In this document: positions 1-64,000 of the stretch, one piece after another
How positions within the stretch are numbered: position 1 is the first letter of the stretch
Layout of the letters: each line of letters begins with the position of its first letter
Assembly (NCBI RefSeq): GCF_017939705.1
Contig: NZ_JAGKSQ010000001.1
Span: forward strand, 124,001-188,000
Direction: 5' to 3'
Origin: Halalkalibacter suaedae
GTDB taxonomy: Bacteria; Bacillota; Bacilli; Bacillales; Bacillaceae_D
Length of the DNA stretch: 64,000 nucleotides
Made by a program: the position numbers and the translations under genes
The notes under the pieces: model-generated
The model's database searches: none
Told to the model about the DNA's origin: nothing
What the model saw: the letters and a program-made list of their open reading frames with translations, nothing else

Positions 1-2367
1 AGGTTTTTCAAAGGCCATAATCTCCATAGTTGCGAGTTCTTCATTGTCCCAAAAATGCTTCTTCTCTGCTTGCCACCACTGCTCAAGTCTCCTTTGCCAT
101 TGTTGTTTCATTAACAGCAAATCAAATTTAGAAATTTCCGGGCTCTGACTTTCGACATAGTCCCACTTTTGTTCAAACATTGCTAATAGCCTAGAAGGAA
201 CCTGTTCAAGCACCGACTTCTCTACTGATCCAAACGGTCGGCCAATTAAGTTAAATTCATGATAGAGTTCTTCAATAAGTGAGTGGATTACTTGACCAAT
301 TTCAAGCGGAGACACTGACTCCTGCTCTTGATTCGGTTCATTAACTTCTAATGCTCGTTCCATTGCGTAACGAAACGGACAACGTGCATAGCTTTCTAGC
401 TCGGTTACTGAAACAACCTGCTTCCGTTGCTTTTCTTGATGGGCTACCGACAAATGCTCCTCCGCTCCCTCTATTCGCCGTTGACGGTCTTTTATGACCT
501 GTAGCGATTGAGGTATGCCTTCTGATTGAAAACCCTCTCCAAGGAAATACGCTAGCTTCTCCAAATGATTTTGTTCACTAAAGCTAAATCCGTTTGAGAG
601 ACGCTTTTTCCAAGACCACTCCTCTTCAACTAGATCCAACTCGGTTAAAATGGGCGAAGGTAAATACGGATGGTTCGTGTCAACACCCTTAACATAGGTA
701 AAGAGAATAACTTCCGACACATAGAACAATTGCTCAAAATGTGCGAGCTGTTTCTCTTGAAAATGTAGTTGAGTCGGTGCACTAAAACGAACTGGTAGCT
801 GGACTAAATCTCTCTCTTGAACGTACCCACTCAAATGATGAGGGGCAGGAAAGGCACCCTCATTCATTCCAACGACAAAAAGTTTCTTTCCTTTAAATAA
901 GCTGATATCACGAAAGCTATGAATCGAGACACCTTTCTTCACTGCTCTTTTACTGAAAAGCGTTAATGAATCACCTTGCTCTCGTAGCCATTCAATAAAC
1001 AAATCTGGAGTAATAAGCAGATGTTCAAGTCTTTTTTCAACAAGCAACGCTTGATAGGACTCGATCCGCTCTCTAATCAGTTCAAAAGCTTTGTATTCAT
1101 CTACCATTCCTTTAAGAGTCGAAGCCGGTTGATCGTTACTGAATTGTTTTTCCCAATAAGCAAGTAAAGGTAACTCATTCATTATTTTCGCTAATCTTGA
1201 TAAATACTCGACAAAGGAAGCCTGCTTCGGTAAACGCAGCTCAGTAATCATTCTAAATAGCGACTCATGCTCTTGATCAAGCCACTCTCGACTTTGTAGG
1301 AATAATTGCTTTTGTTTCGCAAATGTTAGTCCACTAATATGATATAGCTTGAGAATTTGCTCAACTAAGGGCAACTGTTCCCATTTTGTTTTTGACCGAT
1401 CATTACCTTTAATGATTGAGAGTAAAAACGAGTATATCGCAGTCGAAGCCACCGGTCGTTTTTGAGCTATATTTACTGGAATGTGATACATCGTCGTATA
1501 ACGTTCAAGCTCAGCTAATGCGGTGCGTTCATCTACTAATAAAATCCCAATCTCCTCGTAAGCTTCCTGACTTAAATGAATCTCTTCCATAATCCCTTTC
1601 CACTGTTCCTCCATTGTCGTTGCTGAGATTAATTTCAGCTCAGAAGCCTGCAAATGGGTATGAGGGGTACCTAGTTGCTCAACAAAGCCAATCTCCTTTA
1701 GTTCACTAACGGTGCGAGCAGTAATATCGAATCGTTCATGATGCGGTAGAAAGATTTCTATCTTGACATTCGCCTTCTTCAAAGCCTCAATGAGAAGAGC
1801 TTGCAAGGGACTGAAATCAAAAAAACCATCTACCATAATGATAGAAAGATTACTATCATTTGAGTGATTAGTTAAATGATTAATTGCTGCTAAAATTCTG
1901 TTCTCAGGATCTAACAATCGCCTTTCGTCTACTACCTTTTCTTCATATTGACTAAATAAAGAAGATAGAGAATGTAAAGATACCGGTAGGTCCTCAATCG
2001 ATAAGCCAAGTCGTTTAATTTGTCCATAAGTGTCAGCATAGCCATTCGCCTTAGCTATATCAATCTCGTCATTAGCAAGAGCCTTGTGTGCCTCTCTAAT
2101 AAACTGTTGAAAGAACAGAGAACGCTCTTGTTCCGAAATAGAAAGATAATTCAATTCTGCTTTATCTAAAATATAAGTTGCCAGATCATCGAAGGTACTA
2201 ATGAGCAGACCCGGTTGTTTTTGGCGGGCTTGTTTTAGCCAAGAGAAAGAGGGCAATAAATAAAAAGCTGGTTTATTCTCTTCTTTTTGAATCTCATAAG
2301 CCCTTTGAAGTCTGCTTGAGTTTGCCACATCACGCAAATGAGTTGCGTAAACCACTTGCTTGCTCAA
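1..2367 (-). CDS. AddB-like helicase/nuclease family protein, 3' end outside window
   Basis: An open frame of 789 codons reads leftwards off the window edge. The start is TTG at 2367-2365, overlapping the TGA stop of the acetyltransferase gene. Several AddB landmarks are visible: a segment FYLLPSFSW near residue 33, IPVNIAQKRPVAS near residue 296, a motif VI-like block VVGMNEGAFPAP near residue 499, and an E..YARCPFRY segment with Cys at residue 663. The last resembles the first iron-sulphur cysteine region that opens the AddB/RecB-type nuclease domain. The nuclease core and the other three cysteines would lie beyond the window. The N-terminus (SKQVVYATHLRDVANSSRLQ) has no GxxGxGKT Walker A motif, unlike classical AddB. 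It may be a paralogue or a diverged exonuclease subunit. I checked the frame by translating several blocks and saw no stop. Confidence 0.8.
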   Translation of the reverse strand, partial: MSKQVVYATHLRDVANSSRLQRAYEIQKEENKPAFYLLPSFSWLKQARQKQPGLLISTFDDLATYILDKAELNYLSISEQERSLFFQQFIREAHKALANDEIDIAKANGYADTYGQIKRLGLSIEDLPVSLHSLSSLFSQYEEKVVDERRLLDPENRILAAINHLTNHSNDSNLSIIMVDGFFDFSPLQALLIEALKKANVKIEIFLPHHERFDITARTVSELKEIGFVEQLGTPHTHLQASELKLISATTMEEQWKGIMEEIHLSQEAYEEIGILLVDERTALAELERYTTMYHIPVNIAQKRPVASTAIYSFLLSIIKGNDRSKTKWEQLPLVEQILKLYHISGLTFAKQKQLFLQSREWLDQEHESLFRMITELRLPKQASFVEYLSRLAKIMNELPLLAYWEKQFSNDQPASTLKGMVDEYKAFELIRERIESYQALLVEKRLEHLLITPDLFIEWLREQGDSLTLFSKRAVKKGVSIHSFRDISLFKGKKLFVVGMNEGAFPAPHHLSGYVQERDLVQLPVRFSAPTQLHFQEKQLAHFEQLFYVSEVILFTYVKGVDTNHPYLPSPILTELDLVEEEWSWKKRLSNGFSFSEQNHLEKLAYFLGEGFQSEGIPQSLQVIKDRQRRIEGAEEHLSVAHQEKQRKQVVSVTELESYARCPFRYAMERALEVNEPNQEQESVSPLEIGQVIHSLIEELYHEFNLIGRPFGSVEKSVLEQVPSRLLAMFEQKWDYVESQSPEISKFDLLLMKQQWQRRLEQWWQAEKKHFWDNEELATMEIMAFEKP

Positions 2368-2825
2368 TTGACATCTTCCTCCCCTTTTAAACGGATCATA
2401 TCAATATGCAAAATACCGTCTAAATCATAAGGATCTGAAACCTTATTGAATCCAAATGATTCATAGAACTGTTCTAAATAGCACTGTGCGTGGATCAATA
2501 TCGTATCAATGTTTAATCGTTTCTCAGCAAAACTAATGGCTTCTTTCATTAGGAGTTGACCATACCCCTTTTTCCGAGCTCCTTGATGCACAATGACACG
2601 TCCAATCGAAGCATGATCCCCTACTACTCCCGCTGGGAAGACACGGCTGTAAGCAACGAGCTTGTCCCCCTCATATCCGAGCAAATGGTACGCAGCCTGA
2701 TCCTTCCCGTCCAACTCATGATAGGGACAGTCCTGTTCAACGACGAAGACATCAACCCTAAGCTTCAACACCTCATATAATTCATTCGTAGATAAGTCAT
2801 CAAATGTTTTTATTAGCCAATCCAT
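2364..2825 (-). CDS. GNAT family N-acetyltransferase, ElaA type
   Basis: The product has 153 residues and matches the ElaA branch of the GNAT fold. The N-terminus has the LKLRVDVFVVEQDCPYHELD stretch typical of that group. The acetyl-CoA pyrophosphate-binding loop is seen as ARKKGYGQLLM near residues 83-93. A C-terminal AQCYLEQFYESFGF block matches GNAT motif B. The acceptor substrate is unknown. The stop codon overlaps the TTG start of the AddB-like gene, so the two are probably co-transcribed and translationally coupled. Family assignment is firm; the physiological role is not known. Confidence 0.85.
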   Translation of the reverse strand: MDWLIKTFDDLSTNELYEVLKLRVDVFVVEQDCPYHELDGKDQAAYHLLGYEGDKLVAYSRVFPAGVVGDHASIGRVIVHQGARKKGYGQLLMKEAISFAEKRLNIDTILIHAQCYLEQFYESFGFNKVSDPYDLDGILHIDMIRLKGEEDVN

Positions 2826-2871
2826 CGTATCCCTCTCTCTTACCTTTTGGGTCTAGTTTACCATGATAAAC

Positions 2872-2908
2872 AAGAAAAAGAGAGCTATACGGTTAACCCG
2901 ATAGCTCC
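2872..2908 (-). terminator. terminator after yisL
   Basis: The arms GAGCTAT (2882-2888) and ATAGCTC (2901-2907), extended by an inner CGG/CCG pairing, form a hairpin. Read on the minus strand it is followed by CTCTTTTTCTTG. It lies just after the yisL stop. Confidence 0.7.
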
Positions 2909-2913
2909 CATTT

Positions 2914-3288
2914 TTAGAAGGTTATAACACCAAAACCAATAAGGACAACGACAATTAACGTGATTGCAAATAAAATCCAATAAGTCATGGCTTGCTGCCC
3001 AAGTGTTCCTTTTTTCGTACGAACGAGGATCATTTCCATAGCATAGATAAGAACTAGGGCAATGATACCTTTGACTACATACACAGGCGTAAAACTATAC
3101 CCAATCAACGTACCAATACCAGAAACAATCATAATGACATAAAATAAGCGTAGGATCATATGTACAATTTTCGACGCCTTGTTCTTGCCAGCCTTAAGTA
3201 AAAAATAACTAATGACAAAAAGCAAAATCGTAATCGCCCACGAACCAGTGTGAGACTGATAAAAAATATTCAATAATGTTTGTGACAA
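2914..3288 (-). CDS. yisL: YisL family (UPF0344/DUF1516) small membrane protein
   Basis: The 124-residue product has four hydrophobic segments (about residues 17-33, 43-63, 69-86 and 102-122). The block KIVHMILRLFYVIMI and the later AMEMILVRTKKG resemble remembered B. subtilis YisL, which has a similar length (118). The family is membrane-embedded and of unknown function. It stands between the phoU terminator and its own terminator, so it is probably monocistronic. Confidence 0.8.
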   Translation of the reverse strand: MSQTLLNIFYQSHTGSWAITILLFVISYFLLKAGKNKASKIVHMILRLFYVIMIVSGIGTLIGYSFTPVYVVKGIIALVLIYAMEMILVRTKKGTLGQQAMTYWILFAITLIVVVLIGFGVITF

Positions 3289-3431
3289 AAAAACAACCTC
3301 CTTAAACGTTTTTCATTGTTAAGTATAATCTAGAAAACAAGATTTAACCAAGCATAAATAAAAATTACTATAAAAGATAAGGATCATACTGAAAACCTTG
3401 GACTCGTTGTCTTAAGTATAAATAAATGTTT

Positions 3432-3466
3432 AAAGCCTACTATGTAGGAATCTCATAGTAGGCTTT
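3432..3466 (-). terminator. terminator of the pst operon
   Basis: A perfect 13-bp inverted repeat, AAAGCCTACTATG (3432-3444) and CATAGTAGGCTTT (3454-3466), lies about 30 bp past the phoU stop. On the minus strand it is followed by TTTAAACATTTATT, an imperfect U-tract. Confidence 0.65.
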
Positions 3467-3493
3467 AGGGCAATTGGTTTGCGGCTCGGTATC

Positions 3494-4147
3494 TTAGTTC
3501 AAATCAAAATGCTTGCCGTTCACTTCATAAACAACCCATTCAGCAATATTCGTTGCGTAATCAGCAATACGCTCAATGTAGCGACCAATAAAGGCGAGCT
3601 GAGTCACTTGATCAACTTCCATATTTAAGTCCTTATTTGAAAACAGTTCACGGATAAATTCACCATATAAATGATCGACTTTATCATCCATTGTTGCAAT
3701 CTTTTGGGCCATTAGAAGATCCGTTTTTTCATATGCTTCCAAGGCTTGATTGACCATCACTTGGGCCATTCCAAACATTGTAACAATATGATCTTGATAG
3801 GTTAAATGTGCATTCGAATTCATCCTTTTCGCCTGCTTTGCCATATCAACTGCTAAATCGGCAACTCGCTCTAAATCACTTGAAATTTTTAAGGCAACAA
3901 TCAATTTTCTTAGATCCGTTGCAACTGGTTGTTGTTTAGAAATAATTAACGTTACTTGATCGTGCATATGCAGTTCTAACTGGTTGATTTTGTAATCTTC
4001 AGTAATGACTTTTTCCATCATCGCGGTATTGGTTGAATTCCAAGAATCTATTACAGTAAGAAGCACACCTTCTACTTGTCTACCCATTTCTAGTATCCGC
4101 TGCTTCACTGTATTAAGTTGTGAGTCAAAACTAAGCCGAACTGTCAT
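3494..4147 (-). CDS. phoU: phosphate transport system regulator PhoU
   Basis: The 217-residue product is all-helical with the two-fold PhoU repeat. The first repeat contains ATDLRKLIVALKISSDLERV at about residues 77-96. The second ends with FIGRYIERIADYATNIAEWV. Both carry the acidic E/D..R..D metal-site pattern of PhoU. PhoU couples the PstSCAB transporter to the PhoR sensor kinase and keeps the Pho response off when phosphate is plentiful. It is the last gene of pstSCAB-phoU. B. subtilis lacks phoU in its pst operon, so its presence here is a difference from that model. Confidence 0.95.
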   Translation of the reverse strand: MTVRLSFDSQLNTVKQRILEMGRQVEGVLLTVIDSWNSTNTAMMEKVITEDYKINQLELHMHDQVTLIISKQQPVATDLRKLIVALKISSDLERVADLAVDMAKQAKRMNSNAHLTYQDHIVTMFGMAQVMVNQALEAYEKTDLLMAQKIATMDDKVDHLYGEFIRELFSNKDLNMEVDQVTQLAFIGRYIERIADYATNIAEWVVYEVNGKHFDLN

Positions 4148-4165
4148 ATCAAATCAAACTCCTTA

Positions 4166-4999
4166 TTAACCAAAACGTCCAGTGATGTAATCCTCTGTCC
4201 GTTTGTCAGATGGATTAGAAAAAATAGTATCCGTTTCATCATATTCAACAACTTCTCCATTTAAGAAGAAGGCTGTTTTATTAGAAATACGTGCTGCTTG
4301 TTGCATATTATGAGTAACAATCGTAATTGAGTACTCTTTTCTTAGCTCTTGAATAAGCTCCTCAACTTTTAATGTTGATTTCGGATCAAGAGCTGATGTA
4401 GGTTCATCCATTAAAATAACATCAGGTTCAATTGCTAAACAGCGTGCAATGCAAAGGCGTTGTTGCTGACCACCAGATAAGCCATACGCATTTTCACTAA
4501 GACGGTCCTTAACTTCTTCCCAGATATAGGCACCACGTAAGCTCATTTCTACAATCTCATCTAGGATTTTTTTATTTTTAATCCCATGAATTCTAGGTCC
4601 GTAAGCAATATTGTCATAGATTGATTTTGGAAATGGATTTGGCTTTTGAAACACCATACCTACTCTTGTACGAAGATCTTCTACTTTAAATGATTTATCA
4701 AGAATGCTCTTACCACGATAAACGATATCTCCAGAAATACGAACAGTCGGAATTAGTTCAACCATTCGGTTTAAGGTTTTAATATATGTGGACTTCCCAC
4801 ATCCAGAGGGTCCTATAATCGCAGTTACTTCCTTCTCATAAATAGAAAGATTAATATTTTTAAGTGCTTGATCACCGCCATACCAAAGGTTTAATGACTT
4901 AGTATCATACACAATTCGTTGGTCTTTCATTTCATTTTCAGGTGACTTACTCTTAATACGATTATCTAATTGCTTTTCAGTTGTTGAAACGAGTCCCAT
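4166..4999 (-). CDS. pstB: phosphate ABC transporter ATP-binding protein PstB
   Basis: The 277-residue ATPase powers phosphate import through PstCA. Walker [10 protein letters not shown] is at residues 63-71, the Q-loop is in [10 protein letters not shown], the signature LSGGQQQR is at 174-181, Walker B DVILMDEP at 193-200 and the switch histidine is in VTHN (H230). The [15 protein letters not shown] block is typical of PstB. The first 25 or so residues form a variable polar extension. It lies 19 bp after pstA and 18 bp before phoU, in one operon. Confidence 0.97.
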
Positions 5000-5018
5000 A
5001 ATTACTAACCCCCAAAAA

Positions 5019-5903
5019 TTAGTATCTTCTTTGAAATTTATTTCTAATAATAATAGCGATCGAATTCATAATGAATAATACTAGAAGCAAGACAACAATT
5101 GTTGCAGCAGCTAAATTAGCATATTCAGCTACTAAAGCTGAGTCAATTGTCCAGTAATAAATCTGCATTGGTAATATAGTAAATCGATCTAAAATACCGC
5201 CAGGGAACGGAATTAACAATGCTGGAATTCCGATTACGACAAGCGGAGCAGTTTCTCCAATTGCTCTTGAAAGTGATAAAATAACTCCTGTTAAGATTCC
5301 CGGTAATGCAGCAGGTAATACGATGTTTTTAATTGTTTGCCATTTTGTTGCCCCCATACCGTATGATGCTTCACTCAAGAAACTAGGCACCGATCGTATC
5401 GCTTCTTGACTGGCCACAACAACAATTGGAAGGACTAATAGTGACATCGTTAATCCACCAGCTAAAATAACCCCACCTAAATCCATCGCTCTTACAAAAA
5501 CGGTTAACCCTAAAATACCAAAAACAATCGAAGGTACACCCGCTAGATTGGCAATATTCGTTTGGATAAAGGAATGTATCTTGCCTTTTTTTGCATAAGA
5601 CTCTAAGTAAATTGCTGTACCAACACCAAGAAACATCGTAACAGGTGCAACAATTAACATCAGCCATAACGTTCCAAGTATCGCTCCCATAATTCCAGCT
5701 TTGTCTGCATTCGTTGAGAGTTTACCTGTAATGAAATTTAAATCAATCCAGCCCATACTTTGTGAAACGACTCTGGCAATTAATACAACTAGAACAACTA
5801 AGCCGAAAGTAGTTGCGAGAAAGAACAAAATCTTAGCTAAGTTATTCGTCAAAATTCGTGAGTTCATCTTTTTTTGAACTTCAAGTGGATTAATATACTT
5901 CAT
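5019..5903 (-). CDS. pstA: phosphate ABC transporter permease PstA
   Basis: The 294-residue inner-membrane protein has about six transmembrane helices. It carries the EAA loop common to ABC permeases ([29 protein letters not shown] split over residues about 179-206). Together with PstC it forms the high-affinity phosphate channel. The start used begins [10 protein letters not shown]13 ([10 protein letters not shown]) is an alternative nearer to the usual family start. It begins 2 bp after the pstC stop. Confidence 0.95.
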
Positions 5904-5905
5904 TT

Positions 5906-6850
5906 TTAATACTCCTCCCTGAATTTACGAGAGATATATCGTGCAAATAAGTTCATTAGAAATGTAAAAACAAAAAGTGTCATAGCGACGGCGTACAAAC
6001 TATAATATATAGTCGAACCGGCTGGAGCGTCTCCACCAGTGACTTCAACAATATAGGCAGTCATTGTCTGCATAGATTGAGTAATGTCGAATGTAAAGTT
6101 CTTAGAGCTTCCACTTGCAATGGTTACGATCATTGTTTCACCAATTGCACGAGAAATACCGAGTACAAATGATGCAATAATTCCAGATAATGCTGCAGGA
6201 ATAATTACACGACCTGTGACTTCTAATTTCGTTGCTCCAAGTGCTAAGGCTCCTTCTCTCATTGAGTTAGGAACTGAACTCATCGCATCTTCAGATAAAG
6301 ATGCTACCATTGGTATAATCATGATACCCATAACAATACCAGGACTAAGAATATTTGTTGCTTCCAAACCAGGAATGAAAGACCTTAGAATTGGAGTAAC
6401 AAATGTAAAAGCGAAAAAACCATAAACAATTGTCGGTATTCCAGCAAGTACTTCAAGTAGGGGCTTCAACACTCTTCTTGCCTTGTCAGAAGCATACTCA
6501 CTCAGAAATACCGCTGTCATTAAACCAATTGGAACGGCTACAATCATCGCAATAAATGATGAAAGAATCGTACCTGTTAAGAGTGGTAGTACCCCAAATA
6601 ACGGCTCTTGACTTAATGGCTTTAATTCTGTTCCAGTAAAGAAGTCTAAAAATGGTACTCGTCTAAAGAATTCAATCGTTTCACTTAAAAGTGTAAATAG
6701 TATACCTAGTGTTGTTAGAATTGAAATTGATGCAATTAGTAATAATAATTTCGGTATTAGCTTTTCTATAATGGATCTAATGTTCCTAGAATTCTTTTTG
6801 TTCTGTATCATCCCTTGTACATCAACGGTCTTACTTATCTTTGCATCCAT
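5906..6850 (-). CDS. pstC: phosphate ABC transporter permease PstC
   Basis: The product has 314 residues from the ATG at 6850 (MDAKISKTVDV), chosen because an AGGGG Shine-Dalgarno stands upstream; the frame is open 33 codons further. It has about six transmembrane helices, a long first periplasmic loop and the EAA loop EGALALGATKLEVTGRVIIP. The AIGETM segment near the C-terminal third is typical for PstC/PstA. It pairs with PstA, and its gene lies 119 bp after pstS, the usual order. Confidence 0.95.
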   Translation of the reverse strand: MDAKISKTVDVQGMIQNKKNSRNIRSIIEKLIPKLLLLIASISILTTLGILFTLLSETIEFFRRVPFLDFFTGTELKPLSQEPLFGVLPLLTGTILSSFIAMIVAVPIGLMTAVFLSEYASDKARRVLKPLLEVLAGIPTIVYGFFAFTFVTPILRSFIPGLEATNILSPGIVMGIMIIPMVASLSEDAMSSVPNSMREGALALGATKLEVTGRVIIPAALSGIIASFVLGISRAIGETMIVTIASGSSKNFTFDITQSMQTMTAYIVEVTGGDAPAGSTIYYSLYAVAMTLFVFTFLMNLFARYISRKFREEY

Positions 6851-6969
6851 TTTTAGGATTTCCCCTTTCATCCCTATAAACCTATTTAAAGCAAAGCAAA
6901 TGAAATAATAAAGCATAGGAGGAGATGAGAAGTAGCGAGCTACTCCCATCTCCTACAGTAACTATTAAC

Positions 6970-7965
6970 TTATTTTAATCCTTCAAGGAATTCAACATAC
7001 GATTGAAGCTCTTCTTCTGGAAGTGGAGCAAATCCAGTTTCACCAGCAAACTCATTTACATTGTTTACTACATAAAGAGCATAGTCTAATACTTCAGGTC
7101 TTTCTTTAGCACTATTAACATTTAAATATGTGAATACAGGACGCGTAAATGGTGCATATGCAGCATCTTCACCGATTGTCTCTAATGATGGCTCAACTGG
7201 GCCTTCACCAAAATCAACGTTAACAGCCTTAAGCTTATCTTGGTTGTTTACGTAGTAACCAAAACCAAAGAATGCAATTCCATTCACATCTTCTGCTACT
7301 AAATTAACAAGATTCGAATATTCTTGTTGAAGATTAACTGAATCAACTAGATCTTCTTTTTCTAGAATTTTCTCATAGAAAAATTCGTACGTACCATGGT
7401 TTTCGTTAGGACCCATTGGCTTAATCTCTTCATCTGGGAAACTCGGATCTAAATCAGACCACTTAGTTACTCCACCATCATGCTTGAAAATACTAATTAA
7501 TTGCTCATCTGTTAATTCTGTAGCCCAATCATTTTCAGGGTGAATAACAAATGTTAATCCATCTAATGCTACTTTGAACTCTTTTACTTCGATTCCAAGG
7601 TCATCAGCGATTGCTTGTTCTTCTTCTTTAATTTGGCGTGAAGCATTATTGAAATCTGTTCCACCATCAACTAAGAACTTTTGGAAACCAGCACTCGTAC
7701 CTGCACGACTCACAGGAACAACTACTCCTTCTTGCACACTTGTTTGATATTCTTCAGCTAAAGCTGACATTAAAGGATACACAGTACCTGAACCATCAAT
7801 ATTAACTTCACCTTCTAAAGCTGTTTCTTCTGTTTCAGCTTCTTCTGTCTCAGTCTCTTCTGTTTCAGCCCCTGTATTTTCCTCAGGTGCTTCTTCATCA
7901 GTACCACATGCAGCTACGAATGCCATAAGAGTTGCCATTACTAATAACAATAAAAGTTTTTTCAC
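6970..7965 (-). CDS. pstS: phosphate-binding lipoprotein PstS
   Basis: The start is GTG at 7965, preceded by GGGAGG at 8-nt spacing; an in-frame ATG ten codons upstream has no such site. The precursor has a lipoprotein signal peptide (KKLLLLLVMATLMAF) and lipobox VAAC. A strongly acidic linker rich in Glu and Thr follows and probably tethers the domain to the membrane. The periplasmic-binding-protein fold begins at EVNIDGSGTVYPL; GSGTVYP and SRAGTSAGFQKF are PstS phosphate-binding loops. It delivers phosphate to PstCA and is the first gene of the operon, behind a Pho box. Confidence 0.96.
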   Translation of the reverse strand: MKKLLLLLVMATLMAFVAACGTDEEAPEENTGAETEETETEEAETEETALEGEVNIDGSGTVYPLMSALAEEYQTSVQEGVVVPVSRAGTSAGFQKFLVDGGTDFNNASRQIKEEEQAIADDLGIEVKEFKVALDGLTFVIHPENDWATELTDEQLISIFKHDGGVTKWSDLDPSFPDEEIKPMGPNENHGTYEFFYEKILEKEDLVDSVNLQQEYSNLVNLVAEDVNGIAFFGFGYYVNNQDKLKAVNVDFGEGPVEPSLETIGEDAAYAPFTRPVFTYLNVNSAKERPEVLDYALYVVNNVNEFAGETGFAPLPEEELQSYVEFLEGLK

Positions 7966-8030
7966 TCCATTGTCCTCCCTTTTCTCTTTAACCAAGTATA
8001 TGTAGAAGGTGTTTCCCTCTCACAATTGCT

Positions 8031-8090
8031 AGTATAGTGGGACAATATTAAGTGCGTATGACTAGTTTGTAAAGGTTTTGTAAATGTAAG
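8031..8090 (-). promoter_or_regulatory. PhoP box and promoter of pstSCAB-phoU
   Basis: Read on the minus strand, TTTACA at 8079-8084 and TTTACA at 8068-8073 are spaced by exactly 11 bp. They are flanked by CTTACA (8085-8090) and a weaker GTCATA (8057-8062). The known Bacillus PhoP consensus is TT(A/C/T)ACA repeats with 4-6 bp between. A -10 element TATACT (8031-8036) follows, which puts the boxes at the usual -35 to -60 position of PhoP-activated promoters. The start of pstS is about 65 bp downstream. Confidence 0.75.
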
Positions 8091-8252
8091 TAGAAACTGC
8101 TCACTTTTTGGCAAATTTTGTTCCTTATTTGTCATGATTTCCTTTTAGTGACGGGCTTCATCAAAATTAAATAGGAAATATATAGTATCTAGGTTTTTTT
8201 CTTTATTTGTTTAACTTTCAAAACACAACCTTAATAATCAATACATTAAAAA

Positions 8253-8279
8253 GAGATTGGCAATTAAGTATCCAATCTC
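8253..8279 (-). terminator. terminator after the uspA-like gene
   Basis: Arms GAGATTGG (8253-8260) and CCAATCTC (8272-8279) form a hairpin, followed on the minus strand by TTTTTAATGT. Confidence 0.75.
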
Positions 8280-8314
8280 CCTAGGGTTTATATTAAAATG
8301 ATCATCAACAATTA

Positions 8315-8731
8315 CTATTTTACAATCAGTACAGGCTTCTCTACCCTTTTTGCAATTTTATGACTTACACTTCCTAGTACGAACGTTTGAAGTTTATTTA
8401 ATCCACGACTTCCTACAACAACGCAGTCATACTCTCTATCATTTGCGAACTTAACAATGGCAGGGCCGGGTTCGCCGTGGATAATATGAATGGTAAAGTT
8501 GATATTTTCCTGCTTCAGACGTTTAACGATCGGAGCTAATTTTTCCTTTCTTTTTTGTTCAACCTCAAATTTACTATTATAAGCAAGAACATCAGCTTTT
8601 GAGGTAGAACCACTAACAACATAAACAACGTCTAGTGTGCTTTCATTCGATTTTGCTAATTCAATGGCTTTTTCTGCAGATCGCAAGGAGTGGTCAGAAC
8701 CGTCAGCCGCTAACAAAATATGTTTAAACAT
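8315..8731 (-). CDS. universal stress protein, UspA family
   Basis: This single-domain Usp has 138 residues. The N-terminal strand HILLAADGSDHS and the C-terminal nucleotide-binding motif GSRGLNKLQTFVLGSVS (pattern G-2x-G-9x-G-S) mark the ATP-binding class. It probably acts in the cytosol as a stress or energy-state sensor. It lies just downstream of a SulP transporter gene, a recurrent pairing in bacteria, but a strong terminator (8814-8850) between them suggests separate transcription. Confidence 0.9.
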   Translation of the reverse strand: MFKHILLAADGSDHSLRSAEKAIELAKSNESTLDVVYVVSGSTSKADVLAYNSKFEVEQKRKEKLAPIVKRLKQENINFTIHIIHGEPGPAIVKFANDREYDCVVVGSRGLNKLQTFVLGSVSHKIAKRVEKPVLIVK

Positions 8732-8813
8732 AATAGTACCCCCTTTTGTTTATTGTAATCGCTTACATTAGAAAAGTGAATCCTCTTTTTACATTTTATT
8801 TATAATAAGAAAA

Positions 8814-8850
8814 AAGGTGCTGCTAAACATAGATTGTTTAGCAGCACCTT
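8814..8850 (-). terminator. strong terminator after the SulP gene
   Basis: A perfect 16-bp inverted repeat (8814-8829 and 8835-8850, loop of 5) begins 14 bp past the stop codon, and on the minus strand runs into TTTTCTTATTAT. Confidence 0.9.
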
Positions 8851-8864
8851 CTAATTCATTTGTA

Positions 8865-10319
8865 TTAATGTCCTGAAGCCTTAGAAAGACCACCTATTTT
8901 TGATTTTAATTTTTCACTCTCTGAATTTAGCCCGACAAATTGAACATGAACATGATTCTGTTCAAATTTACCTTCAATTTTATCTAGTGCACCAATTGCA
9001 GAGTCATCCCATAAATGGGCATTTGTTAAATCAATTTCTACTGATCCGCTCTCCTGTTTAAAATCAAACTGGTTAACAAAATCAGTAACAGAAGCAAAGA
9101 AGATTTGTCCAGTAACTTTGTAGGTTGTCTTTTTCGATTGTGTTGTCTTTTGGACATCAACCTTCGATATCTTTGCTGCAAAGAAAATCATACTTAATAA
9201 GACACCAGCGAAGACACCAATAGCAAGGTTATGGGTAATGACAACCGTAGCAACGGTAACAACCATAACAAGTGCATCTGTACGTGGTAGTTTGTGAATA
9301 TTTCTTAGTGAACTCCAATCAAACGTACTAAATGCGACCATGAACATCACACCAACTAATGCTGCCATTGGTATTTGAACGACAATTCCTCCAAGCACCA
9401 GGATTAAGAACATCAAAAAGACACCTGCAACTAAAGCTGAAAGACGTCCGCTTCCTCCTGATTTAACATTAATAACTGATTGCCCAATCATTGCACAGCC
9501 AGCCATTCCACCGAAAAAGCCTGCAACAATGTTCGCGATACCTTGACCACGACTTTCTTTATTCTTATCACTTTCTGTATCTGTCATATCATCAACGATA
9601 TTTGCCGTTAATAATGACTCTAGTAAACCAACAATAGCTAAAGCAAGTGAATACGGAAGAATAATCATTAACGTTTCAAATGTAAAAGGAATATTCGGAA
9701 TCAAAAACAGCGGTAATTCCTGAGTTAGAGCACCCATATCACCAACTGTCGAGACATTAAAGCCTGCAAAAATAGCAACAGCTGTAATTAATACGATCGC
9801 AGCTAAAGCCGATGGTACAGCCTTTGTAATACGTGGTAAGCCATAGATAATAACTAGAGTAGCGGCAACAAGTGCATACATTAACCACGTTGCACCCTCA
9901 AATTGCTCCAATTGAGCCATAAAAATAAGAATCGCCAATGCGTTAACGAAACCTACCATAACTGACCTTGGAACAAACTTCATCAGTCTTGCCAGCTTAA
10001 AAACTCCAAATATTATCTGTAAAACTCCTGTTAAAATAGTTGCAGCAAGTAAGTACTGCAATCCATGATCGGCAACTAATGTAACCATGACTAATGCCAT
10101 CGCTCCAGTGGCAGCAGAAATCATCCCTGGTCGTCCACCAACAAAGGCAATAACTACAGCGATACAAAAGGAGGCATATAGCCCAACCATTGGATCAACA
10201 CCAGCAATAATCGAGAAGGCAATTGCTTCTGGAATTAATGCGAGTGCGACAACTAGGCCAGCAAGTACGTCACCTTTGACGTTGCCAAACCATTCCTGTT
10301 TAATTGATTGAATGTTCAA
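8865..10319 (-). CDS. SulP/SLC26 family anion transporter with STAS domain
   Basis: The product has 484 residues: about 10-14 membrane spans up to residue 385, then a cytoplasmic STAS domain (about 395-475) containing the [20 protein letters not shown] signature. The N-terminal block [20 protein letters not shown] is the SLC26 motif, and [20 protein letters not shown] is also typical. Family members move sulfate, bicarbonate or other anions. The short STAS and the compact size resemble BicA-type bicarbonate/Na+ transporters as much as sulfate permeases, so I leave the substrate open. The gene is probably transcribed alone. Confidence 0.88.
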
Positions 10320-10630
10320 TCGTGCACCTCTTTCCTAGATTTTTTTTGTTCGACTTTTGACTCTCACAAAAGTCGGGGTCCGTTATTCACAAAGTGTATC
10401 TTACCATCATCTGCTCTTTTTTTAAAACGTTATGTAAGCGTGTATCATCTTAATTTGTCTTTCATTTTCTCTATATAACTCTATTTTCCACACTCTTACA
10501 CAATTACTCTTTTACATAGAGGTAATTAATGTATTAGATAGACATTCCTAATATGAAGTAATGATTTAAAGCATGTCTGACCAAAGTAGATAAGGCCTAC
10601 TATAATGATCTATAGTAGGCCCTTTCATAT
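10320..10630. other. intergenic region upstream of the SulP gene
   Basis: This stretch has no supportable gene. It holds the SulP Shine-Dalgarno (AAGAGG), a hairpin CGACTTTTG (10351-10359)/CAAAAGTCG (10367-10375) about 30 bp upstream of the SulP start, AT-rich promoter-like sequence, and the hairpin that ends the flavoprotein gene. The 10351 hairpin has no U-tract in either direction, so it is not a terminator. Confidence 0.6.
10594..10621 (-). terminator. hairpin after the ars-linked flavoprotein gene
   Basis: Perfect 11-bp arms GGCCTACTATA (10594-10604) and TATAGTAGGCC (10611-10621) lie 10 bp past the stop. The downstream U-tract is poor, so termination strength is uncertain. Confidence 0.55.
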
Positions 10631-11935
10631 TTAACAGCACGAAGTTGGTTTAGCTGTCACTGTTAACGGAATTGCTTTTTTTGTTTGAGGTCTATTAGTT
10701 GTACATACACCTGTCTTTGGGAGATCAAGTTCAACTCGCTCGGCTGCATCAAGATCGCCTACCAGTTTAGCTACAACAGATCTAACTTGCTCATACCCAG
10801 TTGCCAGTAAAAATGTAGGGGCCCTGCCATAGCTCTTCATACCAACAATATAAAGATTCTCCTCTGGCTGACGTAGTTCCTTCTCACCATGTGGTCGGAC
10901 AGTACCACAACTATGGAGGTTTGGATCAATTAATGGAGCAAGTGCCGGAACACTCTCAACAGCTGAATCATAACTGATTCTAACTTCCTTTAGGAAATCA
11001 AAGTCTGGTCTTGCTCCTGTATTTGTTATGATTTGATCGATTCCTGTTAACTCTTTGTACTCTTCTCCTAGCTGCCCTTTTACGACTAGTGTGTCTTTCC
11101 CGCTTATTTCTTCTATATAAAATGGAGTAACGACTTCAATCATTCTAGCACTTACAAGTTCCTTTATTTTTAAACCTAATGCACCTCGAGCTGGGAGAGC
11201 ATCAGCCTCACCTCCACCGAATGCTTCCTCTACTGTTTGCTTGCGCAACGCCCACGTGATTTTTGTCGTTGGTTCTTGTTTTTGCAATTCCGATAACTCA
11301 ATAATTGAATTAATTGCTGAATGTCCACTTCCTACAACGAGAACTGATTTACCAGCGTATGTCGAACGTTGCTTTGATAGGACAGCAGGAATACCATAAG
11401 TGATCTTATTACTAAATCGTTCTTCACCTTCAGCCATGATTCCCCCAGACCCAACCGGATTAGGATTTTGCCATGTGCCTGTTGCATCAATCACTGCTTT
11501 CGCTTCAATTGTCTTAATTCTTTGCTCTTGTTCATATCGAATTGTAAAGGGAACTTGATCGCGGCCTTTTGTTTTTAACTTATCGATTCCTTTTCGTCCG
11601 ACAGCCTTCACTCTACTATTGTAATGAATGAACGGCTTTAGTTGTCGATGATTCGCAAGAGGCTTGAGGTAAATGTCTACTAGCTCATCTCCGGTATGAA
11701 AGTCTTCATCATTTGGATGAAGCCAACCATCCATTTCAAGCAATTGCTTTGCTGCCTTATTAACATTAAATTTCCATGGAGAAAACAAATGAATATGACC
11801 CCATTGTCGAATAGACGCTCCAACTTCATTTCCGGCTTCAAGTAAGACAAATGGAATGTTTCTTTCAATTAAGTGAGCAGCAGCCGCAAGACCGACTGGA
11901 CCTCCTCCAATAATAGCAACGGGTAAATGACTCAT
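10631..11935 (-). CDS. ars operon FAD/NAD(P)-binding oxidoreductase (ArsO-like)
   Basis: The 434-residue flavoprotein has an N-terminal FAD-binding Rossmann motif GGGPVGLAAAAHL (about residues 10-22). The second dinucleotide-binding motif VVGSGHSAINS is near residue 200, and the late FAD motif NLYIVGMKSYGRAPTF is near residue 370. This family is repeatedly found in arsenic operons and has been called ArsO. Its reaction is not settled; a monooxygenase or thiol-redox role is possible. The C-terminal tail carries VCTTN and ends TSCC, thiols well placed to bind arsenite or shuttle electrons. It lies 132 bp after arsA and is probably its downstream partner. Confidence 0.75.
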   Translation of the reverse strand: MSHLPVAIIGGGPVGLAAAAHLIERNIPFVLLEAGNEVGASIRQWGHIHLFSPWKFNVNKAAKQLLEMDGWLHPNDEDFHTGDELVDIYLKPLANHRQLKPFIHYNSRVKAVGRKGIDKLKTKGRDQVPFTIRYEQEQRIKTIEAKAVIDATGTWQNPNPVGSGGIMAEGEERFSNKITYGIPAVLSKQRSTYAGKSVLVVGSGHSAINSIIELSELQKQEPTTKITWALRKQTVEEAFGGGEADALPARGALGLKIKELVSARMIEVVTPFYIEEISGKDTLVVKGQLGEEYKELTGIDQIITNTGARPDFDFLKEVRISYDSAVESVPALAPLIDPNLHSCGTVRPHGEKELRQPEENLYIVGMKSYGRAPTFLLATGYEQVRSVVAKLVGDLDAAERVELDLPKTGVCTTNRPQTKKAIPLTVTAKPTSCC

Positions 11936-12067
11936 GTATATCCCTCACCTTCTTATTATGGATACAAAGTATAGGATTTCTCTTCTGAAACTATCTTGAA
12001 CTTGTTAATCTGATATAAAATAAACTAACCCAGTCAACAAGCGTTATTGTTGAGTCAGTCTGCATGT

Positions 12068-13813
12068 CTAATCAATCATTGCTTTTACTTTTTCATACCC
12101 AATGATTAAATCAGACTTCCATGGAATAACAGACATTCTGGCGGCACGTTCAGACACGATGTTCATCCATCTCATTTCTGTTGCTGCACGAGCTTTTAAT
12201 ATCGGATCAATTGTATTTGTTTTTGCAAAGCTTTGGTTAATCACCCACCAGCTCGGATAAATACTTGCCCTTTTTAAATCCTCTTCCAAACGTATCGCTT
12301 CATAAACAGGTGTTGCCTCAGGCAGGGTTACGATGATGACATCTGTTTCGTTTCCATTTCGTAAACGCGGCAATAACTTGTTAACGGACTCTGGAATTTC
12401 TCCCGTTGAACGTTCTAATTCCTTGTGATAAGATTCAGCGGCATCTAAGAGCAGCAGCGTATGTCCTGTTGGAGCTGTATCGATAATCACAAAGGAATCC
12501 TCTGCTTGATCAACAACAGCTGCGAATGCTCGAAAGACAGCAATTTCCTCTGTGCAAGGAGAATTTAAATCTTCTTCGAGAAATGCAAGCCCATCTTCAT
12601 CAACTGTATCTTTTGCTTGTTGAAGAACTTCTTGCTTATAACGTTCAACTTCAACCTTTGGATCAATCCGGCTTATCGTTAGCGACTGTTCCGATTCAAC
12701 AACAACATGTGCCGCTGGGTCTGTCGTAGTTAAGTGGACTTGATAGCCTTTTTCAACTAAGCCGACAGCAATGGCTGCTGCAACGGTTGTCTTGCCGACC
12801 CCACCTTTGCCCATTGTTAATACAACGCCACTTTTTTTCTTACTTACTTGCTCAATGAGCTCCGAGAGATTCTCAGCATTTACTTCTGTATTAGAAGTAA
12901 TCGTTTCAGTAATTAGGTCGTCTTTGAATAATGCTCGTAATGAGTTGACACCAGTAAGTGGATATGAGACAAATGGCAATTCATACGTAGGTCTCTTCGA
13001 ATCTACTTGAATCTCCTTCAAAGCTTTTTCCTGACGTTGAAAAAAAGTAGTTGATACCGTATCTTCTTTTACAAATTGTTGCAGTTTGCCGTTTATCAGC
13101 AATTTCTGATTTGTTAGACCGACATCCATTAACTCTTTCGCCGCTCGATTTGCCTCTTTAAGTGCGGATTCCTCTGGTCTAGCTACTAAAATAAGTGTTG
13201 TTAACTCTGAATTTGCCAGTGCTTTGACCGCTTCTGTGTATAAAGATTTTTTCTCTGCCAGTCCAGATAATGGTCCTAAACAAGAAGCTCCGTGTGTACT
13301 ATCTTCTAGGAAGCTTGACCAAGCAGATGGCAGCTGTAGTAGTCTTAACGTGTGACCAGTTGGTGCTGTATCAAAAATAATATGATCATATTCACTCGTT
13401 CGAGTTTTGTCTGTTAAGATTGAAGCAAATTCATCAAATGCTGCAAGCTCAACTGTACATGCTCCAGACAATTGTTCTTCCATCTGTGCAACGACTGTGG
13501 CTGGAAGCTTATCACGATATGGCCCAATAACTTTTTCACGGTAGGCACGTGCAGCTTCTTCTGGATCAAGATTAATAGCATACACATTATCCACTGTTGA
13601 CAGTTTGGTTGTTTGAAATTCGATATCTTCTTCAAAGACATCCTGAAGATTTGAAGCAGGATCCGTACTAACAATTAATACTTTTTTACCTTGATCCGCA
13701 AGGGCAACAGCAGTTGCACAGGCTGTGGACGTTTTTCCAACGCCTCCTTTTCCAGTAAAAAAGAGATAAGGTGTCTGACTATCTGTTATTGGTTGGAAAC
13801 GAGGATAACTCAC
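12068..13813 (-). CDS. arsA: arsenite-transporting ATPase ArsA
   Basis: The 581-residue ATPase has two homologous halves. The first P-loop is GKGGVGKTS near residue 22 and the second is GKGGVGKTT near residue 338. Signal segments DTAPTGHTLRLLQLP and DTAPTGHTLLLLDAA follow in each half. The three cysteines that form the As(III)/Sb(III) site in the well-studied ArsA are present in SGACTVELAAF, GASCLGPL and SPCTEEIAVF. ArsA energises ArsB, turning it into an ATP-driven pump. Its start overlaps the end of arsD by 4 bp, so translation is coupled. Confidence 0.97.
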   Translation of the reverse strand: MSYPRFQPITDSQTPYLFFTGKGGVGKTSTACATAVALADQGKKVLIVSTDPASNLQDVFEEDIEFQTTKLSTVDNVYAINLDPEEAARAYREKVIGPYRDKLPATVVAQMEEQLSGACTVELAAFDEFASILTDKTRTSEYDHIIFDTAPTGHTLRLLQLPSAWSSFLEDSTHGASCLGPLSGLAEKKSLYTEAVKALANSELTTLILVARPEESALKEANRAAKELMDVGLTNQKLLINGKLQQFVKEDTVSTTFFQRQEKALKEIQVDSKRPTYELPFVSYPLTGVNSLRALFKDDLITETITSNTEVNAENLSELIEQVSKKKSGVVLTMGKGGVGKTTVAAAIAVGLVEKGYQVHLTTTDPAAHVVVESEQSLTISRIDPKVEVERYKQEVLQQAKDTVDEDGLAFLEEDLNSPCTEEIAVFRAFAAVVDQAEDSFVIIDTAPTGHTLLLLDAAESYHKELERSTGEIPESVNKLLPRLRNGNETDVIIVTLPEATPVYEAIRLEEDLKRASIYPSWWVINQSFAKTNTIDPILKARAATEMRWMNIVSERAARMSVIPWKSDLIIGYEKVKAMID

Positions 13814-14166
13814 AGCAATTCAATCCCCTTTTTTGTACTTTTATCTTTGGAAAGTTGTTCTATCGACATATCTGTCCATGTTGCAAATTCCTCTACTGAT
13901 GGGTATCTCCCGACAAGCCTGATTTCATCATCAACAAGAACTGCCGGTAATCCGTCCATTCCTTTTTCATTTAAAAGCCCTTGGATCAGACTATTTTCAA
14001 CAAATGCTTCTGGCTCAGATGTTAAATTAAAGCGTTTAATATCGACGCCGTTTTTTTCTAATAAAAAGATTGCACTGGCAACTCTTGTTAGCTCTGGATC
14101 AACTGATGGACCGCATACACCTGTCGTGCAACACATTGCTGGATCATAGATTCGTAATTTAGCCAT
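13810..14166 (-). CDS. arsD: arsenite metallochaperone ArsD
   Basis: The 118-residue protein starts at the ATG at 14166 (MAKLRIYDPAMCC), three codons after an in-frame GTG. The pair CC and the nearby C of MCCTTGVCGPSVDPEL match Cys12, Cys13 and Cys18 that bind As(III) in ArsD. It passes arsenite to ArsA and may also repress weakly. A second C-terminal vicinal pair, seen in some ArsD, is absent. The gene overlaps arsA and is separated from arsC by a terminator-like hairpin. Confidence 0.95.
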   Translation of the reverse strand: MAKLRIYDPAMCCTTGVCGPSVDPELTRVASAIFLLEKNGVDIKRFNLTSEPEAFVENSLIQGLLNEKGMDGLPAVLVDDEIRLVGRYPSVEEFATWTDMSIEQLSKDKSTKKGIELL

Positions 14167-14190
14167 CCTATTCACTCACTTCCTATTATA

Positions 14191-14214
14191 AAAAGCCGAG
14201 TTTCCTCGACTTTT
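14191..14214 (-). terminator. attenuator-like hairpin between arsC and arsD
   Basis: On the minus strand AAAAGTCGAG, loop GAAA, CTCGGCTTTT forms a 10-bp stem (one G-U pair) with a GNRA-type loop, followed by TATAATAGG. It starts 6 bp past the arsC stop and lies upstream of arsD. It may cause partial termination, so arsDA would be made at lower level than arsRBC. Confidence 0.6.
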
Positions 14215-14220
14215 CATTTT

Positions 14221-14640
14221 TTATTTACCTGTTTCAGCAAACGTTTTGATTCGTTCACCAATTTCATCACGAACTCGTTGGAAGAATGCCCATTTTTCCT
14301 CTTCCGTACCTTCTGCCTTTGCTGGGTCATCAAAGCCCCAGTGATCACGTTCTTTGTTTGGTGGAGTTGCTGGACATACATCATTAGCATGACCACAAAG
14401 CGTCACAACGAAATCCGCTTTCTTCAAAATCTCTTGGTCAATTGTATCTGATGTTTGGTTAGAAATATCTACATCTACTTCAGCCATTGCTCGAACAGCG
14501 TTTGGATTAACTCCATGTGCTTCAATCCCTGCAGAATAAACGTCATATTTGTCACTTAAATATGTTTTTCCCCAACCTTCAGCCATTTGGCTTCTGCAAG
14601 AATTTCCTGTACATAAAAAATAAATAATAGGTTTTGACAT
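14221..14640 (-). CDS. arsC: arsenate reductase ArsC, thioredoxin-coupled type
   Basis: The 139-residue enzyme belongs to the low-molecular-weight phosphatase-fold ArsC group. The catalytic loop [13 protein letters not shown] supplies Cys10 and Cys15. The redox pair is in [16 protein letters not shown] (about Cys82 and Cys89). It reduces arsenate to arsenite, with electrons from thioredoxin, in the cytosol. This is the Gram-positive type, as in S. aureus pI258 and B. subtilis. It lies 32 bp after arsB. Confidence 0.97.
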
Positions 14641-14672
14641 TGAGTATGGCTCCTTTTAATTGAGTTTGAATT

Positions 14673-15977
14673 TTATAAGATAACGATAAACCAGAGATAT
14701 AAACCAACTAGTGTAATGAACAGTGTCGGAACAGTTAGGATGATCCCTACTTTAAAGTAATAACCCCAAGAAATCTTCATTCCTTTTTGAGAAAGAACAT
14801 GGAGCCATAGCAGTGTTGCTAATGAACCAATTGGTGTAATTTTTGGACCTAAATCTGAGCCGATAATATTGGCATAAATAAGAGCCTCTCTCATCACTCC
14901 AGTCGTATTGGTCTCAGCTATAGCAAGAGCATTGATCATGACTGTTGGCATATTATTCATGATTGAAGAGAGAATTGCTGCGATAAATCCCATTGACATT
15001 GTCCCAACAAATAATCCTTGCTCGGTTGTTAATTGAATCAGAGAAGCCAATACATCTGTTAATCCAACATTACGTAGGCCATAGACAACGACATACATCC
15101 CAATTGAAAAAACAACAATCGCCCATGGTGCACCCTTGATAATGCCGGCTGAGCTAAGTTTGGGGTGCTTGGCACTAATTGAACGAAAGACCAAATAGAA
15201 AATAAGAGCGATAGGCATAGCAATAAAGGATACAGGTACTTCTACAAATTCACTAATAAAATAGCCAATTAATAAAACAGCTAAAATCAACCATGAAAGT
15301 TTAAAAAGTCGTTGGTCTTTAATGACCTCAACTGGTTTCTTTAATTGAGTGACATCATAGTCTTTTGGGATGTCTTTACGGAAATAGAGATAAAGCACTA
15401 AAATACTTGCCCCTAATGCAAAGAAATTAGGAACGATCATTCTTGTTGCATATTCAACAAATCCGATTCCGAAAAAATCTGCTGAGACAATATTAACTAG
15501 GTTACTAACGAGTAATGGTAATGATGTCGTATCAGCGATAAATCCACTTGCCATAATAAACGGCAAAACCATTGCTTCTTTAAAGCGTAACGCTCGAACC
15601 ATCGCAAGAACGATTGGTGTTAAAATGAGGGCTGCCCCGTCATTTGCAAATAATGCGGCAACAATTGCTCCAAGAACAGAGACATATAAAAACATTTTCA
15701 AGCCATTGCCTTTTGCAAATCTGGCCATATGTAGTGCGGACCATTCAAAGAAACCAATTTCATCTAATATTAAAGAAATGATAATAATAGCAACAAATGT
15801 TAATGTTGCATTCCAAACAATTCCTGTTACTGTCACAACATCATTAAAATCAACGACACCAACTAAAAGAGCTAAGACTGCACCAATAGATGCAGACCAG
15901 CCTATTGATAGATTTCTAGGCTGCCAGATGACTAAAACAAGTGTAAACAGGAATATTAGAATGGCTAAAATAGTCAT
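14673..15977 (-). CDS. arsB: arsenite efflux pump ArsB
   Basis: The 434-residue membrane protein has about 12 hydrophobic helices. Family signatures are [17 protein letters not shown] near residue 110 and the C-terminal half segment [16 protein letters not shown], followed by [20 protein letters not shown]. It expels As(OH)3/Sb(OH)3, driven by the proton gradient alone or with ArsA. It is not the unrelated Acr3 type that is common in Bacillus. It lies 20 bp after arsR. Confidence 0.96.
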
Positions 15978-15997
15978 TCTACCTTCCCCCTCGACGA

Positions 15998-16348
15998 TTA
16001 CTCACAACAAACACGTAATCCACGTTTTTCTAATTCTATTAATTTATTTTTTTGACTTGGTACATGCTTTAGTAGTTCATCAACCATCGTATAGGCCTCG
16101 TGTTGCTTGTTGACCCTATAGAAAATCCACTGGCCTTTTCTTTCCTCAACAACTAAGCCAACATCTCTAAGCTTACGTAAGTGCTGACTAACAGAAGGCT
16201 GACTCATTTGAAACAGTTCGACAAATTCGCAGACACAACATTCATCCTCTGACATCATCGACATCATCGACAGTCTTGTCTTATCACCGAGAAGTTTTAG
16301 TATTTTTGATGCAATGTCTAGTTCTAATGTAGAGATAACCTCGCTCAT
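15998..16348 (-). CDS. arsR: arsenic-responsive repressor ArsR
   Basis: The start at 16348 ([10 protein letters not shown]) has a strong GGAGGGAGG Shine-Dalgarno; the frame is open 22 codons further but runs into the promoter. The 116-residue winged-helix protein carries the metalloid-sensing CVC motif in [10 protein letters not shown] at the start of the sensing helix. The recognition helix is [18 protein letters not shown] and the wing is [11 protein letters not shown]. It ends RVCCE, an extra vicinal cysteine pair. It should repress its own operon and leave DNA on binding As(III). Confidence 0.95.
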
Positions 16349-16372
16349 TTGCTTTCCTCCCTCCTGCTTTTT

Positions 16373-16401
16373 ATTGTATAAGCATATACTTATATATGCA
16401 A
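16373..16401 (-). promoter_or_regulatory. ars operon promoter with ArsR operator
   Basis: On the minus strand -35 TTGCAT (16396-16401) and -10 TACAAT (16373-16378) are 17 bp apart. An inverted repeat TATAAG-CATATA-CTTATA (16377-16394) fills the spacer and touches the -10. This is the expected place for an ArsR operator. The arsR start is about 25 bp downstream of the -10. Confidence 0.75.
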
Positions 16402-16410
16402 CTACTATTT

Positions 16411-16551
16411 TCAATTACGTCTTTTTGAATCATGCCTTTCTCGTTCAATGAACAAGACGAGTTCTGTTATTAGCCGTCTCTGCTCACGACCTGTGGCCAG
16501 GCAAATATTCTCTTTCATCTTCTCGAGCTTATTTACATATTGCTCATTCAC
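16411..16551 (-). CDS. possible 46-residue protein of unknown function
   Basis: A GTG start at 16551 with GGAG ten bases upstream opens a frame of 46 codons ending TGA at 16411. The product begins MNEQYVNKLEKMKENICLAT and ends in a basic tail (ERERHDSKRRN). It looks helical and highly charged, with 14 basic residues. I recognise no family. It lies between the terminator of the amidohydrolase gene and the ars promoter, so it would need its own promoter. It may be a remnant of a longer gene. Confidence 0.4.
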   Translation of the reverse strand: MNEQYVNKLEKMKENICLATGREQRRLITELVLFIERERHDSKRRN

Positions 16552-16590
16552 TTTTGATACTCTCCTTCTGTCCGAATCCACGCTTCAAAA

Positions 16591-16619
16591 AAGCTTACCT
16601 GCCAATGGCAAGTAAGCTT
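16591..16619 (-). terminator. terminator of the amidohydrolase gene
   Basis: Arms of 13 bp (16591-16603 and 16607-16619, one G-U pair) with a 3-base loop lie 5 bp past the stop; the minus-strand U-tract is TTTTTTGAAG. Confidence 0.85.
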
Positions 16620-16623
16620 CATT

Positions 16624-17763
16624 CTAATTATGCACACATTCCCCGTTAATAAACGTCTTTTCAACAATCGCTTGGCCAGATAGGGGATGAGCATTCCAAA
16701 TGACAAGATCAGCATCCTTGTTTTCTTCTAGTGAACCTACTTGATTCTCAATGCCTAAATGCTCAGCTGCTCGTATTGTTATTGATTTCAACGCAGTTTC
16801 TTCAGATAGTCCGTATTTGACAGCTGTTACAGCAGACGTAATTAAATGATCAATTGTCACAACAGGATGATCGGTTGTGATCGAGAAGGGAACACCTGCT
16901 TTCTCTAATTCAATTAACGTATGGAAGCCTTTGTTATTAAGCTCTTGCTTCGTTCTTGATGTCATTGTCGGTCCAACTGACACCCGAATATTATGACTTG
17001 CTATATAGGAAGTGATCAAATGACCTTCCGTACAATGTTCAATTGTCGCATCAAGATCAAATTCTTTGATTAACCGAAGGAGCGTGACAATATCATCAGC
17101 ACGATGGGCATGGGCACGTAGTGGAATCTCTTTACGGAGGACTTTCACAAGCTGTTCCATACCTAGGTCACGGTCCTTAATCTCACCAGCATCTACTTTC
17201 TTCATATAATCCTGTGCTTTCATAAATTGCTGACGAAATAAAGCAGCAACACCCATTCTTGTAATCGGTAACTTTCCTTTCCCACCATGAACACGTTTTG
17301 GGTTTTCCCCAAATGCCGCTTTCATCCCTGATGGTGACCTAACAATCATCTCGTCAACAATGGTTCCTTGCGTTTTCACAATCGACATTTCACCACCGAT
17401 TACATTCGCACTCCCAGGCATAATCTGAACCGTTGTGACACCAGCCATTCTAGCATCCTCGAACCCTCGATCAAATGGATTGATTCCATCTATCGCACGA
17501 ACATATGGTGTGGTAGCACTGGTCGTTTCATTAAAATCATGTCCAGCTTCACCTAACCCTTCAGAAAATACACCTAAGTGAGTATGTACATCAATCAAAC
17601 CGGGCGTCACATATTTCCCTGCGACATCGATAATCTCTGCTTGTTCAGGAATAGCAAGGTTTGTACCAACCTGAACAATCTTTCCTTCATTGATAAGCAC
17701 AGTTCCATTTTCAATTATTTCACCTGTGCCTATTAACACAGTCCCATTTACAAATGCTTTCAT
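16624..17763 (-). CDS. amidohydrolase family protein (imidazolonepropionase-like)
   Basis: The start at 17763 (MKAFVNGTVL) follows GAGG at 8-nt spacing; a GTG lies three codons upstream. The 379-residue enzyme has the metal-binding HxH in GLIDVHTHLG near residue 60. Later metal/catalytic histidines are in LRAHAHRADD and ATIEHCTEGH, and the catalytic Asp is in TTDHPVV. The C-terminus shows ADLVIWNAHPLSG, typical of the small beta-domain of this superfamily. It is a metal-dependent hydrolase of cyclic amides or related compounds; the substrate cannot be read from sequence. It lies after rpmA, where spo0B stands in B. subtilis. Confidence 0.85.
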   Translation of the reverse strand: MKAFVNGTVLIGTGEIIENGTVLINEGKIVQVGTNLAIPEQAEIIDVAGKYVTPGLIDVHTHLGVFSEGLGEAGHDFNETTSATTPYVRAIDGINPFDRGFEDARMAGVTTVQIMPGSANVIGGEMSIVKTQGTIVDEMIVRSPSGMKAAFGENPKRVHGGKGKLPITRMGVAALFRQQFMKAQDYMKKVDAGEIKDRDLGMEQLVKVLRKEIPLRAHAHRADDIVTLLRLIKEFDLDATIEHCTEGHLITSYIASHNIRVSVGPTMTSRTKQELNNKGFHTLIELEKAGVPFSITTDHPVVTIDHLITSAVTAVKYGLSEETALKSITIRAAEHLGIENQVGSLEENKDADLVIWNAHPLSGQAIVEKTFINGECVHN

Positions 17764-17822
17764 TCTCTTCACCTCTTCTTTATTCAGCTACACGAACTAT
17801 ATTAGTTAGAGTATAACACAAA

Positions 17823-17857
17823 AAAACTCTCCATCAGAATACCTGATAGAGAGTTTT
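17823..17857 (-). terminator. terminator of rplU-prp-rpmA
   Basis: Arms AAAACTCTCCATCAG (17823-17837) and CTGATAGAGAGTTTT (17843-17857), with one G-U pair, are followed on the minus strand by TTTTTTTGTG. Confidence 0.85.
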
Positions 17858-17865
17858 CATTTGCA

Positions 17866-18150
17866 TTATTGAGCGACTGGATAGACGCTCACTTGCTTAC
17901 GATCACGACCAACGCGCTCGTATTTAACAACGCCATCTACTTTTGCAAATAGAGTATCGTCGCCACCTTTACCTACGTTCACACCAGGATATACGCGTGT
18001 ACCGCGTTGGCGTACAAGGATTGAACCACCAGAAACAGCTTGACCGTCAGCACGCTTAGCGCCTAAACGCTTAGACTGTGAGTCACGTCCGTTCTTTGTA
18101 CTACCTACCCCTTTTTTCGATGCGAAAAATTGAAGATTCATTTTTAACAT
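17866..18150 (-). CDS. rpmA: 50S ribosomal protein L27
   Basis: The start is ATG at 18150, 5 bp after GGGAGGTGA, which itself contains the prp stop. The 94-residue precursor begins [20 protein letters not shown]. The short N-terminal extension with LQFFA-S is the known Firmicutes processing site, cut by the Prp protease so that the mature tail can reach the peptidyl transferase centre. The rest ([21 protein letters not shown] split across residues about 26-47) is typical L27. Confidence 0.98.
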
Positions 18151-18155
18151 GGAAT

Positions 18156-18497
18156 TCACCTCCCGTGTTTATCATTAATTTCGATAAATTGACTGTATTC
18201 CTCAGCTATCGATAAAAGAGACACTAGCATCCCTTCAAGAAGAAGCTGGACTTTCTCAAATGTTGTGCTGTTTAAACCTGTTGGTACACAACAGCGGAGA
18301 AAACCACCATCCTCTTCCATCTCGACGTTAAGCTCTGTACCACATAATGTGGCAATCGCATTCACAGTTCCAATGGATACTGCCGAAGCACCAGCACAAA
18401 CGAGGTCATGACCATACGGACCAGAGTCTGCATGTCCACTCATCGTAAAAGAGTCAATATCATTGTTATTATTTCGGAGAATCTTTACCGTAATCAT
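18156..18497 (-). CDS. prp: ribosomal-processing cysteine protease Prp (YsxB)
   Basis: The 113-residue protein carries the Prp active site: His22 in [12 protein letters not shown] and Cys34 in [12 protein letters not shown], matching the catalytic pair described in S. aureus. It cleaves the N-terminal extension of L27 before ribosome assembly. It sits between rplU and rpmA, the standard place, and its stop overlaps the rpmA ribosome-binding site. Confidence 0.95.
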
Positions 18498-18504
18498 CGG
18501 TTAC

Positions 18505-18813
18505 TTACGCGTTAATCTTTTCGATTACCACTTTTGTGTAAGGCTGACGATGACCTTGCTTACGACGGTAGTTCTTCTTAGCCTTCATCTTCCAAACGAT
18601 GATTTTCTTTTGACGACCGTGTTTTTCAACTTTAGCCGAAACCGTAGCGCCCTCTACAAATGGAGCACCAACTTTAACATCATCGCCACCTACGAATAAA
18701 ACGTTATCGAAGCTAACTGTTTCACCAGCTTCTGCGTCTAATTTTTCGATGTAGATTTCTTGGCCTTCTTGAACCTTGATTTGTTTACCACCAGTTTCAA
18801 TAATTGCGTACAT
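18505..18813 (-). CDS. rplU: 50S ribosomal protein L21
   Basis: The 102-residue product begins [18 protein letters not shown] and contains [17 protein letters not shown], the L21 signature. It binds 23S rRNA in the large subunit. It is the first gene of rplU-prp-rpmA and is preceded by the L21 leader, which may give feedback control. Confidence 0.98.
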
Positions 18814-18819
18814 ACTTGC

Positions 18820-18925
18820 ACCTCCTCATATACTCAGACTCGCCATCCTAGGTAGGCCTAAGCCGTTTTAGAACCTATTCTGTGCGGTTGTAGTTGTTTG
18901 GGTGCGACCAAATAACTAACAAACG
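18820..18925 (-). ncRNA. L21 leader RNA
   Basis: The 5' untranslated region of rplU contains GGATGGCGAGTC (18838-18849 on the minus strand) just before the ribosome-binding site. It also has a TTTGG-TCGCACC-CAAA hairpin (18898-18913) and pyrimidine/purine blocks that pair nearby. These match the L21 leader family known in Firmicutes, thought to bind L21 for autoregulation. Ends are approximate. Confidence 0.75.
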
Positions 18926-18953
18926 AAATTGTACCATATGAGCACGAATGATG

Positions 18954-20453
18954 TCAATTAGATTTTAATCGTTCAAGCTGTCTTGACGCTTCTTCCATAT
19001 CACCAATATAACGGATTACTGGTCCTTCTAGTAAGCGTTTATTCGGATAGATCAGAATGCGAAATCCCAATGCTTGTTCAAGTCTTTTTAAGTGCTCACC
19101 TTTCTGCCCGGCAAAAACAGTTGAAACAACCGAAGGGATTTCGACAACAACGGCTTCTTCAATCGTTCCTTTATACTCCCATAGCTGTCTTTCTAATTGA
19201 AAGGCCTGTGCTTCGTCTGAGAGAACGACACCTTTCCCGTGACAGGTCGGGCATGGTTTGGATAAGCTATCTTGAAGATTCTGTCTGATTTTCTTTCTAG
19301 TCATTTCAACTAGACCTAGCCCCGTTAACCCAACTAGATTTGTTTTTGTACGATCTTTTTTTAATTCACGTTCAAACAAGGTTAGAATATATTCACGGTC
19401 CTCTTCTCTTTTCATATCAATGAAATCGATCACGATAATACCAGAAATATCTCTGAGCCTTAGCTGTCTAGCGATTTCTTTTGCTGCCTCACTATTTGTA
19501 TGACGAATCGTATCATGTAAATCGTTCTTGCCTGTGAATTTACCTGTATTCACATCGATCACGGTTAACGCTTCTGTCTGATCAATCATCAAATAAGCAC
19601 CATTCTTCAGCCATACCTGCTGCCTAAGTGCACGTTCTAGCTCCTTATCAATTTGGTAGCTCGAAAAGATATTTTCCTTTTCTCGATAAAAGGAAAGCTT
19701 CTCTTGAACATTAGGATAAGGATTCAAAAGGTCCTTCAATAATTGGTACTCTTGAAAATGGTCAACAACGATCTCACTTACACCCTCATTAACCACATCT
19801 CGCACAACCCGTTCAACGAGCCCGGTGCTCTGGTATACGAGAGCTGGTGCGACCTTTTCATGTTCTTCTTTGTAGAGTTTCTTCCAGTAGGATCGTAAAA
19901 AAGTTAATTCCTTTTCAACTTCCTCTTCTTGATGACCCTCACAGGATGTCCGAATAATCAGTCCTTCCTGTCCTTCTCTTAAAGTCTCTCCAATCGAGCG
20001 CCAGTGCTCTCGTGCATCAGGGGAGGAGAATCTTCTAGACACTCCTACATATCCACCTTCAGGCATATATACTAAAAACTGTCCAGGAAATGATATGACC
20101 CCACTTAACCTCGGACCTTTCGTACCAAACCCTTCCTTTGTCACCTGGACAAGAACTTCTTCTCCTTGTTGGACAAATTCTGATATGCTACGTTTCTTTT
20201 TCTTCTCTTCGTCTTCTAAAGAAAGATGAAATGAGAGCAAATCATCTCGGTACAAAAATCCATTTTTCTCTCTTCCTATATCAACAAAAGCGGCTTGCAT
20301 CCCGGGTAATACCGTGACTACGCGGCCACGATAGACATTGCTTACAATCCGCTGATCTAGCGTTCTCTCAATCATAAGCTCAGCAACTCTTCCATCTTCA
20401 ATAATTGCTGCTCTTCTTTCTCTTGTGGCTAAATTAAATATAATCTGCTTCAC
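18954..20453 (-). CDS. rng: ribonuclease E/G family endoribonuclease
   Basis: The 499-residue protein matches RNase G in length. An S1 domain covers about residues 35-125 (IVSNVYRGRVVTVLPGMQAA). The catalytic acidic residues are in LTVIDVNTGKF and IIVIDFIDMK. The zinc-link cysteines that join subunits are in KPCPTCHGKG. It cuts single-stranded RNA 5'-end dependently and takes part in rRNA and mRNA processing. B. subtilis lacks this enzyme, but some other Bacilli have it here, between spoIVFB and rplU. A long 5' repeat region separates it from spoIVFB. Confidence 0.95.
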   Translation of the reverse strand: MKQIIFNLATRERRAAIIEDGRVAELMIERTLDQRIVSNVYRGRVVTVLPGMQAAFVDIGREKNGFLYRDDLLSFHLSLEDEEKKKKRSISEFVQQGEEVLVQVTKEGFGTKGPRLSGVISFPGQFLVYMPEGGYVGVSRRFSSPDAREHWRSIGETLREGQEGLIIRTSCEGHQEEEVEKELTFLRSYWKKLYKEEHEKVAPALVYQSTGLVERVVRDVVNEGVSEIVVDHFQEYQLLKDLLNPYPNVQEKLSFYREKENIFSSYQIDKELERALRQQVWLKNGAYLMIDQTEALTVIDVNTGKFTGKNDLHDTIRHTNSEAAKEIARQLRLRDISGIIVIDFIDMKREEDREYILTLFERELKKDRTKTNLVGLTGLGLVEMTRKKIRQNLQDSLSKPCPTCHGKGVVLSDEAQAFQLERQLWEYKGTIEEAVVVEIPSVVSTVFAGQKGEHLKRLEQALGFRILIYPNKRLLEGPVIRYIGDMEEASRQLERLKSN

Positions 20454-20872
20454 TCGGATAGCCCCTTTACACCCTTTTCTTACTCATATTGTACCATGAT
20501 CCAGGGGTAAAATGCCTGAGGCTACTGAAAAAGGTCTCGTTTTCAAGGCCGCTGAAAAAGGTATGATTTTCACTTTTTTCAGCGGCCTTTAAGCAATGAG
20601 CGTAACCGTTGCGGTGTCTTAAGCCCTGCTATGAGTGGGTTTCTCATAGCAGGCGTGCAACGTGTGGAGCCATTGCTACTTCCTTGAAACTGCTAAAAAG
20701 GACTTTATCAGCAGTCTCTGATTTTCACCTATCTTGAGTAGCCTTTAAGTAATAAGTGCTACCGTTGCAAAGTCTGAAACCTGCTATCAGAGGATTTATC
20801 ATTGAAGCCTGCAACGAGTGAAGCCATCGCAGTCTCCTTGCTAAAAGGAACGTTTTAGTGGATCAAAAACCT
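20454..20872. repeat. intergenic region with structured tandem repeats
   Basis: No gene is visible between spoIVFB and rng. A strong stem (20545-20560 with 20573-20589) lies at the rng side. Two diverged direct copies follow: copy A at 20585-20702 and copy B at 20741-20850, both starting GCCTTTAAG and ending CTAAAAAGGA or CTAAAAGGA. Copy A folds into three nested stems: 20593-20598/20671-20676, 20607-20612/20657-20662 and 20625-20635/20643-20653. In copy B only the middle stem (20763-20768/20811-20816) is intact. Confidence 0.7.
20545..20589 (-). terminator. large hairpin between spoIVFB and rng
   Basis: Arms AAGGCCGCTGAAAAAG (20545-20560) and CTTTTTTCAGCGGCCTT (20573-20589) give a stem of about 16 bp. 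It could end spoIVFB transcripts, although the distal side lacks a clean U-tract. Confidence 0.45.
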
Positions 20873-21751
20873 CTATCTGTGGTTCCGAGAATCAGTAAAT
20901 CCAAAACGTGAAAGCGGGGCCTTTAGATCATTTTTTGTGAACAATAGTTCAAGCAATTCTTTTTCTTCAACCATTGATGTCGTTGCCTGCTTTGTATGAA
21001 AGATTTTAAACGAGTGCCTGTACCCTCTCCGACACTTTTTCATAACTTCTTTTAAAGTAAGCGAATCTCTCACAGGCAACAGTGATTCTTTCAAATAAGG
21101 TACATTCATCTCCATTGATCTTCGTGCCATCAAAAATCTCATAAACTTATAATGTCTTTGTTTCCATTCCAAATAATTTGAAATGATTAAAAAAGAAAGA
21201 ACAATCCATAAATTCAGATGAAATGGGAGATAAATGAAACTTAGAACGACCAAACTGATTAATCCGATACAAGAAGCATAGCGACCAATCGTCAATGCTT
21301 GAACATAAGGATAGCGATACGTAAACCACATCTGCAAAAGCCTTCCCCCATCTAAGGGGAGAACGGGAATAAGATTAAATCCTAAAATCATTAAGTTATG
21401 CCAAATAAACAATTGGTGATCATACAATGACCAAAACGAAAAATTCATCATTAGATAGGAAAGCAACATCATCCATAGATGTTGAAATGGACCAGCCAAA
21501 ATCACGATTACCTCTTCATGAAATGGTCGATTCCCTGTATCATCTACTTCAGCAACCCCACCGAACGGCAACAGCTCTATTTTGTTAATTCTCCAATTAA
21601 AAAAATTTGCGGCAAACGCATGACCCATTTCATGAATGAATACGATCGTAAATACCATTAACACCTCTTTAAAATAACCAGTCATGACACCTATACCAAC
21701 AACTAGCCAAAATAAAGGATTAATTTTAATCTTTGAAAAAAGATTATTCAT
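20873..21751 (-). CDS. spoIVFB: stage IV sporulation intramembrane protease SpoIVFB
   Basis: The start at 21751 (MNNLFSKIKINPLF) lies 1 bp after the spoIVFA stop; an ATG 16 codons upstream also has no Shine-Dalgarno, so coupling is likely. This 292-residue site-2-type metalloprotease has the zinc motif HEMGH in a membrane helix near residue 35 and the third ligand in PVLPLDGGRLLQ. About six transmembrane helices are followed by a CBS-like C-terminal region. In the forespore membrane it releases sigma-K from pro-sigma-K. Confidence 0.93.
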   Translation of the reverse strand: MNNLFSKIKINPLFWLVVGIGVMTGYFKEVLMVFTIVFIHEMGHAFAANFFNWRINKIELLPFGGVAEVDDTGNRPFHEEVIVILAGPFQHLWMMLLSYLMMNFSFWSLYDHQLFIWHNLMILGFNLIPVLPLDGGRLLQMWFTYRYPYVQALTIGRYASCIGLISLVVLSFIYLPFHLNLWIVLSFLIISNYLEWKQRHYKFMRFLMARRSMEMNVPYLKESLLPVRDSLTLKEVMKKCRRGYRHSFKIFHTKQATTSMVEEKELLELLFTKNDLKAPLSRFGFTDSRNHR

Positions 21752-21752
21752 G

Positions 21753-22544
21753 TTAATTAAATGAGATAACTTCGCTTGGATCAATGTATTGTTCACCATT
21801 TTTCAGTGCGAAATAGAAAATTCCTTTTTGAGCTTCTTCGTTGGTTTGAACGGTGCCAATGATTGTTCCAGCTCTAATGTTGTCGTAAATATTCACTTCA
21901 ATTTGGTCAAGCATGCCATAGATCGCCTCAGTACCATCGTAATGTTCGACAACGACCGTTTTGCCTAGTCCTTGCTCTGATTCTTGTCCAACCGACTTAA
22001 CCGAGCCACTCTTAACAGATTCAATTTCTGCATGCATCCCTGTTTCAATCATAATCCCTTGCCCGTTTTCAGTGAACGGCTCACTTATCGTTCCTATTGC
22101 TGGGAGGGCATAGATCATTTCGATATCTTCATTTGGATCGCCTTGAGCCAGATCCTGTTCAATTGGGACAAGGGCTAGTGGACGTCCAAATTGTTTTTCG
22201 TACCAATTTGAGATGGCTGCAAACTCAAATTCATATTCGAAAGATTGTTGAACAAACTGTTTCGCCTTTTCTGCTTGAGGTGTTGTTGATTGAAATAAAA
22301 TCGCAAGCATTAAAAAGAGACAGATTGCCATCATTAAACGAAAAACAAATAAATCTTTTCCTTTTGTTGGAGTCGGTGTTTTTCTATTAGTATCTTGCGG
22401 AATATAAAAGTCTGGTTCCTCTCTTGAGTCCTCCTGCCGATTCATAAGCATAGGTACAGTTTTCTCCCGCTGCTTAACGTTGTATTCAATTGTCCTTCTT
22501 CTTGAGTCTAGTTCCTTCCTAACCTTGCTTAATCTTTTAGACAT
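21753..22544 (-). CDS. spoIVFA: stage IV sporulation protein SpoIVFA
   Basis: The start at 22544 (MSKRLSKVRKELD) lies behind a purine-rich AAAGGATGGGG. The 263-residue protein has a basic cytoplasmic head, one transmembrane helix (LFVFRLMMAICLFLMLAILF near residue 70) and an external LytM/M23-like domain (about 145-260) without the full zinc ligands. It holds SpoIVFB inactive together with BofA until the SpoIVB signal arrives. It is first in a two-gene operon with spoIVFB. Confidence 0.9.
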   Translation of the reverse strand: MSKRLSKVRKELDSRRRTIEYNVKQREKTVPMLMNRQEDSREEPDFYIPQDTNRKTPTPTKGKDLFVFRLMMAICLFLMLAILFQSTTPQAEKAKQFVQQSFEYEFEFAAISNWYEKQFGRPLALVPIEQDLAQGDPNEDIEMIYALPAIGTISEPFTENGQGIMIETGMHAEIESVKSGSVKSVGQESEQGLGKTVVVEHYDGTEAIYGMLDQIEVNIYDNIRAGTIIGTVQTNEEAQKGIFYFALKNGEQYIDPSEVISFN

Positions 22545-22577
22545 TCGCACCCCATCCTTTTACCCGATTATTACTTA

Positions 22578-22604
22578 ACTATATGACTTGTCCCCTCTTG
22601 TTAT
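22578..22604 (-). promoter_or_regulatory. candidate sigma-E promoter of spoIVFAB
   Basis: On the minus strand an ATA core in GGCATAAC (22601-22607) and CATATAGT (22578-22585) are 16 bp apart. This fits the mother-cell sigma-E pattern (ATA, 16-18 bp, CATAnnnT). It lies about 35 bp before the spoIVFA start, and spoIVFAB is sigma-E dependent in B. subtilis. Confidence 0.55.
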
Positions 22605-22649
22605 GCCATAATAGAATAGAACTCTAGTAAAAGATCGGAGGCATTATAT

Positions 22650-23543
22650 ATGAATAAACGTAAACTAGGTCATTCTGATCTCTATGTCAGTGAACTTGGG
22701 CTAGGTTGTATGAATATCGGTCAAGACCGCTCAACGGCTAGACAAACAATTGAAACTGCTCTTGAGCTTGGCGTAAATTATTTGGATACTGCTGATTTAT
22801 ACGATCAAGGTTTAAATGAAGAGATTATTGGTGAAGTGATAAAAAATAAGAGAAAAGATATTATCCTTGCAACGAAAGCCGGAAATCGATTTGAAAAAGG
22901 AAAAGAAGGATGGTCATGGGATCCGTCTAAATCCCATATTAAACAGGCAGTAAAAGATAGCTTACAGCGATTACAAACCGACTATATAGACCTTTATCAA
23001 CTTCATGGGGGAACGATTGATGATCCAATTGATGAAACCATCGAGGCGTTTGAAGAGTTAAAACAAGAAGGTCTCATTCGTTACTACGGACTGTCATCGA
23101 TTCGTCCAAATGTCATCCGAGAGTACATCGAGCGATCATCCATTGTAAGTGTCATGATGCAATACAGTCTATTGGACAGAAGACCTGAAGAACTATTTCC
23201 CTTGTTTGAGCAAAAACAAATAAGTGTTGTTGTTCGTGGTGCACTGGCAAAAGGTCTATTAACGGATAAGCCTCTAGCACCAACAAGTAGCTATCTAACA
23301 TACTCAGCTGAAGAACTTGCAGCCGTTAGGCATTCACTAGATAACCACACTCGTTCAAACAACTCCATTGCCCTTCACTACTGCCTTTCTTCTGAAGTCG
23401 TTGCCTCTGTCCTAGCCGGTGCTAGTAAAGCTGGACAAGTAAGAGATAATGTTCAAGCGATCCTAACAGAACATTTGAGCGAAGCAGAGAGAAGGCAGCT
23501 TCAAGACATCACCAAACAAGACTTATATCAGGATCATCGCTAA
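22650..23543 (+). CDS. aldo/keto reductase (YqkF-like)
   Basis: The 297-residue TIM-barrel oxidoreductase has the catalytic tetrad Asp46, Tyr51, Lys76 and His119 visible in YLDTADLYD, LATKAGN and YQLHGG. NADPH-binding elements near the C-terminus (VLAGASKAGQVRDNVQA) are standard. It reduces aldehydes or ketones; the substrate is unknown. AGATCGGAGG is the ribosome-binding site. It is transcribed divergently from spoIVFA and interrupts the minD-spoIVFA order known from B. subtilis. Confidence 0.9.
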   Translation: MNKRKLGHSDLYVSELGLGCMNIGQDRSTARQTIETALELGVNYLDTADLYDQGLNEEIIGEVIKNKRKDIILATKAGNRFEKGKEGWSWDPSKSHIKQAVKDSLQRLQTDYIDLYQLHGGTIDDPIDETIEAFEELKQEGLIRYYGLSSIRPNVIREYIERSSIVSVMMQYSLLDRRPEELFPLFEQKQISVVVRGALAKGLLTDKPLAPTSSYLTYSAEELAAVRHSLDNHTRSNNSIALHYCLSSEVVASVLAGASKAGQVRDNVQAILTEHLSEAERRQLQDITKQDLYQDHR

Positions 23544-23546
23544 CTA

Positions 23547-23592
23547 AAAAGGGTGATTCAATGGTTAATTACGACCATTGAATCACCCTTTT
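23547..23592. terminator. bidirectional terminator between the AKR gene and moaB
   Basis: Perfect 19-bp arms at 23547-23565 and 23574-23592 begin with AAAAGGG and end with CCCTTTT, so both converging genes gain a U-tract. Confidence 0.9.
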
Positions 23593-23607
23593 TTTGATCT
23601 CTTCTTA

Positions 23608-24135
23608 TCAGCTTGTAACTCTTACTTTATCTTTTAGAATTTCTCGAACGACTTGGCTAATCTCAGGAATAATAATACGATCCATAGCAAGCTTAACCGC
23701 ACCTGGTGCTCCTGGCATTGAGAAGATGACCTTTCCATCCCGAACTCCTGCGGTTGCTCTACTTAAAATTGCGGCCGTTCCAACATCTTCTGTAAAGCTT
23801 AAATGACGAAAGATCTCACCAAAACCCGGCATCTCTTTATCTAAGCTATCTCTTACCGCTTCATGTGTTGTATCATTCAATCCAATACCCGTACCACCAG
23901 CAATTAGGATAGCGTCGATATCTGCTCGAATGGCCGCAATTTTAATCCAATGTTGAATCTGCGTATAATCGTAATCAATTGTTTGATACTCTGTTACACA
24001 ATGTCCCTTTTCCTCGAGCATTGTTCGAATTAATGCACCACTTTTGTCCTGACCATACGACTCACAATCAGACACCGTTAAGATCATGCAACGAATCGTT
24101 TGTGTCGCTTCATTTAGTTGTTCTTCCAATGTCAT
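23608..24135 (-). CDS. moaB: molybdenum cofactor biosynthesis protein MoaB
   Basis: The start at 24135 (MTLEEQLNEAT) has GGGAGG nine bases upstream. The 175-residue protein has the MogA/MoaB fold: MILTVSDCESYGQDKSG near the N-terminus, AILIAGGTGIGLNDTTHEAV in the middle and IFSMPGAPGAVKLAM near the end. These loops bind molybdopterin, and family members adenylylate it in Moco synthesis. No other moa/mob gene is near, so it is an isolated member of the pathway here. Confidence 0.92.
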   Translation of the reverse strand: MTLEEQLNEATQTIRCMILTVSDCESYGQDKSGALIRTMLEEKGHCVTEYQTIDYDYTQIQHWIKIAAIRADIDAILIAGGTGIGLNDTTHEAVRDSLDKEMPGFGEIFRHLSFTEDVGTAAILSRATAGVRDGKVIFSMPGAPGAVKLAMDRIIIPEISQVVREILKDKVRVTS

Positions 24136-24446
24136 TCTAGTGTTCCTCCCTCTCAATCAAGCATTCTTTTCTAAAATCATAACATAGCCACTAACATCGT
24201 TGAATGCTTTCATCGAGATAGGTCATCTAATGGTCAAATAGTTAAGAATGCTAAGGCAAAAGCCCCTCACCTTCATGTAATCCAAATAACCAAGTATTAT
24301 CTGAAATTATGACTGAAAATGACTTTTTAATGGAATAGAAATTCCAAAATCAGAGAAAAGACTTGCATAATTCTTCATACAAATTTAATATGAAATTAAT
24401 AAATCCATATATAAATAAGTAGATTACAAACTAAATGGGGGTTCCT
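24136..24446. promoter_or_regulatory. intergenic region with promoter of the receiver-domain gene
   Basis: A sigma-A-type promoter on the plus strand is TTGCAT (24363-24368), 17-bp spacer, TAATAT (24386-24391). A short palindrome TGGAAT-AGAA-ATTCCA (24331-24346) lies 16 bp upstream of the -35 and could be an operator. No gene is seen in the rest. Confidence 0.65.
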
Positions 24447-24833
24447 ATGTATTCACGATCCGTTGCTTTAATTGAAGATGAGCCAAGTCACGTGACTTTA
24501 ATGGACTATCACCTTAATGAACTTGGAATCAATGTTACTAGCTTTACAAGCGGACAATTATTTCTTCAAGGAATGTCTTTAGTACAGCAAGAATTCTCAC
24601 TGATAATAATTAGCGACCAATTATATGACACTCCAATTCTTCCTTTTGTCCAGGAATTAGAGCAAAGTAAACTAACGACAGTACCTGTGCTAGTTATGAC
24701 AACAGGACGCCAGGAACAAGTTCGTTCAGATACATGCGAGGTTCATTATTTACATAAACCGTTCGCTATCCATGATTTTCGTCAGGCAATTCAAGGCATT
24801 TTGCAAGAACCTACGTTAATTGTTTCCTCATAA
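24447..24833 (+). CDS. stand-alone response-regulator receiver protein
   Basis: The ATG at 24447 (MYSRSVALIEDEPS) is preceded by TGGGGGT and preferred over the ATG four codons earlier. The 128-residue protein is one receiver domain. Acidic residues lie in ALIEDEP, the likely phospho-acceptor is the Asp in IIISDQLYD (Asp57 from this start), and the conserved Thr and Lys are in VMTTGR and YLHKPF. There is no output domain and no kinase gene nearby. It may act like Spo0F or CheY, or as a diverged pseudo-receiver. Confidence 0.8.
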   Translation: MYSRSVALIEDEPSHVTLMDYHLNELGINVTSFTSGQLFLQGMSLVQQEFSLIIISDQLYDTPILPFVQELEQSKLTTVPVLVMTTGRQEQVRSDTCEVHYLHKPFAIHDFRQAIQGILQEPTLIVSS

Positions 24834-24870
24834 AATAAGAAGGGCCCCAAATGGAGCCCTTCTTATTTTA
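24831..24870. terminator. bidirectional terminator between receiver gene and minD
   Basis: A perfect 15-bp inverted repeat (24831-24845 and 24856-24870) spans both stop codons: the TAA of the receiver gene and the TAA of minD are inside the arms. Confidence 0.9.
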
Positions 24871-25671
24871 TCTAACGCTGAAAAATTGCTTAATCTTTGC
24901 AAACATTCCTTTGTCTTCATCAAGCGACATAAGTGGAACCGTTTCACCAAGAATACGGCGTGCAATGTTACGGTAAGCAATCGAAGCTTTGCTTGTCGTA
25001 TACAATGCAATCGGCTCACCTTTATTCGAATGCTTAATGACCTCTTCATCATCAATGACAATTCCAATCAAATCAATTGATAATACATTAGCAATTTCAT
25101 CAACATCTAACATTTCACCGTTTTTCATCATATGACCACGAATGCGATTAACTATTAATCTAGGAGGTTCAATTTGCTTTTCTTGCTCTAGTAATCCAAT
25201 AATCCGATCAGCGTCACGGACAGCTGAAAGTTCTGGTGTCGTCACAACAATAGCACGATCTGCTCCAGCTATCGCATTTTTAAATCCTTGCTCAATACCT
25301 GCTGGACAATCAATAATGACATAGTCATACTCCTGTTTTAATTCATCAATGATCACCTTCATCTGAGCTGGTTCAACCGAAGTCTTGTCCTTTGTTTGTG
25401 CAGCCGGTAATAAAAATAAACAATCAAAACGCTTATCCTTAATTAATGCTTGTTTCAGTTTGCAACGACCATCAATAACATCTACAAGATCGTAAATGAT
25501 GCGATTCTCTAAACCCATGACAACATCAAGATTACGCAGACCGATGTCAGTATCTACTAAACAGACTTTTTTTCCAGAAAGTGCAAGTGAAGTACCAATA
25601 TTGGCAGATGTCGTTGTTTTACCAACGCCACCTTTTCCACTTGTAATGACGATTGCTTCTCCCACGTTCAA
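24868..25671 (-). CDS. minD: septum site-determining ATPase MinD
   Basis: The 267-residue ParA-family ATPase has the deviant Walker A GKGGVGKTT at residues 12-20. The switch is VIIDCPAGIEQGF. The C-terminal membrane-targeting amphipathic helix is MFAKIKQFFSVR. It recruits MinC to the membrane near the poles, so FtsZ assembles only at midcell. It lies 17 bp after minC in the conserved mreBCD-minCD order. Confidence 0.97.
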   Translation of the reverse strand: MNVGEAIVITSGKGGVGKTTTSANIGTSLALSGKKVCLVDTDIGLRNLDVVMGLENRIIYDLVDVIDGRCKLKQALIKDKRFDCLFLLPAAQTKDKTSVEPAQMKVIIDELKQEYDYVIIDCPAGIEQGFKNAIAGADRAIVVTTPELSAVRDADRIIGLLEQEKQIEPPRLIVNRIRGHMMKNGEMLDVDEIANVLSIDLIGIVIDDEEVIKHSNKGEPIALYTTSKASIAYRNIARRILGETVPLMSLDEDKGMFAKIKQFFSVR

Positions 25672-25688
25672 GACCCCTTTCTATTGCC

Positions 25689-26369
25689 TTAGTTTATTTG
25701 TTCTTCATTTTTATTTAAATGTTGATGTGTATGTACAAGTTGTTGAACTCGGCCAATTTGTAACGAGATACGCTCATCTAAAAATGCACTTGCCATAATA
25801 GGTTCCTCTTCCCCGTCTCTTTCAAATTGCTTCATAGCTTCTGCAATCTTCAGCTGTGATGGGGCCATTAAAGCAGCTGAAATGATTGCCTTTTCATCTC
25901 CATTAGCTCCTGCATGTGCAATCCCGCGAAGGGCACCCATAATATAGATATTACCAGTAGCAACCACTGTCCCACCAGGATTAACATCGCCAATCAGCAG
26001 CAGGTCTCCCGTTACTTCGAGGACTTGTCCAGAGCGGACCATCCGAGTTAATGTAACGGTTTGAGATTTCCTTCGTAACTGCTCTGATTCTAGCTTTGTT
26101 ATGACCTTGCAATTAAAATGATCAATCGCTAAATTACGGTCTTCTGTAATAATTTGCTCGATTTCCTGTTTGTGTTCAGGCTGCAAATAACGAAAACCAC
26201 TTTCCACTTTAACTAATACATCAGGTCCATCTGCTTGCTGATAATGTTTAGAAGATAGCTTTTCTATTAATTCATCAATTAAACTCTGATAGGAACAAGT
26301 ATCATCTAATAAGAAAATAAGTCCCTCTTTTGTTCCTTTTATTGTAACGTTTTGCTTTTTTTGAACCAT
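25689..26369 (-). CDS. minC: septum site-determining protein MinC
   Basis: The start is the ATG at 26369 (MVQKKQNVTIKGTKEG), which has AGAGGTGA eight bases upstream and matches the known family start; the frame is open 19 codons more. The 226-residue protein has an N-terminal FtsZ-antagonising domain (1-105) and a C-terminal beta-helix. The latter carries RSGQVLEVTGDLLLIGDVNP, the MinD-binding and dimerisation region. It inhibits FtsZ polymerisation when bound to MinD. Confidence 0.96.
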   Translation of the reverse strand: MVQKKQNVTIKGTKEGLIFLLDDTCSYQSLIDELIEKLSSKHYQQADGPDVLVKVESGFRYLQPEHKQEIEQIITEDRNLAIDHFNCKVITKLESEQLRRKSQTVTLTRMVRSGQVLEVTGDLLLIGDVNPGGTVVATGNIYIMGALRGIAHAGANGDEKAIISAALMAPSQLKIAEAMKQFERDGEEEPIMASAFLDERISLQIGRVQQLVHTHQHLNKNEEQIN

Positions 26370-26513
26370 TAGTGTGTTCACCTCTGCCTCACTCACCTTC
26401 GTTGCTCCCATTTCACTCTCGCTCAATCGTTCTAACGGAAAGATGGGCTAGTACATTTATTCAACAAAAAGCAGGTAAAACCCTCTTTTTTCTAAGGATT
26501 TACAAATAAAATC

Positions 26514-27038
26514 TTATCTTTCACGAAGGCTAGCCTGCTTCTTAACATGTTCTGTTATTTTGTAAAAAGGATAGAATAGAAGAATAGCAAACACACTATT
26601 CAAAACAACACTTGGGAGCAAACGGCTCTGTGCAAACAAAGCAGGAGCTAAATCAGTTCCCCCAATTAACAGAAAAAGACCGTATTGGTAATATTCAAAA
26701 AAGACAATCGCAACAACAATTAAACCTAGTTGTGCCAACAGTGAATCTTGAACACGTTTATATGGAAATACGAGAAAATAACCGATTAACCCAAGACCAA
26801 ATAAATACACACCTAGAAGTTGAGTATAAACAATGTCATACATCAATCCAAAGATAAGTCCATATAGAAGACTAGACGCTCTGCCAAAATGAATGCCTAC
26901 TAAAATAACGAGTACAATTAAAAACCGTGGGACAAATTCAACTATATCACCTTTGTCATTTGGGACAAGCAATTGAAAAAGCGTCCCTTCCATCACAAAA
27001 AAGAAGAACACCAGTCCCGGAATATAAATTCGACTCAC
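26514..27038 (-). CDS. mreD: rod shape-determining protein MreD
   Basis: A GTG start at 27038 lies 1 bp after the mreC stop with AGGAGG nine bases upstream; a TTG six codons earlier overlaps that site and is less likely. The 174-residue protein has five or six hydrophobic helices, including a central GRASSLLYGLIFGLMYDIVY block that is typical of MreD. It works in the elongasome with MreC, RodA and PBP2. Confidence 0.9.
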   Translation of the reverse strand: MSRIYIPGLVFFFFVMEGTLFQLLVPNDKGDIVEFVPRFLIVLVILVGIHFGRASSLLYGLIFGLMYDIVYTQLLGVYLFGLGLIGYFLVFPYKRVQDSLLAQLGLIVVAIVFFEYYQYGLFLLIGGTDLAPALFAQSRLLPSVVLNSVFAILLFYPFYKITEHVKKQASLRER

Positions 27039-27039
27039 G

Positions 27040-27912
27040 TCACTCGTCCTCCTCAATTAGATCAGGATCAAGCGTTGTACTCGTTCTTTCAACAATATAG
27101 ACATAGTCTAACCCGTGAAAATCAGCTGTTGGCTCGATAAAAGCATTTTGAGTTAAGCCGTATTCATCCGGTTCCACTCTGACAATTTCACCAATTAACA
27201 ACCCACTTGGATAAAAAGTACTTTTCCCTGACGTTGTTACCATTTGTGTTTCTTTCACATCAGCATCAATGTCAAAGATTCTCATTTTAATTAGACCAGT
27301 ATCTTCTTCGTATCCTTCAATTATACCAGAAACCGGTTGATCAATTGAGACTTCGACCGATACACGATTTGTCCGATCATTATCAGAAAGTAGTTGAACC
27401 CTTGAAGAGAATTCACTTACTTGACTCACTTTCCCGATAAAACCACCCTTTGAATCTACTACAGCCATATTTGGCTTAACACCATGCTCTGAGCCTTTAT
27501 TCAGACCAATATATTCTGTCCAACGATCTGGACTTCGATGAATAACTACTGCTGAACGGATTACATAATCATCAAGACTTTCATTTAAATCGAGCATACC
27601 TCTTAGTTTATCGTTTTCTGTTCGAAGATTATTTCTTTCAATTGAAATTTGTGCATACTCCTCAAGTCTAGCTTTTAATAGCTTGTTTTCTTCATAGACT
27701 TGGCTCATATCTTTAACATTTTCAAAGAAACCCGCTACAGCGTATGCGGGTTTCATGAAAATGGTTTGCACCCAAGCAACAGAATCTCGGATCATTTGCT
27801 CGGGACCCGAGACTCTTTCACGGTCAGACATTGAATAGCCGATTAAGCCGACTAAAATAATGATGCTAACCAAAAGAAGAATTAATTTTTTATTTGAAAA
27901 GAAGGAGGGCAT
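27040..27912 (-). CDS. mreC: rod shape-determining protein MreC
   Basis: The start at 27912 (MPSFFSNKKLILLL) follows AGGTG six bases upstream. The 290-residue protein has one N-terminal transmembrane helix (about residues 9-27), a coiled coil (about 65-110, NKLLKARLEEYAQISIERNN) and two extracellular beta-barrel lobes with VVDSKGGFIGKVSQVSEFSS and YPSGLLIGEIVRVE. It is a scaffold for lateral wall synthesis. It lies 13 bp after mreB. Confidence 0.95.
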   Translation of the reverse strand: MPSFFSNKKLILLLVSIIILVGLIGYSMSDRERVSGPEQMIRDSVAWVQTIFMKPAYAVAGFFENVKDMSQVYEENKLLKARLEEYAQISIERNNLRTENDKLRGMLDLNESLDDYVIRSAVVIHRSPDRWTEYIGLNKGSEHGVKPNMAVVDSKGGFIGKVSQVSEFSSRVQLLSDNDRTNRVSVEVSIDQPVSGIIEGYEEDTGLIKMRIFDIDADVKETQMVTTSGKSTFYPSGLLIGEIVRVEPDEYGLTQNAFIEPTADFHGLDYVYIVERTSTTLDPDLIEEDE

Positions 27913-27925
27913 AGCTGACACCTAC

Positions 27926-28966
27926 TTACCATTTTCTATCAGAACGTGATGTAATACCATTTTTCGATCTAAATAAATGTAAATTTTCTAATGCACGACC
28001 AGTACCAATCGCTACACAATCGAGAGGGTTTTCAGCCACAACAACTGGCATATTCGTCTCATCACTTAATACGCGATCTAAATTTCGTAGTAATGCTCCA
28101 CCACCGGTTAAGACAATTCCTCTATCCATGATATCTGCTGCGAGTTCTGGCGGCGATTGCTCAAGGGTATTCTTAACTGCTTCAATGATCGTCTGAACAG
28201 TATCAGATAGAGCCCCAGCGATCTCCTCTGCCGATACAGTGATCGTCTTTGGTAGACCTGTAAGTAAGTCACGACCACGAATGTCCATGTCGGCAACACC
28301 ATCAGGAGCACCTGCTGAACCGATCTCAACCTTTAATGATTCAGACGTCCGTTCACCAATCATTAAATTATACGTCTTTTTCACATATTGGATAATGGCT
28401 TCATCCATCTCATCACCAGCGACACGTATCGATTGGCTTGTAACAATACCACCAAGAGAAATAATCGCAACCTCAGTTGTACCACCACCAATATCGACAA
28501 CCATGCTACCAGTTGGCTCCCAAACGGGAAGGTCTGCACCAATAGCAGCCGCAAATGGCTCCTCTAGCGTGTAAGCCTCTTTTGCTCCAGCTTGTTTCGT
28601 TGCATCTTCAACCGCTCGTTTTTCAACAGCTGTAATCCCAGACGGTACACAGACCATCACAGATGGTTTACGTGCAAAAACAGAACGATTTCTTAACGCC
28701 TGTCGTATAAAATACTTTAACATTGTAGCTGTTGTATCAAAATCTGCAATAACACCGTCTTTCATTGGTCTTACTGCAACGATATTACCAGGTGTACGAC
28801 CAATCATATTCTTTGCATCATTTCCGACCGCTTCAATAGAACCTGTATCAGTCCGAAGAGCAACAACAGATGGTTCCCGTACGACAATCCCCTTATTCTT
28901 AACGTACACAAGTGTATTTGCCGTACCTAAATCAATTCCTATATCTTTTGAAAACCCACCAAACAT
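27926..28966 (-). CDS. mreB: actin-like cell-shape protein MreB
   Basis: The 346-residue protein has actin-fold nucleotide loops: [13 protein letters not shown] at residues 10-22, [18 protein letters not shown] near residue 165 and [15 protein letters not shown] near residue 289. It forms membrane-bound filaments that direct peptidoglycan insertion along the cylinder. It heads mreBCD-minCD, which follows radC. Confidence 0.98.
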
Positions 28967-29160
28967 CTATGTATCTCCCTTCACTACAATTCGAAAGTCA
29001 TAAGCATCATTATATCGAATTATCCATTAAAAAAATAGCCTAAGTTCCCCAAGTTCAGTAATATTACATAAAGATAATTGGGCAACAATACTATGTTACC
29101 ACTCTTAGTGCTCCTATGCTATCAATATCATTAAAAATCAAGGATAATGTCCATCCTAGG

Positions 29161-29850
29161 TTAGACGTATCCTTGCTCCTTTAAACTAACGAACTTCTGG
29201 TCGCCAATAATAATATGATCGAGTACATCAATTCCTAGCACCTTGCCTGATTCATGAAGTCGTTTGGTTACTTCAATATCCTCCCTGCTCGGTGTCGGGT
29301 CACCTGAAGGGTGATTATGCAAGCAAATTAAAGAAGCAGCAGACCGCCTAAATGCTTCCTTAAATACTTCCCTCGGATGAACAATACTCGCATTTAAGCT
29401 ACCTATGAAAATCGTTTGACGATGAATCACCTGGTTCTTGGTATTTAAATATAAGCAATCAAAATGTTCCTGAGTTAGAAAGCGCATGTCCTCCATTACA
29501 TAATTAGATACGTCCTCGGGTGATCTGATTACATAGCGTTCCTCTGTCTTCATACAATGAATTCTTCGCCCAAGCTCAATTGCTGCCGAGAGCTCAATCG
29601 CTTTGACTTCACCGATTCCATTAATCGAGCATAATTCTTCAATTACAGCATCCTTTAACAGGACAAGTCCGTCGAAGGTCGATAAGACTCGCTGAGATAA
29701 CTGGAGAACCGATTCATTCTTCGTTCCACTTCGCAATAATATGGCTAAAAGCTCTTGATTAGAAAGGGCACGTGCACCTGATTTCAGCATTCGTTCACGA
29801 GGCCTTTCATGAACAGGGACATCACTAAAGAGGAGTGATTGTTGGGGCAA
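29161..29850 (-). CDS. radC: RadC family JAB-domain protein
   Basis: The 229-residue protein has an N-terminal helix-hairpin-helix region (LCSINGIGEVKAIELSAAIE) and a C-terminal JAB/MPN domain with the metal motif HNHPSGDPTPSREDIEVT. RadC's role is uncertain despite the name; a nuclease or DNA-repair part has been proposed. It lies between maf and mreB, as in B. subtilis (ysxA). The ribosome-binding site GGAGAA lies 8 bp before the ATG. Confidence 0.95.
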   Translation of the reverse strand: MPQQSLLFSDVPVHERPRERMLKSGARALSNQELLAILLRSGTKNESVLQLSQRVLSTFDGLVLLKDAVIEELCSINGIGEVKAIELSAAIELGRRIHCMKTEERYVIRSPEDVSNYVMEDMRFLTQEHFDCLYLNTKNQVIHRQTIFIGSLNASIVHPREVFKEAFRRSAASLICLHNHPSGDPTPSREDIEVTKRLHESGKVLGIDVLDHIIIGDQKFVSLKEQGYV

Positions 29851-29907
29851 AGGAAATTCTCCTTTCTACTATGCACGGATAATGGGGATTTCATGTGTGA
29901 ACTAGCT

Positions 29908-30480
29908 TTAAATGTTAGGGGAAATATTCAATTGCTTAAGTGCTCTTATCGTTTTCGCTAAAGGCAAACCCATTACGGTATAATAATCACCATGTATCGA
30001 ATGAACGAGATAAGCCCCTAATCCCTGGATTCCATATGCTCCAGCTTTGTCAAAGGGCTCACCACTTCTGATATACATAGAAATGTCCTCTTCGCTAAGG
30101 GAATAAAAGCTAACCTCCGTTTCTGCATAAAAATGCAAGCTCTGCTCTAATGAACAGATCGAGACACCTGTGTAAACAGTATGTGTTTGACCAGAGAGTT
30201 GTTCTAGCATCGATCTGGCTTCATCAACCGTATTAGGCTTTCCTAAAATCATGCCACGATGGTAAACAATCGTATCTGCACCTAAAACGACCGCGTCCTG
30301 TGAACGACTCCAAATATCTTCAGCCTTCTGAACAGCTAAACGCTGAACAACTTCCTCCGGTTTCAAGCCTTCGTCGACACGTTCTTCCTTTTGACTTGAT
30401 TCAATTGTAAAAGTGTACTTTGCTTGTTCTAGGAGTTCTTTTCGCCTCGGGGAACTTGAAGCTAAAATGAAAGATTTCAT
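29908..30480 (-). CDS. maf: Maf family nucleotide pyrophosphatase
   Basis: The start at 30480 (MKSFILASSSPRRKELL) has GAGGTG seven bases upstream; the frame is open 26 codons further. The 190-residue enzyme has the Maf motif SSSPRR, KAEDIW, GADTIVYHRG and KPNTVDEA. It hydrolyses nucleoside triphosphates such as dTTP/UTP or modified nucleotides, and is linked to septum control in B. subtilis. It stands between spoIIB and radC. Confidence 0.95.
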   Translation of the reverse strand: MKSFILASSSPRRKELLEQAKYTFTIESSQKEERVDEGLKPEEVVQRLAVQKAEDIWSRSQDAVVLGADTIVYHRGMILGKPNTVDEARSMLEQLSGQTHTVYTGVSICSLEQSLHFYAETEVSFYSLSEEDISMYIRSGEPFDKAGAYGIQGLGAYLVHSIHGDYYTVMGLPLAKTIRALKQLNISPNI

Positions 30481-31158
30481 GAAGGGACACCTCGTCAATA
30501 GTTTTATTCTATTGTACAAGGATAAGTTAAGAATACCAAATTTTTCTTTTATCCACAATTTAATTTTTCCTTATTTTTGAAATTAGTATAATTACTATAC
30601 ATCAAATAATTCCTGTTAAAGAAGGCCGGAATATAAGTGATGCTGCCTACTTTTACATACCTAACAGACAGGAAAAGGACGTGGTTTAGATCCTAGAACT
30701 TGCTTACGGACATTGGTTCCGCTAAACAATGAGAAAAACGAGAATTCGTGATGTAACGGACATATGATCCGTTATTCACTATTATAAGGGGCATTTCTTT
30801 AAGATTTATATGAAATAAAGGATTAAATGTCCGTAAACATGGAAAGGAAGGGGAATTATTGAGGTTTAAGAGATCATATGTCCGTAAAGAGTTCTCAAAC
30901 CGTACTCAGTCTAAGGAGGTACCCTTCAACTGGTGGAAATTCCACTACTTCGTCATATCTTCTGCTAAAAAGAGCCCTTTTTCAATGGCCTCATCAAAAA
31001 GCCAAAGGTGAGCCCCCACAGTCATAGACGAGGAAGCTCACCGGTTTCCCTCGGAAAGCGAAGTATTTCAGTAGCGGTTTACGTCCGCCAACTATTTGTT
31101 CGGACTTTCTAGTGTTAAATCACTTTTTCCCTTCCTAGCCTCTTTAGTAACTTGACAC
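30481..31158. repeat. intergenic region with inverted repeats
   Basis: There is no supportable gene here. Four copies of a TTACGGACAT-type core occur: 30704-30713 and 30755-30764 (as TAACGGACAT) in one orientation, 30827-30836 and 30878-30887 in the other. The copy at 30754-30774 is itself a hairpin (TAACGGA-CATATGA-TCCGTTA). A second block (about 31000-31090) has GGTGAGC/GCTCACC arms near 31008 and 31037 and the phrase GGAAAGCGAAG, which resembles a repeat I recall from other Bacillaceae intergenic regions. Confidence 0.6.
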
Positions 31159-32178
31159 TTACAATGATTTAATTAACAGCTCATACTTTACTAGAACTTC
31201 AAGTAAAGACTGTTGCGCATTCCAAAGGTCTTTCTCCTCCGAAGATGAAAGAGCTTTCTTCAGACCATCTTTTGCGAGGACGAGCTTATCCCCGATCGCG
31301 AGTGCGTGAGTTTGAGCTTCTTTAGAGAGTTGTGAAAAGGCTTGATTACGGCTCTCCTGCAAAGAATTTAATTTTTCATCCAGTTGCTTCATACGATCTT
31401 CCGTAATCATGCCCCCACCATTTAAGCCGTCAATGGAAAGTTGGATTGTTTCTTGATAGATCGAGATTGCTTCAGTAAACCATTGCTTCATTTCTTCACT
31501 TTGGCCCTGAACTGCTTGACCATCAACTCGGTATGATTTAAGATACGTTTCTTGACCGTAGCCTTCGTATAAACCACTTAATTTTGTTGCTTGTGCCCTG
31601 TCCCCTGCGACTCCAATAAACATGTAGATAGGGTCGGTTTCCTCGGTTAAGACAGCGGCTAGATTTTTCTCATGAAGCTTAGCGACAGTATCTATTCCTT
31701 GTTCACGCTCAGTAAATGCAGCACCTTGAACAACCTCAAGTGTTAGTGTTGGTAGGCCTGAAGTATTTTCAGAAAAGCTTGGCACAGCACCTGTCGTTGT
31801 TTCATTGCCTTCAACTTGTTCATTGTTAGTGAAAACATTAAGCATGACTAGACCGAGACTAATTCCAACAATGACTGCTGATACTAATGCTGCGACAAGC
31901 ATAAATGGAAAGGGCCCCTTGGGACTCGACTGTGGTTTCTTTTTTCGTTTAAACGGAAGCTTTGGACTGTTTTCCCGATTTCCATCATCCCAATAAGGTT
32001 GTCCATTACGTCTTCGAATGTCATGCTCTTCAGTAAAATCAATCACATTTTGCGGGGGCAGATGATGAACTTGTTTTTCATCCTGTGGTTCGGTGGTTGC
32101 TGCGACTTCTGTACTTTCACGGATCGATTGCTCTTTTCCATTTAACTTGACAGAGATTGACTGCTTCTTTTGTTCCAT
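31159..32178 (-). CDS. spoIIB: stage II sporulation protein SpoIIB (SPOR domain)
   Basis: The start at 32178 (MEQKKQSISVKLNG) is taken four codons after an in-frame GTG that lies within the Shine-Dalgarno. The 339-residue protein has a polar, basic cytoplasmic region. A transmembrane helix (PFMLVAALVSAVIVGISLGL near residue 90) and an external part with a SPOR-like segment (LEVVQGAAFTEREQGIDTV) follow. The C-terminal helices are family-specific. SpoIIB goes to the sporulation septum and helps engulfment. It sits between the pilus locus and maf, matching comC-spoIIB-maf of B. subtilis. Confidence 0.82.
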   Translation of the reverse strand: MEQKKQSISVKLNGKEQSIRESTEVAATTEPQDEKQVHHLPPQNVIDFTEEHDIRRRNGQPYWDDGNRENSPKLPFKRKKKPQSSPKGPFPFMLVAALVSAVIVGISLGLVMLNVFTNNEQVEGNETTTGAVPSFSENTSGLPTLTLEVVQGAAFTEREQGIDTVAKLHEKNLAAVLTEETDPIYMFIGVAGDRAQATKLSGLYEGYGQETYLKSYRVDGQAVQGQSEEMKQWFTEAISIYQETIQLSIDGLNGGGMITEDRMKQLDEKLNSLQESRNQAFSQLSKEAQTHALAIGDKLVLAKDGLKKALSSSEEKDLWNAQQSLLEVLVKYELLIKSL

Positions 32179-32258
32179 TTGTTTATGCACCCCTTTCTAC
32201 CAATTAACGAATGATATAGTTCATTCTATTAAACCAATCCGATTGATAGAACAAAAAA

Positions 32259-32305
32259 ATAAAAAAAGTTGTTATAAAGGAATCGAATCGATACCATATA
32301 ACAAC
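32259..32305 (-). terminator. terminator of the pilDMNO operon
   Basis: Arms GTTGTTATA (32269-32277) and TATAACAAC (32297-32305), with an inner near-perfect stem GGAATCG/CGATACC, are followed on the minus strand by TTTTTTTATTTTTTTG. Confidence 0.9.
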
Positions 32306-32322
32306 TCTCATGGATTGCACAC

Positions 32323-33087
32323 TTATTGGTCTTCTTTTACTCCATAGTACAATGGATTAGATTTATTACTAGGATCTTCATGATCATGTGTCGGTAAATC
32401 CTCCTGCAATTCAGAAAGTCCAGGCAAATAATAAGTAGAAACTTCGATTGTATATTGAAGGTCATCAACTGTCTGATCAAGCAAACGTACTTCCTGGTTC
32501 CCTGAAAATGTCAATTGATTAACAGTAGTAATTCGTTGAAGCTTCTCAATCTCCTTTAGAAACACCATCATCTCATCATAGCTAGGCGAAACAACAGTCA
32601 TTTGGGAAGTAATCTTTTCGATACCTTCTGGAGTTGGCACCTCTCCCTCATTAACCGCATCAGAATCAGTTACATCTGTTTGTTGTTCTTCCATTCTAGT
32701 ATCCATTTCTTCTTCCAATGTAGCGGCTTCATCTGATTCGAGACCTTCAAATGAACTCATTGAAAATTGATAATTTAAAATAAGACTTTCAGAAAGAATT
32801 TCCGACCTTTCTAAATCTAATAAGAACTGATCCAGAAGAGGTGCAACAGGTACCTGTTTTTGAAGACCAGTTGAATTTAACGTTGTAATTTGAGTTTCTC
32901 GTTTAGCTAGTTCAGACTCAACGGATGCTAAGAGCTGTTCCTCTGTTTCAAGCTGTTGTGTTGACCTATCCAACTCAAGCTTTAACGGCTTCACGTACGT
33001 ATAATAGAGGAAAAACGGTATCGCAATGAGTAATAATGTTATAAAAGCGATTAATAATCGCTTGACCCCTGGCTGTAATTCAACCAT
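32323..33087 (-). CDS. pilO: type IV pilus inner-membrane protein PilO-like
   Basis: The 254-residue protein has one N-terminal transmembrane helix (about 10-29), a coiled coil (about 33-68) and a late ferredoxin-like region (TSQMTVVSPSYDEMMVFLKEI split over about 160-180). These match PilO layout. Between them lies an acidic stretch (about 110-150) rich in Glu and Asp that typical PilO lacks. It should pair with PilN and link to PilM to form the alignment complex under the pilus machine. It overlaps pilN by 1 bp and ends the operon. Confidence 0.8.
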   Translation of the reverse strand: MVELQPGVKRLLIAFITLLLIAIPFFLYYTYVKPLKLELDRSTQQLETEEQLLASVESELAKRETQITTLNSTGLQKQVPVAPLLDQFLLDLERSEILSESLILNYQFSMSSFEGLESDEAATLEEEMDTRMEEQQTDVTDSDAVNEGEVPTPEGIEKITSQMTVVSPSYDEMMVFLKEIEKLQRITTVNQLTFSGNQEVRLLDQTVDDLQYTIEVSTYYLPGLSELQEDLPTHDHEDPSNKSNPLYYGVKEDQ

Positions 33088-33671
33088 TACTCATCTCCCT
33101 CCTCTTTCAGCAATTCTGCTACATTCAGTTTCACAGTGAAATCCGCTAGATAGCGAGGAAGGATCTCTTCCTCTGAATCTTCTACCTCTTCCATCTCTTC
33201 AGCTGTGATCGAAAGCAGATTCGCTTCTTCAATGAACGTGCTATCTGTTAGCTCAAACAAATAGGCTGACACTTCAGCAGGAGTATCAAATTGAATTGAA
33301 ATTTGAACAGTTCCTTCATCAACAAAAGTATAATTCATGAAATAACCACGCTCTGGCAGCTTTTCTACAAATCGAGAGAGAAGATCAGCACTTGACATTT
33401 TCTGTTTCTGAATCCAGTTAATTTGGCTCTCGATAACATCTATTGTCGATGCCTCTGGGGTTTCCTGTAGCTTCTGTTCTTGAATTCCGCGTAACTGCTC
33501 GGTCACTTGTATTGTTTCCTGTGTTGTCTGAAGTTCAGTTTTTAATGAATTGTAATGAAAGAAAAAGATAATTGAAGAAATAATTATAATAGCAAGAATC
33601 ACAAGAATGACAATAAGTGATGTGAGACTTCTCTCTTTTCTCTTAGGTAGTAAATTTATTTCAACAATCAT
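33087..33671 (-). CDS. pilN: type IV pilus assembly protein PilN-like
   Basis: The 194-residue protein starts MIVEINLLPKRKER. The N-terminal INLLP motif is the PilN signature that docks into PilM. A transmembrane helix (about 17-42) and a coiled coil (about 44-85) follow, then a compact external domain. It overlaps pilM by 4 bp and pilO by 1 bp, so the three are translated together. Confidence 0.85.
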   Translation of the reverse strand: MIVEINLLPKRKERSLTSLIVILVILAIIIISSIIFFFHYNSLKTELQTTQETIQVTEQLRGIQEQKLQETPEASTIDVIESQINWIQKQKMSSADLLSRFVEKLPERGYFMNYTFVDEGTVQISIQFDTPAEVSAYLFELTDSTFIEEANLLSITAEEMEEVEDSEEEILPRYLADFTVKLNVAELLKEEGDE

Positions 33672-34648
33672 TTCGGCACCTCTTTTAAAGCTAATCCCAT
33701 TGTCGTTAAATAACGAGGAGCAATTGAGAAACCCGCTTCATTAAACAGATCAGTAGCACTCTCGAGTTTAATTGGTAAGCTCTCATTCATCTGATTGTAG
33801 ATATGCTTGATGTAAGGGTGATCACCTGTTAAAACTAGATGAGAAACTTCGGCCTCACCTTTATGAAGCGAATATTTATAGAAATTCAGTATCCGTTCAA
33901 TTTCTCCAATGGTATCTTGTAAATCACTATATAAAATCATTTCATCCCCAGTAAAGTGGAGCTGAACCATTTCCTGACTTTCTTCAATTTCAAATTGCTC
34001 GACGTGTCCTGCATTAACAAGATGATGCACGTATTTAGGTTTATGCTGGTGAAAAATACTAACACCAACTGCATCGACATCAAATTCGATAAACATGAGA
34101 TGTTCTTTCGGATCAACCCGGTCAAGTGTAAATAACAGCCGGTACATTGCAAGAGCATTAATTTCAATTGAAACAGGATTGATTTTCGCTTCCTCCAGTA
34201 CACTTACGTATTCTTGAATGATTGGTTCTGGGGCAGCAAAGAGCAATATTTTCTTACCATTATCAACATTATCTAACGTCACATAATCAAAGAAAGGATT
34301 TGCAAACGGTAGTGGAATGCTATTACCAAGCTCCATGAACAAATACCCTTTTATTTCCTCCTTTTTTATAGAGGTTGGTATTGAAAGCTCCCGAAAGAAT
34401 ACATGAGCATCCGGAACAATAAAATGAACGTCCTTCCTCCGCAAGCCCCATTCGTCGACACATTCCTCTAAAATCATAACTAGACGGTCACGATCAATAA
34501 TTTTTCCATCTCGAATCACTCCAGTTGGCAAATACTTCTCACCAGAGGAGAGTGGATCAGTAATATCATTATGATTCATCATCGCATAGCGAATCACATG
34601 ATCTTTGATGATCAGGCTGACTGACTTTGATTTTTTAAATTTAAACAT
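33668..34648 (-). CDS. pilM: type IV pilus assembly ATPase-like protein PilM
   Basis: The start at 34648 (MFKFKKSKSVSLIIKDH) follows GGAGGAG five bases upstream. The 326-residue protein has the actin-like PilM/FtsA fold: an opening SLIIKDHVIRYAMM strand pair, VHFIVPDAHVFFRELSIP near residue 85, FIEFDVDAVGVSIFHQ near residue 200 and HLVLTGDHPYIKHI near residue 280. It is cytoplasmic and binds the INLLP tail of PilN. It begins 15 bp after pilD. Confidence 0.85.
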   Translation of the reverse strand: MFKFKKSKSVSLIIKDHVIRYAMMNHNDITDPLSSGEKYLPTGVIRDGKIIDRDRLVMILEECVDEWGLRRKDVHFIVPDAHVFFRELSIPTSIKKEEIKGYLFMELGNSIPLPFANPFFDYVTLDNVDNGKKILLFAAPEPIIQEYVSVLEEAKINPVSIEINALAMYRLLFTLDRVDPKEHLMFIEFDVDAVGVSIFHQHKPKYVHHLVNAGHVEQFEIEESQEMVQLHFTGDEMILYSDLQDTIGEIERILNFYKYSLHKGEAEVSHLVLTGDHPYIKHIYNQMNESLPIKLESATDLFNEAGFSIAPRYLTTMGLALKEVPK

Positions 34649-34662
34649 GTGTTCTCCTCCTT

Positions 34663-35415
34663 CTACAACTGATGCCAATACCAAGTAATTAAATCTTCAC
34701 CAACGAACAGGCTAACTAAGGCCCCGACCACGATAAAAGGTCCGAATGGAATCGGTTGTCCACGCTTTGCCTTTTTTAAGGCAATGGCAATAATCCCAAA
34801 AACCGCTCCAACAAACGAAGCAAAAAAGAGCGTTAACAAGGTAAGCTGCCAGCCAAGGACAAAGCCAAGAACAGCAAACAACTTAATATCGCCTCCACCC
34901 ATGCCCCCTTTACTGACAACAGCGATAAGGAACAACACCCCGAACCCTACCAATGCTCCAACGTAAGACTCCCACCATGGAACAGCTGGAAATACTAATC
35001 GGTAGATAAGGAAGCATCCTCCAAAAAAGAGCAATACCTTATCGGAAATAATCATATAAGCCAAATCAGAAACAAGAATAATCATAAGCAAGGAACAAAA
35101 TAACAAAAGTAATGGCAATTCCTTTGACCAGCCCACTGCTAAAAATGAGATCGTAAAAAGAGATGCCGTTGCAAGTTCAATTGCAGGGTATATCAAAGAA
35201 ACCGATGTCTTACACTTTCGACAACGACCACGTAAAAACAAATAAGAAAAAACAGGAATGAGTTCAAAAGCCTTTAACTGATGACCACAAGACGTGCAAT
35301 GAGACGGTGGTGCCACAATCGATTCACCTTTAGGAATACGAAGACCGACAACATTAAAGAAAGAGCCGAAGATGAGGCCGAAGATAAATACTATAACAAT
35401 GTAAATCATGTCCAT
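34663..35415 (-). CDS. pilD: prepilin peptidase PilD/ComC
   Basis: The 250-residue membrane protease (start taken at M4, 35415; 35424 is possible) has the zinc-binding pairs CTSC and CRKC (about residues 40-75). Its catalytic aspartates lie in VSDLAYMIISD and GMGGGDIKLF. It cleaves and N-methylates prepilins such as the three with clear prepilin motifs here. By position (next to spoIIB) it corresponds to comC of B. subtilis and may also serve the competence pseudopilus. Confidence 0.93.
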   Translation of the reverse strand: MDMIYIVIVFIFGLIFGSFFNVVGLRIPKGESIVAPPSHCTSCGHQLKAFELIPVFSYLFLRGRCRKCKTSVSLIYPAIELATASLFTISFLAVGWSKELPLLLLFCSLLMIILVSDLAYMIISDKVLLFFGGCFLIYRLVFPAVPWWESYVGALVGFGVLFLIAVVSKGGMGGGDIKLFAVLGFVLGWQLTLLTLFFASFVGAVFGIIAIALKKAKRGQPIPFGPFIVVGALVSLFVGEDLITWYWHQL

Positions 35416-35434
35416 GTTACCCATCCTTTTTGAA

Positions 35435-35466
35435 AGAGGATGATACTGGTGAGAGTATCATCCTCT
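35435..35466 (-). terminator. hairpin between pilin gene and pilD
   Basis: A perfect 13-bp stem (35435-35447 and 35454-35466, loop of 6) lies 44 bp after the pilin stop. Its minus-strand tail is only TTTCAAAAAGG and runs straight into the pilD ribosome-binding site. It could be a leaky terminator or a stabiliser of the pilin mRNA 3' end. Confidence 0.6.
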
Positions 35467-35509
35467 ATGTTTGTAAATAATTTTATTAGCTCTACTACTA
35501 GTTTCAGGA

Positions 35510-35959
35510 TCAGTCTGTGTTTTCTTCTCCTTCTTCAGCTACTTCTCCAGGTAGAGTTACATCCCCTCTAACTAATTGTGAAGCATCTTCAGTAGAACCA
35601 GTAATATAGTTCATCAATGTAACTCGGTATTCTCCATCGACCAAATTAACAGTCACAGCATCACCTGTATATGCATTATCAGTTGAAGGATCACTAATTA
35701 CTCCTAAGTAATCATTCTCTTGTAAGACAGTTAAAGTAACTGCGTTATCAGGGTCATTTTCTGTAGCAAAATATAATTTCGCTGCATTAGCAATCTGCTG
35801 AGCATTAGCCACGTGAGCATCTCGTCTTGAATTCTCCATAATATTCCCAATAGAAACAACCGCAATCGCCGCAATAATCCCAATAATAACAATAACGACT
35901 AAAAGTTCAATAAGTGTTAAACCACGTTCGTTCTTCATTACTTTCAATTTTTTAAACAT
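35510..35959 (-). CDS. major type IV pilin candidate
   Basis: The start at 35959 (MFKKLKVMKNERGLTLIELL) has GAGG nine bases upstream. The class III signal is cut after Gly in NERG-LTLIELLVV, leaving Leu1 and Glu5, followed by a hydrophobic helix VIVIIGIIAAIAVVSIGNI. The mature globular part is about 110 residues, cysteine-free and acidic at the C-terminus (EVAEEGEENTD). Its own -10 element and the hairpin after it suggest separate, strong expression, as for a major pilin. The gene is between pilC and pilD. Confidence 0.85.
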   Translation of the reverse strand: MFKKLKVMKNERGLTLIELLVVIVIIGIIAAIAVVSIGNIMENSRRDAHVANAQQIANAAKLYFATENDPDNAVTLTVLQENDYLGVISDPSTDNAYTGDAVTVNLVDGEYRVTLMNYITGSTEDASQLVRGDVTLPGEVAEEGEENTD

Positions 35960-36082
35960 CCATACATTCCTCACTTTTCGTTTTTTTTGGTTAAATAGCG
36001 ATGTTAACCTCATGATCAAAGACGTAGTCACTTACTCATAAATAACTAAATGAATACTGCTTTCATACCTAACCTTTTACCT

Positions 36083-36088
36083 ATTATA
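36083..36088 (-). promoter_or_regulatory. candidate -10 of the pilin promoter
   Basis: TATAAT on the minus strand lies in the 164-bp gap between pilC and the pilin ATG, about 120 bp upstream of the start. No good -35 is seen at 16-18 bp, so the promoter may need an activator. Confidence 0.4.
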
Positions 36089-36123
36089 CTACTATCCGAC
36101 AAAAAAACATACTAGTTTTACAG

Positions 36124-37329
36124 TTAAATTTCCCCATAAATTTGAAACATTGGCACCATAATCGCAATGACAATAACGCCGACAACTCCGGCTAATAAAA
36201 CGATCATTAATGGCTCAATTAACGATTTTAGGCGGTCAGTAATGTTCTCGACTTCTTGTTCATAAAAATCGGCGACCTTTTCAAGCATTAGATCAAGTGA
36301 ACCGGTTTCTTCCCCAATTGAAATCATTTGAACGACAAGGGGTGGAAATACCCACGACTTTCGCATTGGCTCGGTTAACCTTTCACCATTTTCAAGAGCA
36401 TGACGCGATTGTTTCATAATTGCGGCAATTACTTCATTACCAACAACTTTCTCAACTATTTTTATCGCTTGTAAAATAGGGACAGAGCTTGAAAAAAGGG
36501 AACTAAGTGTTCGCGTCATTCTTGCCAATGCTGCAAGCTGTAGCAATTTTCCAAATATCGGCATCTTAAGAAGTACAAGATCTAAATAGTAGCGACTCTT
36601 TTTATTCTGCTTAATCATCTGTAGAGCAATGATAAATATAAGTACAATAACCAGTAAAACCCACCAATAAGATTGTAAAAAGTCACTAGAGTTTAAGACA
36701 AATAGAGTAATCGCTGGTAACTCTCCACCTAAACTTGAAAGCATGTTCGCGAATGTAGGAACAACCGTTGTTAGCAAAAAAATTACAACACCGATTGCAA
36801 TAATTCCTACAACGACTGGATAGGCGAGTGCGGAAATGACTTTTTGTTTCGTTTTATGCTGCTTCTCAAAATGAATCGCTAAACGGTCTAATGCTTCATC
36901 CATTGTCCCGCTCAATTCCCCTGCTTTGATCATATTAATCACAATCGGAGGAAAGATTCTTTTATGTTTAATAGCAGCTTCAGAAAAAGGAAGTCCTGAT
37001 CGAAGCTCTTCTTCAATCACTTCTAACGCTTTACGTAGTGCTTTACTACTCGTTTGTTTTGAAAGGATATTGGTTGATTCAACGATCGACACACCAGCTT
37101 TTAATAGTGTAGAAAACTGGCGTAAATAAATCGCAAAGTCTTGTAGTCTGACAGGATTTCCAAATGAAATCTCTTTATTTAATCCTGTTGCCTTTACCTC
37201 TTCTAGCTCTTGGACAGCAATATGGCGTTCTTTGAGTTTAATAGCTGCTTCTCGCTTGGATTGACTAACAACCGTTCCTTTTTTTACTTTTCCGGAGAGG
37301 TCTCGACCAGCATATTTGAATTGTGGCAT
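36124..37329 (-). CDS. pilC: type IV pilus inner-membrane platform protein PilC
   Basis: The 401-residue GspF/PilC-family protein starts [20 protein letters not shown], the standard opening. Two homologous cytoplasmic domains each hold the family phrase: FPPIVINMIKAGELSGTMDEAL and FPPLVVQMISIGEETGSLDLML. Three transmembrane helices lie near 170-190, 220-238 and 372-392. It transmits PilB/PilT motor action to the pilus base. It overlaps pilT by 1 bp. Confidence 0.95.
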   Translation of the reverse strand: MPQFKYAGRDLSGKVKKGTVVSQSKREAAIKLKERHIAVQELEEVKATGLNKEISFGNPVRLQDFAIYLRQFSTLLKAGVSIVESTNILSKQTSSKALRKALEVIEEELRSGLPFSEAAIKHKRIFPPIVINMIKAGELSGTMDEALDRLAIHFEKQHKTKQKVISALAYPVVVGIIAIGVVIFLLTTVVPTFANMLSSLGGELPAITLFVLNSSDFLQSYWWVLLVIVLIFIIALQMIKQNKKSRYYLDLVLLKMPIFGKLLQLAALARMTRTLSSLFSSSVPILQAIKIVEKVVGNEVIAAIMKQSRHALENGERLTEPMRKSWVFPPLVVQMISIGEETGSLDLMLEKVADFYEQEVENITDRLKSLIEPLMIVLLAGVVGVIVIAIMVPMFQIYGEI

Positions 37330-38369
37330 TAGTTACTCTCCTTTTGTAAATAAGGTTCAGCGATTTCTGCGGAGATCTTCTGCTGCTCGACCAATGTCTT
37401 GATTGACATATCTAATGTATGCATCCCGACCGACTTACTCGTTTGCATGACATTTTGAATCTGATAGATCTTTTCATTACGAATTAAATTCGCAACAGCC
37501 GAATTATTAATCAATACTTCTGTCGCAGCACATCGACCTTTACGATCTGTCGTTACAAACAAACGCTGCGAAACAACTGCCTTTAAGACACTTGCCAGCT
37601 GGATACGGATCTGGGCCTGTTGAATGGGTGGAAATACATCAATGATTCGATCAATTGTTGAAGGACCACTTGTTGTGTGCAATGTCCCTAAAACAAGATG
37701 GCCTGTCTCCGCTGCCGTAATCGCCGTTGAAATTGTTTCAAGGTCTCGCATTTCTCCAACCAAAATGACGTCTGGATCTTGCCTTAATGACGCTCTAAGA
37801 CCATTAACAAAATTATTCGTATCAAATCCAATTTCACGTTGATCAATAATACATTTTTGATGCTTATGCAAATATTCAATCGGATCTTCAAGCGTAATAA
37901 TATGGCGACTCATATGTTCATTCATATAATGAATAAGAGCTGCTAATGTCGTTGACTTCCCGCTACCAGTTGGTCCTGTAACTAGTACGAGTCCTTGTGG
38001 CAGCCCTGCAATCTTCTCTAAAATCGCAGGCATCTGCAGAGATTCTAATGTTGGAATCACCGTTGGAATGACACGAATTGCAAGACTCAAACATGATCGC
38101 TGGTAGAAGGCATTTATTCGAAATCGAGACACTTGAGCAATCCCATAAGAAAAGTCAACCTCACCATTTGACTCAAGCTTTGCTTTTTGACTATCATTTA
38201 ACAATGCCATCGCCATTCCTTCAGTATCCTCGGGGAGTAACTTATCTTTACCGTATCGTTTCAAATCACCATTTATCCGAAAAATGGGGGGGACACCAAC
38301 TGTAAGATGAATATCAGAGGCATTAAGCTGAAATGCAGCACGAAGTAAATGATCAATTCGTTCCTTCAT
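37329..38369 (-). CDS. pilT: pilus retraction ATPase PilT
   Basis: The 346-residue hexameric ATPase has ASDIHLTVGVPPIFRING at the N-terminus, Walker A GPTGSGKST at 132-140, the Asp box in ITLEDPIEYLH, Walker B DPDVILVGEMRD and the His box GHLVLGTLHT. A C-terminal AVANLIRNEKIYQI corresponds to the AIRNLIRE retraction motif, with differences. PilT removes pilin subunits and powers twitching; its presence argues for a true retractile pilus. It lies between pilB and pilC. Confidence 0.95.
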   Translation of the reverse strand: MKERIDHLLRAAFQLNASDIHLTVGVPPIFRINGDLKRYGKDKLLPEDTEGMAMALLNDSQKAKLESNGEVDFSYGIAQVSRFRINAFYQRSCLSLAIRVIPTVIPTLESLQMPAILEKIAGLPQGLVLVTGPTGSGKSTTLAALIHYMNEHMSRHIITLEDPIEYLHKHQKCIIDQREIGFDTNNFVNGLRASLRQDPDVILVGEMRDLETISTAITAAETGHLVLGTLHTTSGPSTIDRIIDVFPPIQQAQIRIQLASVLKAVVSQRLFVTTDRKGRCAATEVLINNSAVANLIRNEKIYQIQNVMQTSKSVGMHTLDMSIKTLVEQQKISAEIAEPYLQKESN

Positions 38370-38389
38370 CTATGACATACCTCCGTCCT

Positions 38390-40054
38390 TTAATCACTGG
38401 TCACGACACGTAATATTTCTTCAGTTGTTGACAATCCTTGTTTCACTTTTAATAATCCATCATCAATTAAAAAAATCGTGCCCGCTTTAATTGCATACTC
38501 CTTAATCTCACTTGAACTCCGGTTATTCATGATCATTTTCTTAATTGTTTCATCAATAACGAGAATTTCATGGATTGCGAGTCTTCCCTTATAGCCAGTC
38601 ATATTGCAAATCGGACAACCTTTCCCTCGAAACACGGTCGTTACCTTCATCCCACGTTTGGCAAAGATCATTTTCTCACGTTCTGTTGCTTCGACTTCTG
38701 CTTTGCAATCCCGACAGATGCGACGAACTAAACGTTGTGCGACTACTCCACTTAATGATGAAGCCACTAGAAACGGCTCAAGCCCCATATCAATAAGTCT
38801 TGTTACAGTACTAATTGAGTCGTTCGTATGAACCGTACTTAAGACTAAATGACCTGTTAATGAAGCTCGAACGGCAATTTCTGCAGTCTCAGCATCACGA
38901 ATCTCTCCGACCATTACAATGTCCGGGTCTTGTCTAAGAATGGCACGAAGTCCTGCTGCAAAAGTCATTCCTACCTTGGCATTCACTTGAATTTGATTAA
39001 TTCCTTCAAGCTGGTACTCGACCGGGTCCTCAACAGTAATAATATTTACTTCCTCAGCGTTAAGTCGGTTTAAACTCGCATATAGCGTCGAGGATTTCCC
39101 AGATCCAGTTGGACCTGTAATTAAAACGATGCCTGTTGGTTTCTCAATCATTTCGTTAAACCGCTTTATATGAATCTTATTAAATCCTAATTTATCAATA
39201 TCGTTAATAGAAGCTCCAAGGTCTAATATACGCATAACAACCTTTTCACCATAGACCGTTGGAAGAGTTGAGACACGTAGATCAACGGGATGGAATTCAA
39301 GGCTTACTTTAATCCTGCCATCCTGGGGAACACGACTTTCAGTAATATCTAAATTAGCCATAATTTTAATTCTCGCAATGAGAATATTTTGCATATGCTT
39401 TGGCAATATTCGTTCTGTTTTCAAAAGCCCATCAACGCGGTAGCGAATGAGTACTCTCGTTTCTTGAGTATCGATATGAATATCACTTGCTCGTTGCTGA
39501 ACAGCACGTAACAATAGCTGATTAACAAGCTTGACAATGGGTGCCTCTTCATTTGTTACTTCATCTTGTTCCTTTTCATTAATAACACCTAAATCATCCA
39601 ACAGCTCATCGACTGCATCATCATCTGTATCATAATATTTATGGGTTGTTCGAATGATATCGTCCTTTGTGGCAATGGCTACATCAATTTGGAAACCTGT
39701 TGATAGGCGCAACTCATCAATTGCATAGTAATCCATTGGATCTGCCATCGCAACAAGGAGCTTATCGCCTTCCTTTTTCAGCGGCATAATGAGGTTTCTC
39801 GTTGCCATTTCCTTTGGTATCATCTTAGTCACTTGCGGATCAATCGGATATCTGTATAAACTGACATGCGGAATTCCAAGCTGAAACTCAAGAACTTCAA
39901 TCAATTGCTGATCTGTGATAAAGCCTTGTTGAAGAATGGCATCACCAAGCTTTTGATTAGCTGACTTCTCAGCCAATGTTTGCTTCAGTTGCTTTTCCGA
40001 GATTAATCCAGATTCGACTAACAAATCACCTAATCGCTTCCTAGTCTTGGCCAT
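38390..40054 (-). CDS. pilB: pilus assembly ATPase PilB with MshEN domain
   Basis: The start at 40054 (MAKTRKRLGDLLV) is nine bases after AGAGG; an ATG two codons earlier is too close. The 554-residue ATPase opens with an MshEN domain: two 24-residue repeats, RLGDLLVESGLISEKQL and KLGDAILQQGFITDQQL, at about 7-30 and 35-58. The motor has ASDIHIDTQ, Walker A GPTGSGKSS (314-322), ITVEDPVEYQ, Walker B DPDIVMVGEIRD and GHLVLSTVHT, and a zinc site CRDC/CPIC. MshEN repeats bind c-di-GMP in known homologues. It extends the pilus. Confidence 0.95.
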   Translation of the reverse strand: MAKTRKRLGDLLVESGLISEKQLKQTLAEKSANQKLGDAILQQGFITDQQLIEVLEFQLGIPHVSLYRYPIDPQVTKMIPKEMATRNLIMPLKKEGDKLLVAMADPMDYYAIDELRLSTGFQIDVAIATKDDIIRTTHKYYDTDDDAVDELLDDLGVINEKEQDEVTNEEAPIVKLVNQLLLRAVQQRASDIHIDTQETRVLIRYRVDGLLKTERILPKHMQNILIARIKIMANLDITESRVPQDGRIKVSLEFHPVDLRVSTLPTVYGEKVVMRILDLGASINDIDKLGFNKIHIKRFNEMIEKPTGIVLITGPTGSGKSSTLYASLNRLNAEEVNIITVEDPVEYQLEGINQIQVNAKVGMTFAAGLRAILRQDPDIVMVGEIRDAETAEIAVRASLTGHLVLSTVHTNDSISTVTRLIDMGLEPFLVASSLSGVVAQRLVRRICRDCKAEVEATEREKMIFAKRGMKVTTVFRGKGCPICNMTGYKGRLAIHEILVIDETIKKMIMNNRSSSEIKEYAIKAGTIFLIDDGLLKVKQGLSTTEEILRVVTSD

Positions 40055-41381
40055 CTTCATTCACCTCTTCTTCTCCCTTGACAGGTTCTGTTTCATCATT
40101 TTCGACAATCGTTTCTAAGTCTGAATCTTGATCAATGTCTTGGCTCTCTTCACTCTCTAAACTTTCTTCGCTTTGATCATCACTTTGCTCGTTTGTATTA
40201 GTCAGCCCTGGAGAGGATCCGCTGACCTCTTGATCGAGTAAGCTTCTTTCAACAACGCGATGAATGGGACGATAGAAATCTTCTGTCACTAATTCGCGTT
40301 CAATCAATGATCCATTTCTGTCTATTTTCTTTCGATAGACACTAACGAAGTAGCCATCGCTTCCTTCAACTACTGTTCTACTTGATCCCTTTTGTACTTT
40401 GGCTGAGTATTGCAGTATTGTCCTCGGATGGATTGTTTTCTCATTTTCTAGTTCGGTTTCGTAAGTATGTTCTAAAGGAGGTCCTTTAATCATTATGACT
40501 AAGCGATTAGCTTCTAGCTCGAAGTTCAATGTATAGGTATTAAGAGTAGTATTAACAAAAACAAAATCATCGTCTTCATCTACAAGAACGTCGAAACCGA
40601 CTTTGGTATACTCAGGCTTTTCATTTCCAATCGATCGTTCAATAACATCAAAATCGGTTTGAAGAACCGCTTCATATAATACGGATGCGACAATGGAACG
40701 TGCAGTATCATTTTGTTCTGTCATTCCCATTTCTGTAAGAACACGATTCATTGAAAATGATTGCTCACCTTCTATCGAATAACCATCAAGCACTGTAACA
40801 ATTTGATGTATTCCCTCAAATATATCTGTTTCAATTGTCGCCGTTGCCACTGTTTCTGGGGCTAGGGCTGAATGAATTTTGTATTCTTTTAAATTAAATG
40901 ATAGATTCTTAAGTTGTAAATGGGCCACTTGCTCGGTGATATCAGCTATTAATTGCCTAGTATCAATCGTCTCTAATTGAACAGGTAGTGCTTCTACCGC
41001 TTCTAAGAAATAAGACTCATTGATCTTTGCAATTAACCCCTTTGTTGCTGCATCTTCTGCTAGTGAAACACTTTCCACGATGTTAAAGTCAATGGCTTGA
41101 TGTGACAAGATAACCTCATGTTCCGCATATTCCAACGTCACGGTTGTACCTTGCCGCCATAGCTCAACCTCTTCTTCAAGAACAGCTCGTGCCGACTCTG
41201 TAGTAAGTCCAGCTATACTTGTTGATGCAATAATGGTGTTCTCTTGGAACGTTTCCTCACCTACTATAAGCTGAAGAATGAAGGATGCCACCATTGTGAA
41301 AAGTAGAACACCGAACAGACTGCTCCCTAACAAGATGAGTGTCTTACCATAATTTAATTTAGTTTGTTGTTGAACACTCAT
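40041..41381 (-). CDS. VanW/G5-like surface protein of the pilus locus
   Basis: The 446-residue protein has one N-terminal transmembrane helix (about 15-38). A region of YoaR-like repeat (ASTSIAGLTTESARAVLEEE) and a VanW-like domain (about 215-295: FSMNRVLTEMG, ASVLYEAVLQTDFDVIERS) follow. A G5-like segment (about 320-385) and a very acidic tail complete it. The GGGICQ-type loop of typical VanW is missing. Its 3' end overlaps pilB, so it belongs to the pilus operon. It may act in the wall or at the membrane as a guide or anchor; this is inference. Confidence 0.7.
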   Translation of the reverse strand: MSVQQQTKLNYGKTLILLGSSLFGVLLFTMVASFILQLIVGEETFQENTIIASTSIAGLTTESARAVLEEEVELWRQGTTVTLEYAEHEVILSHQAIDFNIVESVSLAEDAATKGLIAKINESYFLEAVEALPVQLETIDTRQLIADITEQVAHLQLKNLSFNLKEYKIHSALAPETVATATIETDIFEGIHQIVTVLDGYSIEGEQSFSMNRVLTEMGMTEQNDTARSIVASVLYEAVLQTDFDVIERSIGNEKPEYTKVGFDVLVDEDDDFVFVNTTLNTYTLNFELEANRLVIMIKGPPLEHTYETELENEKTIHPRTILQYSAKVQKGSSRTVVEGSDGYFVSVYRKKIDRNGSLIERELVTEDFYRPIHRVVERSLLDQEVSGSSPGLTNTNEQSDDQSEESLESEESQDIDQDSDLETIVENDETEPVKGEEEVNEDGQD

Positions 41382-41399
41382 TTGAACAGCCCCTTATTA

Positions 41400-42128
41400 T
41401 TACTCAACGCTCATTGATAGTTGGATGAATGCTGCTTGACTGTTAGATTGAACCGCCTTAATAACTTCTTCAGTTAAGACGTCTCCTTCACTTACTAATA
41501 ATTCACCATCTACACCATGGATATTGTCAGTTACTATTTTCCCTTTTAATAGCTCAATTTGTTTTTGGATTACTTCATCATGTTCAACGCTATCTTCCAT
41601 CTCCGGTACAGCTACTTCTCTACTCGAAAGATCTGTTGTTTGTCCCAGACTCTTCGTAAATTGATTCAAACTATCTTCATGAACAATTAACATCTCTTTA
41701 CCAATCGTCACCACATTTTCAAACGACAATATCGCATCTTCGCGATTATTCAATTCAATAGCTGCTAACCTGCCATTTTCGTCATCCACATAAAATTCGA
41801 CGACCTCTTCTAATAACTCACCTTTTCGAGTCATCACTTTATTACCAATCATTTTGATATTTCGATTTACTAGTGTATTAGCAATAGGAATTTCAGTTAA
41901 ATCAATAATATTGTTCTCATGTTCGATTGTTACAGCATAGTCACCTACACCAATAATTTTTTTGAACGGAACAGCCTTCATCGTCACTTGCCAATTCTCA
42001 TTTTGAACTGTTAAAAAGTCAACAGTCTTATTTTCTGGATTGATAATTAACGTCTTAACCGTACCAACTGTTTGCCCGTCCTGAATACTAATTAATGGTA
42101 GTCCGATAATCTCCACACTTTTCTTCAT
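41400..42128 (-). CDS. protein with two PRC-barrel domains
   Basis: The 242-residue protein has two small beta-barrel repeats: the first starts IIGLPLISIQDGQTVGTVKT (residues 8-27) and the second MIGNKVMTRKGELLEEVVEF (about 93-112). Such PRC-barrels bind proteins or RNA and also occur in sporulation and photosynthesis proteins. The C-terminal third is acidic and helical. No signal peptide or membrane segment is seen. It lies between an acidic membrane protein and the VanW-like gene, 18 bp from the latter, so it is probably a cytoplasmic accessory of the pilus operon. Confidence 0.75.
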   Translation of the reverse strand: MKKSVEIIGLPLISIQDGQTVGTVKTLIINPENKTVDFLTVQNENWQVTMKAVPFKKIIGVGDYAVTIEHENNIIDLTEIPIANTLVNRNIKMIGNKVMTRKGELLEEVVEFYVDDENGRLAAIELNNREDAILSFENVVTIGKEMLIVHEDSLNQFTKSLGQTTDLSSREVAVPEMEDSVEHDEVIQKQIELLKGKIVTDNIHGVDGELLVSEGDVLTEEVIKAVQSNSQAAFIQLSMSVE

Positions 42129-42161
42129 CTTCTCTACTCCTTCAACGTTTCACTCAAAACG

Positions 42162-43469
42162 TTATTGAATTTGGTTTAAATAATAATTGATCTCTTCAAG
42201 CAACACAGGTTGATGTACATAGCGTTCTCTCAAATCGAGCATAAGATTCTTCAGTTTTACATAATCCTGCTGACTAATGTATAAATCACGAAGCAATGAT
42301 GCAAATAGGTAGTAATCACGCGGATGTAATTTATTTTGAAGATTCCCTAGAAGAGTTTGCTCATACAATTCTTCACCGTTCTGCTTTTTAATCCAAGTTA
42401 ATTCCTTTAGCACAAGTGACAATATGCCCGAATCCATTCGCTTTCCTTCAGCTTCCGTTCCATTAGATAAAGAGCTCTTATCAATATCTGTCTCATCTGC
42501 TGTTGCTGTATCCTCTAGCTTCTCGGGTGCTTCATTTGGTCTTGTTTCAACACGTACATCAGAATCAGTTTCTTCATTCTTTAATTCTTCAAGCACTTCT
42601 GTCTCTTCTTCAGTTGCATCAACTGTCTCATCATTTACTAAATCATCGATTTCTTCAAATGTAACTTGATTTGGATTAATGACATTTTCTTCACTTTTTT
42701 CTTCTGTTTCGACAACATTTTTCGCAATTGTTGGAACATCAATCGAGAGTGGAATACCTTCTTGTTCTTCCTTTAATAAGATCCCTTCATCTTCGACCTC
42801 AGCAAATAATTGTTCGCGATTTTCAAACAGTTGTTCATCTTCAGAATCACCACCATCAGTTAAATCAACAACCTCTCTCTTCTTAGGTACTTCTCTCTTT
42901 CTTAGCAGAAAGTCAAATTCATCTTCAGATTCGGAGTCTTCCTCGAAGGAGTTGGATACTTCATTGATCTCATCTTCAACTAATTCTTCAGTTATATCTT
43001 CTTTAGGAATCTCAGCTAAATGATCCAGAACAGGAATTTCACTAGTAAGATCGAGATTCACTTCTTCTTGAAGAAATGTTTCTTCTTCCAACTCCTCCAA
43101 TTCTATGTCGTGGTGTTCAGCCTCCACTTCCACTTCATCAATGTAATTCACTTCAACTTCATTTTCGATCTTCTCATCTTTTACAGTCTCATGCCTTTCG
43201 ATCTGTGAAAATCCTACATCATCAGTTTGATTTTCCTGCACTAGGATGACTCTAGTAAAAAACAAATAAGCTGTTAAAGGTAAGAGAGTACAAACAGCAA
43301 AAATCGCTACCCATGTTGAACCTAGGTTGACTAAAGCTAAATACAGTAAAGTCAATAGTAGTGTGTTCAGGATAACGATATACCTGGCCTTCTTCGTTAA
43401 CGCAACAGGTAAGAGAGGCAATATAAAGTACAAAACTAAAGCTCCTACAAATGGAAAAATATAGATCAT
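42162..43469 (-). CDS. acidic membrane protein of unknown function, pilus locus
   Basis: I recognise no family for this 435-residue protein. It has three hydrophobic helices at the N-terminus (about 2-22, 30-50 and 53-72). A very long acidic, low-complexity stretch (about 78-340) rich in Glu, Asp, Val and Ser follows. A C-terminal helical domain of some 90 residues (ILSLVLKELTWIKKQNGEEL onwards) could be TPR-like. It is the first gene of the minus-strand pilus operon (33 bp before the PRC-barrel gene) and diverges from the minor-pilin operon. A membrane-bound scaffold is possible. Confidence 0.7.
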   Translation of the reverse strand: MIYIFPFVGALVLYFILPLLPVALTKKARYIVILNTLLLTLLYLALVNLGSTWVAIFAVCTLLPLTAYLFFTRVILVQENQTDDVGFSQIERHETVKDEKIENEVEVNYIDEVEVEAEHHDIELEELEEETFLQEEVNLDLTSEIPVLDHLAEIPKEDITEELVEDEINEVSNSFEEDSESEDEFDFLLRKREVPKKREVVDLTDGGDSEDEQLFENREQLFAEVEDEGILLKEEQEGIPLSIDVPTIAKNVVETEEKSEENVINPNQVTFEEIDDLVNDETVDATEEETEVLEELKNEETDSDVRVETRPNEAPEKLEDTATADETDIDKSSLSNGTEAEGKRMDSGILSLVLKELTWIKKQNGEELYEQTLLGNLQNKLHPRDYYLFASLLRDLYISQQDYVKLKNLMLDLRERYVHQPVLLEEINYYLNQIQ

Positions 43470-43627
43470 TTTAACTACCTCATTTTTATATTCTCAATTG
43501 CACGATAAACGATGCGTCTTTTTCCTTATATAGTGTATAATAAATGACAATAGATTAAAAGAAAAGACTAATTTGTAACCCATTAGAACTAGTTCCTTAT
43601 TTAGGGAAATGTTAGGAGAGAATTTCT

Positions 43628-44092
43628 TTGCGTAGAGCGAAATTTCATAAAGATCAAAAAGGTTTTACATTAGTGGAAATTCTGGTCTCATTAGTATTAT
43701 TATCCATTGTACTACTAAGTTTTTTAACGATATTCACCTATACAAATCAAGTCGCCGTCCGTAATAACGACACATTAGTCGCCGTAAATCTCGCAAAACT
43801 CACTCTAGCAAGACTTAAATCTGATCCATTTTCATATATTGAGTCACCTAATCTCTCTCCTTCACCTTCATACGTCCTAGGAACAAAAGCATATAATCAT
43901 AGCTCTTGTACAAATGAAACATGTGAGTCTTTCTATCAACCACTTGTTAATGATCGTGTTTACGCAGTTTCAATTACAGCAAGTCAATCAACTTCCGAGA
44001 AAACAAATCATTTAATTAATGTTCATGTAACAGTCACTCTTCCAGAGACACCAATATCTAGTAAAGTAGAGGGCTATGTCATCTATGATTAA
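43628..44092 (+). CDS. minor pilin, PilV/PulG-like
   Basis: A TTG start with AGGAGAG seven bases upstream opens a 154-residue prepilin. The cleavage motif is DQKG-FTLVEILVS with Glu5 and a hydrophobic helix SLVLLSIVLLSFLTIF. The globular part has a cysteine pair in SSCTNETCESF. It is the first gene of a plus-strand operon of three pilin-like genes and overlaps the next. The layout matches minor-pilin priming complexes of other type IV pilus systems. Confidence 0.85.
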   Translation: MRRAKFHKDQKGFTLVEILVSLVLLSIVLLSFLTIFTYTNQVAVRNNDTLVAVNLAKLTLARLKSDPFSYIESPNLSPSPSYVLGTKAYNHSSCTNETCESFYQPLVNDRVYAVSITASQSTSEKTNHLINVHVTVTLPETPISSKVEGYVIYD

Positions 44093-44594
44093 AAACCTAC
44101 AATCACAAAGAGGGATTACACTTATTGAGATATTAGTAACGTTAGTATTAATCACCCTCATAACAATTCTAGCAGCGAGCATGTTAACTAATGGACTAAA
44201 AACGGCTGAGAGAGTTAAGGTTGAAGCCGAAATTAGGGATGAAGCTGATTACTTGATGGTTCAGCTACTCAATGAATTGTATTTACTTAAGACAAGTGAA
44301 ATCCAATCCAAACAACTTCAAGACCCTGCAAATCCCTCACACTCCTATTTAGTAGTACGGAAGACGGGAAGCAGCACAAATCACCAACTCGGCTTGGCAG
44401 ATGGAAAGGTTCTACTTGAATCAGCAACCCTCGAGCCAAGTAGTGATGACATCCTACTTGAACCCGAATCACAAATTAAAGAAATAAAACAGGGGCATTA
44501 TCAAATCACATTAGTATTAAAATCAACAGTAAATAATAGGGAACTCGAATTAACGACGGAAGTTCAGATCATTACTGATAAGGAGGGTGAATAA
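44085..44594 (+). CDS. minor pilin, PilW/PulJ-like
   Basis: The start at 44085 (MIKNLQSQRGITLIEIL) is inside the end of the previous gene; 44076 is the alternative. The 169-residue prepilin has the motif SQRG-ITLIEILVT with Glu5 and helix VTLVLITLITILAASML. The globular domain has no cysteines. It overlaps the next gene by 1 bp. It is presumably a member of the pilus tip or priming complex. Confidence 0.82.
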   Translation: MIKNLQSQRGITLIEILVTLVLITLITILAASMLTNGLKTAERVKVEAEIRDEADYLMVQLLNELYLLKTSEIQSKQLQDPANPSHSYLVVRKTGSSTNHQLGLADGKVLLESATLEPSSDDILLEPESQIKEIKQGHYQITLVLKSTVNNRELELTTEVQIITDKEGE

Positions 44595-46414
44595 TGAAAT
44601 ATCTTAATGAGCGAGGTTATTCACTCCTTTTAACACTCGTTATTACACTCATTTTTGGATTACTTGCGACATTATTACTCTCAATGACAATGGGCGGCTT
44701 CCTACGAACAGAAATTAGAGAAGATGTTGTCCAAGTTGAGGAAGTTACGGAAAAAGGGTTAGACCATTTAAGCCAAGAAATACAAACGAAGCTAGAGGAA
44801 ATGATTGGTACCTCCGGAATACCAAGAGAGCAATTTATTACAAAATTAAATGAAACACTAAACAACTATACATGTACGAGTAGTAAGCTTGAAAACAGTG
44901 GCGAAACAGGAGACTATTCCGCGTGCCTCTCAGCGATTGAACCAGTCACAAACGCAGACGGAACTGAGAATGAATTACGAAAGAAAATCACTTTATTGAG
45001 TAGAGGTATAGTTGATGGGCGAGAAAGAGAACTTAAGACAACTATGGAGGTTGGATCTCAATCTGTGCCGGATGCGTTAAATTATGCGTTAGGGGCACAT
45101 ATCCTATGTAAAAGTAATGATTCTTCTTGCTCCCAAATACCAGGTGAAGGAAACATGTTTTTGCACGGTGGTGTGGATATTTATGGAGATGTAAAAGTAG
45201 ATGGAGATTTAATAACAACGGATCGGGGTTACGCTTTTTTTAGCGGCAGTGAGCAATGGATCGATTCACTTTATCCAAGTATCCGTGGAACTAAGCCTTC
45301 TCAAATAGGTAATGTCGTTTTGGGTGGAAATGTTTACTCATTTAATTCAACTCCAACATATGCGAATCATATAAGACGTAACTCATTCTCATCTACTTAT
45401 ACAAAAAAAACTAACTCATTACAAGATGCCTTTACCATAGCTCCACAGATCGTTGCACGACAACCAACACGAAAAACCCATAACATTTTAGAGCAAAAGA
45501 AAAATAATGAATATGCTTATAATGATCCCGGAGTAACATATTTATCGGGAAGTCATAATGTTACTACCTCTGGGTTACATTATCCTAACAGACGAGTGTT
45601 TATCGGTTATGGATATGGATGGTACGGTACAGAAATTCGTGGCTTAACTTTGACTGGAACCAATACATTTGGGAACCTTTTTGTAAATGGTGATTTAAAG
45701 CTGACAAGTTCAAATTCGAGGGAAACAAGCAAGGCAACCTTCCTAAACGGATTATTTGTTGATGGAGACTTGACGATTGGAAACAACTCATCAAGTTATG
45801 ACCCAAGTAATTACGCAAAAATACAATTATTCGGAAATATCTATGTAACAGGTGATTTAATCATCAAAGGAGCAGACGCCGAAGTGGACGCCATTATTAA
45901 TGTAGGAGGTAAAGTCATTGATGAAAGTACAAAGGTTGAAAGATGGAGTAATACCCTCGTAGAACATTCAAGGTTAGCAGGGCTTCCTAAAGGGGAAAAA
46001 GAAATTGGTTCGTTAATTGTTTTCTCAAAAGGAACAATAACAATCCGTAATAATAGTGTATATCAAGATGATCCAAGTGAAATTAAAGGTTATTTCTATT
46101 CTGATGATGCATTTGAAATGTTCGGGGTAGGATCTAACATTAAAATTATTGGAGGAATATCAGCACGAAGAATTGTGCTAAATGGAGTAAGAGGAATGTC
46201 AGACACTAGCTCTTTTCCTAATTCTGTTCGATATGGCAATAGAAATGATTGGTATTATTACCATAACAGGACAGCCCAGACAAAACAAAATTCACGTCTT
46301 CAAGTCATATATAATGAAAAAATCGACAAGATTTACTCAGACTTACAAGCAAATGAACCAATCATTACTTCAATCGATAAACCAAAACTGTTAAATCGTG
46401 AAGTGGTCGAATAA
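44594..46414 (+). CDS. large PilX-like minor pilin with repetitive exodomain
   Basis: The 606-residue protein opens NERGYSLLLTLVITLIFGLL, a prepilin-like segment whose fifth residue after Gly is Leu, not Glu. Such loss of Glu5 is seen in GspK/PilX-type tip subunits. Residues 70-160 are helical and polar. From about 185 on, repeated short strands (GGVDIYGDVKVDGDL, GNLFVNGDLKL, LFVDGDLTI, GNIYVTGDLII) suggest a beta-helix or polymer-forming fold, like adhesins or bactofilin. Four cysteines (two near 95-110, two near 173-180) could form disulphides. It is probably a pilus tip or adhesin protein. Confidence 0.75.
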   Translation: MKYLNERGYSLLLTLVITLIFGLLATLLLSMTMGGFLRTEIREDVVQVEEVTEKGLDHLSQEIQTKLEEMIGTSGIPREQFITKLNETLNNYTCTSSKLENSGETGDYSACLSAIEPVTNADGTENELRKKITLLSRGIVDGRERELKTTMEVGSQSVPDALNYALGAHILCKSNDSSCSQIPGEGNMFLHGGVDIYGDVKVDGDLITTDRGYAFFSGSEQWIDSLYPSIRGTKPSQIGNVVLGGNVYSFNSTPTYANHIRRNSFSSTYTKKTNSLQDAFTIAPQIVARQPTRKTHNILEQKKNNEYAYNDPGVTYLSGSHNVTTSGLHYPNRRVFIGYGYGWYGTEIRGLTLTGTNTFGNLFVNGDLKLTSSNSRETSKATFLNGLFVDGDLTIGNNSSSYDPSNYAKIQLFGNIYVTGDLIIKGADAEVDAIINVGGKVIDESTKVERWSNTLVEHSRLAGLPKGEKEIGSLIVFSKGTITIRNNSVYQDDPSEIKGYFYSDDAFEMFGVGSNIKIIGGISARRIVLNGVRGMSDTSSFPNSVRYGNRNDWYYYHNRTAQTKQNSRLQVIYNEKIDKIYSDLQANEPIITSIDKPKLLNREVVE

Positions 46415-46418
46415 ATAT

Positions 46419-46446
46419 AAAAAGCCTCAATAATCCGAGGCTTTTT
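46419..46446. terminator. bidirectional terminator after the minor-pilin operon
   Basis: Arms AAAAAGCCTC (46419-46428) and GAGGCTTTTT (46437-46446) serve the plus-strand operon and the converging GGDEF gene. Confidence 0.88.
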
Positions 46447-46459
46447 ATTATATTTATAT

Positions 46460-48196
46460 TTAAATTAGCTCTTCAATTATAGATTCAGCTTCCTTAACAG
46501 AATAATAAGTCGCCACCCGGTCACGGCCCTTCTGTTTCGCTCCGTTATACATCGCACGATCCGCTTTACGAATTAGAGTTACCGCATCACTCTTCTCATC
46601 CTCTTCCGCAGTTTCAGAGCTTGCCACTCCAATACTCGCTGTCACATTAATTCTAGCAGTGACATGCGACGATAGATCTTGTCTAACAAAAAAGGGGGAT
46701 TCCTTTAGAACAGCTTGAATTCTTAGCCCTACTTGATAAGCCTCATCGACTGTTGTATTAGGAAGCAGTAAGACAAATTCCTCCCCGCCATACCTGGCAA
46801 CAGTCACCCCTTGTCTAACCGTTCCGACTAACCGGTTCGCGACTTCAATCAGCACTTCATTGCCGCTTTGATGACCATATGTATCGTTAATTCTCTTGAA
46901 ATGATCCAGATCTAACAAAATAAGTGAAGCAATCTGATCTTTTTTCTCAAGTGTTTCATGAAGGACTTTTTCAAAATATCTATAATTATATAAACCTGTA
47001 AGTGGACAATGATAGCTTTGCTTACGACTTTTCTCTAATTGCTTTACATTTGAAAGGGCGATCGACAGCATATTGGCGATAATTTCCACCACCATCACTT
47101 GCTGTTGGAGAAAGGCTTTTTGCTTTGATGAAGCAATGGTTAAAACCCCTTTCACCGTTTGCTGAGACTTTAATGGAACAGATATTATTGTTTCAAGATG
47201 ATTCGGTAGATTCGCACCTAGTGATAACCATTGTTGACGCATATCTGCCATTTCTATTTTTTCGCTTTTGATGACCAGCTTACTAAAGGCATCACCATAT
47301 TTTAATGTCAAAGGCACAGCTTCCTCACCTTTTTGGTGCATATAGCTTAGCGATAACTTCTCCTCGCCTACTCGATATAAATATAGTTGATCCCATTCCA
47401 AAAATAGCTCCAGTCGTTTACAAACCCTATTCATCAACTCTTGCTCTGTCATACTAGAATTGAGTTCATAACCAACGTTTGTCACTTCCTTCAACAGATC
47501 GTTCATTCGTTCCGTACGTGTGTAAGCTCTAAGAAAAAAAGATGATACAAAAAACACAATTCCTGTAAAGACAACGGCTAGGATTCCAATCTCCCAAAAT
47601 AAAACGACAAGGATCAACGCCGTTGGTAGAAGGACACAGCCAATAATCAGCTCACGCTTCAATCCTTTGACTACATTTTGATTTTGAATGATGAACACAT
47701 ATCTTTTCACAGTAAAAATAAGAAGATGATTCACGAAATGAAACGTTAGTGCATACAGCAAAATTGCATGCCCATGTAGTAAGAAAGAAAACGACTCACC
47801 CGTTTGACCTCCGACAATATAGAAGGCTAGTGCTGAAGTACTAGATGTTATAAAAAAAATTAAAGAGTTGATTGGAATACGATAAAGGGTTGAGCGATTT
47901 AATCCTGATGCAATTAATGCAGCTACTACACCAATTTGAGTCGTTACAACCTCAACTCCAAAACCAAATACGATGAATATAGCAATGGCTAACCATTGAA
48001 ATAATGTTAGATTATGATTGCGATAATAGATTGGAAACATTGCAGTTACTATAACTAAAAGTAGGAATGATAGCACTTCTAAAGATATAAATGCAGAAAA
48101 AACCTCCACTTGTCCAAGTGCAAACAAAAAAAGAGTGAACACAACTAACCAGCCTGACCATATCCATTTATTCTTTTGTGCTGACAATCTGTCCAC
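46460..48196 (-). CDS. membrane GAF-GGDEF diguanylate cyclase
   Basis: The 578-residue protein has about seven transmembrane helices (residues 12-230), a GAF-like sensor domain (about 245-395) and a GGDEF domain (about 405-570). The active site reads RYGGEEF (GGEEF at 470-474) with metal/substrate Asp in LILLDLDHFKRIND. The I-site RxxD is replaced by RQGV, so product inhibition is probably absent. It should make c-di-GMP from two GTP. It lies between folC and the pilus locus, close to a PilB with a c-di-GMP-type domain. Confidence 0.92.
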   Translation of the reverse strand: MDRLSAQKNKWIWSGWLVVFTLFLFALGQVEVFSAFISLEVLSFLLLVIVTAMFPIYYRNHNLTLFQWLAIAIFIVFGFGVEVVTTQIGVVAALIASGLNRSTLYRIPINSLIFFITSSTSALAFYIVGGQTGESFSFLLHGHAILLYALTFHFVNHLLIFTVKRYVFIIQNQNVVKGLKRELIIGCVLLPTALILVVLFWEIGILAVVFTGIVFFVSSFFLRAYTRTERMNDLLKEVTNVGYELNSSMTEQELMNRVCKRLELFLEWDQLYLYRVGEEKLSLSYMHQKGEEAVPLTLKYGDAFSKLVIKSEKIEMADMRQQWLSLGANLPNHLETIISVPLKSQQTVKGVLTIASSKQKAFLQQQVMVVEIIANMLSIALSNVKQLEKSRKQSYHCPLTGLYNYRYFEKVLHETLEKKDQIASLILLDLDHFKRINDTYGHQSGNEVLIEVANRLVGTVRQGVTVARYGGEEFVLLLPNTTVDEAYQVGLRIQAVLKESPFFVRQDLSSHVTARINVTASIGVASSETAEEDEKSDAVTLIRKADRAMYNGAKQKGRDRVATYYSVKEAESIIEELI

Positions 48197-48211
48197 CTCT
48201 TTTTTATATAG

Positions 48212-49522
48212 TTACATTTGATTCATGTCTTTTTTACTATACCATTTTTTTCTAACTGTGGAAACAAAATAGAGAGATCCACAAACAATTAACATTGTCC
48301 GATTATCTAACATCTTCATCTCTTCATCAAAGGCAGTCTCCCAGTTTTGATGATACCCCTTCTGATTCAAAGCAACCGGTGACTGGTTATATAATGTGGT
48401 TGCTTCGGCTGCTCTAAAAAAGTCAAAGCTAGTAAATGTAAAATGAGCGTCCATTTCAGAAAAGGGCTCTAACAAAATTTCCATATCTTTTTCTTTAGTT
48501 GCAGCTAATAAAAATCGGTATTTTCTATTCGGGTAATGTTGCTTTAATGTATTCGCTAGTGAAGCAAGTCCTTCTTTGTTATGAGCACCATCTAATACGA
48601 TTAATGGATGATTCGATATTTTCTCAAACCGACCTAGCCATGTTGTTTTTTGCAAACCGCGAATGAGCTCTCTTTCCCCAATGGTGAATCCCATGTTCTT
48701 TAGAAGATCAAGAACAGCTATAGCGACAGACGCGTTTTCGCGCTGATGAGGACCTTGCATAGTAAGTGTAATGACTCTGTTTTCTTTTGATTGATATTCA
48801 AACACCTGCTTTTCCTCAGAACTCTCCATTAGTAATTGAGTGAAGTCCTCTCCTAACTGATAGTATGGACTTGAGGTTTGCTTCGCCTTTTCACGAATAA
48901 TTGCACGTCCTTCTGCTTGTGAAACGCCAGAAACAATCGGACAGTTTTCTTTAATAATGCCAGCTTTTTCAGAGGTGATCTCTTCCAAGGAATTGCCTAG
49001 AATATGCATATGGTCAAAGCCAATCGATGTAATAACAGATATAAGTGGTGTAATCACATTTGTAGAGTCAAGTCTACCACCAAGACCGACCTCAACAATA
49101 ACAAGATCTACTTTGGCGATTGTCGCAAAGTAAAGAAAGCCAATTGTCGTGATTACTTCGAACTCAGTTGGACTTCCTAAATCACTTTCAGCTAATTCCT
49201 CCACGAGTGGGCGAATCCTATTTGCACAATTGACAAGAGCCTCTTCTTCAATTGGTACTCCATTGACAGAAATACGTTCTTCAAATGTTTCAATATAAGG
49301 AGAGGTAAATGTCCCAATACAATATCCAGCTTCTTCAAGAGCATGTCTTAAAAAGCTAACGGTTGATCCTTTGCCATTTGTTCCACCGACATGTATCGTT
49401 TTCAACCTTTTTTCAGGATGATCAAGTTTATCAAGCATCCATTCCATTCTTTTTAAGCCTGGCTTTATTCCAAATGGTAATAAACTATGAATCCAATCAA
49501 TTGTTTCTGAACTTGTTTTCAT
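48212..49522 (-). CDS. folC: folylpolyglutamate synthase/dihydrofolate synthase
   Basis: The 436-residue Mur-ligase-family enzyme has the P-loop GGTNGKGSTVSFL near residue 46, ITSIGFDHMHILG with the metal/catalytic His, and VLDGAHNKEGL in the C-terminal domain. It adds glutamate to folates and may also form dihydrofolate. It follows valS as in B. subtilis, separated by a terminator. The GGDEF gene starts 15 bp after its stop. Confidence 0.96.
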   Translation of the reverse strand: MKTSSETIDWIHSLLPFGIKPGLKRMEWMLDKLDHPEKRLKTIHVGGTNGKGSTVSFLRHALEEAGYCIGTFTSPYIETFEERISVNGVPIEEEALVNCANRIRPLVEELAESDLGSPTEFEVITTIGFLYFATIAKVDLVIVEVGLGGRLDSTNVITPLISVITSIGFDHMHILGNSLEEITSEKAGIIKENCPIVSGVSQAEGRAIIREKAKQTSSPYYQLGEDFTQLLMESSEEKQVFEYQSKENRVITLTMQGPHQRENASVAIAVLDLLKNMGFTIGERELIRGLQKTTWLGRFEKISNHPLIVLDGAHNKEGLASLANTLKQHYPNRKYRFLLAATKEKDMEILLEPFSEMDAHFTFTSFDFFRAAEATTLYNQSPVALNQKGYHQNWETAFDEEMKMLDNRTMLIVCGSLYFVSTVRKKWYSKKDMNQM

Positions 49523-49552
49523 TAATTCTATTCCTCCCCTGCTTTTTCTATA

Positions 49553-49600
49553 TTAAAAGGCTGTCATAAAAAGGCTATACCTTACCTTTTATGACAGCCT
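49553..49600 (-). terminator. terminator between valS and folC
   Basis: Arms of about 16 bp (49558-49573 and 49585-49600, one bulged A) starting AGGCTGTCATAAAA are followed on the minus strand by TTTTAATA. Confidence 0.8.
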
Positions 49601-49634
49601 AAGTGATATCTTGGTGTCGTCTTTATTTTGTCAT

Positions 49635-52268
49635 TTAGGCTTTTAATTCAGCAATTCTCGCCTGTACAGTATCACGCTTAGCCTTATAATCAGCTTGCTT
49701 TGCCTTTTCTTCCTCAATCACTTTCTCTGGTGCCTTCGCAACAAAACCTTCATTGCCTAACTTTTTCTCAACTCGTTCAACTTCTTTATTGAGTTTTTCT
49801 AATTCTTTATTTAAACGAGCAATTTCGGCATCTAGATCAAGCAGTCCAGCGAGCGGCAGGAATAATTCTACCCCTGTTAAGACTTGGGACATTGATTTCT
49901 CAGGAGCTGTTATGCCTGTTTCAATTACTAATGTTTCAGGGTTACAGAACTTTTCAATATAACTTTGTCCGCGTCTTAATTGATTAAGTGTTGTTTCATT
50001 ATTAGCACTGATCAATAATTCGATCTTTCTACTCATTGGAACATTTAACTCTGCTCTTGTGTTGCGGACAGATCGGATAATCTCTTTGATCATTTCCATA
50101 TCTTCGACAGCTTCATCAAAAATTAGACCTGTATCTCTTACCGGCCATGCTGCAATCGTAATTGATTCGCCCTCATGTGGCAAATGCTGCCATATTTCCT
50201 CGGTAATAAACGGCATCATTGGATGTAAAAGTCGCATTGTCTGATCCAACACATGTGCTAAGACGGAACGTGTCGTTTTCTTAGCGTTTTCGTCTTCACC
50301 ATTTAGCGGTAATTTTGCCATTTCAATATACCAGTCACAGAAATCGTCCCAAATAAAGTTATAAAGAACTCTACCAACTTCACCAAATTCATATGCATCA
50401 ATAAGGCGTGTTACATCAGCAATTGTCTGCTGAAGTCTTGTTAGAATCCATTTATCAGCAATCGACTTTTCCCCACTAAAATCAATTTCTTCGTACTTCA
50501 GACCATCCATATTCATTAAAGCGAATCGTGAGGCATTCCAAATCTTATTACCGAAGTTCCACGTAGATTCGACCTTTTCCCAATAAAAACGCAGGTCATT
50601 TCCCGGGGAACTGCCTGTTGATAAGAAGAATCGTAGTGAATCTGCCCCGTATTTGTCGATAACATCCATTGGATCAACACCATTACCCAATGATTTACTC
50701 ATCTTTCTGCCTTCGGAATCACGAACCAAGCCATGAATTAAAACATCATCAAACGGTTTCTCACCAGTAAATTCAAGTCCTTGGAAGATCATTCTTGAAA
50801 CCCAGAAGAAAATGATATCATAGCCAGTAACCAAGACATTAGTTGAATAAAAACGTTCAAAATCCTTAGAATCTGTCTCAGGCCAACCCATTGTTGAAAA
50901 TGGCCAAAGGGCTGAACTAAACCACGTATCTAATACATCTTCATCCTGTTTCCAATTTTCAATATCATTTGGAGCTTCATGACCAACGTAGACTTCGCCT
51001 GTTTCATTATGGTACCAAGCAGGAATTCTATGCCCCCACCATAGCTGACGAGATATACACCAGTCACGAATATTTTCCATCCATCTTAAATAGGTCTTTT
51101 CAAATCGATCCGGTACGAAGTTGACCTTGTCATCGGATTTTTGTAATTCAATCGCTTGATCTGCTAATGGCTGCATTTTCACAAACCATTGTGTTGACAA
51201 ATATGGCTCTACAACTGCCCCACTTCGTTCAGAATGACCAACAGAGTGCATATGATCTTCAATTTTAAACAAAATGCCTTCTTCTTGAAGATCTTTAACG
51301 ATTTCTTTACGACATGTAAAACGGTCTAATCCCTGGTATTTACTAGCATTACTGTTCATTGTTCCGTCTTCATTCATTACTAAAACCCGCTCAAGATTAT
51401 GGCGATTTCCGATTTCAAAATCATTCGGGTCATGGGCCGGAGTGATTTTCACTGCACCAGAACCAAATTCCATATCTACATAATCATCTGCAACAATTGG
51501 AATCTCACGGCCAGTAATCGGCAATGTTACTGTTTTTCCAATCAAATGTTTATAGCGTTCGTCTTCTGGGTGGACAGCAACAGCCGTATCACCAAGCATT
51601 GTTTCAGGTCTAGTTGTTGCAACTTCTATTTGACCACTACCATCAGTAAGTGGATAATTCATATGATAAAAGGCACCTTGTACATCTTGGTAGATAACCT
51701 CAATATCAGAAAGGGCTGTTTTCGTTTGCGGATCCCAGTTAATGATATACTCACCGCGGTAGATTAATCCTTTTTCATAAAGATTCACAAACACTTCGCG
51801 TACTGCCTTCGATAGACCTTCATCTAATGTAAAACGCTCACGAGAATAATCTAGGGATAACCCCATTTTAGACCACTGATTGCGGATGAACGAAGCATAT
51901 TCTTCTTTCCATTCCCAAGACTTTTCAATAAACGCTTCTCTTCCTAAGTCATAACGGCTTTGACCTTGTTCCTTAAGCTTTGCCTCTACCTTGGCCTGTG
52001 TTGCAATGCCAGCATGATCCATTCCCGGTAACCATAATGTGTCGTACCCTTGCATTCTTTTAACGCGGGCAAGGATATCCTGCAATGTTGTATCCCATGC
52101 ATGTCCTAAATGTAGTTTCCCTGTGACATTTGGTGGGGGGATGACGATTGAATAAGGTTGTTTCGTTTCATCTCCCGCCTCGAAAAATTTACCTTCTAGC
52201 CAGTAGGAATACCATTTAGCTTCTGTTTCTTGCGGATTGTACTTCGTTGGCATTTCTTTCTTTTCCAT
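49635..52268 (-). CDS. valS: valyl-tRNA synthetase
   Basis: The start at 52268 ([16 protein letters not shown]) follows TAGGAGG at 6-nt spacing; the frame is open 15 codons upstream into the leader. The 877-residue class I synthetase has the HIGH motif in [13 protein letters not shown], the KMSKS loop in [14 protein letters not shown], an editing domain with [17 protein letters not shown] and a C-terminal coiled coil ([20 protein letters not shown]). It charges tRNA-Val. Expression is set by the T-box leader upstream. Confidence 0.98.
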
Positions 52269-52292
52269 TTTCATCCTCCTAAATCTAGACAT

Positions 52293-52543
52293 AAAAAAAA
52301 CCCCTCCATCCAAAGGACGAAGAGAGTTGCTTTTCGCGGTACCACCTTTGTTTGCAGTATAGACTCATACTGCACACCTCAAACTGATAACGGTCAGTGT
52401 CCGGCCAAGCTTACTGATGTTCAGCAAGGCTGCTCATAGGCGACATTCAATTCGTACATCTTAAGAAATCTCTCAGCTATTGATTTCTCTCTCTTGAAGG
52501 TTCCGAATTTACTCTTCCTAATCAGTGCGTTCGTGTATATGTG
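52293..52543 (-). ncRNA. T-box leader of valS
   Basis: The T-box sequence AAAGGTGGTACCGCGA (52334-52349 region, minus strand) precedes a terminator hairpin CTCTTCGTCC-TTT-GGATGGAGGG followed by a run of T (52293-52325). Stem III is visible as GCAGTAT/ATACTGC near 52354-52373. A GTC triplet in GAATTGAATGTCGCC (near 52441-52455) is a good valine specifier candidate. Uncharged tRNA-Val should pair with both places and allow read-through. Confidence 0.92.
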
Positions 52544-52549
52544 ACTTTT

Positions 52550-52578
52550 ATTTTAGTTGAATCGTTTGTATTCGTCAA
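52550..52578 (-). promoter_or_regulatory. promoter of the valS T-box transcript
   Basis: On the minus strand TTGACG (52573-52578), a 17-bp spacer and TAAAAT (52550-52555) form a sigma-A promoter just upstream of the leader. Confidence 0.8.
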
Positions 52579-52698
52579 TATTAGCTTCGCCCAAATTTTA
52601 ATTTTCCAAACAGAAACATCGCTTACACACTTGCACTCTCTTCCATTCATAAACATACAGTAGTAGTAAGAGCTAAGAAAGTGAAAGTGAGGTACAAT

Positions 52699-52899
52699 AT
52701 GAAACGTCGATTCCAACACTATCACCCTTACTATAAACCAAGTTTATGGATGAAAATAAAATTGTTGTTCAGCCAGATCCTTCTACCATTAATTTGCTTT
52801 CAATTAATACGTACATTGTTGCTTCCAACGACATTTGATGTCATTCTATTGACTTTAATGATTGTCTTTTATGGTTCATTAAAATTACGTCTTATATAA
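52699..52899 (+). CDS. small membrane protein of unknown function
   Basis: An ATG at 52699 with GAGG six bases upstream opens a 66-residue frame. The N-terminus is basic and aromatic (MKRRFQHYHPYYKPSLWMK). Two hydrophobic segments follow (about 18-40 and 45-60). I know no family name for it. It is transcribed away from valS and faces ysxE. The good ribosome-binding site and membrane pattern support a real gene. Confidence 0.6.
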   Translation: MKRRFQHYHPYYKPSLWMKIKLLFSQILLPLICFQLIRTLLLPTTFDVILLTLMIVFYGSLKLRLI

Positions 52900-52952
52900 A
52901 AATGTGTCAAAGTGAGGACACTCTATATTCCATTTTAACAGATTCGAAAAAA

Positions 52953-52990
52953 GCCACTGTAAAAAGGGTGAAACATCCCTTTCCAGTGGC
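52953..52990 (-). terminator. terminator downstream of ysxE
   Basis: Arms GCCACTG and CAGTGGC with an inner AAAGGGTG/CATCCCTTT stem span 52953-52990; on the minus strand TTTTTTCG follows. The plus-strand small gene may also use it. Confidence 0.8.
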
Positions 52991-53032
52991 CACCTATAAA
53001 GAAAATAACGTCTCTTATAACTAAAGAGGACG

Positions 53033-54055
53033 TTATTGTTGTTCTGCTTCAACGGTACTAGCCATTAGCTTCTGTGTTAGACGTTGAACTCTCCTCATCG
53101 AAGTTAAGCGTTTTTCCAATCGCTGAACATGCTCAAGCTCTCTCATCTCTCCTTGACCATTCGCATATGCTTCAACTGCATAAGCAATCGGTTCTGGGAA
53201 ATTTAAGTATGCACAGGTCAAATGCTTTTCTTCCTCTAACAATGGGAGATGACTTTCATATCTCATAAACCATCTTAGTACATCATCCTCGGACCAATAC
53301 ACTTTAGGAAAGCTATACCGACAGAAGCTAGCAAGATCTCGGGCCGGTGTATCAATCGCTGCTCTTTCAAAGTTCAAGAGTAAAGGTTCATTTTCTGGTG
53401 TAAACATAGCATGTGTACGTTGTATTCTGCCATGGCAAAGTACCGTGCGATATTTCTCTTTCTCTAAACAAAGCTCATACCATTTCTCTAAATGAACTTT
53501 GGCTGACTGAGCCATTTGATCAAGCATGTGAGCATGTGTAATAAATGTTAATTCAAAGGGTGACATATATACTTTTTGTTCAGCTTGATCAGCAAAGCGA
53601 TTTAATTCAAGCCTTCTCATTTCCCAGCGACGCAACAGCTGTTGATAGGAATCATCGATATTATCCTTAATAAATGGTTGTGTCTTAACAGAGAGCCGAT
53701 GAATAACACCTAACTGAGAAGCCAGCTTATCTTCCTTCGGTTCCCTTGCTGTGTATTCAATTTCTTCAATCCACGGCATCACATAATACGTATGAGTTCC
53801 TGTCGTAACCGTATATTCTCCGTACTTTGTCGGCAGAACAGGAACCATCTGTTTATAACCAAGCTTTGTTAATTTGCGAATAGAATGTACAAATTCATCA
53901 GCTTGCTGGGGAGGGACAGTGGATTCCTTTAATGCAAAGACACCCCTATTTGTTGTTACCTTCTTAATTTTCCCTAAATCTTCAACCTCGGTTGGATATA
54001 GGTCATAATAAAATAAAATCGACTCATAACTTGATGCAGGTTGCACTTGGATCAT
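53033..54055 (-). CDS. ysxE: spore coat protein YsxE (CotS family)
   Basis: The 340-residue protein has a kinase-like (APH/CotS) fold: an N-lobe with GVFALKEST (the Lys position) and TYYVMPWIEE hinge, then VLCHGRIQRTHAMF, which stands where HGDLHxxN would be in active enzymes. The Asp and Asn of that loop are replaced (HGRIQRTH), and the later metal Asp is in IDTPARDLASF. It is thus likely a pseudokinase-like coat protein. YsxE needs SpoVID for coat encasement in B. subtilis. It overlaps the upstream gene by 4 bp. Confidence 0.85.
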   Translation of the reverse strand: MIQVQPASSYESILFYYDLYPTEVEDLGKIKKVTTNRGVFALKESTVPPQQADEFVHSIRKLTKLGYKQMVPVLPTKYGEYTVTTGTHTYYVMPWIEEIEYTAREPKEDKLASQLGVIHRLSVKTQPFIKDNIDDSYQQLLRRWEMRRLELNRFADQAEQKVYMSPFELTFITHAHMLDQMAQSAKVHLEKWYELCLEKEKYRTVLCHGRIQRTHAMFTPENEPLLLNFERAAIDTPARDLASFCRYSFPKVYWSEDDVLRWFMRYESHLPLLEEEKHLTCAYLNFPEPIAYAVEAYANGQGEMRELEHVQRLEKRLTSMRRVQRLTQKLMASTVEAEQQ

Positions 54056-54957
54056 GAAGCTAACACCTTCTTTTTATCAATGGTTACACTTATGATTTGC
54101 ACAAGTTGTTTTGATTTTTCCCAATCCTCTTTAACAAGGTCAATTCCACGCTGGATCTCAACATCTGTTGGCTTCTGCTTCATCAGATTTACTAACGAGT
54201 CAAGCTCAAAAGGTTTCAGACATTCTGATAGCAACAAAAGAATCTGATCTTTTGTCATTCTTGGATCTTCAAACAATTGCTGAAGGAAGGTTTCAACTGA
54301 TTCTTTTCCAGATGTATCAAGCCATTCTTTTAAAAAGAGCGAGAAAGAATAATATCCTCTTTCAGGTTCGCGAACCGTTCCATATAAAAATATAACATTA
54401 AATACCTTTTTAAAGTGGGTAACAGACGTAATCGGATCGAGAAGTGGTAACGTCCCTTCAGTCAAATTACTCAAGGAAACGGCCTTTTTCATACGAACAT
54501 CTGCTTCTCTTAGGACCGAAGATAGAAAGGCTTTCTGCTCTGGTAAGAAATAGGGCATAGACTTATACAGCTCTTGATATATTGGTCCCTTCAATTGGAT
54601 AGGTTCAATATCCTTATGTTCCTCGAGTCCATAGTCAATCATTGACGTAATGACCTTCACAACATTTGCCTCTTGTCCTCTAATTGGGTAGGGTTGTTCA
54701 ATGTCATCATGAACAGTAATCCAACCATCCTTCCACTCAATCGCAGCCTTTTGCTCCCCGCTTCTGATCATTCGATCAATAAGGACATAGGGCGTGTCAC
54801 TGCAGTGATCACGCCATTTAATATGCCAATCAAGAAGGATTTTATCAGACCAATAGTGCAGCCGTTTGTGTCCACTCTCTGTTTCAATGAGTGTTTCATT
54901 AACAAACTTCACATTTTCCCACTGATAGTGCTCCTTAAGACAATCCAACAATTCCAT
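54052..54957 (-). CDS. unknown protein between spoVID and ysxE
   Basis: I do not recognise this 301-residue protein. The N-terminal half is mixed alpha/beta (VNETLIETESGHKRLHYWSD, KAAIEWKDGWITVHDD), which is reminiscent of a kinase-like N-lobe. The second half is helical. It has no signal peptide or membrane segment. It starts 12 bp after spoVID and overlaps ysxE by 4 bp, so it is almost surely in the spore-coat operon and probably made in the mother cell. Confidence 0.7.
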   Translation of the reverse strand: MELLDCLKEHYQWENVKFVNETLIETESGHKRLHYWSDKILLDWHIKWRDHCSDTPYVLIDRMIRSGEQKAAIEWKDGWITVHDDIEQPYPIRGQEANVVKVITSMIDYGLEEHKDIEPIQLKGPIYQELYKSMPYFLPEQKAFLSSVLREADVRMKKAVSLSNLTEGTLPLLDPITSVTHFKKVFNVIFLYGTVREPERGYYSFSLFLKEWLDTSGKESVETFLQQLFEDPRMTKDQILLLLSECLKPFELDSLVNLMKQKPTDVEIQRGIDLVKEDWEKSKQLVQIISVTIDKKKVLAS

Positions 54958-54969
54958 ACGATAACTCCT

Positions 54970-56166
54970 TTATAAGGATTCGACTGAAACAGGAATGTAT
55001 AGAATTTGACCTTCTTCAACCTGTTCGCCTTGAAGACGATTTGTACGCATTAATTGACTTGTGCTAATTTCATATCGCTCTGCAATTATATCTAACGTTT
55101 CGTTCTCTTGAATAATGCACATTCTCCACTTTGAGAAACGCTCTTCACCTTTTGATAGCATCTTCGTTAAATAAAGGGCATTTTCTTCTCTAGGAGTAAC
55201 GGGTTCTGACTCATTGCCAGCTTTAGTCTCTTCTGTTTGCTCATTAGAAACAGTAGCTAATTCCTTCAATGGAGCAAGGTTAATTTTTGTTTCTGTTTGA
55301 CGAACAGCAGCAAATGGTTCTTGCTCTTCTATTTCGTCTATCTCGTCTAATTCTTCTAGGTCTTCTTCATAGTTTACAGGCTCTAGCTCTTCTAGTTCTT
55401 CAACTTCCTTTACTTCTTCTACTTCTGGTGCTAATGATGCAGAAGGTGATTCCTCAGCAGGCTCTTCCGCTAGTGCTGCTGATGGTGTATAAAGTTCCTC
55501 TTTTGGTTGTTCCTTGCGTTCAAAACGAGAAACAGGCGATGGAGCAAACGATGGTGTCGTATCTTTTGGAATAGGTTCTCCCTCCGCTTCATTCACTGGT
55601 TCATTATTTGGATTAATTGGGCTAGTCGTTTCGCTTTCAGCTTCTCTTTTTGCTTCATAGGTAAATGCTGTCGGGACAGCTTCTTCCAAATCCACACGTG
55701 GTTTCACTTCTTCTTCCTGTTGGTATGTCATTCCGCTAATACCAATATCAGCAGTTAATTGAATGCAACTTTTCTCAGGTAAATCATAATCAAACGATTC
55801 AACCTGAACGTAGACATCATCTAGATTTTGAATTCGACTACTTGGAATGGTAACATCAATTGGAAAAAAATGTTTAATTTCACCAATGCCATTTGGCGAA
55901 ACAGTCACATCTCCCGCAGACCTGAAAGATACTTGCTGTTCAAGGGAATGCCCGACATCAACAGAATCGTCAACCTTAGCTGAACGATACTCTCCTAATA
56001 ATCGCAATCCACCTCTAATATAGACATGGAGGTCTTTTTCCTCAATGACAATTTCAGGTTCAAGGGACATCCCTACGATTTCTTCTACTTCTTGACCTTT
56101 ATTTAACCAAACCGATTCCTCAATTGAAAATGATAGCTTTGATGGATGTTCTTGTGACACTTTCAT
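54970..56166 (-). CDS. spoVID: spore coat morphogenetic protein SpoVID
   Basis: The 398-residue protein has an N-terminal SpoVID domain (about 1-155: KLSFSIEESVWLNKGQEVEE and several beta strands). A long acidic, Pro/Glu-rich linker (about 165-335) and a C-terminal LysM domain (349-396: NETLDIIAERYEISTSQLMR, ILYIPV) follow. It directs encasement of the spore by coat proteins and binds SafA. It lies downstream of hemL with a 211-bp gap and heads the spoVID-unknown-ysxE operon. Confidence 0.9.
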   Translation of the reverse strand: MKVSQEHPSKLSFSIEESVWLNKGQEVEEIVGMSLEPEIVIEEKDLHVYIRGGLRLLGEYRSAKVDDSVDVGHSLEQQVSFRSAGDVTVSPNGIGEIKHFFPIDVTIPSSRIQNLDDVYVQVESFDYDLPEKSCIQLTADIGISGMTYQQEEEVKPRVDLEEAVPTAFTYEAKREAESETTSPINPNNEPVNEAEGEPIPKDTTPSFAPSPVSRFERKEQPKEELYTPSAALAEEPAEESPSASLAPEVEEVKEVEELEELEPVNYEEDLEELDEIDEIEEQEPFAAVRQTETKINLAPLKELATVSNEQTEETKAGNESEPVTPREENALYLTKMLSKGEERFSKWRMCIIQENETLDIIAERYEISTSQLMRTNRLQGEQVEEGQILYIPVSVESL

Positions 56167-56332
56167 TCCTCCTCATCATAGTCATATCTACTCTTCTGTA
56201 ACGTTCCTAGTCAGTACAATACCACTCTATGACAAGTTCCTAGTGATTATGCTTGGTAAGGGAAATTTAGTGAGACAATTTGTTTACGATTAGGATAATT
56301 ATTGCGTTTATCTAGCAAAAATAACTCAAATC

Positions 56333-56367
56333 AAAAAAGTCCTAACCGGCTTATGACCGATTAGAAC
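56333..56367 (-). terminator. terminator of the hem operon
   Basis: A stem of 11 bp (56339-56349 and 56357-56367, two G-U pairs) with a 7-base loop lies 10 bp past the hemL stop and is followed by TTTTTTGATTTG on the minus strand. Confidence 0.88.
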
Positions 56368-56377
56368 CTCATTTCTC

Positions 56378-57664
56378 TTATTTAAGTGTAGAAAAAGCAT
56401 GAGTAGCAGCCTCAATTGTTCGATCAATATCGGCCTCTGTATGTTTAGTCGATAAAAACATTCCTTCATATTGAGAAGGCGGTAGAGAAATACCTTGTTT
56501 AATCATCTCATGGAAGTACTCTGTGAAATACTCTAAATTGGATGTTGATGCTTTTTCGAAATTGGTTACTTTCTCACCTGTAAAGAAAAACCCGACCATT
56601 GATCCAGCACGATTGATATGGTGAGGAATTCCATACTTCTTAGCAGCCTCAGATAGACCAGAAGCTAGACGTTCTGCTAGTAGCTCAAAACGATCATAGT
56701 CGGCTGGTGTTAGCTGAGACAACGTTTCATACCCAGCAGACATTGCAAGAGGATTACCAGAAAGAGTTCCTGCTTGATAGATTGGTCCACTTGGTGCAAT
56801 TTGCTCCATAATTTCGCGTTTCCCACCATACGCACCAACTGGTAAGCCACCACCGATGACTTTTCCTAAACAGGTTAAGTCTGGTGTCACTCCAAAGGTT
56901 CCTTGAGCACAATGATAGCCTACACGGAATCCTGTCATGACTTCATCAAAGATAAGTAATGTTCCATAATCCTCAGTAATTTTTCTTAATTCCTCTAGAA
57001 AACCTGGTTCAGGAGGAACGACTCCCATATTTCCAGCAACTGGCTCAACAATTACCCCTGCAAGGTCATCACCGAATTTTTCGAAAGCAAGACGAACACT
57101 CTCGATATCATTATAAGGAACCGTCAGTGTGTTCTGAGCGATTGATTCTGGAACTCCAGGACTATCTGGCAGGCCTAATGTCGCTACACCTGAACCTGCT
57201 TTGATTAGTAAAGAATCACCATGACCATGATAGCAACCTTCAAACTTCAAAATCTTACTTCTTCCTGTATAGCCTCTAGCTAGTCGGAGAGCACTCATCG
57301 TTGCTTCAGTTCCTGAGTTAACCATTCGAACAACTTCGATCGATGGGACCCTGTCAATGACTAATTTTGCTAGTTTCGTTTCAAGCAGATTAGGAGCACC
57401 AAAGCTGGTCCCTTTTTCAGCGGTTTCTTTTAACGCGTTAACAACCTGTGGATCTGCATGTCCTAAAATGAGAGGTCCCCATGACAAGACATAATCAATA
57501 TATTCATTTCCATCAATATCGAAAATATGGACACCTTCTCCACGGTCCATAAATATAGGATCCATCTTCACCGATTTAAAGGCACGTACAGGACTATTAA
57601 CTCCACCTGGCATCAACGGCTTCGCTTCTTGGAATGCTTCTTTCGAACGTTCGAAATTTGTCAC
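56378..57664 (-). CDS. hemL: glutamate-1-semialdehyde 2,1-aminomutase
   Basis: The 428-residue PLP enzyme has [20 protein letters not shown], the cofactor aspartate in [12 protein letters not shown] and the Schiff-base lysine in [17 protein letters not shown]. It converts glutamate-1-semialdehyde to 5-aminolevulinate, the second step of C5-pathway heme synthesis. It is the last gene of hemAXCDBL. Confidence 0.97.
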
Positions 57665-57677
57665 GATTTGCTCCCTC

Positions 57678-58658
57678 CTATGACTGTAGCCATTTCGCTA
57701 CGTCTTTTGCATGATACGTTAAAATTAAGTCAGCTCCAGCTCTCTTCATACTCGTCAGTTGCTCAAGAACAATCTCTTCCTCGTTGATCCAGCCTTGCTG
57801 ACTTGCGGCCTTCACCATCGAGTATTCCCCACTCACATTGTAAGCAACAACTGGGGCACCAGAAAAGTCCTTCACTTCTCTAATAATATCTAAATAAGAT
57901 AGGGCTGGTTTCACCATCAACATATCTGCCCCTTCTTCAATATCCGATTGAGCTTCTCTTAACGCTTCTAAACGATTAGCAGGATCCATTTGGTATGTTT
58001 TTCGGTCACCGAATTTTGGTGAGCTGTTTGCTGCATCACGGAATGGACCATAGAAAGCAGAAGAGTATTTAACGGCATAGGACATGATTGGTATATCCTC
58101 ATAGCCAGCCTCATCAAGGCCTGCTCGAATCGCAGAAACAAACCCATCCATCATATTTGAAGGAGCGATAATATCTGCACCTGCCTCTGCTTGTGAAACG
58201 GCAGTTTTTGCTAGCAGCTTCAGAGATGGATCATTGAGAATTTGTCCATCCTCAATCACACCACAGTGCCCATGATCAGTGAACTGGCACAAACATGTAT
58301 CGGCAATAACAATTAACTCAGGGTGGTTTCTTTTGATTTGTCGAATGGCTTGCTGTACAATTCCATGATTATGATAAGCCGTTGATCCTTGGTCATCCTT
58401 TGTACTCGGATGAGGAACACCAAAAACAATAATTGCAGTAATTCCTAAGTCAACCGCCTCCTGCACTTCCTTGTCAATTAAATCTAACGACCACTGAAAA
58501 ACATTTGGCATTGATGGTATTTCATTTTTTATATTTGATCCTTCAACAGCAAAAAGTGGATAAATCAAATCTGTTTTATGTAAGCGAGTTTCTTTTACCA
58601 TATTTCGAATGCCTGCATTTCTTCTTAAACGACGGTGACGAGTAAATGTGGTATTCAT
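57678..58658 (-). CDS. hemB: porphobilinogen synthase (delta-aminolevulinate dehydratase)
   Basis: The 326-residue TIM-barrel enzyme has the zinc cysteines in [14 protein letters not shown]. The active-site lysines are in [18 protein letters not shown] and [13 protein letters not shown]. It condenses two 5-aminolevulinates to porphobilinogen. Its start overlaps the hemD stop by 1 bp; hemL begins 13 bp after its stop. Confidence 0.97.
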
Positions 58659-59437
58659 TAGAATATATCCTCCTTAGAATGAGCGATTATAGCATGAATC
58701 ATTTCTTCAATTGTGTATGTCGATGGCATTATTTCAACCTTCAAACCGGCTTCAATCGCTGTTTTTCTTGCAACAGGACCAATACAAACAATCTTACTTT
58801 CAATCGTAGCAATATCAACATTTACTTGTTCAAGAGCTTTGACAAAATGCTTAATCGTAGATGAGCTTGTAAACGTAATATAGGATGGCTTCTGCCTAAT
58901 GATATCGCTAAATGTACTATTCACTTTGGGCCAATACGTCTCATAAACGGTTAGATCCTCAACATAGGTACCTAATTGACGTAGCTCATCAATGAGGAGG
59001 GGTCTGCCAAGATTACCTCTTGCAACAACGATATGATCACCTTTTTTAACTTTCCCTGAAAGGGCAGCAACTAGCCCTTCAGCTACATAATCAGCAGGTA
59101 TTAAATCTGCAGTGATTTCAAATTGTTGAAGCATCTGCTCTGTCTTTTTGCCTACAACAGCAATTTTCACTCCTGATCTACTACGATTATTAAATGGTCG
59201 GTTATTCTCGAAAAAGAAGCGAACTCCGTTAGCACTTGTAAAAATCAGCCATTGATATTTCGATAGTTCTGATTTCACTTGTTCAATATGCTCTAAATTA
59301 GAAGGGCGTTTAAAGGCAATAAGCGGAACCTCTAGTGGTGTTCCGCCATACTTCCTTATCAGAGTTGATAAACTTTGTGCTTGCTCCTTTGCTCGTGTCA
59401 CGAGAATCGTTTGACCAGCTAAAGGGCCTTTGCTCAT
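58658..59437 (-). CDS. hemD: uroporphyrinogen-III synthase
   Basis: The 259-residue two-lobed protein has [16 protein letters not shown] at the start and [17 protein letters not shown] near residue 175, both usual for HemD despite low conservation. It closes and rearranges hydroxymethylbilane to uroporphyrinogen III. It overlaps hemC by 4 bp and hemB by 1 bp. Confidence 0.93.
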
Positions 59438-60366
59438 CCTTGATCAAGTTCTTTCTTTACTTTATCAAGAATTTCCTTAGCCCCTTGCTCTAATAATTTC
59501 TGTGCCGCTGCCAACCCGACCTCGACTGGATCTACTCCTACGATTGTTTCCTTTATTAGTACCTTGCCATCTGGTGATCCAACTAACGCTGTCAAAGAGA
59601 TTTGATCGCCTTCTGTTACCGCATAGCCTGCAATAGGAACTTGGCATCCGCCTTCCATCTTATGCAAGAAGGTACGTTCAGCAGTAACCGTACGTGCAGT
59701 ATGGTCATCTTGAATATGCTTAAGTAGATTAATTAAATCCTGATCATCCGCACGACATTCAAGCCCAAGAGCCCCCTGTCCTACAGCTGGGACACATAAT
59801 TCTGGGTCTAAATATTCTGTAATAAGATCGTCTGGGAAGCCTAAACGCTTTATACCTGCAACAGCCAAAATAATCGCATCGAAATTTTCTTCCTTCAGCT
59901 TACGAAGTCTTGTTTCAACATTCCCTCGAATCCACTTGACCTCAAGATCTGGGCGTGCAGCTAGAATTTGAGCGGAACGTCGTAAACTACTTGTTCCTAC
60001 AATCGATCCAGCAGGAAGATCAGCAAGTGGGATGTCATTATTAGAAATAAAAGCATCACGTGGATCTTCACGTTCAGTAATTGCAGCTAAAGTAAATTTA
60101 TCTTGTAATACTGACGGAACATCTTTCATGCTATGTACGGCTAAATCAATTTCCTTATCCTCAAGTGCCTGTTCAATCTCTTTAACGAATAATCCTTTTC
60201 CACCAACTTTGGACAAGGTCACATCGAGAATTCTGTCACCTTTAGTAACAATTTTCTTTACTTCAAATTCATAAGGGAGATTCAATTTTGATAATTGATC
60301 AATCACCCAGTCGGTCTGAGTTAATGCTAGGTTGCTTTTTCTAGAACCAATGACTATTTTTCGCAT
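59434..60366 (-). CDS. hemC: hydroxymethylbilane synthase (porphobilinogen deaminase)
   Basis: The 310-residue enzyme starts [18 protein letters not shown]. It has [12 protein letters not shown] with the catalytic Asp nearby, [18 protein letters not shown], and [12 protein letters not shown] with the cysteine that holds the dipyrromethane cofactor. It polymerises four porphobilinogens. It lies 24 bp after hemX. Confidence 0.97.
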
Positions 60367-60390
60367 GCTGTTCCTCCAATTTCCTTTATG

Positions 60391-61206
60391 TTAGTACCAT
60401 ATATGAAACGTTGAATATTGTCCCGATAAAAAGTAATTAATTAATAAAATTAAAAATCCAGCAATCGCTAATAATGCCATATTATATCCTCTTATCAATT
60501 TGACCACACGTTGATATAAATAAACACCATATACGGCAAGTACTAACAAAGAACTAATTACTTTTGTATCAAGAAGAATAATTTCTCCTAGTTGACTATA
60601 GGCCCAGACAAAACCTAGAATAAGTCCAATTAATAATAGTGGCCATGCGATGATGACAGCTATGAATGAAATGCCATCTAATTTCGATAATGCCCCGAAG
60701 CGTCCTAAACGCTTGCCCCATATCTTCTTTTTAAGCATTTGATGCTGTAGAACATATAAGAGCTGACAAGCAAAGGCAACAGTAAAAGCTGCATAGGATA
60801 ATAAGATCATCGAAATATGAATAACGAGGAGTTCTGAAGCTAATAAATTGGATAACGATTTTGGTACATCACCATCCGGTGTGAATAGACTAAATGTCAT
60901 CATACTAAAGCCAATGACATTCGTAAAGAAAACAAGAAAATCTACTCTGAAATACCAGTTGATCGCCAAAGATATCGTTACAATAATCCAAGCGTAAAAA
61001 AATAAACCTTCAAAGGGCGTCAGTAACGGAACCCGATTTAGTTCGAGTGCACGAAAAATAAAGAAAACCGTTTGAAGGACCCAGACAATAGAAAGCAACC
61101 AGAAGGCAATCCGATTGACCTTCCGGTTGTTTTGTAAGAAATCAATAAAGTACCCAAATACACTAAAGCTATATAGCACAATCGTAATAGGATAAATCCA
61201 ATTCAT
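60391..61206 (-). CDS. hemX: HemX, cytochrome c assembly-type membrane protein
   Basis: The start at 61206 (MNWIYPITIVLYSFS) follows AAGGA; the frame opens ten codons earlier inside hemA. The 271-residue protein has eight hydrophobic helices and a segment ISMILLSYAAFTVAFACQLL like CcsA/CcmC proteins. In B. subtilis HemX lowers the cellular level of HemA. It lies directly after hemA in the usual order. Confidence 0.92.
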   Translation of the reverse strand: MNWIYPITIVLYSFSVFGYFIDFLQNNRKVNRIAFWLLSIVWVLQTVFFIFRALELNRVPLLTPFEGLFFYAWIIVTISLAINWYFRVDFLVFFTNVIGFSMMTFSLFTPDGDVPKSLSNLLASELLVIHISMILLSYAAFTVAFACQLLYVLQHQMLKKKIWGKRLGRFGALSKLDGISFIAVIIAWPLLLIGLILGFVWAYSQLGEIILLDTKVISSLLVLAVYGVYLYQRVVKLIRGYNMALLAIAGFLILLINYFLSGQYSTFHIWY

Positions 61207-61222
61207 GTTAAGTCCTTCTTTC

Positions 61223-62602
61223 TTAAGAACGGACAACAGCTTTACGTTGTCTTGCTACAGATACATATTCTTGCTTGTTTGACTCCCATTGCTTCTCCGC
61301 TTCTACTATTCTTTCATCTTCTTCGTGTAAGGCAAGTTCATTTTCCAAAGCAAAGATTTTAGTGAACAATGCTAATGCTTGCTCAGCATCCTCTTCTCCG
61401 GCTAATTCCTTGACTCTTGTAATTGGGTCACGTAAAAGCTGGTTCACGATACTTTTTGTATGCTTGTTTAATACCTTCTTTTCCCGTTCAGTTAAGTTAG
61501 GCATCTTACGTTCTATACTTTCCATCGTTTCAGCCTGAACACCCAATGCTTTTGTTCTTAATGCTGTAATTAAAGGGACAACACCAAGTGTATTTAACCA
61601 TTGTTTGAACTCTTCAATTTCCACTTCAACCATTAATTCAATCTTCTCTGCTTCTTGTCGGCGCTCAGCCAAGTTGGCTTCAACGATATTTTGTAAATCA
61701 TCAATATCATAGAGATAGACATCGTCAAAGTCTGCAAGAGCCGGATCTAAATCACGTGGAACCGCAATATCAACCATAAACAATGGATTGCCTTTACGTT
61801 TCTTTAAAGAACCTGCAAGCATTTCTTTCGTTACAACAAATTGTCTTGCACCAGTCGAGCTAATCAAAATATCCGCTTCTGCTAATGTCTGTTGTAATTG
61901 TTCGAATGGTCTAGCTTGACCTAGAAATTGTTGAGCAAGCTCTGCCGCTTTCGCTTCCGTACGATTAATGACTGTAATCTTATTCGCACCATTTGCATGC
62001 AAATGTTTCGCAGTAAGCTCACTCATTTTCCCTGCACCTAAAATAACGACATGCTTCCCAGCGAAATTGCCAAAAATATTCTTTCCAAGCTCTACAGCTG
62101 CATAACTAACTGAAACGGCATGCTCGCCGATCTCCGTCTCAGTATGTGCTCTCTTTCCTAATGTGATTGCTTGCTTAAATAACTGGTTAAAAATTGTACC
62201 AGTCGCTTGTTGTTCCTGTGCTAATAGGAAACTTGTTTTCACTTGACCCAAGATTTGAGTTTCACCCAAGATCATTGAGTCGAGTCCACAGGACACACGA
62301 AATAGATGCTCAATAGCATGTTCATTTTCACGGATATCTAAATAAGGAAGAAATGCTTCCTTCGATAAATCAAACCAATCTGCTAAAAATGTCTTTGTGT
62401 AATGGCGACCTGTATGCAATTGGTCTGCCACAACATAGACTTCCGTACGGTTACATGTCGAAACAATCGTACATTCTAAAATGCTTTTCATTTTCCGTAA
62501 TTGAGACAACGCCTCTGGAAGCTCTGATTCTTGAAATGCGAACTTCTCTCTCATTTCGACAGGAGCCGTTTTATAATTGAACCCAACAACAAGAATATGC
62601 AT
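61223..62602 (-). CDS. hemA: glutamyl-tRNA reductase
   Basis: The start at 62602 ([19 protein letters not shown]) has AGGGGGTG nine bases upstream; a GTG four codons earlier is inside that region. The 459-residue enzyme has the catalytic cysteine in [13 protein letters not shown], the NADPH motif [12 protein letters not shown] and a C-terminal dimerisation helix bundle. It reduces Glu-tRNA to glutamate-1-semialdehyde and heads the hem operon. Confidence 0.97.
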
Positions 62603-62691
62603 CCTGACGTTCACCCCCTAAATCTTTTCCATACAAATAACATCATTTTTTATCTATATTTGTCATTTCACGTTTGTAAGTAACAGACTAT

Positions 62692-62738
62692 ATTATAATA
62701 ACACGTCTACATTATAACATGTCTAATCTAAAGCTCAA
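62692..62738 (-). promoter_or_regulatory. hemA operon promoter with repeated AT-rich motif
   Basis: On the minus strand TTGAGC (62733-62738), 16-bp spacer and TATAAT (62711-62716) preceded by TG form an extended -10 promoter. A second near copy lies downstream: ATTATAA...GTCTA occurs at 62692-62709 and 62711-62725 on the plus strand. The half-site TTATAAT (62693-62699) matches half a PerR box; hemA is PerR-controlled in B. subtilis, but a full box is not visible. Confidence 0.6.
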
Positions 62739-62885
62739 AAAAAATTTGTGAACAGATGATGAAGCCTATGCTATGATGATAATGTTTCTAATATTGGATA
62801 GCAAATGGTTTGCTTCCTGCTATCTATATTCTAACCAATGGTTGGCAATGTATGAGAATAACTTGATATACATAGGAGTGATAGG

Positions 62886-63341
62886 ATGCAACAAAGATTG
62901 TTTTTAGGGAGCCTTTTACTCGGGGTGGGCTGCTACTATCTTCTTCAGCAATTTTCTTTCCCAATGCTTAATCGCTACTTAACATGGCCAACATTATTAC
63001 TAGTGTTCGGAATCGCTTTTCTAATACAGGCATATCGTGGAAAGGAATATTCCTTTCTATTCCCTGGAGCATTACTAACTGGTTTAGCCATTCATTTCCA
63101 TAGTGTAGATCAGTTTCACTGGTGGCCCTCTCATTGGGGAGCTTACTGTCTTATTATCGGCGTTTCCTTTTTATTATCTTATTTAAAAACAAAAAAGGAC
63201 GGACTGGTCCCTGGACTCATTTTTATATGTCTTTCATTAGTTGCCTTTTTGTCATTACAAGATATCTTTTCATTTGCAAGCTCGCTTTGGCCTGTTATTT
63301 TAATTGTTATTGGTTTCTATCTATTGGTGAAGAAAAAATAA
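62886..63341 (+). CDS. LiaF-transmembrane-like (DUF5668-type) membrane protein
   Basis: The 151-residue protein has about six hydrophobic helices in a repeated pattern, each ending near a polar RGK, KTKK or KKK turn (WPTLLLVFGIAFLIQAYRGK, WPVILIVIGFYLLVKKK). The W-P-h-h-h-h-h-G pattern occurs three times and is typical of LiaI/LiaF-like membrane domains. Function is unknown; relatives act in envelope-stress control. GGAGTGATAGG stands before the ATG. It is divergent from hemA and convergent with engB. Confidence 0.7.
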   Translation: MQQRLFLGSLLLGVGCYYLLQQFSFPMLNRYLTWPTLLLVFGIAFLIQAYRGKEYSFLFPGALLTGLAIHFHSVDQFHWWPSHWGAYCLIIGVSFLLSYLKTKKDGLVPGLIFICLSLVAFLSLQDIFSFASSLWPVILIVIGFYLLVKKK

Positions 63342-63391
63342 TTTTCTGTATTAAATAAGAAGACAATCGCTTAGAAACGAATGCCTAAATT

Positions 63392-63429
63392 AAAAACGTC
63401 TTTGAGAATCAATTCTCAAAGACGTTTTT
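63392..63429. terminator. bidirectional terminator between membrane gene and engB
   Basis: A perfect 17-bp stem (63392-63408 and 63413-63429, loop TCAA) starts AAAAACG and ends CGTTTTT. Confidence 0.92.
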
Positions 63430-63473
63430 ACTATAGACTTGAGCCGTGTCCGAAACCCACTATCAATCAATCT

Positions 63474-64000
63474 TTATTCTGGATTTTCAGTCGTTTCAAA
63501 CTCAGTTGTCACAGTCTCTTTTTTATTTTGAATATAATATTGAATCGTCTTCCATACTTGCTCTTTTCCTTGAGCCGTTTCGGAAGAGAATAATAGAAGC
63601 GGATCTGACTCTACCTTTTCTAAGTCTTTTTCAATGATTTTAAGATGCTTTTGCCACTTCCCTTTTGGGATTTTATCACACTTCGTAGCGACTAAAATAA
63701 CTGGGATCTCAAAGTGCTTGAGCCACTTATACATCATCTTATCGTCCGCAGAAGGGGCATGTCTAAGATCGACTAGCTGAACGACAGCCTTTAATACTTC
63801 TCGATCCTCTAGATAATTTTCGATCATTCTTCCCCATGCTTCTCTTTCTGGTTTAGGAGCACGAGCGAACCCATAACCAGGAACATCTACGAAATAAAGT
63901 TGCTCATTTATTTCGTAGAAGTTTAATGTTTGCGTTTTGCCGGGACGTTGTGATGTACGTGCTAATCCTTTGCGGTTAATCATCTTATTAATAAACGATG
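63474..64000 (-). CDS. engB: ribosome biogenesis GTPase EngB/YsxC, 5' end outside window
   Basis: About 175 C-terminal residues are present; the frame continues upstream of the internal Met as [20 protein letters not shown], exactly after the missing P-loop. GTPase elements seen are the switch [11 protein letters not shown]4 in [12 protein letters not shown] and G5 in [10 protein letters not shown]. It helps assemble the 50S subunit and is essential in B. subtilis, where it also precedes hemA. The C-terminal tail is longer than usual. Confidence 0.95.

Follow-up and report, generated by a model that had tools for sequence, protein, structure and literature searches.

Type IV pilus (T4P) operons in Bacillales were reported by Imam et al. 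2011, who list pil operons in Geobacillus thermodenitrificans, G. kaustophilus, Exiguobacterium sibiricum, and Bacillus sp. NRRL B-14911, note that several Gram-positive pil operons include pilT, and place the Bacillales pil operons beside one com operon, as in the genome studied here (PMC3244431). The clostridial pil operons also resemble the present locus in carrying pilB, pilC, pilD, pilM, and pilN, but operons of the C. perfringens type have no pilT inside the operon (PMC3244431), unlike the present one. Since pil operons with pilT were already reported in Bacillales in 2011 (PMC3244431), the pilus described here is not new in kind; the synteny at the folC site, the reading of comC as a residue, and the exchange of cassettes come from the present analysis and are not discussed in the accessible part of that paper. 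An Anoxybacillus genome paper mentions type IV pilus assembly genes and reads them as gains (PMC2614493).

Two further systems are close to the present one. The T4P of Paenibacillus thiaminolyticus, also of the Bacillales, likewise includes pilB, pilT, and pilC, pilins, alignment genes, and an MshEN module in PilB, and deletion of pilT-pilC-pilB lowered virulence in mice; however, it is carried by a mobile-element insertion that the reference strain does not have (PMC9765702), whereas the present locus occupies a conserved chromosomal site. The T4P of the monoderm Streptococcus sanguinis also has PilT and is independent of the Com pilus, and its PilT-driven retraction supports twitching at ~0.7 um/s and pulls with ~70 pN (PMC4832360). 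It differs in its extra pilI, pilJ, and pilK genes, and the term VanW does not occur in that paper. S. sanguinis demonstrates that PilT can power twitching in a monoderm (PMC4832360).

Organization of the pil locus

In the window—the whole 64,000-nucleotide stretch of Halalkalibacter suaedae DNA that was analysed—a pil locus is flanked by folC and spoIIB (Table 1). The original prediction had placed pilB, pilT, pilC, a pilin, pilD, pilM, pilN, pilO, and three minor pilins between these two genes, and the ORF calls bear it out: each gene listed for 32323–46414 is an intact ORF in its predicted place, with the family scores given in the table. Along the minus strand, folC precedes a GAF-GGDEF gene, three minor pilin genes (on the plus strand), the genes for an acidic membrane protein, a PRC-barrel protein, and a VanW/G5 protein, then pilB, pilT, pilC, the pilin gene, pilD, pilM, pilN, and pilO, followed by spoIIB, maf, radC, and mreB. 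The ORFs overlap at the pilO/pilN, pilN/pilM, pilC/pilT, and pilB/vanW junctions, which suggests that the minus-strand pil genes form a single transcription unit. A promoter scan of the locus found sites no more numerous than in shuffled sequences. For pilM, the ATG near 34648 is a more likely start than the ORF-called one. The VanW/G5, PRC-barrel, and acidic protein genes (40041–43469) and the GAF-GGDEF gene (46460–48196) were missing from the original list.

Table 1. Features of the pil locus and its two flanking genes, in window coordinates
Feature	Position	Strand	Evidence
spoIIB, flanking gene	31159..32190	-	
pilO-like (alignment complex)	32323..33087	-	PF04350 18.3 bits, below cut-off 22; follows pilN at every type A locus
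pilN (alignment complex)	33087..33671	-	PF05137 25.2 bits, cut-off 22.8
pilM (actin-like, cytoplasmic alignment protein)	33668..34684	-	PF11104 (PilM_2) 57 bits, cut-off 27; TIGR01175 77 bits, under cut-off 133
pilD/comC	34663..35424	-	PF06750 (A24_N) 117 bits; PF01478 (Peptidase_A24) 80 bits
pilin, probable major, NERG|LTLIE	35510..36031	-	PF07963 (N_methyl) 36 bits
pilC platform protein	36124..37329	-	PF00482 (T2SSF) 208 bits, two stretches
pilT retraction ATPase	37329..38369	-	TIGR01420 473 bits, cut-off 319
pilB extension ATPase with N-terminal MshEN c-di-GMP module	38390..40060	-	PF00437 454 bits; PF05157 77 bits; NF053729 56 bits
VanW/G5 membrane-anchored surface protein	40041..41381	-	PF04294 31 bits; PF07501 28 bits; 20-base overlap with pilB start
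PRC-barrel protein	41400..42128	-	PF05239 45 bits, two stretches
acidic membrane protein	42162..43469	-	N-terminal TM segments, 30-40% D/E middle, ~105-aa C-terminal domain
minor pilin, PilV/GspI-like	43628..44092	+	PF07963 36 bits; TIGR02523 30 bits, sub cut-off
minor pilin, PilW/GspJ-like	44076..44594	+	PF07963 22.3 bits, cut-off 21.2
third minor pilin, large (606 aa), with a PilX/GspK-like start lacking Glu5	44594..46414	+	sequence; same-position homologues
terminator-like hairpin, bidirectional	46417..46448	.	between minor pilin and diguanylate cyclase genes
membrane GAF-GGDEF diguanylate cyclase, GGEEF intact	46460..48196	-	PF00990 135 bits; directly after folC
folC, flanking gene	48212..49522	-	

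Components of the pilus machine

PilT is the firmest assignment of the locus, and it aligned over its whole length with the solved PilT of Aquifex (2ewv, E 7.5e-104), with GPTGSGKST and ANLIR conserved. PilB scored 631 bits with TIGR02538, just under the equivalog cut-off of 675, and the catalytic motifs are retained in PilT, PilB, and PilD. The prepilin peptidase family A24 has one match genome-wide, which is the pilD of this locus. The class III prepilins comprise the pilin and two minor pilins, all with N_methyl, and a fourth protein, of 606 aa, recognized by sequence only. The locus thus holds the genes of a type IVa pilus: PilB, PilT, the platform protein, the prepilin peptidase, and the major and minor prepilins. 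The PilM/PilN/PilO complex is represented by PilM and PilN above cut-off, and by PilO, which scores below its cut-off and is backed by position; PilO is the weakest assignment, being named partly by its place. The scores of PilM, PilN, and PilO are all weak, and their assignments are partly position-based. A profile search found no match to the secretin PF00263 (PilQ) anywhere in the genome. The outer-membrane secretin PilQ is a diderm feature; its absence is expected in a monoderm, and it stands outside the definition of a monoderm pilus. On the evidence of its sequence, the locus specifies a type IVa-like pilus system that includes PilT and is separate from the comG pseudopilus, and the prediction of a true extend-and-retract pilus is well supported, though the kind was already known.

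The 606-aa third pilin gave no match when searched against Pfam and the PDB sequences, and its N-terminus, NERG|YSLLLTLVI, is a class III signal without Glu5. Pilins of 540–670 aa, found at the corresponding place in other families, align with it, and some of its relatives carry PilX_N and DUF7305. Because its AlphaFold2 model was unusable (pLDDT 36), it is position and size that make this protein a probable candidate for the tip adhesin.

The N-terminus of PilB carries RLGDLLVESGLISEKQL and a second copy, QKLGDAILQQGFITDQQL, in the MshEN arrangement, and clears the cut-offs of both NF053729 (56 bits, cut-off 38) and PF05157 (77 bits, cut-off 23). With this N-terminal motif, PilB belongs with the MshE-type ATPases and is predicted to bind c-di-GMP. 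All 27 of the scanned PilBs matched the NF053729 c-di-GMP motif, which the ComGA control lacked. The activity of the Vibrio cholerae MSHA pilus is under direct c-di-GMP control (PMC7096442). As PilB has the MshE-type motif, pilus extension is probably c-di-GMP-dependent, and switched on by c-di-GMP. The neighbouring diguanylate cyclase would make an attractive partner, with GGEEF intact in all 26 such proteins seen, but the gene occurs at 5 of 20 pil-bearing family loci vs 2 of 16 inspected pil-less ones, the latter being L088 and L111. We did not accept a tight link between the diguanylate cyclase and the pilus as proven: the gene belongs to the folC transcription unit, a terminator sets it apart from the pilins, and it is kept without pil.

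Distribution and synteny in Bacilli

The retractable pilus locus is common in Bacilli, not unusual: PilT was found in 118 of 200 sampled genomes and 64 of 93 genera. Among the 75 genomes with both PilT and FolC among the matches listed, 53, from 23 families, have pilT on the folC strand, 0.1–16.5 kb downstream of that gene, while chance alone should produce such adjacency in far fewer than 1% of genomes this large. Inspection of 20 loci, one per family—picked for pilT near folC, and so describing layout, not frequency—revealed the full pil cluster in 18, while L155 and L167 are reduced, keeping pilT and pilD with pilB and pilC absent; most continue into spoIIB-like, maf, radC, and mreB genes. 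Between families, the divergence of PilB+PilT+PilC tracks that of the proteins on either side (Spearman 0.66, a value reached in 0 of 2000 permutations), as does that of PilD (Spearman 0.68, 1 of 2000). Within the same GTDB family, PilT exceeded the cut-off in 20 of 41 genomes, always at the folC site, and its occurrence in one genus (g1) is patchy (7/13).

Exchange of cassettes in place

Two gene orders occupy the one site in the family: type A, that of the window, and type B (L086, L087, L091, L109, L110), which runs pilA-pilD-minor pilins-pilM-N-O-B-T-C. Within type A, the cassettes of G023 (L097) and G011 (L108) cluster with that of the window in a single clade, both in the PilB+PilT+PilC tree and in the PilD tree, and all three have the acidic and PRC genes in common. 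In contrast to the cassette, the right flank (spoIIB, maf, radC, mreB) groups G011 with G008–G010 and the window with G016/G022, and the left flank (valS, folC) also groups G011 with G008–G010; the two flank trees place the window itself differently. AU tests, for which the clades were chosen after the trees were seen, gave p 1.7e-5 for the right flank with the window forced together with G011, p 1.5e-36 for the cassette with G008–G011 forced together, and p 3.9e-10 for the left flank with the window, G023, and G011 forced together. As judged from these trees, whole cassettes, including that of the window, have been replaced in place, and exchange by recombination in the conserved flanks would be the simple reading. 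An appearance of ancestral residence could also arise if recombination struck this site again and again.

Accessory proteins

The VanW/G5 gene is present at 13 of 15 type A vs 0 of 5 type B family loci. The AlphaFold2 model of the protein is good (pLDDT 78.5), and its C-terminal part matches the G5 domains of surface adhesins by Foldseek. Most vanW loci encode a membrane protein just upstream of vanW, usually with an acid-rich tail. The acidic membrane protein of the window gave no family match in profile searches, and its C-terminal domain is common to L097, L108, and L165. This protein, with its C-terminal helical domain, is FimV/HubP-like in layout only; homology to FimV was considered and rejected, as it has no sequence support. 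Among the five type B PilO proteins, three bear a SpoIIB-like C-terminal domain (E 1e-11 to 1e-14), and at a fourth type B locus, L091, a SpoIIB-like ORF directly follows a shorter PilO. A speculative reading, which we hold to be rather doubtful, is that the type A module upstream of pilB—the acidic protein, often the PRC-barrel protein, and VanW/G5—is monoderm-specific and might anchor or place the machine in the thick wall, replacing PilP/PilQ/TsaP/FimV, and that type B would use the fusion of PilO with a SpoIIB-like wall domain instead.

Origin and identity of the locus

What remains where the pilus is missing? An A24 gene lies within 2.7 kb of folC in 20 of the 21 PilT-less family genomes, the remaining one, G036, being without a FolC match, and the peptidase gene is located between folC and spoIIB in all 16 pil-less family loci inspected. 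In the PilD tree, the orphans L093/L094 group with the type A locus L092, L088/L089 with type B, and L099 with the type A members of its own genus. In the L089 remnant, pilD is intact and is accompanied by pilA, the beginning of a minor pilin, and residues 193–405 of PilC (87% identical to L086), followed by spoIIB, as a single internal deletion in a type B cassette would produce. The orphan PilDs of G016/G022 and of g7, a pil-less genus of 13 species, show no clear grouping with any pil cassette, and synteny by itself points to pil loss in these lineages. G016/G022 are the sisters of the window by the right flank. Since the orphan phylogeny matches, in several genomes, the cassette type of the kin, L089 preserves a remnant, and pilD/comC is kept at the site, the comC that stands alone in B. 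subtilis-like genomes is best read as a pilD left orphaned, the residue of a lost pil locus.

We put at about 80% the probability of the joint explanation: a monoderm type IVa pilus machine, ancestral at the folC site, with comC as its residue and with cassettes replaced in place. The original prediction held instead that the pil locus was inserted at the comC site, taken here to mean the recent insertion of a pil operon into an ancestral comC-only site. Such an event would suit the patchiness in genus g1 and the disagreement of the window cassette with its flanks, by which the window copy has moved, and a pil operon on a mobile element is known in P. thiaminolyticus (PMC9765702); but the order folC-pil-spoIIB/maf-radC-mreB recurs in 23 families, L089 bears a footprint of decay, the orphan PilDs match the lost cassette type, and the locus has no shift in GC content, which together reverse the polarity and leave recent insertion unlikely. 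The gene-order comparison with relatives, proposed as a check, also told against insertion, with pilT at the folC site in all 20 PilT-bearing family genomes and pilD/comC kept in the pil-less kin. The pattern suggests that the pil locus has long resided at the folC-maf/radC/mreB site in Bacilli and was lost by many relatives. That the cluster is itself a decaying, unexpressed relic, as the decay in L089, L155, and L167 might hint, is very improbable, with all ORFs of the window intact, overlapping junctions, and the catalytic motifs of PilT, PilB, and PilD kept. No paper combining folC with comC or pilD emerged from a literature search for the three genes.

Could the pil genes instead be a renamed competence (comG) or type II secretion operon? 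The pilin-like proteins of the locus match com and type II secretion pilin models weakly, and PilB also reaches 623 bits against the GspE model. However, the search for a separate comG operon, the other check proposed, succeeded: the genome (4.3 Mb, 30 contigs, 98.7% complete) has comGA/comGB on contig C11 at about 1.8 kb, ComGC on C26 (96.5 bits) with further com-type pilins, and ComEC on C24, which refutes a renamed com operon. Moreover, a comG pseudopilus has a short ComGA without MshEN, ComGC as the major pilin, and no PilT/PilMNO, and a type II secretion system has a secretin and no PilT; the pil locus fits neither, with PilT far above its cut-off, MshEN in PilB and none in ComGA, and a genome without a secretin. 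The predicted separation from comG stands, and renaming is close to inconceivable. Retractable pili of Gram-negative bacteria take up DNA, and the presence of com genes might likewise suggest transformation as the main job of the pil locus. Against this, a dedicated Com machine exists in this genome and in all 41 family members, pil-bearing or pil-less, and the T4P is dispensable for transformation in S. sanguinis (PMC4832360); with a separate Com system, DNA uptake would be an improbable main role. PilD, as the sole A24 peptidase, must by this reasoning process both pil and com pilins, so that pilD would stay when the other pil genes are lost.

Proposed working and implications

From the genes, we infer filament formation, retraction, c-di-GMP gating, a tip function, and a role in adhesion or motility. 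PilD would cleave the pilins, and PilB, held by PilC and the PilM/N/O alignment complex and probably turned on by c-di-GMP, would polymerise them into a filament that the three minor pilins would prime or cap, the 606-aa protein among them being the probable tip adhesin. PilT would then depolymerise the pilins. The most likely use would be surface adhesion or biofilm contact with PilT-driven pulling, and the separate comG machine would handle DNA, with PilD serving both machines.

The locus hints that c-di-GMP governs pilus extension in Bacillus-like spore formers, and it draws attention to unstudied wall-facing accessory proteins. It also offers a testable account of comC beside folC, as an orphaned PilD maintained by the Com system. 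The retractable pilus is, on this evidence, a common and probably ancestral fixture of Bacilli, masked by B. subtilis, which we take to have comC alone at the folC site.

Variation in and around the pilus locus

The adjacency of folC and the diguanylate cyclase gene is seen again in eight other class-level families, and is present even at compared folC sites without pil genes (L088 and L111). Within the pilus locus, the layout of the acidic membrane protein recalls FimV/HubP; no sequence support was found for this likeness. Many loci with the window's gene order (type A) carry shorter genes for acidic membrane proteins at the same position.

The C-terminal domain of PilO in the type B loci L086, L087 and L109, where pilA comes first and pilB-T-C last, resembles SpoIIB, the sporulation protein encoded next door, whereas the type A PilO is about 250 aa long and lacks this domain.

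Features of the window and of compared folC-site loci
Feature	Position	Strand	Description
Membrane GAF-GGDEF diguanylate cyclase	window 46460-48196		15 bases after folC
Acidic membrane protein	window 42162-43469		TM segments; 30-40% Asp/Glu; C-terminal domain ~105 aa
T-box leader	window 52310-52534	-	upstream of valS; Rfam
L21 leader	window 18826-18899	-	Rfam
Type B PilO, 476-551 aa	L086:7581-9110; L087:5641-7296; L109		SpoIIB-like C-terminal domain
Reduced locus, L155 (family f41)	folC to spoIIB interval		only pilT and pilD; pilB, pilC and pilins missing at site
Type B cassette remnant	L089:918-3211		keeps pilA and a whole pilD; one minor pilin cut to a stub; residues 193-405 of PilC left
Minor pilin region of G023	L097:2270-3607; L097:3651-5842		arrangement unlike the window's

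Apart from its minor pilins, the cassette of G023, a genome of the same family, is the closest relative of the window's. The comparison of these two cassettes indicates that the tip genes change faster than the pilus machine.

Follow-up and report, generated by a model that had tools for sequence, protein, structure and literature searches.

Three genes at the head of a type IVa pilus operon in Halalkalibacter suaedae appear to form two sub-modules of the monoderm pilus machine. The gene next to pilB encodes a VanW/G5 protein that, together with its homologues at other pilus loci, has lost catalytic residues of the VanW family. The other two encode an acidic three-helix membrane protein (TM3ac) and a double PRC-barrel protein (PRC). 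The C-terminal domain of TM3ac and the PRC gene were found together or not at all, and at one locus they were fused. The place of the three genes in the operon and their linkage to pilB are conserved in related genomes. The whole explanation, a dead wall-binding VanW/G5 protein plus a FimV-like TM3ac/PRC hub, stands in our estimate evenly between right and wrong.

The pilus locus lies in the window, a stretch of 64,000 nucleotides (Table 1). The ORF list placed TM3ac, PRC and VanW/G5 on the minus strand upstream of pilB, with gaps of 33 bp (TM3ac-PRC) and 18 bp (PRC-VanW/G5) and a 20-bp overlap of VanW/G5 with pilB. A plausible ribosome-binding site could be read directly from the sequence ahead of each start. 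The operon then continues in the order pilB-pilT-pilC-pilA-pilD-pilM-pilN-pilO, so that the type IVa set is complete here (pilB, pilT, pilC, a pilin, pilD and pilMNO), with pilD and pilM assigned by eye and pilO below the Pfam cut-off. This agreed with the first-pass annotation, which had described a three-gene head with short gaps and one overlap before pilB. The gene types that it gave were also borne out, VanW/G5 and PRC by Pfam and the 435-aa acidic three-helix protein by its AlphaFold model and composition.

Table 1. Features of the pilus locus, in positions of the window
Feature	Positions	Strand	Remarks
TM3ac	42162-43469	minus	435 aa; three-helix membrane anchor, acidic tail, C-terminal helical domain; unnamed family
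Double PRC-barrel protein	41400-42128	minus	242 aa; Pfam PRC
VanW/G5 protein	40041-41381	minus	446 aa; Pfam VanW and G5
pilB, extension ATPase	38390-40060	minus	MshEN domain; c-di-GMP-binding motif at the N-terminus (NF053729 passes cut-off)
pilT, retraction ATPase	37329-38369	minus	
pilC, platform protein	36124-37329	minus	
pilA, major-pilin-like protein	35510-36031	minus	N-methylation motif
pilD, prepilin peptidase-like	34663-35424	minus	named by eye from translation; conserved operon place
pilM-like	33668-34684	minus	named by eye and by place
pilN	33087-33671	minus	PF05137 above cut-off
pilO-like	32323-33087	minus	PF04350 E 0.0027, below cut-off
Divergent minor-pilin-like genes (three)	43628-44092, 44076-44594, 44594-46414	plus	
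Membrane GAF-GGDEF diguanylate cyclase	46460-48196	minus	may supply the c-di-GMP that PilB senses

In most loci compared, the operon closes with a gene that we take to be SpoIIB-like. No secretin PilQ was recognised among the listed ORFs of the operon stretch. A scan of positions 37000-44000 gave 20 promoter-like and 3 terminator-like sites, equal to the numbers in shuffled sequences (20.2 and 3.5).

Linkage to pilB was counted in 100 relatives, where full-length pilB was defined by E below about 1e-150. Of 52 VanW/G5 homologues, 49 preceded pilB in the same orientation, 42 of them within 500 bp; VanW/G5 was not adjacent at 12 of the 61 pilB loci. In a 200-genome sample of the class, VanW/G5 was upstream in 56 of 106 pilB-bearing genomes, over 13 families, and not adjacent in the other 50. 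These counts cover related genomes, not independent samples, and the Fisher value computed for the 100 relatives therefore does not amount to a strict probability. The same gene order was present in Parageobacillus, Geobacillus, Heyndrickxia coagulans and Bacillus methanolicus. Two genomes (G350 and G361) kept the gene triple without an adjoining pilB, and both carried pilB elsewhere.

A search of the phylum found a VanW/G5 match in at least 187 of 249 genomes, and such matches were common in Clostridia. Among the matches listed, 98 genomes had both genes, and VanW/G5 was next to pilB only in the genome of the window and in G267, the other same-contig pairs being 3.5 kb or more apart. The 50 pilB-bearing Bacilli genomes without an adjacent VanW gene indicated that a monoderm pilus does not generally need VanW/G5. 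VanW/G5 as a universal monoderm pilus component was rejected on the class and phylum neighbourhood counts. The statement in the first-pass annotation that none of the three is a standard pilus component is correct for the textbook set, but conservation shows that a large subgroup of Bacilli pilus operons regularly carries them.

Pfam identified VanW (PF04294, 1.7e-7) and G5 (2.4e-6) in the VanW/G5 protein, both above cut-off. The protein is laid out as an N-in membrane helix (residues 8-39), a PG4-like region, a VanW-like region (about 201-303), G5 (304-383) and an acidic disordered C-terminus (384-446). Among 71 such proteins of pilus loci, the VanW domain was present in all 71 and G5 in 61, and PG_binding_4 was not called by Pfam.

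VanW is a family of L,D-transpeptidases. In alignments of 49 and 71 pilus VanW/G5 sequences, the catalytic Cys column contained no Cys (0/49 and 0/71). The catalytic His column, taken as the His of ER..H, had His in only 2 of the 49 and 1 of the 71, and every sequence (49/49 and 71/71) lacked the stretch that contains GGG[IV]CQ with its catalytic Cys. On the other hand, all of 20 free-standing homologues, which were selected by position from the listed matches and their motifs read afterwards, kept GGG[IV]CQ and ER..H. The 29 canonical VanW sequences were chosen by a Cys-containing motif, and their 29/29 Cys is a result of that choice.

The pilus and free-standing proteins share the order of membrane anchor, PG4-like region, VanW and G5, and are homologous over the extracellular part (hhalign probability 100, E 5.6e-44, 349 columns). 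PG_binding_4 was found in 8 of 10 free-standing homologues scanned, one of the 8 being just under cut-off. The VanW L,D-transpeptidases include LdtCd4 and LdtCd5 of Clostridioides difficile, to which the likeness is by family and not from alignment of the LdtCd proteins. The pilus proteins differ from the enzymes of this family in the lost segment and Cys, in the His gone from nearly all, and in being encoded directly before pilB. In structure comparison the G5 part alone stood out, matching the G5 structures of SasG, Aap and IgA1 protease. A likeness of residues 177-303 to ribosomal L22 (Z 7.3, rmsd 3.6, 82 residues) was taken as a common arrangement and discarded. Judged from its sequence, VanW/G5 looks like a membrane-anchored extracellular pseudoenzyme without the catalytic Cys and His. 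Most likely, we infer, it binds peptidoglycan but neither cuts nor links it.

TM3ac has no accepted Pfam family. When 69 TM3 proteins were scanned against Pfam and NCBIfam, only scattered chance matches came up; Pfam found no LysM in them, and no FimV model was among the NCBIfam families listed (25 of 37). The AlphaFold model of TM3ac shows three N-terminal helices (4-19, 26-49 and 52-84), then a disordered stretch, and last a five-helix domain at the C-terminus that is modelled with confidence (residues 347-434). Residues 86-346 are 36% D+E and 8% K+R. The C-terminal domain gave a weak match to TPR proteins, covering about 80-90 residues at Z 8-10, values that helical bundles often reach, and a Foldseek search gave no match at E <= 0.001.

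The first loop between the helices carries 2.4-2.5 K/R per sequence and the second 0.37, which by the positive-inside rule places the tail in the cytoplasm. The predicted topology is thus an N-out anchor with a cytoplasmic acidic tail, and model and loop charge leave only short non-cytoplasmic segments. TM3 proteins evolve very fast (mean column identity 16%) and were undetectable at 5 of 52 VanW loci. The first TM3N and TM3C profiles had been trained on like loci, and the retest therefore used profiles from other loci. The independent TM3 profile gave 44 matches among 1283 proteins, none of them at a different place. TM3ac is an unnamed family nearly exclusive to the position directly upstream of VanW/G5.

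The PRC protein matched Pfam PRC (8.3e-12) in two stretches, and PF05239 was found in 16 of 16 PRC proteins. No membrane helix or signal peptide is apparent, and the protein is predicted to be cytoplasmic. It matched YlmC/YmxH with E 0.007, and its nearest solved sequence relatives are PRC-barrel structures (E 0.03-0.2), presumably archaeal. It shares the fold with YlmC/YmxH, with archaeal PRC-barrel proteins and with a type that we assume to be named YrrD, and differs from these in its tandem barrels, a conserved segment of some 55 residues at its C-terminus and the pairing with TM3ac. The C-terminal segment also gave a match to RNA polymerase beta (E 0.1-0.3).

Over 64 loci, the PRC gene and the TM3 C-terminal domain were both present in 16 and both missing in 48, and neither occurred alone. 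From the tallies made with the first TM3 profiles, locus L134 was kept out because its PRC is fused, to the TM3 C-terminal domain, in a single genome; L119, L133 and L158 were judged by visual inspection. On supported branches, all 4 independent pairs agreed in presence, 9 changes of PRC were paralleled by the TM3 C-terminal domain, and in 6 named loci TM3ac and PRC had moved within the operon as a pair. The named loci are the best-scoring 80 out of 118, with a bias towards near relatives; in 79 of them the pair was inside the pil gene cluster. Strong PRC matches (E <= 1e-47) occurred in 19 genomes of the class sample, near pilB in only 8. In one family, 7 genomes had a strong PRC match without VanW or pilB nearby, and 3 of the 7 had no pilB match (E <= 1e-120) anywhere. 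This family keeps a pair of a TM-acidic protein and PRC with no pilus gene nearby.

TM3ac and PRC look like a paired membrane scaffold, and since they travel as a pair apart from VanW, the three genes are not one unit. Homologues were not mostly away from pilus genes, as seen from the 49 of 52 VanW/G5 genes upstream of pilB and from the TM3 profile, which found none elsewhere. A pilus linkage of all three held for VanW/G5 and TM3ac, and was weakened for PRC by the strong homologues away from pilus genes in one family.

We interpreted the three genes as follows. VanW/G5 would be a descendant, now non-catalytic, of an L,D-transpeptidase-like protein with PG4, VanW and G5 parts. It would anchor the PilMNO/PilC base in the wall, and would hold the pilus passage or take up the retraction load. 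TM3ac and PRC would make a membrane-attached cytoplasmic hub, in which TM3ac may grip PRC via its C-terminal helical domain. Its acidic tail may collect clients, PilB/PilT and perhaps the neighbouring diguanylate cyclase, in the manner of FimV/HubP. The first-pass annotation had suggested that all three replace outer-membrane parts, as wall guide or regulatory scaffold. This did not hold for the three together, given the predicted cytoplasmic location of the TM3ac tail and PRC and the 50 of 106 pilB genomes without adjacent VanW. A wall guide suits VanW/G5, with its N-terminal helix followed by PG4-like, VanW-like and G5 parts outside the cell, and was rejected for all three on predicted topology. 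A regulatory scaffold suits TM3ac and PRC, with VanW/G5 set apart as the wall part.

FimV is described as consisting of a membrane region, a long acidic cytoplasmic part and a C-terminal TPR-like domain (PMC12918733), and FimV/HubP is tied to type IV pili, P. aeruginosa FimV also to a diguanylate cyclase (PMC12918733, PMC7033161). TM3ac has a membrane region, a long acidic part predicted to be cytoplasmic and a C-terminal helical domain with a weak TPR-like match. The likeness seen is one of layout. TM3ac differs in its three helices and in lacking the periplasmic LysM domain of FimV/HubP, and the peptidoglycan-binding function would sit in a separate protein, VanW/G5. PMC12274547 describes OutB (GspB) of type II secretion as an inner-membrane protein of a pilus-like machine tied to peptidoglycan. 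VanW/G5 may be likened to it by role, as a peptidoglycan-tied membrane part of such a machine, whereas the attachment of OutB is covalent and its partner is a secretin. By analogy, VanW/G5 might do the peptidoglycan-binding job of Gram-negative LysM proteins or GspB/OutB.

Other readings of VanW/G5 were considered. Pseudoenzymes are frequent regulators of their active relatives, and VanW/G5 could serve in wall stress or maturation: it would bring in genuine peptidoglycan enzymes, or the SpoIIB-like product, or modulate them, for local wall opening during pilus building. The SpoIIB-like gene at the end of most operons would fit this, as would a second VanW protein in the genome of the window (G000:C22), which has a full-length VanW domain. 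However, no wall hydrolase was recognised within the operon part examined, and the data look alike for structural and regulatory binding; we consider such a regulatory role unlikely. Because G5 also occurs in adhesins, VanW/G5 might be expressed along with the pilus and act outside the cell in adhesion or biofilm formation, making contact via G5 as in SasG and Aap, whose G5 structures it matches. Its membrane anchor, short length and single G5, its extracellular homology to PG4-VanW-G5 wall proteins and its tight conservation immediately before pilB make this quite improbable.

As to TM3ac and PRC, a general membrane scaffold for cell division, polarity or the envelope might be parked in the pilus operon. 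Two observations are consistent with this: one family, some of whose genomes lack pilB, keeps the pair at a distance from pilus genes, and the nearest solved relatives are presumably archaeal PRC-barrel structures. The pair's place in the pil cluster in nearly all of the best 80 named loci and the near restriction of TM3 to the side of VanW/G5 argue against it, and we would not expect it to be right. Hitch-hiking genes, kept by chance and linked to the operon without a mechanistic role, would agree with the fast evolution of TM3 and with the pilus loci that lack the genes. Repeated conservation across many families, the parallel changes of PRC and the TM3 C-terminal domain, and the relocation of TM3ac and PRC as a unit render this highly improbable.

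Among the titles listed, none linked VanW/G5 or PRC-barrel to type IV pili or pilB, with subscription literature mostly outside the scope. The available parts of the main texts contained no passage with VanW or PRC (PMC3244431), with VanW, PRC-barrel or G5 domain (PMC9765702), or with VanW or G5 domain (PMC6958937). A 2025 review gives the role of VanW proteins without transpeptidase activity as unknown (PMC12729407). The finding offers a role for such proteins.

To our knowledge, the mechanism by which a retractable pilus crosses and pulls against the thick Gram-positive wall is still open. We suggest tentatively, as a view that may well prove wrong, that many Bacilli have a trans-envelope module dedicated to building their type IV pili through the wall. 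In it, a dead member of the L,D-transpeptidase family, recruited as a peptidoglycan clamp or guide, would stand in functionally for secretin-side wall anchors. Via the pilus base it would be coupled to a FimV-like hub, split between TM3ac and PRC, that gathers c-di-GMP-responsive PilB and the cyclase. The conserved wall-binding candidate and the hub pair, encoded with the motor, provide three gene targets in culturable, non-pathogenic hosts. Study of these genes may reveal the way in which a retractable pilus operates across a thick wall. If the trans-envelope module is true, it would give dead VanW proteins a role and the monoderm type IVa pilus a named wall-passage component.

The host genome was 4.32 Mb in 30 contigs, and Halalkalibacter wakoensis was the nearest named relative in the scan (75% identity in the double PRC-barrel protein, PRC). 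On the minus strand, the three-helix membrane protein with an acidic tail (TM3ac) was followed by PRC, VanW/G5, pilB, pilT, pilC, pilA, pilD, pilM, pilN, pilO and three genes that we take to be SpoIIB-like, maf and radC. The names of pilB, T, C, A and N were backed by Pfam and NCBIfam. The pilO match was under the Pfam cut-off, and pilD and pilM were assigned by eye.

Features of the pilus locus in the window
Feature	Position	Strand or direction	Remark
TM3ac	42162-43469	minus	
PRC	41400-42128	minus	
VanW/G5	40041-41381	minus	
PilB	38390-40060	minus	MshEN; c-di-GMP-binding motif above NCBIfam cut-off
Three pilin-like genes	from 43628	opposite to pil operon	
Membrane GAF-GGDEF gene	46460-48196		beyond the pilin-like genes
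SpoIIB-like ORF	31159-32190		

The first-pass annotation had noted three accessory genes, none a standard pilus part, at the head of this operon. The observation was real, and the genes were conserved. Among 100 related genomes, 52 contained a VanW/G5 match and 61 a near full-length PilB; the two coincided in 49, leaving 12 with PilB only, 3 with VanW only and 36 without either. VanW lay upstream of pilB on the same contig and strand in all 49 co-occurring relatives, at less than 500 bp in 42 and at 1.0-2.5 kb in seven, where pilin-like or unassigned genes filled the interval. The three VanW-alone loci lacked pilB, yet adjoined pil genes (from pilD in L103, pilM in L105 and pilC in L104).

PilB was detected at E <= 1e-120 in 106 of 200 genomes of the class. 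A VanW/G5 match was present just upstream of pilB on the same strand in 56 of these 106, from 13 families, and within 1 kb in 55 of the 56. Only four of the 62 best VanW matches (G502, G361, G413 and G447) had no pilB beside them. In the phylum sample, VanW/G5-type proteins were common (187 of 249 genomes), but pilB adjacency was rare among the matches listed. The tight linkage is therefore a feature of Bacilli.

A second kind of pilus operon was seen in the same family (L089, L092, L095, L098 and L100), in the order pilA-pilD-minor pilins-pilM-N-O-pilB-T-C-spoIIB, without VanW, PRC or TM3. In most relatives a SpoIIB-like homologue ended the pilus operon, ahead of maf. In B. subtilis, spoIIB and comC presumably occupy the corresponding place, and may therefore be what remains of a pilus operon since lost. 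Proteins of 970-1380 aa with a von Willebrand A domain were encoded near divergent minor pilins in two relatives (L107:2769-5681 and L128:800-4936; Pfam VWA, 7e-17 and 2.8e-22). These are candidates for a pilus-tip adhesin of what we take to be the PilY1 kind.

The AlphaFold model of VanW/G5 (mean pLDDT 86) placed a membrane helix at 8-39; its domains were confident up to about residue 383, beyond which came an acidic, disordered terminus. Its clear structural matches were to G5 (best Foldseek E 1.2e-6; G5 entries in VIA up to Z 5.8, rmsd 2.5 over 76 residues), and the Pfam VanW model aligned by its second half only (positions 61-128). C. difficile VanW proteins are described as L,D-transpeptidases, identified in 2024, with a Cys-His-small residue triad, and the activity as absent in some VanW proteins (PMC12729407; also PMC11986978). 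For comparison, we fetched 20 free-standing homologues, from Clostridia and from other Bacilli; the pilus family aligned with them across 349 columns (E 5.6e-44, prob 100). GGG[IV]CQ and ER..H were present in all 20, the His of the latter being taken as the putative catalytic one. Of ten scanned, all contained VanW and G5, and eight contained PG_binding_4, one of these eight just under the cut-off. In the pilus proteins, the segment ahead of the Cys place was missing. That place held no Cys (0/49 and 0/71) and was instead Ser, Asn, Asp, Gly, Thr or other, while His was kept in 2/49 and 1/71. Judged by these residues, VanW/G5 is a predicted dead relative of a wall enzyme.

PRC and the C-terminal domain of TM3 occurred together in 16 of 64 loci and were both absent from the other 48. 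On a PilB tree of 60 entries, the PRC label needed nine changes, four of them forced by supported branches. The TM3 domain was concordant with PRC in 4/4 independent pairs on supported branches, fewer than six pairs being unable to reach significance. Among the best 80 of 118 PRC loci, TM3 with its C-terminal domain lay directly upstream of PRC in 77. The remaining three had a spurious small ORF between, a contig end, or an in-frame fusion of the two (767 aa; L134, Peribacillus glennii). In 74 of the same 80, the fusion locus included, VanW followed PRC directly. Median gaps were 26 bp (TM3-PRC), 17 bp (PRC-VanW) and 21 bp (VanW-pilB). The pair was displaced to between pilO and the SpoIIB-like gene in L130, L140, L143, L158, L178 and L179; VanW remained before pilB in five of these, and the sequence of L130 ended there.

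An independent TM3 profile, built only from 78 named PRC-bearing loci, gave 44 matches at E < 1e-3 among 1283 proteins. In 27 of the 36 VanW loci that lack PRC, the match was the gene immediately before VanW; the rest were a displaced copy in L072 and the 16 loci with PRC. Three more genes upstream of VanW scored E 0.0016-0.0041, and TM3 was not detected by this search in five VanW loci of the relatives. By eye, the product of the gene before PRC in distant loci still had membrane helices with an acidic stretch after them, although the profile missed the gene. Every TM3 match at E < 1e-15 in the class sample adjoined a VanW match. We discounted as chance three matches with E near 1e-4, all in long ORFs from a single genus.

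PRC also occurred elsewhere. Of 19 class-sample genomes with PRC at E <= 1e-47, eight had it near pilB and four beside VanW without pilB (G350, G361, G389 and G430; VanW short in the last two). G350 had a second TM3-VanW adjoining pilB, about 306 kb away. The other seven, of one family, had PRC with neither VanW nor pilB, as read from the neighbourhood in L221 and L227 and from match positions alone in three, ORF calling leaving L220 and L222 unresolved; three of the seven lacked a PilB match at E <= 1e-120. L218 and L219 carried PRC together with a TM-acidic gene and the gene of a short VanW-like protein (225-226 aa) at a distance from pilB; both genomes had VanW adjoining pilB elsewhere. A conserved segment at the PRC C-terminus (41403-41570) resembled part of RNA polymerase beta at E 0.1-0.3, and is perhaps a third small barrel.

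In the AlphaFold model of TM3ac, a disordered middle part separated three helices from a five-helix C-terminal domain modelled with confidence. Per sequence, K/R numbered 2.4-2.5 in loop 1, 0.37 in loop 2 and about 2 in the segment that follows helix 3. This charge pattern puts the tail, by prediction, in the cytoplasm. FimV is described as having the same layout of membrane, acidic cytoplasmic part and C-terminal TPR-like domain (PMC12918733); its LysM domain is absent from TM3ac. P. aeruginosa FimV is reported to bind peptidoglycan and a diguanylate cyclase (PMC7033161). The TPR likeness of TM3ac was weak (Z 8-10; no Foldseek match at E <= 0.001), so we suggest that TM3ac works like FimV, and do not claim membership.

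The peptidoglycan part of such an arrangement would reside in VanW/G5. The simplest reading is that VanW/G5 would serve at the pilus base as a clamp or guide, because the domains that would hold peptidoglycan were kept and catalysis was lost; we infer the wall binding. A homologue of the window GGDEF protein was found in 19 of 52 VanW stretches versus 2 of 12 others (stretches of up to 20 kb). Control of the pilus by c-di-GMP is likely, because of the MshEN and binding motif of PilB and the close GAF-GGDEF gene.

The accessory module is not universal. Within Bacilli it is conserved in a large subgroup of type IV pili, and its predicted arrangement is a dead L,D-transpeptidase-family protein that would act outside and a coupled hub pair that would act inside.
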